Source: a virus. Taken from it: a DNA stretch of 26,476 nt. Below, in pieces: positions 1 through 26,476 of the stretch (positions within the stretch are counted from its first letter, which is position 1; every line of letters starts with the position of its first letter). Made by a program: the position numbers and the translations under genes. Below the pieces are notes generated by a model that saw only the letters and a list, made by a program, of their open reading frames with translations, did no database searches and was not told where the DNA came from. The stretch spans positions 1-26,476 of IMG/VR virus record IMGVR_UViG_3300024348_002002; one strand, 5' to 3'.

Positions 1-55
1 AATAGTTATAGCAGGAAATGTCGAACTTGATTACTTTAAAACTATAGAAAAATAG

Positions 56-84
56 TTGACAATCAAACTCAAATAGTTTATGAT
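56..84 (+). promoter_or_regulatory. Early sigma70-like promoter for the first tRNAs
   Basis: TTGACA at 56-61 and TATGAT at 79-84 are separated by exactly 17 bases. The expected transcription start lies near position 91, just ahead of tRNA-Gly at 94. Bases 1-55 upstream are AT-rich and show nothing else recognisable. Confidence 0.75.
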
Positions 85-93
85 TGTCCTAAC

Positions 94-164
94 GCGAAAT
101 TGGTGTAGTGGTAACATCCCATCCTTCCAAGTTGGTGTCACGGGTTCGAATCCCGTATTTCGCT
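94..164 (+). tRNA. tRNA-Gly (anticodon TCC)
   Basis: The cloverleaf folds with a 7-bp acceptor stem (94-100 with 157-163). The anticodon loop at 124-130 carries TCC at 126-128, and the T loop is canonical (TTCGAAT). The anticodon stem has one T-T mismatch (122/132). CCA is not encoded. It reads GGA/GGG codons and sits directly after a strong early promoter. Confidence 0.9.
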
Positions 165-166
165 CT

Positions 167-180
167 GAACCTTCGGGTTC
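167..180 (+). other. UUCG-tetraloop hairpin between two tRNAs
   Basis: GAACC-TTCG-GGTTC forms a 5-bp stem closed by the very stable C(UUCG)G tetraloop. It fills nearly all of the spacer between tRNA-Gly and tRNA-Asn. No T-run follows, so it is more likely a processing or stability element than a terminator. Confidence 0.6.
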
Positions 181-184
181 TTAT

Positions 185-257
185 TCCCATCGACCGAGCA
201 AGCGAACGGGCCTGACTGTTAATCAGAGATTGGTAGGGGCAGTACCTACGATGGGAG
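185..257 (+). tRNA. tRNA-Asn-like (anticodon GTT) lacking normal D- and T-loop sequences
   Basis: All segment lengths match a 73-nt tRNA. The acceptor stem is 185-191 with 250-256, the D stem is 3 bp, and the anticodon loop 216-222 carries GTT. The T stem is a perfect 5 bp (233-237 with 245-249). However, the T loop reads GGCAGTA instead of TTCRANY, and the D loop (197-206) has no GG pair. The bases that normally join the two loops at the tRNA elbow are therefore missing. It may be a structurally altered tRNA, a decaying one, or a tRNA mimic. The spacing and anticodon make the Asn identity likely, but function is uncertain. Confidence 0.65.
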
Positions 258-306
258 TTCTAACCTCTAAAATATTATAAATAATAATGTAGTTGGAGGT
301 TAGAGT
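257..306 (+). promoter_or_regulatory. Hairpin sequestering the HNH1 ribosome-binding site, with a late promoter in its loop
   Basis: Bases 259-267 and 296-304 form a perfect 9-bp inverted repeat. G-T and A-T pairs extend it to 257-270/293-306. The right arm contains the GGAGG Shine-Dalgarno (295-299) and the first bases of the GTG start. The 22-base loop holds TATAAATA (276-283). Transcripts reading through from the tRNA promoter would fold and hide the site. Transcripts starting at the late promoter would lack the left arm. Confidence 0.7.
276..283 (+). promoter_or_regulatory. T4-type late promoter (TATAAATA) for HNH1
   Basis: This is an exact match to the T4 late promoter element. Transcription would begin around 289-290, just before the Shine-Dalgarno of the HNH gene and after the left arm of the sequestering hairpin. 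Confidence 0.7.
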
Positions 307-859
307 GTCTAGTAAAGCAGTTGTTCAGTTTCGTCAAAGAAGAAAAAGATGGGCAGTTGAAGCATTTGGTGGCAAGTGTGGTATTTGTGGTTATGATAAA
401 TGTGTTGAAGCATTGGAGTTTCATCACATAGATCCTAACCAAAAAGATTTCACTCCATCAGCATCTGTAGCAAACAGACAAGTATTTGTTGAAGAACTTA
501 GAAAGTGTGTTTGTTTATGCTCAAATTGCCATCGTGAAGTACATTCTGGTGTTTCTAAAATTCCAGATAATGTGTTAAAATTTGATGAAAGTTTTTCTGA
601 CAAACCTTTACCAGAAAAACCAAAACACCCTTGTAAAGAGTGTGGGAAACTAACAACTATAACTCAAATATTTTGTTCAGTAAAATGTTCTTGTAAAAGT
701 AGAGAAGTTGCTGAATGGCCTAGTAATCAAGAACTACAAAAACTGGTTCTTGAAAATGGTTATTCCGCTACTGGTAGAATGTTTGGAGTTAGTGATAATG
801 CTGTTAGAAAAAGATTAAATAAAAGTGGTTCTGGGTGGAATTCCCAGCGGTTCCATTAG
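305..859 (+). CDS. Free-standing HNH homing endonuclease
   Basis: A 184-residue protein with an HNH nuclease fold stabilised by paired cysteines. CxxC lies at about residues 25-28, the HHIDP core at 40-44, and CSNCHREVH follows. A second CxxC/FCSVKC zinc-finger-like segment and a C-terminal helix-turn-helix-like stretch (GYSATGRMFGVSDNAVRKRL) probably bind DNA. This is the usual layout of phage homing endonucleases. The GTG at 305 is chosen because GGAGG ends 5 bases upstream; an in-frame TTG at 293 has no such signal. It sits between tRNA genes, a common target area for such elements. Its expression is probably limited to late infection by the hairpin covering its start. It is not inside a recognisable intron. 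Confidence 0.85.
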   Translation: MSSKAVVQFRQRRKRWAVEAFGGKCGICGYDKCVEALEFHHIDPNQKDFTPSASVANRQVFVEELRKCVCLCSNCHREVHSGVSKIPDNVLKFDESFSDKPLPEKPKHPCKECGKLTTITQIFCSVKCSCKSREVAEWPSNQELQKLVLENGYSATGRMFGVSDNAVRKRLNKSGSGWNSQRFH

Positions 860-1156
860 GGACTGTCCTTTGTAGGTTCGATACCTACATCTTTCTTATG
901 GGAGATAAGAACGGCTATTGGAGACCACTCTAAATCCTAAGTTTACTTAGGTCGGGGATTTGATCACCCCCGTTAGTAACAGAAAATGCTGGACAAACTT
1001 TGGAGGTATAAACCCTTGCAAGGTCTCCCACCCCATTTGGGTGCCTTCCTGAGAACAGGAAAAATAAGGTTTGGTGTTTTCTCTTATCACTGCCCTCTAA
1101 CACAGTGAAAATTGCAGAAAGCGTCTTCTGCGGGTGATGGTCACTCATCACCTTTC
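860..1156 (+). ncRNA. Hairpin-dense non-coding stretch before tRNA-Val (possible structured RNA)
   Basis: About 300 bases without a credible gene. Seven perfect stems of 6-7 bp with loops of 4-10 bases follow one another: 871-889, 893-911, 936-951, 1046-1061, 1087-1108, 1114-1131 and 1133-1152. Weaker stems lie at 953-972, 1002-1028 and 1029-1043. Roughly 0.5 such perfect hairpins would be expected by chance in this length. It would be co-transcribed with the tRNAs. Phage T4 encodes extra stable RNAs in its tRNA cluster, which is a precedent, but no family is recognised here. Confidence 0.45.
871..889 (+). other. Isolated tRNA T-arm-like hairpin after HNH1
   Basis: GTAGG-TTCGATA-CCTAC (872-888) is a canonical T arm, starting 12 bases after the HNH stop codon. 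Its stem is identical to that of the aberrant tRNA-Asn (233-249), whose loop is not canonical. The sequence ATGGGAG, which ends the Asn acceptor, recurs at 898-904. It may be a leftover tRNA 3' end moved or copied when the HNH gene inserted. Confidence 0.35.
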
Positions 1157-1229
1157 GGGCGATTAGCTCAGAGGTAGTAGCGTCTGCTTTACACGCAGAA
1201 TGTCGGGGGTTCGAATCCGTCATCGCCCA
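1157..1229 (+). tRNA. tRNA-Val (anticodon TAC)
   Basis: The acceptor stem is GGGCGAT (1157-1163) with ATCGCCC (1222-1228). The anticodon loop TTTACAC carries TAC, and the T loop is TTCGAAT. The cloverleaf is complete at 73 nt. A late promoter starts 4 bases after its 3' end. Confidence 0.93.
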
Positions 1230-1232
1230 CTT

Positions 1233-1240
1233 GATAAATA
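1233..1240 (+). promoter_or_regulatory. Late promoter (GATAAATA) for the dps-like gene
   Basis: It matches the NATAAATA late element and lies 18 bases before the ATG at 1258, so the leader would be about 10-12 bases long. Confidence 0.6.
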
Positions 1241-1257
1241 AAGATAAAAAGAGTATA

Positions 1258-1701
1258 ATGGAAAAATTATTCAAACTCTTAAGTGATGGTCAAGCATCAC
1301 TTTTTGTTTTATTTCAAAAAACCTGGATTTATCATTGGGATGTAGTTGGTCCAGATTTTCATCAATTACACACTCTTTTTGGTGAACAATATAATACAAT
1401 GTTTGAAGAGATTGATACTCTCACCGAACATATGAGATACTTGACTATGAAACCTGTAAGCACTCTTACAAGAATTACTGAAGTTTCTCAAATTGATCAA
1501 GCTTCAAATAGTGCTCAAGAAATTGATGCTAATGAGATGATCAGACAATTGAGAGACGATAACAAAAAAATTATAGAAATCTTTTCTGAGGTTTCTGAAG
1601 AAGCAGATAGACAAAAACAGTTTGCTACTTCTAATTTAGTTCAAACAATAATAGAAACACACGGCAAATTCCATTGGATGTTAAGATCATTTCTAGAATG
1701 A
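1258..1701 (+). CDS. Dps-like ferritin (DNA-binding/iron-storage family)
   Basis: A 147-residue four-helix protein of the Dps/ferritin-like family. Members store iron oxidised with peroxide and so protect DNA. The ferroxidase signature is readable: H26 (YHWDVVG), H38 (QLHTLF), D53 and E57 (EEIDTLTEHM) align with E. coli Dps H51, H63, D78 and E82. The carboxylate expected at position 42 (E. coli D67) is glycine, with a glutamate next to it at 43, so the iron site may be altered. The first ATG (1258) is chosen over an in-frame TTG at 1231 that abuts tRNA-Val. It probably counters oxidative stress in the infected cell or sequesters iron, and fits with the peroxiredoxin at 24378. The likely late promoter at 1233 points to late expression. 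Confidence 0.8.
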   Translation: MEKLFKLLSDGQASLFVLFQKTWIYHWDVVGPDFHQLHTLFGEQYNTMFEEIDTLTEHMRYLTMKPVSTLTRITEVSQIDQASNSAQEIDANEMIRQLRDDNKKIIEIFSEVSEEADRQKQFATSNLVQTIIETHGKFHWMLRSFLE

Positions 1702-1716
1702 TAAGGATGATGAATT

Positions 1717-1962
1717 ATGATCATAGTAAGATGCAAAGATTGCAATAGAGAAATAACCAGCACAAATAAAACTCAAGTTTGTGGATGTCATAATATGATG
1801 ACAGTTAGGGGTGATGGCGTTTCAGCTGTTGACTTGAGTAGAGTAATTATGGTAAACTCTACACAGAAAGAACAAAAGAATGTTCTGACTTCTCAAGATA
1901 TTGCCTGGCAAGAGGCAAGACGCCAACGTAAAGTTCGTAAATTGGACTTTGAAATTCGTTGA
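1717..1962 (+). CDS. Small protein with a possible N-terminal zinc ribbon
   Basis: An 81-residue protein of unknown function. Two cysteine pairs near the N-terminus (CKDC at 6-9, CGC at about 22-24, followed by His) suggest a small zinc-binding knuckle. The C-terminal third is rich in charged residues (EARRQRKVRK) and could contact nucleic acid. An AAGGATGATGA stretch provides a weak ribosome-binding site before the ATG. It lies 15 bases after the dps-like gene and ends 6 bases before tRNA-Ser, so it probably shares the late transcript. I do not recognise a named family. Confidence 0.7.
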   Translation: MIIVRCKDCNREITSTNKTQVCGCHNMMTVRGDGVSAVDLSRVIMVNSTQKEQKNVLTSQDIAWQEARRQRKVRKLDFEIR

Positions 1963-1968
1963 TAATTT

Positions 1969-2052
1969 GGAAAGGTGACCGAGTGGTTTAAGGTAGCAGT
2001 CTTGAAAACTGCCGTGTTAGTAGCACCGTGGGTTCGAATCCCACCCTTTCCG
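1969..2052 (+). tRNA. tRNA-Ser (anticodon TGA)
   Basis: An 84-nt class II tRNA. The acceptor is GGAAAGG (1969-1975) with CCTTTCC (2045-2051), and there is a long variable arm. The anticodon stem-loop is GCAGT-CTTGAAA-ACTGC with TGA, the T loop is canonical (TTCGAAT), and the discriminator is G, as expected for serine. Confidence 0.93.
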
Positions 2053-2127
2053 TTTAGAATAGTTACAAATTTAACATTTCCGTCAACAGTGTTACGATAT
2101 GAACACAAAAAGTTGACTATGAAATGT

Positions 2128-2155
2128 CCGTGATTATTATATAATAGTATCACGG
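2128..2155 (+). promoter_or_regulatory. Dyad symmetry around a -10-like TATAAT
   Basis: CCGTGAT (2128-2134) and ATCACGG (2149-2155) are perfect inverted arms flanking TATAAT (2140-2145). A TTGACT at 2113-2118 lies upstream, but 21 bases away, which is too far for a standard promoter. The element could be an operator over a weak or activator-dependent promoter for the gene at 2165. Confidence 0.4.
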
Positions 2156-2164
2156 GATAAACCT

Positions 2165-2314
2165 ATGGATCAACACACCTATGATAATTGGGTGAAGATC
2201 AAGGCAACTTTTGAAGCCTCTGGCAACACTGATAATATGTTCTATAAAAGAGCAGTTGAAATTGTAAAGACCCGAAGAGATCCTCTTGCAAAATTTCTTG
2301 GCGATGAAAAATGA
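2165..2314 (+). CDS. Small conserved-type cyanophage protein, unknown function
   Basis: A 49-residue soluble protein (begins MDQHTYDNW, ends FLGDEK) with alternating charged and aromatic residues typical of a small helical protein. No signal peptide, membrane segment or metal motif is visible. Its stop codon overlaps the next start as ATGA, so the two are probably translated together. It follows a dyad-flanked -10-like sequence. Coding status is supported by the overlap and by codon use like its neighbours. I cannot assign a function. Confidence 0.65.
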   Translation: MDQHTYDNWVKIKATFEASGNTDNMFYKRAVEIVKTRRDPLAKFLGDEK

Positions 2315-2514
2315 TGCACGAACAAGAAGAATTTATCACACGTTCTGAAGTTCAGGAGATGATTGATGCTGCTATCAGAAGACACAACCGTAATGCTTCT
2401 ATCATTAGTATGTGCGTCGGTTGGGTGGTTCTTGCTTTATTTGCTGAGGGACTTTTGAGATTGATTGGAATTATTCCACCATTACTTCCATGGTTAAATA
2501 TCACTTTAAATTAA
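2311..2514 (+). CDS. Small single-span membrane protein
   Basis: A 67-residue protein. A charged N-terminal half (EEFITRSEVQEMIDAAIRRHNR) is followed by one long hydrophobic stretch from about residue 31 to the end, interrupted by Arg and Pro residues (CVGWVVLALFAEGLLRLIGI). The start overlaps the stop of the upstream gene (ATGA). A second ATG three bases on is equally possible. It precedes gnd by 27 bases. Function unknown; it could be an inner-membrane peptide made during takeover. Confidence 0.65.
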   Translation: MMHEQEEFITRSEVQEMIDAAIRRHNRNASIISMCVGWVVLALFAEGLLRLIGIIPPLLPWLNITLN

Positions 2515-2541
2515 GAATAAAAATTACGCACTATTAATTGT

Positions 2542-3576
2542 ATGAAAGTAGGACTAATTGGACTAGGACGAATGGGCGAAGGTATGTCTCGCCGTATGAT
2601 GAAAGCGGGAATAGAGGTTTGGGGATATAGGAGGAATTATGAAAAAGCAAATGAAACCTTCGAGAAGGGATTTGTTAATGGAATTACAACTGATATTAAA
2701 AGCCTTGTTAAGGTAGTTAAACATAAAACCAATGGCGGAACACTACCGGGAATTTTTCAGATGGTTGTGCCCGCTGAAACTGTAGAGGAGACGATCAATG
2801 AGTTACTACGATATTGTAGTGAGGGAGATATTATTATTGATCATGGCAATAGCAATTTTAAAGACAGTCGGAAAAGAGCAGAACGCTTGGCAAAGTTGGG
2901 TATCCAATATATTGATTGTGGCACTAGCGGCGGTGTTTATGGTTTGGATCGTGGATACTGTCTTATGGTTGGCGGCGGAAATACTGCGGTCGCCACTTGT
3001 GCGCACATTTTTGATGCCCTTGCCCCAGGAATCAATGCTGCCCCAAGGACTCAATTTGACTCGGACGTAACTTCTGCTGAGTTTGGATGGTTGCATTGTG
3101 GTGGTCCAGGTGCTGGACATTTTGTGAAGATGGTTCATAATGGAATTGAGTATGGTATGATGCAAGCATATGCAGAAGGATTCAATATCTTAAAGAACGC
3201 AAATAACGGGGCACAATATGTCAAAGAAGGAGATGCTGAAGTTGCTCCCATGGCAGACCCAGAAAGTTATTGTTATGATATTGATGTTGCTGAAGTTGCT
3301 GAGTTATGGCGTCGTGGTAGCGTGGTTGGCAGTTGGTTACTCGATCTTACTGCTGATGTGTTACGCAGGGATGGTAGCCTTAAACAGTTCTCTGGAGGCG
3401 TATCCGACAGCGGTGAGGGTCGTTGGACTGTTTCTGCCGCTGTGGACCTGGGGGTTCCCGCTCCTGTTATTACTACAGCACTATTTGAAAGATTTAACTC
3501 ACGCAATCTTGGATCATTCGGAGCAAAAATCCTAAACGGAATGCGTTATATGTTTGGTGGGCATCATGTTAGGTAA
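2542..3576 (+). CDS. gnd: 6-phosphogluconate dehydrogenase (decarboxylating), short form
   Basis: Converts 6-phosphogluconate and NAD(P)+ to ribulose 5-phosphate, CO2 and NAD(P)H in the oxidative pentose phosphate pathway. The 344-residue protein has the Rossmann motif GLGRMG at 7-12, the substrate motif DCGTSGGVYGLDRGYCLMVGG, and the catalytic-helix motif GAGHFVKMVHNGIEYGMMQ with the active-site Lys. The C-terminal helix domain contains GEGRWTVSAA. It is shorter than the about 470-residue enteric enzyme and matches the GndA-like short class. Cyanophages carry gnd to draw reducing power and pentose from host carbon for nucleotide synthesis. A small membrane-protein gene overlaps its last 11 bases. 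Confidence 0.92.
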   Translation: MKVGLIGLGRMGEGMSRRMMKAGIEVWGYRRNYEKANETFEKGFVNGITTDIKSLVKVVKHKTNGGTLPGIFQMVVPAETVEETINELLRYCSEGDIIIDHGNSNFKDSRKRAERLAKLGIQYIDCGTSGGVYGLDRGYCLMVGGGNTAVATCAHIFDALAPGINAAPRTQFDSDVTSAEFGWLHCGGPGAGHFVKMVHNGIEYGMMQAYAEGFNILKNANNGAQYVKEGDAEVAPMADPESYCYDIDVAEVAELWRRGSVVGSWLLDLTADVLRRDGSLKQFSGGVSDSGEGRWTVSAAVDLGVPAPVITTALFERFNSRNLGSFGAKILNGMRYMFGGHHVR

Positions 3577-3685
3577 AGCACTTATTTTCGTTGCTATTCC
3601 TTTTGTACTGACTACACTGTATTTCGCAACACGAGGAGGGTACTATGACTCCAAAGAATATAAGGGAAATGGAACCGCACATTAA
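3566..3685 (+). CDS. 39-residue membrane peptide
   Basis: It starts 11 bases before the end of gnd in another frame and ends inside the next gene. It has one hydrophobic span (ALIFVAIPFVLTTLYFA, about residues 5-21) followed by a polar tail (RGGYYDSKEYKGNG). The GGAGGG Shine-Dalgarno of the next gene lies inside its coding region, an arrangement typical of compact phage operons. Function unknown. Such short gnd-linked membrane peptides are common in cyanophages. Confidence 0.65.
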   Translation: MLGKALIFVAIPFVLTTLYFATRGGYYDSKEYKGNGTAH

Positions 3686-3872
3686 GCAAAGGTATCATTT
3701 TGCAATGTCTGCATTTTCTAGAATGCTTGGAGTAAGGACTGCTTCTAATGATATACATATTAAGCAGTTCTGTGTTGAGTGGTCATACTGGGATGTTCAT
3801 GCCCCTTTACAGGGGCTTGACGAAGTGGACCAATACATGTATTATGAATATAAGAACTGGAGAGGAAGATGA
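3645..3872 (+). CDS. Small unknown protein, aromatic-rich
   Basis: A 75-residue protein preceded by a strong Shine-Dalgarno (GAGGAGGG, 4 bases before ATG). It has no membrane segment. It is rich in Tyr, Trp and His in its C-terminal half (VEWSYWDVHAPL, DQYMYYEYKNW). It overlaps the upstream membrane peptide by 41 bases and the downstream one by 4 (ATGA). No family recognised; coding is supported by the ribosome-binding site and the tight packing. Confidence 0.7.
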   Translation: MTPKNIREMEPHIKQRYHFAMSAFSRMLGVRTASNDIHIKQFCVEWSYWDVHAPLQGLDEVDQYMYYEYKNWRGR

Positions 3873-3985
3873 TTTTCCATTTGGTTGAAACACTAGCAGA
3901 AAGTCCTTTTTTTCTTTTTCTTTGTGGATGTGGGTTGACAATTGTACCATTTGCTGGTATTATGTACATACACAGAAACAAATAA
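3869..3985 (+). CDS. 38-residue membrane peptide abutting tRNA-Pro
   Basis: Begins with an ATGA overlap. It contains one hydrophobic span (SPFFLFLCGCGLTIVPFAGIM) and a basic tail (YIHRNK), suggesting an N-out, C-in inner-membrane peptide. Its TAA stop (3983-3985) is immediately followed by the first base of tRNA-Pro. Ribosomes would therefore terminate right at the tRNA's 5' end, which could interact with tRNA processing. Function unknown. Confidence 0.6.
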   Translation: MIFHLVETLAESPFFLFLCGCGLTIVPFAGIMYIHRNK

Positions 3986-4057
3986 CGGGGTGTAAGTCAG
4001 CGGTAGACGGCTTGCTTTGGGAGCAAGAAGACGGAGGTTCGATCCCTCTCACCCCGA
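3986..4057 (+). tRNA. tRNA-Pro (anticodon TGG)
   Basis: The acceptor is CGGGGTG (3986-3992) with CACCCCG (4050-4056). The anticodon arm is CTTGC-TTTGGGA-GCAAG with TGG, the T loop is TTCGATC, and the length is 72 nt. Confidence 0.93.
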
Positions 4058-4073
4058 TCATAAACTTAACTTT

Positions 4074-4304
4074 ATGAAAATGTATCCAGAACTTTCAGAT
4101 CTCCAAAAATTTACAGTCGAAGAGTTTCAAGTAGATTTTGATAATCTAATACAAAGAGTAGAAAATGGCGAATCATTTATTATTACTGACGGAGGAAGAA
4201 ACGCAGTGATAGTTCCATATAACGAAACCATAAAGTTTGCAGTAGAATCTAAAGTAGATGACGACATGATACGAATACATACTGATCACGAAGAAGGTAG
4301 TTGA
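4074..4304 (+). CDS. Phd/YefM-like antitoxin protein without a toxin partner
   Basis: A 76-residue protein whose middle reads FTVEEFQVDFDNLIQRVENGESFIITDGGRNAVIVPYNE when pieced together (about residues 13-50). This is the Phd/YefM antitoxin pattern: a helix, a xxVENGExxIIT strand turn and a conserved xxAVIVP strand. Phd proteins bind DNA through this half and neutralise Doc/YoeB-type toxins through the C-terminus. Here the C-terminus is short and acidic. No toxin gene lies next to it. It may antagonise a host toxin or act as a small repressor; the next promoter starts inside its last codons. ATG 4074 is chosen because the longer frame would begin inside tRNA-Pro; ATG 4080 is an alternative. 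Confidence 0.65.
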   Translation: MKMYPELSDLQKFTVEEFQVDFDNLIQRVENGESFIITDGGRNAVIVPYNETIKFAVESKVDDDMIRIHTDHEEGS

Positions 4305-4329
4305 CAGAGAGTTCCAGATCCTCTATAAT
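4301..4329 (+). promoter_or_regulatory. Consensus sigma70 promoter for the tRNA triplet
   Basis: TTGACA (4301-4306) and TATAAT (4324-4329) are both perfect and are spaced 17 bases apart. Transcription should begin near 4336, 8 bases before the first tRNA. The -35 box overlaps the stop codon of the antitoxin-like gene. Confidence 0.88.
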
Positions 4330-4343
4330 AAATCTGGTCTTAT

Positions 4344-4415
4344 GGGACTGTCGCCTATGGGTTAAGGCCCACTGCTTATAACGGTGTGAACTGAGTTCAA
4401 GTCTCAGCAGTCCTA
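4344..4415 (+). tRNA. tRNA-Ile (anticodon TAT), copy 1
   Basis: The acceptor is 4344-4350 with 4408-4414 (first pair G-T). The D stem is GCCT/AGGC. The anticodon loop 4375-4381 is CTTATAA (anticodon TAT, reads ATA), and the T arm is CTGAG-TTCAAGT-CTCAG. Length 72 nt. Isotype assigned from the anticodon only. Confidence 0.85.
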
Positions 4416-4421
4416 CCTAAT

Positions 4422-4493
4422 GGGAGTATAGCTTAATGGTTAGAGCGGGCTCCTTATAAGGGCTTAGTCTGGGTTCAACTCCCAGTATTCCCA
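4422..4493 (+). tRNA. tRNA-Ile (anticodon TAT), copy 2
   Basis: The acceptor is GGGAGTA (4422-4428) with TATTCCC (4486-4492). The D stem is GCTT/GAGC. The anticodon loop 4453-4459 is again CTTATAA, and the T arm is CTGGG-TTCAACT-CCCAG. The body differs from the preceding TAT tRNA, so it is not a recent duplicate. Confidence 0.85.
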
Positions 4494-4495
4494 TC

Positions 4496-4569
4496 GCTCG
4501 TTTAGCCATCTGGTGAAGGCAGCGTTCTCATAAAGCGCCGTAGGAAGAGTTCGATTCTCTCAACGAGCA
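4496..4569 (+). tRNA. tRNA with anticodon CAT (Met, or Ile2 if lysidine-modified)
   Basis: The acceptor is GCTCGTT (4496-4502) with AACGAGC (4562-4568). The anticodon loop 4527-4533 is CTCATAA, and the T loop is TTCGATT with one mismatch at the outer T-stem pair. It could be elongator Met or an Ile2 tRNA whose C34 is converted to lysidine. The sequence alone does not decide. Confidence 0.85.
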
Positions 4570-4571
4570 TA

Positions 4572-4591
4572 GGACAGATTGGCACCTGTCC
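4572..4591 (+). other. Hairpin after the tRNA triplet
   Basis: GGACAG (4572-4577) pairs with CTGTCC (4586-4591) across an 8-base loop. It starts two bases after the last tRNA. No T-run follows, so it is probably a 3'-processing or stability hairpin rather than an intrinsic terminator. Confidence 0.5.
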
Positions 4592-4594
4592 GTC

Positions 4595-4623
4595 TTGACT
4601 TCTTCAAGTCAAACCCTTATAAT
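4595..4623 (+). promoter_or_regulatory. Early promoter with an inverted repeat over its -35
   Basis: TTGACT (4595-4600) and TATAAT (4618-4623) have 17-base spacing. The -35 sits in the left arm of a perfect 7-bp inverted repeat (TTGACTT 4595-4601, AAGTCAA 4606-4612). The repeat could be a repressor site or simply a spacer hairpin. It drives the genes at 4646 and 4858. Confidence 0.78.
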
Positions 4624-4645
4624 ACTAAGGTCAATAATCAAAACA

Positions 4646-4861
4646 ATGACTCTTAATTCAAAATTCAAGAAAGACGTTCAAACTCTTCGTGGTGCAGCAA
4701 ACGGCGATTTCTATCTTGATGTAAAGAATCCAAAACTTTACAAAAAGGTTCGTCGTTTCTATGAAAACGAAGGTGTAGTGTTCTCTGGTGATCCTCTTGA
4801 TGATTATGAGATGCTTATGGAATATGTTCTTGCTGATCTTGAATCCGTTGAGGTTGCATGA
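4646..4861 (+). CDS. Small early protein, unknown function
   Basis: A 71-residue soluble protein with a basic N-terminal half (KFKKDVQTLR, KLYKKVRRFYENEG) and an acidic C-terminal half (DPLDDYEMLMEYVLADLESVE). This charge split resembles small phage proteins that bind host factors, but no family is recognised. ATG 4646 is the first in-frame ATG downstream of the promoter at 4595-4623. The in-frame TTG at 4595 is the promoter's own -35 box and is ruled out. It overlaps the next gene by 4 bases (ATGA). Confidence 0.75.
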   Translation: MTLNSKFKKDVQTLRGAANGDFYLDVKNPKLYKKVRRFYENEGVVFSGDPLDDYEMLMEYVLADLESVEVA

Positions 4862-5097
4862 AATCAAAAGTTCTTCTTGAACGTGAAGGATATCGCTTTG
4901 TAGAGGCGGGTATTCTAGAAATCAACGGTAAACCTGATTACCGTCTCCAAAAGCAAAATGAATACACTAAACGCTGGAATGACATTTATCTTTTTGATAA
5001 TGTTCTACAATGTTCTACTGCAATGGAGGATATTGAATATGCGCGTTGGCTTGACCCAGACAGAGTACCTTGCTACATTAAGGATGATGAAGAGTGA
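4858..5097 (+). CDS. Small early protein, unknown function
   Basis: A 79-residue soluble protein, translationally coupled to the upstream gene by an ATGA overlap. It is rich in Tyr, Trp and acidic residues (KRWNDIYLFDNV, EDIEYARWLDPDRVPCYI) and ends in an acidic tail (KDDEE). No membrane segment or recognisable motif. Its last codons form the left arm of the hairpin controlling the next gene, so ribosomes finishing here could also disturb that hairpin. Confidence 0.72.
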   Translation: MKSKVLLEREGYRFVEAGILEINGKPDYRLQKQNEYTKRWNDIYLFDNVLQCSTAMEDIEYARWLDPDRVPCYIKDDEE

Positions 5098-5134
5098 GAT
5101 ATAGATAAATAATATAAAATAGTCTATATCTTAT
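5094..5134 (+). promoter_or_regulatory. Hairpin hiding the HNH2 start codon, with a late promoter in its loop
   Basis: GATATAG (5098-5104) and CTATATC (5124-5130) pair perfectly. A-T and G-T pairs extend the stem to 5094-5104/5124-5134, taking in the first two bases of the ATG. The loop contains ATAAATA. Transcripts from upstream would fold. Transcripts from the late promoter would lack the left arm. This is the same layout as at 257-306, although the sequences are unrelated. Confidence 0.65.
5104..5111 (+). promoter_or_regulatory. Late promoter (GATAAATA) for HNH2
   Basis: It matches the NATAAATA late element. The predicted start is near 5117, about 16 bases before the ATG. It lies at the base of the hairpin loop described at 5094-5134. 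Confidence 0.62.
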
Positions 5135-5519
5135 GTATAAAAACCAAGCAGATGCCAATGCCAAAGCAAGAGAACTTTATAGAAAAAATACTAAAAAGTA
5201 CTCATTAAAAAATAAAGAAAAAAGAGAAAATCGCAGAAAATTAATTTATGAAGCACTTGGAAATAAGTGTGTTGAATGTGGATCTACTTCAAATTTAGAA
5301 ATAGATCACATAAATCCTTCTCTAAAAGAAAATAGAATTTCTCCATTGGCACAAGGATTATCAAAAACATTAGATGATGATAATCTTCAACTGTTATGTC
5401 ATTTTTGTCATACTAAAAAATCAAAATATCAAAGAAATGCTGCTTGGAATTTATTCAGGAGTTTGCCTCTTGAAGAGCAAAATAAACTAATACAAAAAGA
5501 GAAAGAGAAGGATGAGTAA
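5133..5519 (+). CDS. Small free-standing HNH endonuclease
   Basis: A 128-residue protein. A strongly basic, helical N-terminus (about residues 1-45, many Lys/Arg) precedes a compact HNH domain: CVECG (46-50), LEIDHINP (55-62) and LCHFCHTKKS. The two CxxC pairs form the zinc site, and DH is the catalytic pair. It lacks the extra zinc finger and helix-turn-helix of the first HNH protein, so the two are different lineages. No good Shine-Dalgarno precedes the ATG. Its leader is instead folded into a hairpin unless transcription starts at the late promoter. It is probably a homing endonuclease inserted between small genes. Confidence 0.82.
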   Translation: MYKNQADANAKARELYRKNTKKYSLKNKEKRENRRKLIYEALGNKCVECGSTSNLEIDHINPSLKENRISPLAQGLSKTLDDDNLQLLCHFCHTKKSKYQRNAAWNLFRSLPLEEQNKLIQKEKEKDE

Positions 5520-5567
5520 ATAGTCACGGATGGACTTTAACAGCACTGGTCGGGAGCAAAACCCCTT

Positions 5568-5801
5568 ATGTCTAGATCTGATCTGCTTCGTTGGATTGGA
5601 AACATTCTTCTCATAATCGGTTACCAAACCATGTTATGGGGAGAATTTAAATATGGTTTAATGATAAAAGTTGTTGGGGGATTGCTCACAGTACCTTTTG
5701 CCATTAAACTTAAACTTTGGGATGTATTATTCTTATGTGCATTCTTTGGTATTACCGAGATATCAAAGTTAACCCAACTTTTCTTAGTTTCTCAAAACTA
5801 A
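5568..5801 (+). CDS. Small multi-span membrane protein
   Basis: A 77-residue, very hydrophobic protein with about three short membrane segments (LLRWIGNILLIIGYQTML, YGLMIKVVGGLLTVPFAI, DVLFLCAFFGITEI) and few charges. It is an inner-membrane protein of unknown function. The pattern is reminiscent of fragments of small transporter or YgjV-like proteins, but no motif confirms this. The 48 bases upstream contain no strong Shine-Dalgarno. It lies between the HNH2 gene and a repeat-hairpin region that leads to a terminator. Confidence 0.65.
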   Translation: MSRSDLLRWIGNILLIIGYQTMLWGEFKYGLMIKVVGGLLTVPFAIKLKLWDVLFLCAFFGITEISKLTQLFLVSQN

Positions 5802-5925
5802 GTGGTGGATCCAATGACCCCCTTATGAGTTTCTTGCTTCTCTCAAGAGCAAGTGGTGCGGATGGGGAATTCTTTCTCCGCCTGGTTTCTTGCCTCCAGT
5901 CAAAGGGCAAGTGGCGAGCCTGAGT
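5800..5925 (+). repeat. Three AAGTGGYG repeats with associated hairpins
   Basis: AAGTGGTG at 5800 and 5851 and AAGTGGCG at 5909 recur at 51- and 58-base spacing. The last two each follow a hairpin ending in GCAAG: CTTGCT/AGCAAG (5833-5838/5848-5853) and CTTGCC/GGCAAG (5889-5894/5906-5911). A further stem GCGGA/TCCGC (5858-5862/5877-5881) lies between them. No gene is apparent in this stretch before the terminator. Confidence 0.5.
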
Positions 5926-5931
5926 TACATA

Positions 5932-5960
5932 AGAGGGGTTTACACAACCCCTCTTTTTTT
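5932..5960 (+). terminator. Rho-independent terminator upstream of the glycan operon
   Basis: A 9-bp stem AGAGGGGTT/AACCCCTCT (5932-5940/5946-5954) with a 5-base loop is followed by an uninterrupted run of T. It ends transcription of region 1. The -35 box of the next promoter overlaps its stem and loop. Confidence 0.92.
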
Positions 5961-5967
5961 GTATAAT
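5939..5967 (+). promoter_or_regulatory. Promoter of the glycan operon
   Basis: TTTACA (5939-5944) and TATAAT (5962-5967) are 17 bases apart. The -35 is within the preceding terminator and the -10 directly follows its T-run. The start would be near 5974, 20 bases before the first ATG. No other promoter is evident until 21164. Confidence 0.82.
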
Positions 5968-5993
5968 ATATACTAAGAGAATTTTATTAATCT

Positions 5994-7040
5994 ATGAGTG
6001 ATTATAAGAAAACAGCACTTGTGCTTGGTGCTGGTGGTTTTATTGGAAGTCATATGGTTCGCAGATTGCGTTCCGAAGGTTATTGGGTTCGTGGAGTAGA
6101 TCTTAAACTTCCTGAATTTTCGGAAAGTGAAGCGCATGAATTTGTTGTAGGAGATCTGCGAGATCTGAATTTCGTGGAAAGAGTTTTGCAATATAAGGGA
6201 CCTTATCGCAACTTTTATAATTTTATTCCAAGTAGGTATATTGATACTTTTGATGAAATATATCAATTCGCTGCTGATATGGGTGGAGCGGGATTTGTAT
6301 TCAGTGGCGATAATGATGCTGACATTATGCACAACTCCGCAACTATTAACCTCAATGTCCTTGAAGCACAAAGACAACTGAATGACTTCAAAAGTGTAAA
6401 CAAAACCAAGATTTTTTATTCTGGATCTGCTTGCATGTATCCAGAGCATAATCAACTTGATCCTGATAATCCAGATTGCCGTGAAGAATCAGCATACCCA
6501 GCTAATCCAGATTCTGAATATGGTTGGGAGAAGTTGTTCTCAGAGCGATTGTTTTTCGCTTATCATCGTAATTACGGGATCCCTGTTCGGGTTGTTAGGT
6601 ATCATAATATCTTTGGACCTGAAGGAACCTGGGAGGGTGGAAGAGAAAAGGCACCAGCAGCAATCTGCCGTAAAGTTGCCTATCTTCCAGAAGAAGGTGG
6701 AACTATCGAAGTGTGGGGAGATGGCCTACAAACTCGTTCCTTCTTGTACATCGACGAATGTATCGAAGCAACCCGCAGAATGATGGAATCTGATTTCATT
6801 GGACCAGTAAACATTGGATCTGAAGAAATGGTCACTATCAATCAACTTGTAGATACTGCTGCTAAAGTTTCTGGCAAAAAAGTAGATAAAAATCATATTG
6901 ATGGTCCACTTGGTGTCCGTGGTCGCAATTCTAATAATGATCTTATCCGCGAAAAACTTGGTTGGGATTATTCTCAGACTTTGGAAGAAGGTATTCGCAA
7001 AACCTATAACTGGATTTCTGAACAGATTAAAAACAAATGA
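5994..7040 (+). CDS. GDP-mannose 3,5-epimerase
   Basis: An extended short-chain dehydrogenase/epimerase of 348 residues. It converts GDP-D-mannose to GDP-L-galactose (and GDP-L-gulose). It closely resembles the plant enzyme: NAD motif GAGGFIG (12-18), QFAADMGGAGF, SGSACMYPE, the YxxxK pair Y176/K180, HNIFGPEGTWEGGREKAPAA, and WGDGLQTRSFLYIDEC. C147 and K219 match the catalytic Cys145 and Lys217 of Arabidopsis GME with the same offset of two as Y176/K180, so the enzyme is probably active. It is first in an 18-gene run and overlaps the next gene by 4 bases (ATGA). It would supply GDP-L-galactose to the glycosyltransferases downstream. Confidence 0.9.
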   Translation: MSDYKKTALVLGAGGFIGSHMVRRLRSEGYWVRGVDLKLPEFSESEAHEFVVGDLRDLNFVERVLQYKGPYRNFYNFIPSRYIDTFDEIYQFAADMGGAGFVFSGDNDADIMHNSATINLNVLEAQRQLNDFKSVNKTKIFYSGSACMYPEHNQLDPDNPDCREESAYPANPDSEYGWEKLFSERLFFAYHRNYGIPVRVVRYHNIFGPEGTWEGGREKAPAAICRKVAYLPEEGGTIEVWGDGLQTRSFLYIDECIEATRRMMESDFIGPVNIGSEEMVTINQLVDTAAKVSGKKVDKNHIDGPLGVRGRNSNNDLIREKLGWDYSQTLEEGIRKTYNWISEQIKNK

Positions 7041-7897
7041 AAATAACTATTCTTGGGTCTGGCGGTCAAATTGGTGCTTACCTCACAGACTACCTAAAAA
7101 CTAAAGGTCATGATGTAATTGAATTTGATGTTGCAAATGGAGAAGATCAAGATCTTCGAAAGATTCCAAACTCCAAACTCGAAAATGATATCAAGGTATC
7201 TGACTTTGTTTTCTTTCTTGCATTTGATGTAGGTGGATCTCGTTATCTTAAAAAGTATCAACATACTTTTGATTTTATTGATAACAACACTAGAATTATG
7301 GCAAATGTGTTTGGGTATTTGAAAGAATATCGTAAACCATTTATCTTTGCTTCATCGCAAATGAGTAATATGAGTTACTCTCCTTATGGTGTCATGAAAA
7401 GAGTAGGTGAGATGTATACTCAAAATCTAGGTGGACTGATCGTTAAATTTTGGAATGTCTATGGCATAGAAAAAGATCACGAAAAGTCTCACGTAATTAC
7501 CGACTTTATCCGCAAAGGATTTGAAGAAGGTGAGTTTGAAATGATGACTGATGGAACAGAAGAGAGACAATTCCTTTATGCAGAAGACTGCTGTGAAGGT
7601 TTGGAAACAATAATGGAACATTATGCAGACTTTAAATCCACGGATCCTCTTCACATAACATCATTCCGATCTGATTCAATTAAGAGAGTTGCTGAGATTA
7701 TTCAGGGACAATTTAATTTGATTGGCAAATATGAAGTCAAAATAAATCCAGGTCTTGCTAAAGATAGTGTGCAGTTGGATAAGAGGAATGAGGCAGATAA
7801 TTATATTCACGGATGGTGGTTGCCTAAAACAAATCTAGAAACCGGTATTGGAAAAGTATTTACAGAGATGAAAAAGGAGTATGGTTACGATGACTGA
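7037..7897 (+). CDS. NAD-dependent sugar epimerase/dehydratase
   Basis: A 286-residue extended SDR protein. The NAD-binding motif GSGGQIG is at the N-terminus. FFLAFDVGGSRY and the FASSQMSN stretch precede the catalytic YGVMK (YxxxK), followed by WNVYG. These place it among nucleotide-sugar epimerases and dehydratases. The substrate cannot be told from sequence. It shares the xFLYAEDC substrate-loop pattern with its neighbour and overlaps genes on both sides. A role in converting a GDP- or UDP-sugar intermediate for the operon is inferred. Confidence 0.8.
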   Translation: MKITILGSGGQIGAYLTDYLKTKGHDVIEFDVANGEDQDLRKIPNSKLENDIKVSDFVFFLAFDVGGSRYLKKYQHTFDFIDNNTRIMANVFGYLKEYRKPFIFASSQMSNMSYSPYGVMKRVGEMYTQNLGGLIVKFWNVYGIEKDHEKSHVITDFIRKGFEEGEFEMMTDGTEERQFLYAEDCCEGLETIMEHYADFKSTDPLHITSFRSDSIKRVAEIIQGQFNLIGKYEVKINPGLAKDSVQLDKRNEADNYIHGWWLPKTNLETGIGKVFTEMKKEYGYDD

Positions 7898-8648
7898 TAT
7901 GCTAGCACTGAAAAGTTTTATCAATGAACCTCACTGTGATCTTGGATCTAATGCTTGGGTTCTTGCTGATCTCGTTGAAAAGTATAAGAATGCAAGGTTT
8001 ATTGATCTTGGCGTAAGACTTGGAGCTTCTTCAGCAATCTTATCTATTGACGCAGAAAAGAATAACAATCAAGTTTGTGGTTGTGATTTGATGTTCACTG
8101 GATTTCAAAATAATGGAGCAAAGTTTGTAAATGAAAATTACATCTGCTATATGGCAGATAGCGTGACCCTTGGAAAGAACTGGGATGAGGATCCTTTTGA
8201 TATTATTTTTGTCGATACCATTCATACGAGGGAGCAAGTTCTAGCAGAACTTTATTTTTGGAGTAATCATATCAAAGAGGGTGGATACTTTGTTTTTCAT
8301 GATTCTCATTGGGAGGGTCCTGGAGATGTTATTGGAGGAAAACAGTGGGAACGCATTGATGTTGCTGTTACTGATTTCTTTGGTCTTCCTAAGAGTGTCC
8401 GCGAAATGGATCAATATGAAGATGAAAATATTCGCCTAGAACATTACACTCCAAGTTATGGAATGACTTTTGTTCAAGTTAAATCTCTTGATGCCATTGA
8501 AAAATTCAAGAGTAATGTTAATTGGGAGGAAGTATTTGAAATTCGTAACTGGTTGAATGATCTCCATTTCAACAGAAGTAATCCAAACTTTGTTGATTGG
8601 AATCAAGATATTGAAAACATCGAAAACGAACTAGTAATTAATCCATGA
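7890..8648 (+). CDS. Class I SAM-dependent methyltransferase-like protein
   Basis: About 252 residues. The segment ARFIDLGVRLGASSAIL matches motif I of Rossmann methyltransferases (DxGxxxGxS), and DIIFVDTIHTREQVLAELYFW and GGYFVFHDSHW match the later strands of the Methyltransf_24-type family found in sugar operons. It probably O- or N-methylates a sugar or attaches to a glycan precursor. The ATG at 7890 is preferred over 7881 because GGAG (7876-7879) is then 10 bases upstream rather than 1. It overlaps its neighbours by 8 and 4 bases. Confidence 0.7.
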   Translation: MTDMLALKSFINEPHCDLGSNAWVLADLVEKYKNARFIDLGVRLGASSAILSIDAEKNNNQVCGCDLMFTGFQNNGAKFVNENYICYMADSVTLGKNWDEDPFDIIFVDTIHTREQVLAELYFWSNHIKEGGYFVFHDSHWEGPGDVIGGKQWERIDVAVTDFFGLPKSVREMDQYEDENIRLEHYTPSYGMTFVQVKSLDAIEKFKSNVNWEEVFEIRNWLNDLHFNRSNPNFVDWNQDIENIENELVINP

Positions 8649-9466
8649 CTTGCTCAGTATCGCATTGGAGTGGGAGACTTGGAAATAATATTCAACAAGT
8701 CGCCAATTGTATAATGAGAGCAGAACTTACTGGTGATGCTTTTTATCAAAAACTAAGTCACGAAATTATTAAAAAGTTTGTTTTAAATTTTGGTAGAGAG
8801 GAATCTTCTGAAGAGTATGAAGGTAGGTTTTATTCCTGGGAGCCACTTGTCCACTGCGAAAAGGGAATATTTGAAGGTGGTAATGAAATTGGTGTAGATA
8901 AAGATTACGTATATCAAAATATTAGACGTGTTTGTAGGAACTATATCATTCATCATTTGGATATTGTTGAAAAGGATGTGATTGGTGATGATACTGTTGT
9001 TATGCATCTTAGGAGCGGTGATAACTATCATCGAGTATTTGATCCACCAACCAATTACATTCCAAATCCATTAATTTACTATCTAAACTTGATTGATTCA
9101 TTTGATAAATGTATCTTAGTTACTGAACCTGATAGAGAAAATCCAATAGTTCATGAGTTGATGAAGATTGATAAAGTTCAAATTCAATCCTTAGATGTTA
9201 AGTCTGATTTTTCAACACTTCTATCCGCTAAAAATCTTGCTCTATCTGGTGTTGGAACTTTTGCTGTGGCAGCAGCACTGTGCTCTAAGAATATTGAAAA
9301 TCTCTTTACTACAGATTTGCTGTTGACTGAGCACCTAAATTATAGTATGCTGTTCGATACAGATGTCAATGTGCATGTGATGGAGTTGGAAAATTATCTT
9401 TCCGTTTTCCCGTGCAGTTGGAAAAATACTGAAGAGCAAAGAAAGTTTATTTTAGAATATAGATGA
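8645..9466 (+). CDS. GT11/fucosyltransferase-like glycosyltransferase
   Basis: A 273-residue protein. The N-terminal GRLGNNIQQVANC is the LGNxxFQ-type motif of alpha-1,2-fucosyltransferase-like enzymes. VVMHLRSGDNY is the HxRxGD nucleotide-binding motif, where the Arg contacts GDP-sugar. The C-terminal half (LSGVGTFAVAAALCS) resembles the family's third motif. It is divergent from the other three copies in this operon, so it probably has its own acceptor. It overlaps both neighbours by 4 bases (ATGA). Donor inferred to be GDP-L-fucose or GDP-L-galactose. Confidence 0.7.
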   Translation: MTCSVSHWSGRLGNNIQQVANCIMRAELTGDAFYQKLSHEIIKKFVLNFGREESSEEYEGRFYSWEPLVHCEKGIFEGGNEIGVDKDYVYQNIRRVCRNYIIHHLDIVEKDVIGDDTVVMHLRSGDNYHRVFDPPTNYIPNPLIYYLNLIDSFDKCILVTEPDRENPIVHELMKIDKVQIQSLDVKSDFSTLLSAKNLALSGVGTFAVAAALCSKNIENLFTTDLLLTEHLNYSMLFDTDVNVHVMELENYLSVFPCSWKNTEEQRKFILEYR

Positions 9467-10455
9467 AAATTTTTGTAACTGGATGCGCCGGGTTACTTGG
9501 TGCCAATTATACAAGACACTTACTTTCTAATGGTCATCAAGTTGTTGGTATTGATGACTTATCCGGCGGATATAAAGCTTTTGTTCCTAAAACAGAAAAT
9601 TTTACTTTTGTCAAATTTGATCTAGAAAGAAGAAAAAAAGTCGTTGAGTTATTTGAAGAGCATAAACCAGATGTTCTTTTGCACTTTGCTGCTTATGCTG
9701 CTGAAGGATTGTCTCCGTTCATTCGTAATTTTAATTATAGAAATAATCTCATTTGTTCAGCAAACCTGATCAATGAGTGTATTACTCACGAGACTAAATT
9801 TATTTTTACTTCAAGTATGGCAGTTTATGGTGAACAAGAACCGCCATTTACTGAAGATAAACGCCCTCAACCAATTGATCCTTACGGTATTGCGAAGTAT
9901 GCAGTTGAGTGTGATTTAAAACTTGCTCACGAACAATTTGGTCTTAGATACAATATTGTTAGACCACATAATGTTCTTGGTATCTATCAAAACATCTGGG
10001 ATAAGTATCGTAATGTAATTGGTATTTTTATTAGAAAAACTTTGAATAGTGAACCAATTTTGGTTTATGGTGATGGAGAACAGACCCGTGCTTTCTCAGA
10101 TATCAAATATTATATGGAACCATTTGATAAACTTCTAACAGATTATGATGGAGAAATTTTTAACATTGGTGCTGATAGATATTTTACCTTGAATGAAGTT
10201 GCAGAAGCAGTTCAAAGAATTGGTAAAAGATATGGATATGAAGTACCAATAGAACACGGTGAACCAAGACACGAAGTTAAACATGCTTATTGCGATCATA
10301 CAAAAGCAAAAACTATGCTAGACTTTAAAGATGAAACTAATCTTGAGGAGTTAATTGATAGTATGTTTGTTTGGGCAATGAAGCAACCGAATAGAAAAGT
10401 TAAGAAAATGGATTATGAGGTCACAAAAGACATTTACGATTATTGGAGAAATTGA
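9463..10455 (+). CDS. NAD-dependent UDP-sugar epimerase (GalE-like)
   Basis: A 330-residue extended SDR. GCAGLLGANY is the NAD motif, IDDLSGGY follows the second strand, and VLLHFAAYAAEGLSP, FTSSMAVYGE and the catalytic YGIAK (YxxxK) are as in UDP-glucose 4-epimerases and related UDP-glucuronate enzymes. VYGDGEQTRAFSDIKY is the substrate-binding stretch. The C-terminal 30 residues are longer than in GalE. The product may be a UDP-hexose or, because a UDP-glucose dehydrogenase lies at 19201, a UDP-uronic acid. The substrate is not resolvable by eye. The stop overlaps the next start (TGATG). Confidence 0.82.
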   Translation: MKIFVTGCAGLLGANYTRHLLSNGHQVVGIDDLSGGYKAFVPKTENFTFVKFDLERRKKVVELFEEHKPDVLLHFAAYAAEGLSPFIRNFNYRNNLICSANLINECITHETKFIFTSSMAVYGEQEPPFTEDKRPQPIDPYGIAKYAVECDLKLAHEQFGLRYNIVRPHNVLGIYQNIWDKYRNVIGIFIRKTLNSEPILVYGDGEQTRAFSDIKYYMEPFDKLLTDYDGEIFNIGADRYFTLNEVAEAVQRIGKRYGYEVPIEHGEPRHEVKHAYCDHTKAKTMLDFKDETNLEELIDSMFVWAMKQPNRKVKKMDYEVTKDIYDYWRN

Positions 10456-11081
10456 TGTTACTAAGTTTTAATTCCTTGATTAAAAAGTATAATATAAACA
10501 TCACTGGAGTTATTCACGTTGGTGGGCATATTGGAGATGAACTTCATGAGTATAAAACAAATGGAGTAGAAAATATTATTATTTTTGAACCTCAACTTCA
10601 CTGCTTTGAAAAACTTTCTGCAAAAGCAAAGGAGGTTGAATTGCCTGCTAAACTTGTTAATAAAGCACTTGGCAACAAAAATGGTAGAATTGAAATGATA
10701 TCAGATCCTACTGGTCTATGTGGTTCTATTCTTAAACCTAAACTTCACCTAGAGTTATCTCCCGACGTTATTTTTTCTGAAACCTTGGATGTAGAAATTT
10801 CCAGACTTGATGATGAAATTCCAAAAAACCATACTTATAATTTTTTAAATATGGATACTCAAGGATATGAGTTGGAAGTTCTAAAGGGAGGAATAAAAAC
10901 TTTAGAAAAAATTGATTATGTTTATACTGAAGTAAATCAAGCAGAGGTTTATGAAAATAATGCAATGATTGATGAGTTGGATGAATTTCTGTTAGACTAT
11001 AATATTGAAAGAGTTGATACTGGTTGGCATGGATCACAAACTTGGGGAGATGCTTTTTATATTAAGAGAGGGTTGATTTGA
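10455..11081 (+). CDS. FkbM-family methyltransferase
   Basis: A 208-residue SAM-dependent methyltransferase. GVIHVGGHIGDE is motif I, NIIIFEPQ carries the acidic end of strand 2, and the family signature NMDTQGYELEVLKGG is clear. C-terminal motif: DTGWHGSQTWGDAFYIKR. FkbM enzymes methylate hydroxyls of sugars and polyketides. Here a sugar O-methylation capping or modifying the glycan is likely. The ATG at 10455 is chosen because GGAG lies 6 bases upstream and it forms TGATG with the preceding stop; an in-frame TTG at 10443 is less likely. Confidence 0.85.
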   Translation: MLLSFNSLIKKYNINITGVIHVGGHIGDELHEYKTNGVENIIIFEPQLHCFEKLSAKAKEVELPAKLVNKALGNKNGRIEMISDPTGLCGSILKPKLHLELSPDVIFSETLDVEISRLDDEIPKNHTYNFLNMDTQGYELEVLKGGIKTLEKIDYVYTEVNQAEVYENNAMIDELDEFLLDYNIERVDTGWHGSQTWGDAFYIKRGLI

Positions 11082-11938
11082 TGAGGGTATTTGATTCTTT
11101 TATTTTTTTTAATGAATTAGAATTATTGGAAATGCGTCTCAATATCTTAAATGATGTTGTAGATTATTTTGTTCTTACCGAATCTCCATTTACTGTAAGT
11201 GGAAATGAAAAACCACTTTATTACCTAGAAAATAAAGATAAATTTTCTAAATGGAATGATAAGATCGTTCATCATGTGACTGAAGAAATTCCTAATGATT
11301 TCAGTCATATGATGAATAAGACTAAGCATCATGTTGCATATAATGATGTTGATCCTTACGGAACTAAGTTTATAGATCTTCCCATACGTTTTCAAAGAGC
11401 TTTGTATAATAGGAACAATAGTGCCTTTGGAATTGAAAAAGCAGGAGCAACTGAGGATGATCTAATTATTACCAGTGATGCTGATGAAATTATCAATCCA
11501 TATGTTCTGGAAGATCTTTCTTGGTTTAATTCAAACAATCATTATCTTGCAGTTTGTAATGCATACTACTACAAGTTAAATTTCTTGTATCAGGATGATT
11601 GGATGGGATCTAGACTTTGTACTTGGAAACATCTAAAAAATACTACGATTGATCAACTTCGACAAGATCATTCTAATGCTTATAAGATTGAAAATGCTGG
11701 TTGGCATTTCAGTTTTCTTGGCAATGCCGAAAACTTTAAACTAAAGTTGGCATCATATGAACACACAGAAAACAATACAACAGAAGTTTTATCTAATGCT
11801 GAAGAGAAGGTAGAGAATGGTCTTGACCCTCTTAATAGGGGAATGACATACAGAGCAGTTCCCATCGATGATACCTATCCAGAATACATTCAAAATAATC
11901 AAAAGAAATATTCAGAGTTTATTAAAAAATGGAACTGA
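11081..11938 (+). CDS. GT17-family glycosyltransferase (MGAT3-like)
   Basis: A 285-residue protein beginning MRVFDSFIFFNELELLEMRLNIL in two pieces: the FxFFNELELLExRL start, the VLTESPFTVSGNEKPLYY stretch and DDLIITSDADEI (acidic metal and nucleotide-sugar site) are hallmarks of family GT17, whose eukaryotic member adds bisecting GlcNAc. Late motif: NAGWHFSFLG. It probably transfers an N-acetylglucosamine-type sugar to a mannose- or galactose-like acceptor, but donor and acceptor are inferred from the family. It overlaps the next gene by 10 bases. Confidence 0.82.
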   Translation: MRVFDSFIFFNELELLEMRLNILNDVVDYFVLTESPFTVSGNEKPLYYLENKDKFSKWNDKIVHHVTEEIPNDFSHMMNKTKHHVAYNDVDPYGTKFIDLPIRFQRALYNRNNSAFGIEKAGATEDDLIITSDADEIINPYVLEDLSWFNSNNHYLAVCNAYYYKLNFLYQDDWMGSRLCTWKHLKNTTIDQLRQDHSNAYKIENAGWHFSFLGNAENFKLKLASYEHTENNTTEVLSNAEEKVENGLDPLNRGMTYRAVPIDDTYPEYIQNNQKKYSEFIKKWN

Positions 11939-12858
11939 TTGAAGGTGTAGCATTATCGCAGTTATGTGATTATTCTTTTGGTGATCAATCTGGGAAGTGG
12001 GGCAATATTTGCACTTCCTTTATGAAAGAAGCGAATTTAACTAATACTGAATTTGTAACTAAGTTATTTGATATAAAGAAAAGTCGTAATTATATGACTT
12101 TGTTTATTGACAATATTCGTTTATATAAAAGAACTATTGTTGAAGTAAGTGAAAGTGATAAAGAGTATATAAACTCTCTTCATCAAAAAAATGACTTACT
12201 GCACCTTTGTTCTTGTTTCCCAGATATAAAGTTTATTATCTTCACTAATCTTGAGGATACACCTACAGATGATTATATCTTTGATTTGATCCCTGATAAT
12301 GTAGTTTGTATATCTGCTGTTAATGCGGTTTCTTTTGGCGGAAAGGTAACTCCTGCTCCTTATGGAGTGCAGAGAAGAATGTCTCCATCGGATAAAAGAA
12401 TTGAAGATTTGAAATCTTATATGAAAAATCTTCCACAAAATCCTTCAGGTCTTTTGTATGTAAGTCACAATGAAAATTCCCACTCCGAAAGAATGGGAAT
12501 AAAGGATTTTTTCAATGGAAAAGATTGGGTTGGGGTTCATGATAAGAGAGTTACTTACTCGGTATTTCTTTACAATCTAAGTCAATCTAAGTTTATGGTT
12601 TGCCCTAGAGGAAATGCTATAGACTGCCATCGAAACTGGGAAGTTCTTTATATGAGAAGAGTTCCTATTATGAAAAAGCATCCATACCTACTTGAGTTAT
12701 ATAAAGACTATCCTGTTTTATTTGTTGATGAATATTCCAAAGTTACCAAAGAACTTTTAATTGAGAATGATTATTTGTTTCAACAAGCTCAGACTATGGA
12801 TTTAAGTGGACTTGATTTAAATAACTTTTTTAATAAAACATTGGAGAGTTGTTTATGA
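11929..12858 (+). CDS. Exostosin-like (GT47-type) glycosyltransferase
   Basis: A 309-residue protein. The C-terminal half carries SKFMVCPRGNAIDCHRNWEV and LYMRRVPIM in sequence. This is the exostosin-type pattern CPRGxxxDxHRxWE...G/R-x-VPI, followed by FVDEYSKVT. The N-terminal half has no clear motif and may bind the acceptor. Exostosin-like enzymes make glycosidic bonds from UDP-glucuronate or UDP-sugars, which would fit the UDP-glucose dehydrogenase in the same operon. Overlaps of 10 and 4 bases with neighbours. Family call moderate, substrate unknown. Confidence 0.65.
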   Translation: MELIEGVALSQLCDYSFGDQSGKWGNICTSFMKEANLTNTEFVTKLFDIKKSRNYMTLFIDNIRLYKRTIVEVSESDKEYINSLHQKNDLLHLCSCFPDIKFIIFTNLEDTPTDDYIFDLIPDNVVCISAVNAVSFGGKVTPAPYGVQRRMSPSDKRIEDLKSYMKNLPQNPSGLLYVSHNENSHSERMGIKDFFNGKDWVGVHDKRVTYSVFLYNLSQSKFMVCPRGNAIDCHRNWEVLYMRRVPIMKKHPYLLELYKDYPVLFVDEYSKVTKELLIENDYLFQQAQTMDLSGLDLNNFFNKTLESCL

Positions 12859-13589
12859 ATTTTTTGTGTATCTCGAACTATAGTAATGATTTGGATTGGG
12901 TGTCAGATTTTCCCAATCCACATTTGATATATGATAAAACTTGGGCTGGTGGAGTTGCCGATAATGATAATTCTGGTCTTATCCCACCATCCAATTTAAA
13001 AGAAAAATATCCGAGTTATAATATTACTAATGGTGATCCTAATGGTTATAATATTAGTGATTATATGACTTTTATTATTGACCATTATGATAATCTCCCT
13101 GACGTAGTTTGTTTTGTCAAAGGAAACACTATTGGCAGGCACGTAAGTAAAGAAGTCTTTGATAGATTAATCAACAATAAATGCTTTACTCCCATTGAGG
13201 ATTGGAAGTCTCACGATCCAAATCAACAAGCATTGCTAAATGGATATGCAATGATATCTTGCGATGGTGGGTGGATGGAAACGAATGATAGTTGGTATTT
13301 AAATCATCCCAAGCATCCAACAAAGTATTTTAAAAACTATAATGATTTTCTTAGATTTTGTTTTAAAGATCCGATACTTCCAAAGTATGTAAGATTTCCT
13401 CCAGGTGGAAATTTTGTTGTACCAAAAGAATATATCTTAAAGTATGATAAAATTTTCTATCAAAATCTAAGAACATTTACTAGGCACACTAGAGTTTCTG
13501 GTGAAGGTCAAATGATAGAAAGAGCATTGTTTACGATTTGGATTGGTAACTTTGAAGTAGCAAATACTATGAGAGAATTGGTATGTTAG
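12855..13589 (+). CDS. DUF3431-like putative glycosyltransferase
   Basis: About 244 residues. The order SDYMTFIIDHYDNLPDVVCFVKGN, split as YMTFIIDHYDNLPD and VVCFVKGN, then FPPGGNFVVPKEYILKYDKIFY late in the protein (GxxFxVxKExI), matches DUF3431-type proteins found in polysaccharide loci. No catalytic assignment is established. ATG 12855 follows GGAGAG (12843-12848) and overlaps the previous stop (ATGA). Its place inside a glycosyltransferase run suggests glycan assembly. Confidence 0.6.
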   Translation: MNFLCISNYSNDLDWVSDFPNPHLIYDKTWAGGVADNDNSGLIPPSNLKEKYPSYNITNGDPNGYNISDYMTFIIDHYDNLPDVVCFVKGNTIGRHVSKEVFDRLINNKCFTPIEDWKSHDPNQQALLNGYAMISCDGGWMETNDSWYLNHPKHPTKYFKNYNDFLRFCFKDPILPKYVRFPPGGNFVVPKEYILKYDKIFYQNLRTFTRHTRVSGEGQMIERALFTIWIGNFEVANTMRELVC

Positions 13590-14473
13590 CAACTGAATTT
13601 ATTCACGGTCAGGGATTAGGAAATCAATTATTTTGTTATGTAGCAACTAGGATGTTGGCACATAAACTTGGATATGATTTTGGTATTGGTGGACTTAGAA
13701 ATGCTGGAGATTCTAGAGTAAATAAAAAAGGTTTTTACTTTATGAATCTTGATTATGGTAAGGAAGTTCCTGATGGATTGGCACGATATGATGAATATCG
13801 TCACGGTGCTTTTACGGATTCTTGGATAAAAACTGATATTAGACTTACTGATAAAAATCTTTTTACATTGCCGGATGATACTATAATATATGGTAACCTT
13901 CAGTCTGAAGAATATTTTTGCAATAGACTTGATCTTGTTAAAGATTGGTTAAAAGTCGGACAAGAATATGAGCATATGGATACCAACGGAAAAAATATCT
14001 GTGTTATGAATTTCCGTGGCGGCGATATGGTTGGAAATGCTGGTGGATTTGTTCCCAGATCATATTGGTTAAAAGCAATTGACAATATGCTTCAGTACAA
14101 TTCAAATATGGAGTTCTGTATTGTAACTGATGATGTTAAAACCGCAAACGCAATGCTTCCAGAATACCCAGCCTATCATGAAGATGTTGCTTGGGATTAT
14201 GTTGCGATTAAAAATGCTAGGAATGTAATTTGCTCAACATCCACATTTGCTTGTTTTCCACTTTGGACTAGTAAAACTTTAGAGTATTGTATTGCTCCTA
14301 AGTATTGGTTTCACCATAACTTATCTAAGGGATGGTGGAGTCTTGGGTGTAGCATATATAGTTTCCCCACTCACTATATGGATAGAGATGGGAAACTCTT
14401 TACACCCGAAGAATGTGTGATAGAATGGGAAGAGTATAAAAATACTTCAAACATATATGACGGCGATTTATGA
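13583..14473 (+). CDS. GT11 (alpha-1,2-fucosyltransferase-like) glycosyltransferase
   Basis: A 296-residue protein. GQGLGNQLFCYVATRMLA near the N-terminus is the canonical GxLGNQLFQYA-type motif. VMNFRGGDMV is the donor-binding motif with Arg and Asp kept but the leading His replaced by Asn-Phe context. ICSTSTFACFPLWTS corresponds to the NSTFSWW region. The C-terminal extension EEYKNTSNIYDGDL is polar. It is clearly GT11-like yet distant from the pair at 15171 and 17523. It probably transfers a 6-deoxy- or L-galactose residue from a GDP-sugar. It overlaps by 7 and 4 bases. Confidence 0.78.
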   Translation: MLATEFIHGQGLGNQLFCYVATRMLAHKLGYDFGIGGLRNAGDSRVNKKGFYFMNLDYGKEVPDGLARYDEYRHGAFTDSWIKTDIRLTDKNLFTLPDDTIIYGNLQSEEYFCNRLDLVKDWLKVGQEYEHMDTNGKNICVMNFRGGDMVGNAGGFVPRSYWLKAIDNMLQYNSNMEFCIVTDDVKTANAMLPEYPAYHEDVAWDYVAIKNARNVICSTSTFACFPLWTSKTLEYCIAPKYWFHHNLSKGWWSLGCSIYSFPTHYMDRDGKLFTPEECVIEWEEYKNTSNIYDGDL

Positions 14474-15174
14474 TAGAATTACCTGATGTAACATTAGTTT
14501 CTATTGATACTACTTCGAACTTGGATGGCACTCTTCGTGCTTTGTATACCAGTATGAATAGTATTAAGTATGGGTCTGTTAAATTAATAACAACCGAAGA
14601 GCAGATTGAAAGATATCAATCTCAATTAGAAGATGAAGGAATAGTTCTAGAAGTTCCTGTAACAGAAATTAAAGATTACAATGATTACAATTATTATGTG
14701 ATCTATAATCTTGGAAAGCATGTAAATACATCTCATTGTTTATTGGTGCAACCAGATGGATTTGTTCTATTCCCAGAAAAGTGGGACAACTCTTGGTTGG
14801 AATATGATTATATTGGAGCTCCTTGGGCATATGTAGAAGATGCTTATATCGATCCCTTTGGTAATCATCATCGTGTTGGTAATGGAGGTTTCTCTTTAAG
14901 AAGCAAAAAATTTCTTGATGTACCAACAAAAGTAGAAGTTCCTTGGGAGACTAATAACAGTGACTTCTATTGGATGCCAGAGGGTGTTGTAAATTATCAC
15001 GAAGATGGAAATGTGTGCGTTCATAATAGACATATTTTTATTGAACAAGGATGTAAATATGCTCCAGTAGAAGTTGCTGTTAGATTTTCACAAGAGACAA
15101 GAGTCCCAGAATGTGAGGGAATAACCCCATTTGGATTTCATTATCGTTTACCCCCAGGAGTTGAATTAGAATGA
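14470..15174 (+). CDS. DUF5672-type glycosyltransferase-like protein
   Basis: A 234-residue protein. The core HCLLVQPDGFVLFPEKWDN, followed by YDYIGAPW and VGNGGFSLRSKKF, is typical of DUF5672 proteins, which occur in surface-polysaccharide loci and resemble GT-A glycosyltransferases. The QPDGF segment would stand for the acidic donor site, and GNGGFSLRS for the acceptor loop. A late CEGITPFGFHY closes the domain. It overlaps both neighbours by 4 bases (ATGA). Enzymatic activity is inferred from the family only. Confidence 0.75.
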   Translation: MIELPDVTLVSIDTTSNLDGTLRALYTSMNSIKYGSVKLITTEEQIERYQSQLEDEGIVLEVPVTEIKDYNDYNYYVIYNLGKHVNTSHCLLVQPDGFVLFPEKWDNSWLEYDYIGAPWAYVEDAYIDPFGNHHRVGNGGFSLRSKKFLDVPTKVEVPWETNNSDFYWMPEGVVNYHEDGNVCVHNRHIFIEQGCKYAPVEVAVRFSQETRVPECEGITPFGFHYRLPPGVELE

Positions 15175-15974
15175 TCGGACATAATCACATTGGTAAGAAC
15201 GGAAGATTTGGTAATCAAATGTTCCAATACGCAGCAACAAGAGGTATTGCTGCTGCTCGCGGATATGACTTTATTATTCCGGATGGACCTAAAACTGATG
15301 ATGAGTTTTATAATGAGGAGCAGCAACATAAACTCTTTATGGCGTTTAAGATGTCTGGTCTTAAAAATGTTGGTATGCTAGATGCGGGATATAAGCAAGA
15401 AAGTTCTTTCAGATATGACAAAGAACTAGTAAAACGTTGTCCTGATAACATTAACCTTTATGGATATTTCCAATCAGAACGATATTTTTTTCACATTGAA
15501 GAAGAACTTCGCAAGGACTTTACTTGGCGTGATGATGTTTGGAATATGTGCAAAGAAATTTTTGATAGTATTATCCCAGAAGGTAATGCTATTTCACTAC
15601 ACGTTCGTAGAACAGATCATCTTGTAAAGTCTTCTTTCCACCCAGTTCTTCCTCTGAGTTATTATGAGGAAGCACTATCTAAATTTGATAAGTCTCTTCC
15701 TGTTCTTGTTTTTTCGGATGATCCTAAATGGTGCAATGAACAAGAGTTCTTTAGTGATGATAGGTTTTTGATTTCTGAAGGTGGCGATAATATTACTGAT
15801 ATGTGTATGATGAGTATGTGTCAGTATCAGATTATCGCAAATTCTACTTTCTCTTGGTGGGGTGCTTGGTTATCTAAATCTGATAATGTCATTGCCCCCA
15901 AACTATGGTTTGGTCCTGATGGAGAAGATCCAACTGATATCTATGTTGATCGTTGGGAGTATCTAGATGTCTGA
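15171..15974 (+). CDS. GT11 alpha-1,2-fucosyltransferase-like enzyme, variant donor motif
   Basis: A 267-residue GT11 protein. GRFGNQMFQYAATRGIA is the first motif, LYGYFQSERYF the second, and NSTFSWWGAWLS the third, followed by IAPKLWFGP. The donor-binding HVRRGD motif reads LHVRRTDHL, with Gly replaced by Thr; Arg and Asp are kept. It is clearly paralogous to the protein at 17523, which has the standard motif. The substitution might tune donor choice, for example for L-galactose rather than L-fucose, but this is speculation. It overlaps by 4 and 8 bases. Confidence 0.85.
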   Translation: MIGHNHIGKNGRFGNQMFQYAATRGIAAARGYDFIIPDGPKTDDEFYNEEQQHKLFMAFKMSGLKNVGMLDAGYKQESSFRYDKELVKRCPDNINLYGYFQSERYFFHIEEELRKDFTWRDDVWNMCKEIFDSIIPEGNAISLHVRRTDHLVKSSFHPVLPLSYYEEALSKFDKSLPVLVFSDDPKWCNEQEFFSDDRFLISEGGDNITDMCMMSMCQYQIIANSTFSWWGAWLSKSDNVIAPKLWFGPDGEDPTDIYVDRWEYLDV

Positions 15975-16731
15975 AATTTCTGTATGTATCCCTACCTATG
16001 AATACAAGGGTGAGGGTGTAAAATATCTTGACGAATTATTCAAGTCTCTATCAACACAAACCTTTCAAGATTTTGATATTGTGATATCCGATCATAGTCA
16101 AGATCAATCTATTATGGACTATTGTAGAGATACTGAATATGATTTTGACATTACGTATATTCAAAATCCAAATGGTAGGGGATATCAATCACCAAATACT
16201 AATTGTGCTTTAGAAAATGCTGAAAGTAAAATTTTAAAAATCATCTATCAAGATGATATATTTGTAGATGATCAGGCTTTAGAAAAAATAAAAAATGCAT
16301 TTGATAAAACAAACTGCAAGTGGTTGTTTCATGGATTTACGCATACGACTGATGGAATAGAAACTCATAGAGATTGTGTTCCTAGATGGTCTGATATGAT
16401 GCTTGAAGGTAGGAATTTATTGGGAAGTCCATCTTGTGTTGCGATGCTGAATGAATGTAAAATGTATATGGATGAAAATATAAAACTCTTAATTGATACT
16501 GAGTTATATCACAGAATGAGAATGGAGTATGGAGCACCTGAAATAATTTCTGATATCTTGATTGCCAATAGAGAGCATTCTGGAAGAACAAGCTCTAGTG
16601 GTATTGACTATGATGCTCAAATAGATCATCCTGAAGGTGGGTGGTTAGTTAATAGATCTGAACTAGAATATATTGAAGCAAAACACAAAACGTTCTGTAG
16701 GGGTGGGAGAAAATATCCAGATGAGAATTGA
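15967..16731 (+). CDS. GT2-family glycosyltransferase
   Basis: A 254-residue GT-A enzyme. SVCIPTYEYKGEGVKYLDEL with DFDIVISDHSQDQS forms the N-terminal nucleotide-binding part, and KIIYQDDIFVDD carries the DxD-like metal site (QDD). PNTNCALENAESKI matches the GxNxxLxxAxG region. Late residues LIDTELYHRM and EHSGRTS belong to the acceptor half. GT2 enzymes invert configuration and use UDP- or GDP-sugars. The overlap is 8 bases upstream and 11 downstream. Substrate unknown. Confidence 0.82.
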   Translation: MSEISVCIPTYEYKGEGVKYLDELFKSLSTQTFQDFDIVISDHSQDQSIMDYCRDTEYDFDITYIQNPNGRGYQSPNTNCALENAESKILKIIYQDDIFVDDQALEKIKNAFDKTNCKWLFHGFTHTTDGIETHRDCVPRWSDMMLEGRNLLGSPSCVAMLNECKMYMDENIKLLIDTELYHRMRMEYGAPEIISDILIANREHSGRTSSSGIDYDAQIDHPEGGWLVNRSELEYIEAKHKTFCRGGRKYPDEN

Positions 16732-17536
16732 TTTATCGGAAGCAACTTTTATCATTCCTATTCGTATTGAATCCCAAGATAGACTGCGTAATGTAATTAC
16801 TACAACAGCATTTCTTTTAGAAACTTTTGATACCAATATTATTATTAAAGAGGTGGATTATGAATCCATCTTTATTAGAGATGTTATTCCAGTATTAAAA
16901 GATTTTTATGATATTGATACTCATATCTCACATATCTTTGAAAAAAGTGATGAACCTCTTTTTCATCGTCAAAGAGTTTTAAATGAAATGCTTGTTGAAA
17001 CAAAAACTGAGATCGTAGTTAATTATGATTGCGATGTTCTTCTTCCTCTAGACTCTTATCATGAAGCATATCAATCTATCTTACATCACACTCACGATGT
17101 GATTTATCCTTATGGTCAGGGGATGTATCAGCGACAAGTAGAAGCAACGGATGAAATAGTTTCTCATTTTCTACAAACTGGGGATTTTAATTATCTTGAT
17201 GAACATTCAAAACTCCATACTTCAGATTTTGGGTGGGTTCAGTTTTTTAATAGAAAAGTTTATATTGAAGGTGGTATGGAAAATGAAAACTTTAAAGCTT
17301 ATGCTCCAGAAGACAAAGAAAGGTTTTACAGATTCACTGCATTGGACTATAATGTAGGAAGAATTCAAGACTTTGTTTATCATTTGGAACATTCAAGAGG
17401 TCAAAATTCTTGGTTTACCAACCCTCATATGCAAAGCAATATAGGGGAATGGGAAAAAATTCAAAAAATGAATAAGGAACAATTACTAGAATATTATTCA
17501 AATCAAGATTATCTTAAAAAATATGTTAGCATTTAA
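16721..17536 (+). CDS. GT-A glycosyltransferase (GT2/GT7C-like)
   Basis: A 271-residue protein. ATFIIPIRIESQDRLRNV opens a GT-A fold, VVNYDCDVLLP contains the DxD metal site (DCD), and DFGWVQFFNRKVYIEGGMEN with KAYAPEDKERFYRF resembles the C-terminal galactosyltransferase domain (GxxGWGxED-type) of GT7/polypeptide GalNAc transferases. The ATG at 16721 lies in the previous gene and gives an 11-base overlap; a longer in-frame version would bury 48 more bases in it. Probably adds a hexose or N-acetylhexosamine. Confidence 0.75.
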   Translation: MRIDLSEATFIIPIRIESQDRLRNVITTTAFLLETFDTNIIIKEVDYESIFIRDVIPVLKDFYDIDTHISHIFEKSDEPLFHRQRVLNEMLVETKTEIVVNYDCDVLLPLDSYHEAYQSILHHTHDVIYPYGQGMYQRQVEATDEIVSHFLQTGDFNYLDEHSKLHTSDFGWVQFFNRKVYIEGGMENENFKAYAPEDKERFYRFTALDYNVGRIQDFVYHLEHSRGQNSWFTNPHMQSNIGEWEKIQKMNKEQLLEYYSNQDYLKKYVSI

Positions 17537-18380
17537 TCAAATTGGAAATCTGGGTAGACTTGGAAACCAAATGTTCGAGTATGCTGCTCTGAGGGGAATT
17601 GCTTCTCGTCATGGATACGATTGGTGTGTTCCTCCTTATAGTAAAAAGGGTATTGAAAATTACAGTCTTCATTACTGTTTTAAGTTAGAATCTGTAAAGG
17701 AAGATAATCTAAATTATCTCGATCATTATCAGTATGTGCAAGAAAGGTCTTTTCATTTTGATGAAGAACTTTTTGAAAATTGTCCAGACAATGTGAGTCT
17801 TCATGGATTTTTTCAATCGGAAAAATATTTTAAACATATCTCCGATGAAATCCGTAAAGACTTTACTTTTCACGATGAACATCTTGGACCTTGTAGAGAA
17901 ATGATGGACACTCTTGATGGACAAGAACCTATTATGCTTCATGTTCGTCGTGGTGATCCTAATCTTGTAGATCCTCGTGGATTTAAATGGAGTTATACCC
18001 AATGTGGCGATCAACATCCCGTTCAACCTCTTGAGTATTATGAGAAAGCTTTATCCGAATTTGACGATGATCAACCTGTAGTTGTTTTTTCAGATTCTCC
18101 CGAATGGGTAAAAGAGCAAGAGTTTTTCTCTAGCGATCGTTTCTTAATTTCAGAACCACATGAAAAATATGAAGATGGGTCATATACTCCATATGCAGAT
18201 TTATGCTTGATGTCTTTGTGTTCTCATGCTATTGTTGCTAACAGTAGCTTAAGTTGGTGGGGTGCTTGGTTAATTTCGAATCCTAATAAAAAAGTCATTG
18301 CACCAAAAATGTGGTTCGGTCCTGCATATGCTGATAAGGATACAAAAGACCTTTATTGTCCTGAATGGAAAGTATTATGA
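17523..18380 (+). CDS. GT11 alpha-1,2-fucosyltransferase-like enzyme
   Basis: A 285-residue GT11 protein with all family motifs intact: GRLGNQMFEYAALRGIA, LHGFFQSEKYF, LHVRRGDPN (HVRRGD donor motif) and NSSLSWWGAWLI, then IAPKMWFGP. It is paralogous to the protein at 15171, sharing motif order and an almost identical IRKDFT segment. About 15 extra residues lie after HVRRGD. It probably transfers L-fucose or, given the GDP-mannose 3,5-epimerase in the operon, L-galactose. It overlaps neighbours by 14 and 4 bases. Confidence 0.87.
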   Translation: MLAFNQIGNLGRLGNQMFEYAALRGIASRHGYDWCVPPYSKKGIENYSLHYCFKLESVKEDNLNYLDHYQYVQERSFHFDEELFENCPDNVSLHGFFQSEKYFKHISDEIRKDFTFHDEHLGPCREMMDTLDGQEPIMLHVRRGDPNLVDPRGFKWSYTQCGDQHPVQPLEYYEKALSEFDDDQPVVVFSDSPEWVKEQEFFSSDRFLISEPHEKYEDGSYTPYADLCLMSLCSHAIVANSSLSWWGAWLISNPNKKVIAPKMWFGPAYADKDTKDLYCPEWKVL

Positions 18381-19204
18381 ATAGAATTTCAAATTACGAA
18401 ACAGTTAAAACTAGAATTGTTAAATGGTTGGGAGATTATGTTCTAGAAAACCCAAGTATTAAATCTTTTGTTGTTGGCGTCTCTGGTGGTATTGATTCTG
18501 CAGTAGTTTCTACTCTTTGTGCTGAGACTGGACTACCTACTTACGTCTTGTCTATGCCTCTTCATTCTAGTTCTACGAACGATACTCTATCTGATGATTA
18601 TACAGATTATCTTGAGAAAAAGTATGATAACGTAACAAAGATTAGAATTGACCTGACCTCAGTTTATGATCAATTGATCAGTTCTTTTGATTATTGGACT
18701 GGTAGTGGAGAGTTAACTTTAAATAATCTTGCAAATGCTAATACAAAATCACGTATTCGTATGGTAACTTTGTATCAAGTTGCCGGTAATGTTGGTGGTA
18801 TTGTTGTTGGTACTGGTAATAAAGTTGAAGATTATGGTGTAGGATTTTATACTAAATATGGTGACGGTGGAGTTGATATTGCTCCTATCGCAGATCTTTA
18901 TAAAACTGAAGTATGGGAACTTGGAAAGTATCTTGGTGTAGATCGCCGCATTATTGAAGCACCTCCTACAGATGGACTCTGGGAAGATAGTCGAACTGAT
19001 GAAGATCAGATTGGTGCTTCCTATGAACTTCTTGAGTGGGTTATGGAATCTGAAATTATCGATTCCTCTTATGATCCAGAAACATTAACTATGTGGATGG
19101 GGAAAGAATTGACTGAGGAACATAAATCTGCGATTAGGCAATACAAAAAATTCAACACACAAAACAAACATAAAATGTTATCTATTCCTACGTTTAAACT
19201 ATGA
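18377..19204 (+). CDS. nadE: NH3-dependent NAD+ synthetase
   Basis: Makes NAD+ from deamido-NAD+, ATP and ammonia. The 275-residue protein is an N-type ATP pyrophosphatase: P-loop SGGIDS (36-41), TKSRIRMVTLYQVA, GTGNKVEDYGVGFYTKYGDGG in two overlapping motifs, DLYKTEVWELGKYLGV, and the PPTDGLWEDSRTDEDQIG end that shapes the active site. There is no glutaminase domain, so it depends on free ammonia. Length matches bacterial short NadE. ATG 18377 overlaps the previous stop (ATGA). Its place among nucleotide-sugar enzymes, four of which use NAD, suggests cofactor supply; protection against NAD-depleting host defences is an alternative. True NadE motifs argue against a sugar-amidating relative. 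Confidence 0.9.
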   Translation: MNRISNYETVKTRIVKWLGDYVLENPSIKSFVVGVSGGIDSAVVSTLCAETGLPTYVLSMPLHSSSTNDTLSDDYTDYLEKKYDNVTKIRIDLTSVYDQLISSFDYWTGSGELTLNNLANANTKSRIRMVTLYQVAGNVGGIVVGTGNKVEDYGVGFYTKYGDGGVDIAPIADLYKTEVWELGKYLGVDRRIIEAPPTDGLWEDSRTDEDQIGASYELLEWVMESEIIDSSYDPETLTMWMGKELTEEHKSAIRQYKKFNTQNKHKMLSIPTFKL

Positions 19205-20352
19205 AAATTGGAGTAATCGGAGCTGGGAGACTGGGAATTTGTTTTGCTCTCCTTTGCGAACAAGCGGGCTATGAGGTAGTGGTATCTGATATTAGAGATG
19301 ACTACGTTCGAGATCTTAAAAACAAAAAGATTTCTACTAATGAACCTGAAGTTCAAGAACTTCTTTCTGCCAGTACAAAACTCAAGGCAACTACAAGTAA
19401 TCTGGATGTAATCAACCAGTGTGATTTGATTTACACCTTAGTTGCTACTCCTTCTCTTCCATCTGGAGATTATGATGTTAGTGCTGTTTGGCAAGTTGTA
19501 ACTGATATTCAAGAAGCACAGAACACTAAAGGTAAAACTTTTGTTGTTGGATGTACAACTAATCCTGGTGATTGTGAAATGTTCCAGAAACAATTGGAAT
19601 CTTATGGTGTTGATGTTTTTTACAATCCAGAATTTATCGCACAGGGATCTATTATTAGGGATCTAAGACGTGCTGATATGGTTTTGATTGGTGGAAAGGA
19701 AAATGAAGTTTATGATGAACTTTGTGAACTTTATAACAAAATTCAAGAAACCAAACCGAGGATTAATATTATGTCTACTACGGCAGCAGAGTTGGTAAAA
19801 CTTGCTGTCAATTGCTTCCTCACTACAAAAATTAGTTATGCTAATATGGTTGGTGAAGTTATGACTCTTGCAGGACTTGAGAATGAAATCTCTACAGTTC
19901 TTGGAGCAATTGGGGATGACAGTAGAGTTGGTAGAAAATATCTTAATTATGGATATGGATTTGGTGGACCTTGCTTGCCTAGGGATAATAGATCCTTTGC
20001 TGCTTATGCAAAAAAACTTGGACTTGAATATGATTTAGGATCTACAACCGATAACTTTAATCACGAACACTCAAAGTTTCTTTTTAATTATCTTGTAAAG
20101 AAAAATACCAAGAATCTTCCATTTTACTTTGATTATATCTCATATAAAAAAGGAACAGATATTTTAACGGAGAGTCAACAGTTTAGACTTTGTTATACAT
20201 TGCTCGAATCTGGATATGATGTTTACGTATCTGATAATGATGCCATTATTAGTACTGTGGAAAATGATTTGAAATTCTCTTTTGGCGATAATATTAAATT
20301 TGTAAAATCCTATTCGGACATTCAAGAAGAAGTATATAAAGTTGATTTCTAA
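19201..20352 (+). CDS. ugd: UDP-glucose 6-dehydrogenase family
   Basis: Oxidises UDP-glucose (or a related UDP/GDP-sugar) to the uronic acid with two NAD+. In this 383-residue protein GVIGAGRLG is the NAD motif, YNPEFIAQGSIIRD the substrate loop, and K200 with N204 (ELVKLAVNCFLTTK) the central-domain residues. GYGFGGPCLPRD carries the catalytic Cys (C258). The C-terminal domain begins around FDYISYKKGTDI, where usual enzymes have GxxFKxxxxDxR; KKGTDILTESQ keeps that pattern. The precise sugar is uncertain, since GDP-mannose dehydrogenase is close. NadE directly upstream may feed its NAD demand. It overlaps by 4 and 1 bases. Confidence 0.87.
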   Translation: MKIGVIGAGRLGICFALLCEQAGYEVVVSDIRDDYVRDLKNKKISTNEPEVQELLSASTKLKATTSNLDVINQCDLIYTLVATPSLPSGDYDVSAVWQVVTDIQEAQNTKGKTFVVGCTTNPGDCEMFQKQLESYGVDVFYNPEFIAQGSIIRDLRRADMVLIGGKENEVYDELCELYNKIQETKPRINIMSTTAAELVKLAVNCFLTTKISYANMVGEVMTLAGLENEISTVLGAIGDDSRVGRKYLNYGYGFGGPCLPRDNRSFAAYAKKLGLEYDLGSTTDNFNHEHSKFLFNYLVKKNTKNLPFYFDYISYKKGTDILTESQQFRLCYTLLESGYDVYVSDNDAIISTVENDLKFSFGDNIKFVKSYSDIQEEVYKVDF

Positions 20353-21167
20353 TGGAACTACTAGATAAAAATAAATCCACATACAAACTAAAGAATATTG
20401 GTCCAATATATTATCTAAATCTTGATGAGCAACCAGAAAGAAAGGAATATATGGAGAACCAATTTAAGTATTGGGAGATTGAAAACTATACTCGCATTTC
20501 TGCTTATGATGGTCGTGAAGACGATCTAAGCGATATCATTGCGGGTAGGTATCCTGAGATGATGACATCTGGGGAGATTGGGTGTGTGACTTCGCATCTT
20601 AAAGCCATTAAGCATTGGTATGAAACCTCGGATAGTCCATATGCAATTATCATGGAAGATGATTGTAATTTGGATTTAGTGAAATATTGGAATTTTACTT
20701 GGACTGATTTTTATGCACATATTCCTTATGATTGGGATATTGTGCAGATTGCTATCATTTGTACTGGGGATATCCATGTAAAACTTCATAAGAGATTTGT
20801 GAATGATTTTTCAACGGCTTGTTATTTGATTACACGTCATCATGCAGAAAAATTACTCAAGTTTCACGTAAAGGGAAATAAGTATCGTCTTGATAATGGC
20901 GTCAAACCTCGTCCTGTTGCAGATGATTTGATTTACAATTCGGGAAACACTTATTCAATTCCCCTTTTACTTTATAGAATTGAACTTGGTTCATCTATCC
21001 ACCCAGAGCACATTGATGCTTTCCATAGAGGAAACTATAATGCACTATCCCAGTTCTGGGAGCAAAATGGAGCTCAAATTGATATTAAAGATTATATGAA
21101 TTATGATCCTTATCTTGGTAGAATAACTGAAAATACTGCCTTACAAGAATCAAAACAAAATGCTTGA
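20352..21167 (+). CDS. GT25-family (LPS/collagen-type) glycosyltransferase
   Basis: A 271-residue protein, last of the 18-gene run. IYYLNLDEQPERKEYME, SAYDGRED, SGEIGCVTSHLKAI and YAIIMEDDCNLD (acidic donor site) are the ordered motifs of family 25, which includes Lex1/Lob1-type LPS galactosyltransferases. Later DFSTACYLITRHHAEKLL and the PVADDLIY motif are also typical. It starts in the preceding stop codon (TAATG). The promoter for the porin gene begins at its own stop codon. Probably adds a galactose-like sugar to a lipopolysaccharide core or similar glycan. Confidence 0.88.
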   Translation: MELLDKNKSTYKLKNIGPIYYLNLDEQPERKEYMENQFKYWEIENYTRISAYDGREDDLSDIIAGRYPEMMTSGEIGCVTSHLKAIKHWYETSDSPYAIIMEDDCNLDLVKYWNFTWTDFYAHIPYDWDIVQIAIICTGDIHVKLHKRFVNDFSTACYLITRHHAEKLLKFHVKGNKYRLDNGVKPRPVADDLIYNSGNTYSIPLLLYRIELGSSIHPEHIDAFHRGNYNALSQFWEQNGAQIDIKDYMNYDPYLGRITENTALQESKQNA

Positions 21168-21192
21168 CAAAAACTGAATGATCCACTACACT
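21164..21192 (+). promoter_or_regulatory. Promoter of the porin gene
   Basis: A perfect TTGACA (21164-21169) and TACACT (21187-21192) are 17 bases apart. The -35 overlaps the stop codon of the GT25 gene. A CTAAATAA at 21191-21198 could also act as a variant late element. Confidence 0.65.
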
Positions 21193-21202
21193 AAATAAGT
21201 AC

Positions 21203-21227
21203 TTAAGAATTCTGTTGTAATTCTTAA
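21203..21227 (+). other. Stem-loop in the porin 5' leader
   Basis: TTAAGAATT (21203-21211) pairs with AATTCTTAA (21219-21227) over a 7-base loop, a few bases after the predicted transcription start. A palindrome TTTAGTACTAAA follows at 21242-21253. No clear Shine-Dalgarno precedes the ATG, so the leader may regulate stability or translation. Confidence 0.5.
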
Positions 21228-21261
21228 TAATCTAAATGTCGTTTAGTACTAAAACACTTTT

Positions 21262-22725
21262 ATGAAACTCAAACAACTGATGCTTGCACCTGTTGCTCTG
21301 GGAATGGTTGCTCCTGCTGCGATTGCCGCAGATCTTAATATGAATGGGGTCAACCAATATTCCGCTGAGCAGGTCACAAGCGTCACTCAATTCTCTGATG
21401 TTCGTCCTACCGATTGGGCATATCAGGCACTTAGCAACCTCGTGGAGCGTTACGGTTGCGTTGCTGGTTATCCTAACGGTACCTTTGGTGGTGGACGTGC
21501 GATGACCCGTTACGAGGCAGCAGCACTCCTTAATGCTTGCCTGGATCGGGTAACTGAAGTTACCGACGAACTCAAGCGTCTCCAAGCAGAGTTTGCTACT
21601 GAACTAGCAACCCTTCGTGGTCGTGTAGATGGTTTGGAAGCACAAGTTGCTGAACTTGAAGCAACTCAATTCTCTACTACAACTAAACTGCGTGGTGAAG
21701 CAAACTTTGTTCTTGGTGGTGTTGATGACTACCAGACAAAAGGTGGTGATGTAACTCACACCACATTCAATTATGATCTTCGTCTGAACCTGGATACTTC
21801 GTTCACTGGTAAGGATCTGCTCCGTACTCGTCTGCGTTCTTCTAATTTCAGTGGGGATCCTTTCGGTTCCAGTTCTTCAATCTTTAAACTGGATAAAGCA
21901 GATAATACTACCAGCGAAGTTGGTAACAATGTAGTTATCGATCGTCTGTATTATTCATTCCCCGCCTTTAATAATAAAGCAACCATTACTGCTGGTGCTG
22001 CTGTTCGTAACACTGAAATTGCTTGGATTCCTTCAGCATATGAATCCAAGATCCTTGACTTCTTCCAAGTAGCAGGTGCTCCTGGTGTTTATAACAAGGC
22101 AACTGGTGCTGGTTTTGGTATCCAGTATGGTACTAAAGGTCTTGTTGCTGGTGTAAACTATGTGGCACAGAATGGTGCTGATAGTTCTACTGGTGAGTTT
22201 GATCGTTCTGGTGCCCTGAATACTCTTGCACAAATCGGTTATCGTGGTACTAATTGGGGTGCTGCTTTTGGTTATCGTTACGGTACTGAAGGAACTCGTG
22301 TACGTACCTACAACGGTCTGAACGGTGCTTCTGGTGCTCTTGCACCTGGTCAAACCTCTAACGGATATGCTATCAACGCATATTGGGAACCCACTCAATC
22401 TGGTTGGGCTCCTTCGATCTCAGCAGGTTATGGTTGGAACACTGTAAGTGGAACTCAAAGTGATGCTACTAACAGTCAATCCTGGTTTGCTGGTCTAACT
22501 TGGGACGATGTATTTGTTGATGGCAACTCTGCAGGTGTTGCTATCGGTCAAGCACCTACTGGTGAGAACCTTGAGAAGTCAACTCTTCTTGAAATCTTCT
22601 ACAAGTATCAAGTGTCTGATAACATCAGTGTCACTCCTGCTATCATTTACGGAAGTGACAATCAGCGCCTTGCTGGCAACTCCTCTAACTGGGGTGGTGT
22701 AATTCAGACCACATTCAAGTTCTGA
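21262..22725 (+). CDS. Cyanobacterial-type outer-membrane porin (SLH domain plus OprB-like barrel)
   Basis: A 487-residue exported protein. A signal peptide (about 1-22, ending AIA-AD) is followed by one SLH domain (about 40-95, with FSDVRPTDWAYQAL, YGCVAGYPNGTF and AMTRYEAAALLNAC). A heptad-like coiled coil (about 97-137, LKRLQAEFATELATLRGR) comes next, then a beta-barrel of alternating strands ending in FKF, the terminal aromatic needed for outer-membrane insertion. This is the layout of picocyanobacterial Som-type porins, where the SLH domain anchors to peptidoglycan-linked polymer. Codons here use more C/G than in the AT-rich neighbours, suggesting acquisition from a host. It has its own promoter and terminator. 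Likely roles are altered small-solute uptake or replacement of host porins that serve as phage receptors. Confidence 0.88.
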   Translation: MKLKQLMLAPVALGMVAPAAIAADLNMNGVNQYSAEQVTSVTQFSDVRPTDWAYQALSNLVERYGCVAGYPNGTFGGGRAMTRYEAAALLNACLDRVTEVTDELKRLQAEFATELATLRGRVDGLEAQVAELEATQFSTTTKLRGEANFVLGGVDDYQTKGGDVTHTTFNYDLRLNLDTSFTGKDLLRTRLRSSNFSGDPFGSSSSIFKLDKADNTTSEVGNNVVIDRLYYSFPAFNNKATITAGAAVRNTEIAWIPSAYESKILDFFQVAGAPGVYNKATGAGFGIQYGTKGLVAGVNYVAQNGADSSTGEFDRSGALNTLAQIGYRGTNWGAAFGYRYGTEGTRVRTYNGLNGASGALAPGQTSNGYAINAYWEPTQSGWAPSISAGYGWNTVSGTQSDATNSQSWFAGLTWDDVFVDGNSAGVAIGQAPTGENLEKSTLLEIFYKYQVSDNISVTPAIIYGSDNQRLAGNSSNWGGVIQTTFKF

Positions 22726-22734
22726 TAGCAAACG

Positions 22735-22758
22735 GGGAGGAGCAATCCTCCCTTTTTT
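22735..22758 (+). terminator. Terminator after the porin gene
   Basis: GGGAGGA/TCCTCCC (22735-22741/22746-22752) closes on a GCAA tetraloop and is followed by six T. It is a strong rho-independent terminator. Confidence 0.93.
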
Positions 22759-22772
22759 ATGGAGATAAAAAA

Positions 22773-23093
22773 ATGATTAAAAAACTTCTACTTGGTGCCG
22801 CAATTTTAGGAATCGCAACACCTTCTTTTGCACAAACACAGAATCCTCCAACCATTTCGGTTGCTGTAGCGAATGTTTCTTCAAATATTGCATGTAGAAA
22901 CAAAATTCGAGCAAAGTATTTTGAACTCGGTGCTACTAGAATGGCAGATGCGAATTCAAATACTCAGTGGGCAACCATCAATGGGATGAGTGCCCTTGTT
23001 TGGTGTCGCGATACTCAGGCAGTTATTAACACTGCTGGTTCTAATTATAATTCTGTTTATGAACTTCGAGATGAAATTTTCAAGATATTTTGA
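22773..23093 (+). CDS. Small exported protein, unknown function
   Basis: A 106-residue protein with a textbook signal peptide (MIKKLLLGAAILGIATPSFA, cleavage after residue 20). The mature part of about 86 residues holds two cysteines (IACRNK and VWCRDT) that could form one disulfide in the periplasm. No family recognised. GGAGA (22761-22765) is 7 bases before the ATG. It sits between the porin terminator and another terminator. With no promoter of its own visible, it depends on read-through from the porin. A periplasmic partner of the porin is possible but unproven. Confidence 0.75.
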   Translation: MIKKLLLGAAILGIATPSFAQTQNPPTISVAVANVSSNIACRNKIRAKYFELGATRMADANSNTQWATINGMSALVWCRDTQAVINTAGSNYNSVYELRDEIFKIF

Positions 23094-23122
23094 TATTGGT
23101 CAGTAAATCTAAACAAAACCTT

Positions 23123-23151
23123 AAGGAGGGGCTTGACAGACCCTCTTTTTT
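23123..23151 (+). terminator. Terminator before the photosynthesis genes
   Basis: GAGGG/CCCTC (23126-23130/23141-23145) is extended by A-T and G-T pairs and followed by six T. Its 10-base loop contains the TTGACA of the next promoter. Confidence 0.85.
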
Positions 23152-23161
23152 CCTATATACT
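23133..23161 (+). promoter_or_regulatory. Promoter of the hli-petF-hli-prx group
   Basis: TTGACA (23133-23138) and TATACT (23156-23161) are spaced 17 bases apart. The -35 is in the terminator loop and the -10 follows the T-run. The transcription start would be near 23168, 20 bases before the first hli ATG. Confidence 0.85.
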
Positions 23162-23187
23162 ATTGTTGTAAATCTTTACAAAAGATA

Positions 23188-23397
23188 ATGACTGTTACGA
23201 AAAATGAGTTCGGGCAAATGAATATGTTTGCTAAAGAACCTGCGATGTATATGACTAAGGAAGACCTTGATCGTTATGGCATCGAACCCTATGCAGAAAA
23301 AGCGGAGAAAATGAATGGACGTTGGGCTATGCTCGGTATTATTGCTGGGGCTCTTTCTTATAGTCTCACTGGCAAACTCTTCTTCGGTATCTTCTGA
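23188..23397 (+). CDS. hli: High-light-inducible protein
   Basis: A 69-residue member of the chlorophyll a/b-binding superfamily with one membrane helix. The helix motif AEKMNGRWAMLGIIAG (38-53) has the Glu, Asn and Arg that bind chlorophyll and pair helices. A polar N-terminal region of about 37 residues precedes it. Such proteins dissipate excess light energy and protect newly made photosystem II, and cyanophages carry them to keep photosynthesis going during infection. First gene of a group under the promoter at 23133. Confidence 0.93.
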   Translation: MTVTKNEFGQMNMFAKEPAMYMTKEDLDRYGIEPYAEKAEKMNGRWAMLGIIAGALSYSLTGKLFFGIF

Positions 23398-23410
23398 CAA
23401 CTGATTGACA

Positions 23411-23497
23411 ATGACTTCAATTATCTTTACAATGACTTCAGTTGCCTTCTTCGTACTGTTGGCAGCATCCGTAGAAAAACTTTGTGAAACTTACTAA
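23411..23497 (+). CDS. 28-residue membrane peptide
   Basis: A tiny hydrophobic protein ([14 protein letters not shown], then [14 protein letters not shown]) with one membrane span and a short polar tail. It begins 13 bases after hli, and its TAA overlaps the petF ATG (TAATG), which supports translation. The 12-base sequence ACAATGACTTCA occurs twice (23408 and 23429), so the peptide could start at either Met, the second being a direct repeat. It resembles small photosystem-type subunits in size only; function unknown. Confidence 0.55.
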
Positions 23498-23790
23498 TGA
23501 CCGTTTTTAATGTCACTCTCCAATCCCCTGATGGCACCGAAACCACCATTGAGTGTCAAGATGATCAGTACATTCTTGAAGCAGCAGAAGAGGCAGGTGT
23601 TGACCTCCCCTCATCGTGTAAAGCAGGCGCTTGCTCTGCTTGTGCAGGAAAACTCATCTCTGGCACCGTTGATAACGAAGAACAATCGTTCCTTGATGAT
23701 GAACAACAAGCAGAAGGTTGGGTTCTCACTTGCGTTGCTTATCCCACAAGTGATTGTGTGATCCTTACTGAACAGGAAGAAAATCTGTGA
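23497..23790 (+). CDS. petF: Plant-type [2Fe-2S] ferredoxin
   Basis: A 97-residue electron carrier of photosynthetic type. The cluster ligands are C41, C46, C49 and C79, in the order [13 protein letters not shown]...LTCVAYP, the exact CX4CX2CX29C spacing. The protein is acidic, as needed to dock with photosystem I and ferredoxin-NADP reductase. In infected cells it could steer electrons to phage-favoured enzymes such as bilin reductases or ribonucleotide reductase. It overlaps the preceding peptide by one base and the next gene by four. Confidence 0.94.
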
Positions 23791-24068
23791 GCACTGTTGG
23801 TATGCTCGGACAATTTGCCATTGCCCTCCAAGAACTTGGATGGGATGCTGATGATGAAATCTCCGTTGAGATTGGTGGTGTAGCAGTAACAGGAACTGCC
23901 ACCAGTCCAAATGCAAATCCAAAATGGGCAAAACCATTTGGAACAGTATCATATCAAAATGATGCCTTCATCGTAATTAAAAACAAATCAAGGAACCCCG
24001 TTGTTCCTTCACAACCAAATCCTGAACTTAAACAACAACACCCTTATAATGGAACACTCTCTAGTTGA
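23787..24068 (+). CDS. Small protein, unknown function, next to ferredoxin
   Basis: A 93-residue protein starting at GTG, overlapping the petF stop (GTGA). A compact N-terminal part ([31 protein letters not shown]) looks like a small beta-rich fold. The C-terminal third is low-complexity, rich in Pro, Asn and Gln ([13 protein letters not shown]). No membrane segment or cofactor motif. No family recognised. It overlaps the next gene by 20 bases. Confidence 0.7.
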
Positions 24069-24234
24069 ACTGCTGACTTACTATGTAATTGTTGCTGCTC
24101 TCTTTATTGGAGCACCTGCAGTATTTTTTACAATTGTCTTTATGCCTGCACTTATGAATACTAAGGGCGCAGTTGTTGGTTATAAAATTCACCGCGACTA
24201 TGGTGAAACATTTATCTATTCTAAAGTAAAATAA
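24049..24234 (+). CDS. Small membrane protein
   Basis: A 61-residue protein with one long hydrophobic stretch (LLTYYVIVAALFIGAPAVFF plus TIVFMPALM, residues about 9-37) that could form one long or two short spans. A polar, basic tail (GYKIHRDYGETFIYSKVK) follows. ATG 24049 is chosen because an in-frame upstream ATT/TTG start would lengthen an already 20-base overlap with the previous gene. It lies between ferredoxin and an hli gene, so a thylakoid location is possible. Function unknown. Confidence 0.65.
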   Translation: MEHSLVELLTYYVIVAALFIGAPAVFFTIVFMPALMNTKGAVVGYKIHRDYGETFIYSKVK

Positions 24235-24246
24235 AGGAGAAAAACA

Positions 24247-24366
24247 ATGAACAAAATTTTCACTGAAAAAGCAGAACGTATTAATGGTTGGGCAGCAATG
24301 ATTGGTATTGTTGCCGCAATGGGTTCTTATGCTATTACTGGTCAAATTATTCCCGGTGTATTTTGA
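24247..24366 (+). CDS. hli: Short high-light-inducible protein
   Basis: A 39-residue HLIP consisting of little more than the chlorophyll-binding helix: AERINGWAAMIGIVAAMGSYA keeps the ExxNGxxAMxG core, with Trp in place of the usual Arg after NG. This Arg-to-Trp change is seen at the position that normally makes the inter-helix ion pair, so pairing may differ. AGGAG lies 8 bases before the ATG. The peroxiredoxin gene follows after 11 bases. It is preceded, not overlapped, by the small membrane protein gene. Confidence 0.82.
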   Translation: MNKIFTEKAERINGWAAMIGIVAAMGSYAITGQIIPGVF

Positions 24367-24377
24367 TGGAGGTTACT

Positions 24378-24905
24378 ATGCGTAAAGAACAATATCAAGT
24401 TCCTCAAGTAGAATTTGTATTTCGCGAGAATGGGGAGTTTGTAAATCGTACTTCTTCAGAACTCTTCGATGGAAAGCGTGTGGTCCTGTTTAGTCTGCCT
24501 GGTGCTTTCACTCCTACTTGCAGTGCCTATCAGCTACCTGGATTCGAAGAGAAATATGAAGACTTTATTGGTAGTGGCATCGACGCTATTTACTGCATCT
24601 CTGTTAATGATGGGTTTGTAATGAATGCCTGGGCACAGGATCAGAATATCAAGAATGTAAAACTCATTCCAGACGGCAATGCATATTTCACACGTTCTAT
24701 GGGTATGCTCGTCACTAAGTCTAACCTTGGTTTCGGTGATCGCTCTTGGCGTTATGCTATGGTCTTGGATAACGGAATCATCGAAAAACTATTCGTTGAG
24801 GCAGGTCAGCGGGACAACGCAGACAGTGACCCTTACGAAGCAACTACTCCAGAGAATGTTCTGGACTACGTAAAATCTACAGTACGAGAAACAGTGACAG
24901 TTTGA
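24378..24905 (+). CDS. Peroxiredoxin (Prx5/AhpE-like thiol peroxidase)
   Basis: Reduces H2O2 and organic peroxides through a cysteine thiol. A 175-residue thioredoxin-fold protein whose peroxidatic motif PGAFTPTCSAYQLPGF places the active cysteine at C48 with Thr45. C73 (AIYCISVND) might serve as a resolving or auxiliary cysteine. VNDGFVMNAW and GDRSWRYAMVLDNG are family features. GGAGG (24368-24372) sits 5 bases before the ATG. It is the last gene of the hli-petF group and ends 4 bases before a terminator stem. It would protect the infected, still photosynthesising cell from peroxide, alongside the Dps-like protein. Phage-borne peroxiredoxins are uncommon in this group. Confidence 0.9.
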   Translation: MRKEQYQVPQVEFVFRENGEFVNRTSSELFDGKRVVLFSLPGAFTPTCSAYQLPGFEEKYEDFIGSGIDAIYCISVNDGFVMNAWAQDQNIKNVKLIPDGNAYFTRSMGMLVTKSNLGFGDRSWRYAMVLDNGIIEKLFVEAGQRDNADSDPYEATTPENVLDYVKSTVRETVTV

Positions 24906-24908
24906 TTG

Positions 24909-24934
24909 AAGGAGGGGTAAAACCCTCCTTTTTT
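24909..24934 (+). terminator. Terminator after the peroxiredoxin gene
   Basis: GGAGGG/CCCTCC (24911-24916/24923-24928), extended by two A-T pairs, with a 6-base loop and six T. A late promoter begins at the very next base. Confidence 0.93.
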
Positions 24935-24942
24935 CATAAATA
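24935..24942 (+). promoter_or_regulatory. Late promoter (CATAAATA) for the lysis genes
   Basis: It matches the NATAAATA late element, directly after the terminator and 23 bases before the ATG at 24966. Late timing fits a lysin. Confidence 0.72.
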
Positions 24943-24965
24943 TATCACATGGTTTGGATACAATA

Positions 24966-25664
24966 ATGCTTATAGATCTCCATAACTTTTTTAAGTTTTA
25001 TGATGATACTAATCCCAAGCATCGTGCAGCAGTAGAACAATTTGAAAAAGATCTGCTTCTGAAAGCACAAGATCTGATGCAAGATGGGGCAAACTGGGTT
25101 AGAATCTATAGGAGTAAAGAAGACAAACCTCAAACCTCAATTTTACATGTTCCTTTCTATCCACAAACAGATAACTATAGAGATGCAAATAGAACTTGCA
25201 ATTCTTCTGCTTGTGCAATGTGTTTAGAGTATTTCAAACCTGGTACACTAAAAGGACCTAAGGGCGATGACGCCTATGTACAAAAAGTTTTCCAAATCGG
25301 CGACACAACTGATCACTTGGTTCAGACCAAGGTTCTTGCGTCATACGGCATTAAGTCCAGTTTCAGTTACAGCCTTACTTTTGCTGATCTTGATAGAGAG
25401 CTTGCCGCTGGTAGACCTGTTATTATTGGTATTCTTCATCGCGGTCCTCTATCTAACCCCACGGGAGGACATATGGTAGTGGTGATTGGCAAGACACCTT
25501 CGGGCGATTATGTTGTCAATGATCCTTATGGTTCATTGAATGATGGATACACTGGTTCGGTAAATAATGGTAAGGCTGCTGTTTATAAGAGAAGTGACCT
25601 TTCTCGTAGATGGTGTCCTGCAGGTAATGATGGATGGGGAAGAATTTTTGATGTAAAAAAGTAG
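24966..25664 (+). CDS. C39-like peptidase, 0-frame product of a putative two-domain lysin
   Basis: A 232-residue protein. After about 58 leading residues, a papain-like C39 domain begins (HVPFYPQTDNYRD). TCNSSACAMCLEYF carries the probable nucleophile C78, GGHMVVVIG the active-site His and VVNDPYG the third residue. C39-type domains in phage lysins cleave peptide bonds in the wall. The ATG 24966 is preferred over TTG 24954; both follow the late promoter. The gene ends DVKK-stop within A AAA AAG TAG, directly upstream of a 12-bp hairpin. The lysozyme domain continues in the -1 frame, so a 391-residue fusion is likely in part of the product. Confidence 0.82.
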   Translation: MLIDLHNFFKFYDDTNPKHRAAVEQFEKDLLLKAQDLMQDGANWVRIYRSKEDKPQTSILHVPFYPQTDNYRDANRTCNSSACAMCLEYFKPGTLKGPKGDDAYVQKVFQIGDTTDHLVQTKVLASYGIKSSFSYSLTFADLDRELAAGRPVIIGILHRGPLSNPTGGHMVVVIGKTPSGDYVVNDPYGSLNDGYTGSVNNGKAAVYKRSDLSRRWCPAGNDGWGRIFDVKK

Positions 25665-25699
25665 AAACGCCAACTAATAATGTTTCGTTAGTTGGCGTT
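25655..25699 (+). promoter_or_regulatory. Putative programmed -1 ribosomal frameshift site
   Basis: The slippery heptamer A AAA AAG (25655-25661) is in the correct 0-frame phase and is followed immediately by TAG. It lies 4 bases before a perfect 12-bp hairpin (25666-25677/25688-25699, 10-base loop). GGGGAAG (25636-25642) lies 12 bases upstream of the heptamer, like the internal Shine-Dalgarno that stimulates E. coli dnaX frameshifting. No T-run follows the hairpin, so it is not a terminator. The -1 frame is open from 25652 through the lysozyme domain. Confidence 0.7.
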
Positions 25700-26140
25700 G
25701 ATTTGATAAAGGAATTTGAGGGATGTCATTTAAATGCTTATCCCGATCCATTGACAGGTGGTCTTCCAATCACTATTGGTTGGGGAAGCACCAGAGATTT
25801 TAATGGTGACTATTTTAAACTTGGTAGAAAAATTACTCAAGAGTATGCGGACAAACTCTTAATTTTTGATATTGAACAAAGATTTCTTCCCCACCTGCAA
25901 AAAATACCTTACTGGAGTGAGATGAATGACAACCAAAGAGGGGCTTTACTTTCTTTTGCATATAATCTTGGTGCAGGTTTTTATGGTAATCCTAACTTCA
26001 ATACTATTACACGGGTCTTAAAGAATAAAGAATGGACTAAAGTTCCCGATGCTCTTTATCTTTATCGTAATCCTGGTAGTAACGTAGAGGCAGGACTTGC
26101 AAGGCGTAGAAAAGCAGAAGGTAAACTTTGGGGGTCTTAA
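25661..26140 (+). CDS. GH24 lysozyme domain (probably the -1 frameshift extension of the C39 peptidase)
   Basis: A muramidase domain that cleaves the MurNAc-GlcNAc bond of peptidoglycan. LIKEFEGCHLNAYPDP contains the catalytic Glu, ITIGWGST the conserved Thr/Gly motif, and RGALLSFAYNLGAGF with LARRRKAEGKLW the C-terminal helices. The frame is open back to 25652, and reading from GTA at 25661 adds the linker VETPTNNVSLVGVD. The only start in frame near the domain is TTG 25703, which has no Shine-Dalgarno, lies just after the hairpin and cuts off the first helix. I therefore annotate it as the C-terminal 159 residues of a frameshift fusion. If it is independently translated it would be a 145-residue lysozyme from 25703. 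Confidence 0.85.
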   Translation, partial: VETPTNNVSLVGVDLIKEFEGCHLNAYPDPLTGGLPITIGWGSTRDFNGDYFKLGRKITQEYADKLLIFDIEQRFLPHLQKIPYWSEMNDNQRGALLSFAYNLGAGFYGNPNFNTITRVLKNKEWTKVPDALYLYRNPGSNVEAGLARRRKAEGKLWGS

Positions 26141-26154
26141 CGACCCTCTTGTTT
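26132..26154 (+). terminator. Weak terminator at the convergent gene end
   Basis: GGGTC/GACCC (26132-26136/26142-26146) with loop TTAAC is followed by TCTTGTTT on the plus strand. The lysozyme TAA and the minus-strand gene's TAA share the TTAA in the loop. The T-rich tail is interrupted, so it is only moderate. Confidence 0.45.
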
Positions 26155-26328
26155 ATGGATCCAAGTTTTCAACTCATGCAAATATTGCCTGAGTTGATCT
26201 GCTTTTTGTAGATGCCAAATATCACCACTCTTGAAATACTCTTGAGTGTGATTGTCTATTGCTTTTAAAATATTATGGATGGGAGCGTTCCAAGGCTCAC
26301 GCTTTGGAGTATTCCATTCTCTTGGCAT
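26137..26328 (-). CDS. Small unknown protein, minus strand
   Basis: A 63-residue soluble protein, beginning MPREWNTPKREPWN and largely helical afterwards (ILKAIDNHTQEYF, LQKADQLRQYLHELKTWIH), with many His, Trp and charged residues. No signal, membrane segment or metal motif. It ends tail-to-tail with the lysozyme gene, sharing the TTAA. It starts 3 bases after the stop of the basic small protein, so both probably form one late minus-strand transcript. Function unknown. Confidence 0.72.
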   Translation of the reverse strand: MPREWNTPKREPWNAPIHNILKAIDNHTQEYFKSGDIWHLQKADQLRQYLHELKTWIHKQEGR

Positions 26329-26331
26329 ATA

Positions 26332-26445
26332 TCACTTCTTCTTGCCACCGTTCTTTGCTTTTTTCGCAGTCGCATTACCTTGATTTTGCTTGGATTGCTT
26401 GCCACCAGCAGAACCCTTCTTACCCTTATTTGGTGACTTGGACAT
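26332..26445 (-). CDS. Lys/Gly-rich basic small protein, minus strand
   Basis: A 37-residue, strongly basic peptide: it begins MSKSPNKGKKGS and ends AKNGGKKK, about one third Lys, with Gly, Ser, Asn and Gln but no aromatic residue. It is probably disordered and would bind nucleic acid or an acidic surface. A histone-tail-like or packaging-related role is a guess. The late promoter at 26469-26476 on the same strand lies 23 bases upstream of the start. The next gene downstream begins after 3 bases. Confidence 0.65.
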   Translation of the reverse strand: MSKSPNKGKKGSAGGKQSKQNQGNATAKKAKNGGKKK

Positions 26446-26468
26446 TGGAGGATCTTAAGATACGAGAG

Positions 26469-26476
26469 TATTTATG
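26469..26476 (-). promoter_or_regulatory. Late promoter (CATAAATA) on the minus strand
   Basis: The plus-strand TATTTATG at the window edge reads CATAAATA on the minus strand, matching the NATAAATA late element. It would start a transcript near 26463 for the two minus-strand genes. Confidence 0.6.

Follow-up and report, generated by a model that had tools for sequence, protein, structure and literature searches.

A hairpin enclosing the late promoter of a mobile HNH endonuclease gene on a cyanophage-related contig is a probable late-only lock, and such repeats are enriched before cyanophage endonuclease genes

Introduction

In phage T4 and in the Aeromonas phage Aeh1, the endonuclease genes I-TevI, I-TevII, I-TevIII, segB and mobE have leaders in which a structure formed in early RNA sequesters the start region and an internal late promoter relieves the block, a mode of control that the relevant passages of PMC2988022 and PMC3014915 treat as established or proposed, and as implicated in the case of segB. 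In cyanophages, the T4 late promoter has its counterpart in the motif NATAAATA (PMC2984593). Here we describe an HNH endonuclease gene, HNH2, in a 26.5-kb viral contig, called the window below; its nearest named relatives here are Synechococcus myoviruses such as S-SM2 and S-SRM01. By its anatomy, HNH2 would work like the I-Tev, segB and mobE leaders, and since those passages show the principle to be published for T4 and Aeh1 endonucleases (PMC2988022; PMC3014915), it is not a new design. We consider it likely that the HNH2 hairpin serves this mobile endonuclease gene as an inbuilt lock that permits late expression only.

Results

HNH2 follows two genes of unknown function, with a tRNA cluster about 560 nt upstream, and its start codon lies at the end of a hairpin:

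4646-4861, + strand, gene of phrog_552, function unknown, upstream of HNH2 (PHROG E 4.9e-26)
4858-5097, + strand, gene of phrog_481, function unknown; its stop codon is the HNH2 cassette site (PHROG E 1.1e-40)
5094-5106, + strand, left arm of the hairpin (RNAfold)
5104-5111, + strand, late promoter GATAAATA (cyanophage NATAAATA; from the sequence, with the motif of PMC2984593)
5107-5121, + strand, hairpin loop of 15 nt (RNAfold)
5122-5134, + strand, right arm of the hairpin, over the AT of the start codon (RNAfold)
5133-5519, + strand, HNH2, a 128-aa HNH endonuclease with predicted cleavage activity (Pfam HNH PF01844, E 1.6e-9; PHROG HNH, E 1.5e-14)

The original prediction had described the pair GATATAG/CTATATC, found at 5098-5104 and 5124-5130, as the core of an 11-pair helix with two G-U pairs; this helix is formed by 5094-5104 with 5124-5134, and RNAfold adds A5105-U5123 and U5106-G5122, giving a stem of 13 pairs, three of them G-U. 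Since the right arm ends at 5134 and the ATG occupies 5133-5135, the A and T of the start codon are covered, as had been claimed. Two further points needed correction: the late promoter lies in the loop only in part, its first three bases belonging to the left arm, and the overlap of the left arm with the upstream gene exists but extends over the TGA stop (5095-5097) and a single base of the last sense codon, its third, rather than over several codons.

The hairpin has a folding energy of -12.0 kcal/mol, whereas shuffles average -3.4 (z -4.6). It was more stable than any of 200 shuffles, and the fold was retained in a 161-nt context. A separate helix score was likewise equaled by none of 200 dinucleotide shuffles of the flanks (p 0.005). 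A chance palindrome in AT-rich DNA, for which the AT-rich arms and the three G-U pairs could speak, is in the face of both shuffle tests extremely improbable, the more so as the hairpin is kept in relatives and agrees with the class-wide enrichment described below. An intrinsic terminator was considered and rejected for this hairpin, which has an AU-rich stem and a 15-nt loop, is followed by the ATG and received no call in the terminator scan. Rfam 15 gave no match over the gathering score at 5094-5134; its matches in the window are tRNAs and a wcaG RNA only, the latter at 5825-5925 (RF01761, 97.7 bits) ahead of a nucleotide-sugar epimerase gene. After the HNH2 site, a conserved non-coding element at 5521-5570 (AGTCACGGATGGACT...ACTGGTCGGGAGCAAAACCCC) ends at the next start codon; it has no Rfam match, and four of ten sequences carry double changes at one pair of its short stem.

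Two putative early promoters lie upstream of HNH2:

4301-4329, + strand, sigma70-type early promoter TTGACA-17-TATAAT (12 of 12 consensus positions; a consensus match only)
4595-4623, + strand, sigma70-type early promoter TTGACT-17-TATAAT, from which transcription of the operon is expected to run into HNH2 (11 of 12 consensus positions; a consensus match only)

The terminator scan found no terminator-like site between these promoters and HNH2, nor any before 5863, and early RNA from the two promoters should read through into HNH2. Spacing as in T4 late promoters puts the predicted late transcription start of HNH2 near 5117, and RNA starting there would be without the left arm. We modelled the energy needed to open positions -12 to +3 of the start codon, which for HNH2 was 11.7 kcal/mol in the read-through RNA and 4.65 in the late RNA.

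From this layout we infer read-through, a late start site, translational repression and late timing of HNH2. Early RNA polymerase coming from 4301 or 4595 would traverse the two upstream genes into HNH2, and the resulting RNA, having both arms, would fold and bury the start codon, so that little nuclease should be made. After the late sigma switch, transcription would proceed from GATAAATA with a start at about 5117 inside the loop; as this RNA would have no left arm, the start region should be freer and HNH2 translated. Several observations count against such a lock. In the model, the late RNA remains mostly base-paired in the region of the start codon. The right arm and leader of HNH2 (AAATAGTCTATATCTTATG) have no visible Shine-Dalgarno sequence, unlike the right arm of HNH1, the other HNH gene of the window. 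The left arm would also be occupied by ribosomes that finish translating the upstream gene at 5097, and this could open the hairpin.

Comparison with relatives showed where the hairpin belongs. In the empty site of L254, GATGATGATGAG is directly followed by TAAATAGTCACGG, whereas in the window the end of the upstream gene is followed by the hairpin, HNH2 and then TAAATAGTCACGG; S-SRM01 provided a second empty-site comparison. Among the close relatives of the upstream gene, 77 of 80 have neither HNH2 nor a late promoter at this site. The inserted unit is:

5095-5519, + strand, cassette of hairpin, late promoter and HNH2 ORF, its ends placed within a few bases (from the empty sites of L254 and S-SRM01)

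Because the insert runs, within a few bases, from the base of the left arm to the HNH2 stop, the hairpin is part of the mobile unit rather than of the host operon. At the level of sequence, these comparisons show that hairpin, promoter and ORF make up a single cassette, with the upstream gene's stop codon as its insertion site, and the proposed lock would be part of this cassette and travel with it.

HNH2 was found on five contigs with 94-98% protein identity, and all five keep the promoter and nearly all pairs. Their left arms are identical except for changes in the stop codon and at the base of the stem. In L005 the stop codon differs in such a way that a G-U pair becomes A-U. The stem has a single A.C mismatch in L002 and L003 and lacks its base in L006, changes that weaken the fold to about -8.8 kcal/mol and count against the lock. 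The absence of any compensatory change among the HNH2 family leaders (97% identical) also counts against it, and the pairing is for this reason conserved rather than proven by covariation. A profile search for distant HNH2 relatives returned the same five close copies only, so the family cannot supply covariation.

The window holds a second leader of the same kind:

257-306, + strand, HNH1 leader, with arms 257-270 and 293-306, TATAAATA at 276-283, and GGAGG and the GTG start in the right arm
305-859, + strand, HNH1 endonuclease (PHROG HNH, E 3e-28)

As originally claimed, nothing is common to the HNH2 arms and those of HNH1, and the description of the two nucleases as different lineages is roughly right, their alignment covering the HNH core only (32% over 69 aa, E 2e-7). 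The HNH1 leader arms are nearly invariant among relatives, with one compensatory inner pair in L024. The HNH1 copy of L017 (1635-1724) has neither the left arm nor the upstream tRNA-like gene, and a sigma70-type promoter (TTGACA...TATGAT) stands directly before its late promoter; judged from its sequence, this copy might be a natural hairpin-less variant that is expressed early.

Several tRNA-related features adjoin HNH1 and its relatives. A tRNA-Asn-like gene lies at 183-256, just before HNH1, with the T-arm loop GGCAGTA; ARAGORN did not call it, and its T-arm stem varies in a paired manner among relatives (GTAGG/CCTAC, CTAGG/CCTAG). A tRNA-Phe call by ARAGORN at 808-897, without Rfam support, overlaps the HNH1 3' end and may be spurious or a tRNA disrupted by insertion. 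In L067 (9014-9072) and L068, a tRNA gene precedes a distant HNH1 relative (36%), whose leader has ATATAAATA between the arms ATCGAACC and GGTTCGAT; the similarity of the arm to the tRNA T-arm sequence GGTTCGA could hint at an operator that is like the homing site, as the I-TevI operator resembles the I-TevI homing site. In L111 (DSL-LC03, about 40,800), an HNH gene with the same kind of leader begins right after a tRNA half ending near the anticodon loop, a layout that looks as if a cassette or intron interrupts the tRNA gene.

We then scanned 1.6 Mb of cyanophage DNA in 14 records, which contain only 490 NATAAATA sites; 487 were scanned, and 352 of these lie 8-75 nt before an ORF start. A strong repeat was defined as a helix enclosing the promoter with a stacking energy of -15 or better. 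An upstream limit of 45 nt misses the outer repeats of a terminator-containing class, and the counts given here are those of the wider scan. Endonuclease labels came from Pfam matches and from similarity to ORFs labelled in this way, with checks against Pfam and PHROG; because the Pfam search for GIY-YIG is insensitive in cyanophages, sequence clusters were used as well. The labels of clusters 25, 55 and 90 were checked after the scores were known, and results were also computed without them. As a positive control, the same scan of T4 ranked 42 promoter sites, with gene e in second and segB in fourth place, and the threshold is conservative, since I-TevI scores lower (-12.0).

Strong repeats enclosed NATAAATA before 34 of 56 HNH, GIY-YIG or endonuclease VII genes (shuffle expectation 2.6) compared to 18 of 296 other genes (expectation 12.8; Fisher p ~1e-19). 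Enclosing repeats at ordinary late promoters are thus near chance, and the claim of a repeatedly selected design, a general rule for free-standing endonucleases, is supported against the possibility that such repeats are as common before ordinary late genes. The difference widened at a threshold of -19 (23/56 versus 2/296) and was also seen when protein families at 40% identity were counted by their median member (11 of 19 endonuclease families, 12 of 186 others), with at least one case in 13 of the 19. Strict Pfam labels alone gave 16/28, named isolates only 14/27, and the set without the HNH1 family and the window 25/46. Around 40% of the scanned endonuclease promoters are without a strong repeat and some endonuclease genes are without any NATAAATA; the other two scanned NATAAATA genes of the window (1233 and 24935) have no such repeat. 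An enclosed late promoter is apparently a general rule before cyanophage endonuclease genes. Modelled opening energies followed the same division, with means of 10.9 (read-through) and 3.0 kcal/mol (late) for 32 strong-repeat endonuclease leaders versus 4.9 and 3.7 for 282 ordinary late leaders (p 1e-13).

The arms of the 34 endonuclease leaders fall into 23 groups without a common 7-mer, a sequence pattern consistent with repeated origins, or with rapid turnover while selection maintains pairing. This bears on the alternative that the repeat acts as DNA, as an operator where binding of the nuclease, or of some other protein, would block the late promoter. I-TevI does bind an operator overlapping its own late promoter (a passage of PMC2988022), and the late promoters here are bracketed by the repeat. 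However, arms that are wholly different between related endonucleases and yet paired are better fitted by selection for pairing, and several stems contain internal G-U, which pairs in RNA but is a mismatch in a DNA palindrome; we therefore consider the operator unlikely and prefer a hairpin acting in RNA.

The enclosing repeats come in two architectures. In the first, at 20 promoter sites including HNH1 and HNH2, the right arm covers or adjoins the start codon (median distance -1 nt). That it mostly ends there argues against a hairpin that hardly affects access to the start codon and mainly tunes RNA stability or processing, for example by shielding or tagging the 5' region; RNase processing also acts on T4 endonuclease messages, according to a passage of PMC2988022, but the late transcript would have none of the structure, and stability alone, which does not explain this arrangement, strikes us as a quite improbable role compared with control of the start codon. 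In the second architecture, at 14 endonuclease sites, an outer repeat encloses a hairpin resembling an intrinsic terminator, with the late promoter immediately after it; the median distance from the end of the right arm to the start codon is 9 nt. The sites, each with an outer 10-15 bp repeat, a terminator-like hairpin and then TATAAATA, are:

W02 (S-SRM01): 18021, 51314, 56026, 62477, 192486
G004: 13832, 22921, 25528, 29328
G005: 22165; G006: 20220
G007: 2916, 29539, 38547

This architecture was present in none of the 296 other genes (p 1e-12) and occurs only in S-SRM01 and four viral contigs; terminators just upstream of the promoter are enriched in themselves. A block to read-through transcription and a block to the translation of read-through RNA would have a common purpose.

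Discussion

On balance, we lean towards a general late-only leader lock on free-standing cyanophage endonucleases of the HNH, GIY-YIG and endonuclease VII types, rebuilt many times with unrelated arms and in two architectures. A search of the open-access literature gave no report of a hairpin-enclosed late promoter at cyanophage homing endonucleases, and none of the T4-type leaders in the relevant passages of PMC2988022 and PMC3014915 has the nested terminator architecture. The cyanophage-wide enrichment and the nested terminator form may be the new parts. If the lock is real, cyanophage mobile endonucleases carry their own late-phase safety device and could insert into early operons without premature production of a DNA-cutting enzyme. 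Scattered T4 examples would then become a testable rule, and a late promoter inside an inverted repeat would be a simple signature for mobile endonuclease genes annotated as hypothetical.

Among the described systems, T4 segB is, like HNH2, a free-standing endonuclease gene whose late promoter falls within the left arm of a hairpin and whose start codon is covered by the right arm. It stands directly after a tRNA gene in a tRNA cluster, with arms AGAACATAAATA and TATTTATGTTCT and a 17-nt loop; in contrast to HNH2, it is a GIY-YIG gene of a coliphage, carries AGGAG in the loop upstream of the start and has no sequence relation. Aeh1 mobE shares with HNH2 an HNH free-standing endonuclease, an RNA hairpin that occludes the start and a late promoter (a passage of PMC2988022), but lies between ribonucleotide reductase genes and has been tested experimentally (experiments cited in a passage of PMC3014915). 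According to the passages of PMC2988022 on I-TevI, I-TevII and I-TevIII, the ribosome binding site is concealed in the folded read-through RNA of the early or middle phase, and late RNA is without the 5' strand, as proposed for HNH2; these genes differ in being intron-encoded and in hiding a consensus Shine-Dalgarno sequence, and I-TevI also autorepresses. In the early RNA of T4 gene e (lysozyme) and soc, a hairpin is likewise described that lies at the start of translation and inhibits it, and for gene e late promoters supply RNA without the 5' strand of the hairpin (passages of PMC3014915), although both are ordinary phage genes and not mobile endonucleases.

Compared to the I-TevI, segB and mobE leader class, HNH2 has the homing-type endonuclease, the hairpin at the start codon and the placement of the late promoter, with a predicted start site; the consensus Shine-Dalgarno sequence that the three I-Tev genes are described as hiding in the stem is absent, and the start codon region alone is hidden. 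As a passage of PMC3014915 counts a sequestered Shine-Dalgarno sequence and/or AUG, this absence is not decisive for the wider class.

Follow-up and report, generated by a model that had tools for sequence, protein, structure and literature searches.

The heptamer A_AAA_AAG is the natural shift site of dnaX, and PMC5009743 states that the polarity of dnaX is apparently reversed in a few bacteria, as in the locus described here, and that at efficiencies near 50% a single nucleotide change can switch which of the two products requires the shift. Tail assembly chaperone genes (lambda G/GT, SPP1 17.5/17.5*; PMC6316719, PMC10885494) carry, close to their 3' ends, a conserved programmed frameshift by which a fixed proportion of the product acquires a second domain. 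Among phage lysins, a 1994 lactococcal lysin with overlapping reading frames is cited among the genes known to contain a frameshift in the PRFect paper (PMC10885494). In mycobacteriophage Ms6, one gene, lysA, gives two endolysin lengths by means of an in-frame internal start for an embedded second endolysin (PMC3111421). We found no earlier description of a programmed frameshift joined to a lysozyme in cyanophages, in a search that left most subscription literature outside its reach, and neither endolysins nor lysozymes are mentioned in the portion consulted of a large review on recoding.

Here we analyze the window, a cyanomyovirus contig recorded in IMG/VR (26,476 bases), in which a programmed -1 ribosomal frameshift very probably joins a C39-like peptidase to a GH24 lysozyme (Table 1). 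The closest relatives of this locus are found in cyanomyoviruses, family Kyanoviridae. Like E. coli dnaX (gamma/tau), the locus has A_AAA_AAG, a 3' stem-loop a few nt further on and a stop adjoining the shift site, and is predicted to yield two products that differ in length and share their N-terminus. Unlike E. coli dnaX, whose long form arises without a shift, the window gene would make its long product by shifting; it encodes a phage lysis enzyme, its relatives use two other heptamers, and its Shine-Dalgarno (SD)-like GGGGAAG is not supported as a specific element. The likeness to dnaX drawn in the initial annotation holds for heptamer, stop and hairpin, is reversed in polarity and is not supported for the SD-like element. 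The tail assembly chaperone differs in being an assembly factor and not an enzyme, with an added part that is not a catalytic domain; the lactococcal lysin, as far as its citation goes, belongs to an unrelated host; and the window's frameshift, unlike the internal start of Ms6 lysA, would add a second catalytic domain. The mechanism is of a known kind; what appears new is that it serves to give a lysis enzyme a second catalytic domain and has been kept and re-made across a virus family.

Table 1. Features of the peptidase-lysozyme locus, in window coordinates
Feature	Position	Strand	Basis
C39-like cysteine peptidase ORF, zero frame, 232 residues	24966..25664	+	Pfam and PHROG matches
GGGGAAG, SD-like stretch, encodes conserved Trp-Gly-Arg	25636..25642	+	anti-SD pairing comparison
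Slippery heptamer A_AAA_AAG, in phase	25655..25661	+	sequence; silent positions invariant among relatives
-1 frame extension: linker plus complete GH24 lysozyme, 159 codons plus stop	25661..26140	+	Pfam
TAG, zero-frame stop directly 3' of heptamer	25662..25664	+	sequence
Predicted stimulatory hairpin, arms 25666-25677 / 25688-25699	25666..25699	+	folding, swap test, compensatory changes

The peptidase ORF ends in GTA AAA AAG TAG (25653-25664, with GTA at 25653, AAA at 25656 and AAG at 25659), and the open -1 frame extends from 25652 as far as a stop at 26138-26140. The initial annotation had placed heptamer, stop, hairpin, GGGGAAG and open -1 frame correctly to the base, had given the right lengths for both products, and had described the lysozyme as lacking a credible start: indeed, no ATG, GTG or TTG precedes the lysozyme core in the -1 frame of the window. 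The earliest start-type codon in that frame is a TTG at 25703, within DLIKEFEG, where other phages use different codons for the same Leu. The hairpin consists of 12 Watson-Crick pairs plus one U.G, and its 3' arm forms part of the lysozyme codons. Its minimum free energy is -18.5 kcal/mol, versus -7.2 for shuffled sequences (z -4.7), and none of 200 shuffles folded equally well. A transcription terminator was considered and rejected for this hairpin, which has no T-run downstream and is absent from a terminator scan.

We propose that a single mRNA is read through to the end of the C39-like peptidase, where two tRNA-Lys would re-pair one base back on A_AAA_AAG (tandem slippage), aided by the hairpin, whose first arm begins 4 nt downstream of the heptamer, with the adjoining stop codon perhaps contributing. 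Without a slip, translation would end at UAG and give the 232-residue peptidase; after a slip, it would continue in the -1 frame to a peptidase-linker-lysozyme of 391 residues (232 + 159). The N-terminal domain would be common to the short and long products.

Within the window, 36 ORFs were scanned for in-phase heptamers of the form X_XXY_YYZ (Y = A or T). The only in-phase A_AAA_AAG lies at the peptidase end, and the -1 frame following it is open for 159 codons, versus at most 28 after the other in-phase heptamers checked. The raw number of AAAAAAG strings was rejected as evidence, there being no excess in the window (16 seen versus 14.9 expected). Nor is GGGGAAG, 12 nt 5' of the heptamer, supported as a specific SD-like stimulator. 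Pairing with the anti-SD has a mean energy of -6.4 in frameshift loci, -6.1 where the lysozyme is separate and -7.1 without a lysozyme, so that peptidase genes with no lysozyme pair with the anti-SD equally well. The conserved Trp-Gly-Arg encoded at this point explains the SD-like stretch.

Both halves of the predicted long product belong to recognizable families. The peptidase matches Pfam Peptidase_C39_2 (PF13529; 1.9e-13, 51.7 bits, cut-off 24) as well as PHROG 3617 and the endolysin PHROG 10051, and Cys77, His168 and Asp185 (numbered as in L071), in that order, are nearly invariant among its relatives. The lysozyme matches Phage_lysozyme (PF00959; 1.6e-22, 80.6 bits, cut-off 22.3) and has a Glu-x8-Asp whose two residues, E256 and D265 in L071 numbering, are likewise nearly invariant. 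The small N-terminal domain of the peptidase ORF (about residues 1-50) has no Pfam match of its own; in phage records it is found in the peptidase family, with a second copy in the lysozymes of DSL-LC02 and DSL-LC03. A structure model of L071, a natural in-frame fusion, is of moderate confidence (pLDDT 71.6, pTM 0.43) and consists of a helical N-terminal part, a papain-like middle and a GH24 fold, with a low-confidence linker at residues 231-241, the site of the junction. In this model the peptidase has a fold match to the C39-like 3erv, and the best solved matches of the GH24 fold are phage endolysins such as P22 lysozyme. Because in-frame fusions of the two domains exist naturally, the long product is plausible. 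From family membership, both predicted activities would probably serve to cleave the cyanobacterial wall during lysis. The peptidase also has cellular relatives, in Arthrospira, Roseofilum and an Oscillatoriales genome; in Arthrospira and Oscillatoriales, the two for which downstream DNA was read, there is no heptamer at the peptidase end.

Relatives of the locus were drawn from phage records and IMG/VR scans by similarity to a handful of queries, and were sorted by the frame and distance of the lysozyme, with the heptamer playing no part in the sorting. In 99 loci, window included, the lysozyme lies close behind the peptidase in the -1 frame; most loci are metagenome contigs, and these counts are of non-identical, not independent, sequences. 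No ATG or GTG overlaps the peptidase stop in 85 of the 99, a proportion that, like those of the other arrangements, is not a population frequency, the loci having been gathered by similarity to few queries. Every one of these 85 loci has an in-phase slippery heptamer 0-2 codons from the stop (A_AAA_AAG in 73, C_CCA_AAG in 9, U_UUU_UUU in 3); the stop is the next codon in 75, follows one codon later in 7 and two codons later in 3. The same scan found a slippery heptamer in none of 156 loci where the lysozyme is separate or distant (0/120) or absent (0/36). This dependence of the signal on a lysozyme that has no start of its own and follows the peptidase in the -1 frame is evidence for a frameshift. 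On a tree of the peptidases the arrangements are interspersed, with 29 changes versus a minimum of 8, many of the nodes being weakly supported.

The same loci bear on translational coupling, in which ribosomes would restart near the peptidase stop at a rare or non-canonical codon and make a separate lysozyme. Coupling is what one might read into the remaining 14 of the 99 loci, S-SRM01 among them, where an ATG or GTG overlaps the stop in the lysozyme frame. However, 62 of the 85 loci without such an overlap have no ATG, GTG or TTG whatsoever ahead of the lysozyme core. Further, the overlapping-start relatives have no hairpin (the seven measured show no stem as a group), and three of them no longer have an intact heptamer (L048 and L345 without it, L339 with an altered one), so these loci look like a different solution, and we regard coupling in the window as very unlikely. 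The initial annotation had held that relatives whose lysozyme has its own start would speak against a frameshift; start-bearing relatives do exist, and a missing hairpin and an eroding heptamer are what loss of need predicts for them. A_AAA_AAG is nonetheless retained in 11 of the 14, and the heptamer alone is therefore no proof of use; a further point against the frameshift is that five of the 85 have some ATG farther upstream in the -1 frame.

Constraint on the heptamer was assessed in 56 non-redundant A_AAA_AAG junctions aligned on it. Upstream third codon positions (-28, -22, -19, -16, -13 and -10) vary, and those within the heptamer (A at -7, A at -4, G at -1) are invariant. The codon preceding the two lysines changes in its first two bases, specifying Ala, Val, Thr or Glu, and always ends in A; elsewhere in these ORFs, lysine is encoded by AAA 660 times and by AAG 399 times. 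Judged from these alignments, the constraint on the heptamer is on nucleotides and not on protein alone.

The hairpin follows the same pattern. Stem z has a median of 3.9 across 66 frameshift loci, of -0.1 across 7 overlapping-start loci and of -0.4 across 22 loci without a lysozyme. When 41 non-redundant loci exchange their 3' regions with one another, the total stem score falls from 996 to 624 ± 32 (z 11.8). Stem sequences and registers differ between groups, relative to the conserved Gly-Val-Asp/Glu-Leu codons of the 3' arm; within registers, two-sided changes affect 36 pairs, 80 cells in all, with compensatory changes exemplified by ATAC/GTAT in L019 and CGCC/GGCG in L344. Stems are weak in a few loci (L108, L109, L148). 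The comparison of relatives that the initial annotation had proposed thus bears it out, with heptamer, stop, hairpin and -1 phase kept together, and shows that the predicted slip signal, heptamer plus hairpin, is kept by selection in many cyanobacterial viruses.

Two further explanations concern the run of A itself. Transcriptional slippage would produce mRNAs with an extra A, to be read through as a fusion, and three contigs (L071, L073 and L084) do have seven A and are plain in-frame fusions with the hairpin kept, although they may be either real fusions or assembly errors. The run of six A is short, bacterial slippage having been described on runs of nine (PMC5009743), the C_CCA_AAG relatives have no such run, and a covarying hairpin right behind the heptamer is a requirement of ribosomal frameshifting; we consider transcriptional slippage extremely improbable. 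Homopolymer runs are also prone to errors, and a sequencing error or a decayed gene could make a plain fusion, or two plain genes, look like a frameshift. The relatives already refute this explanation, whose probability we take to be negligible: the architecture persists in 69 junctions (of the 85) that share less than 90% identity with one another, S-PM2 among them, and the likely catalytic residues are conserved in peptidase and lysozyme. Because S-PM2, in several deposited sequences, and dozens of distinct contigs share the arrangement, the possibility of a miscounted A raised at the outset does not apply.

The isolated phage S-PM2 (L001) has the arrangement of the window, with GCA AAA AAG TAA and a stem of AGCTCTACTTC/GGAGTAGAGCT. 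The annotation of its p157 'putative lysin' (L001:2476-2694) begins at a late ATG and covers 72 residues, omitting the Glu taken as active site. In S-CAM7 (L003) the heptamer is U_UUU_UUU, two more codons precede the stop and the stem is strong, and this phage clusters with in-frame fusions on the tree; gp246, its 'lysin' (L003:2259-2531), is likewise annotated as a truncated fragment from a late ATG. The proposed frameshift would account for both annotations and for the lack of an upstream start. The C_CCA_AAG group has a GC-rich stem.

Six in-frame fusions keep A_AAA_AAG and have a UGA in the -1 frame one codon later: L004 and L286-L288, which are fusions of ACG-2014f type, and L158 and L160. 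The hairpin is present in those measured (L004, L158 and L160), and another ACG-2014f isolate has an identical heptamer and UGA. In these six, a -1 slip would yield the short form, the polarity of E. coli dnaX. The case for this reading is strong for L158 and L160 (stem z 4-5), and only suggestive for the ACG-2014f type because fusions without a heptamer can also have TCTGA and because the stem z is 1.6. The presence of both predicted polarities within one family suggests a sizeable efficiency, and we infer that slippage occurs at a sizeable rate in the infected cell.

Other phages arrange the two domains differently. In S-CREM1 they are fused in the opposite order, and in DSL-LC02 and DSL-LC03 peptidase and lysozyme are separate genes. 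The lysozymes of these last two (L005:2524-3195 and L007:2083-2751) bear their own copy, about 50 residues long, of the peptidase N-terminal domain, for which a targeting role is a guess. In S-CRM01 (L009:2327-3636) the lysozyme frame is split near its C-terminus into two annotated genes, and the tblastn match comes in two pieces.

What the frameshift is for can be read in two ways. The chances are about even that selection acts on the making of both products, the peptidase by itself and the peptidase-lysozyme, and that cyanophages reach this pair by interchangeable routes: a frameshift to the long form on any of three heptamers, or, starting from an in-frame fusion, a frameshift that yields the short form. 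Overlapping starts, and separate genes that each have a copy of the N-terminal domain, would then be further routes with other outcomes. Alternatively, the frameshift is real and serves to keep lysozyme dose low or late, and the peptidase may serve a purpose other than the wall. C39-like peptidases without a lysozyme are present in many phages and cyanobacterial genomes, and the peptidase therefore has a use of its own; yet the two domains have been fused repeatedly and in both orders, which together with the PHROG endolysin name suggests joint action at the wall. We hold dose control to be possible but rather unlikely, and both products of the proposed frameshift probably act on the cell wall at lysis.

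If this is correct, lysis would be tuned in a new way, with slippage setting how much of an enzyme carries one activity and how much carries two, and a lysis enzyme would be added to the few phage genes in which a programmed frameshift is conserved. The variation among frameshifts, fusions and coupled starts would provide a ready comparative system for asking which ratio of products is required and how recoding signals come about, are lost and reverse their polarity. The proposal is directly testable in S-PM2.

The remainder of the window holds several features of separate interest. Eight tRNA genes lie at 94-4569 (Gly, Phe, Val, Ser, Pro, two Ile and Met, with none for Lys), and a long gene run at 5994-18380 resembles, by eye, sugar-nucleotide epimerases and glycosyltransferases. 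At 21262-22725 the phage contig encodes a porin of OprB type that has an S-layer homology domain, an outer membrane protein of cyanobacterial type. Upstream of the peptidase, ATAAATA at 24936-24942 looks like a T4-type late promoter core, a motif not above chance frequency in the window. Ferredoxin, peroxiredoxin and a small Hli-like ORF (23188-24905) also lie 5' of the peptidase, and the same kinds of gene precede the peptidases of DSL-LC02 and DSL-LC03.
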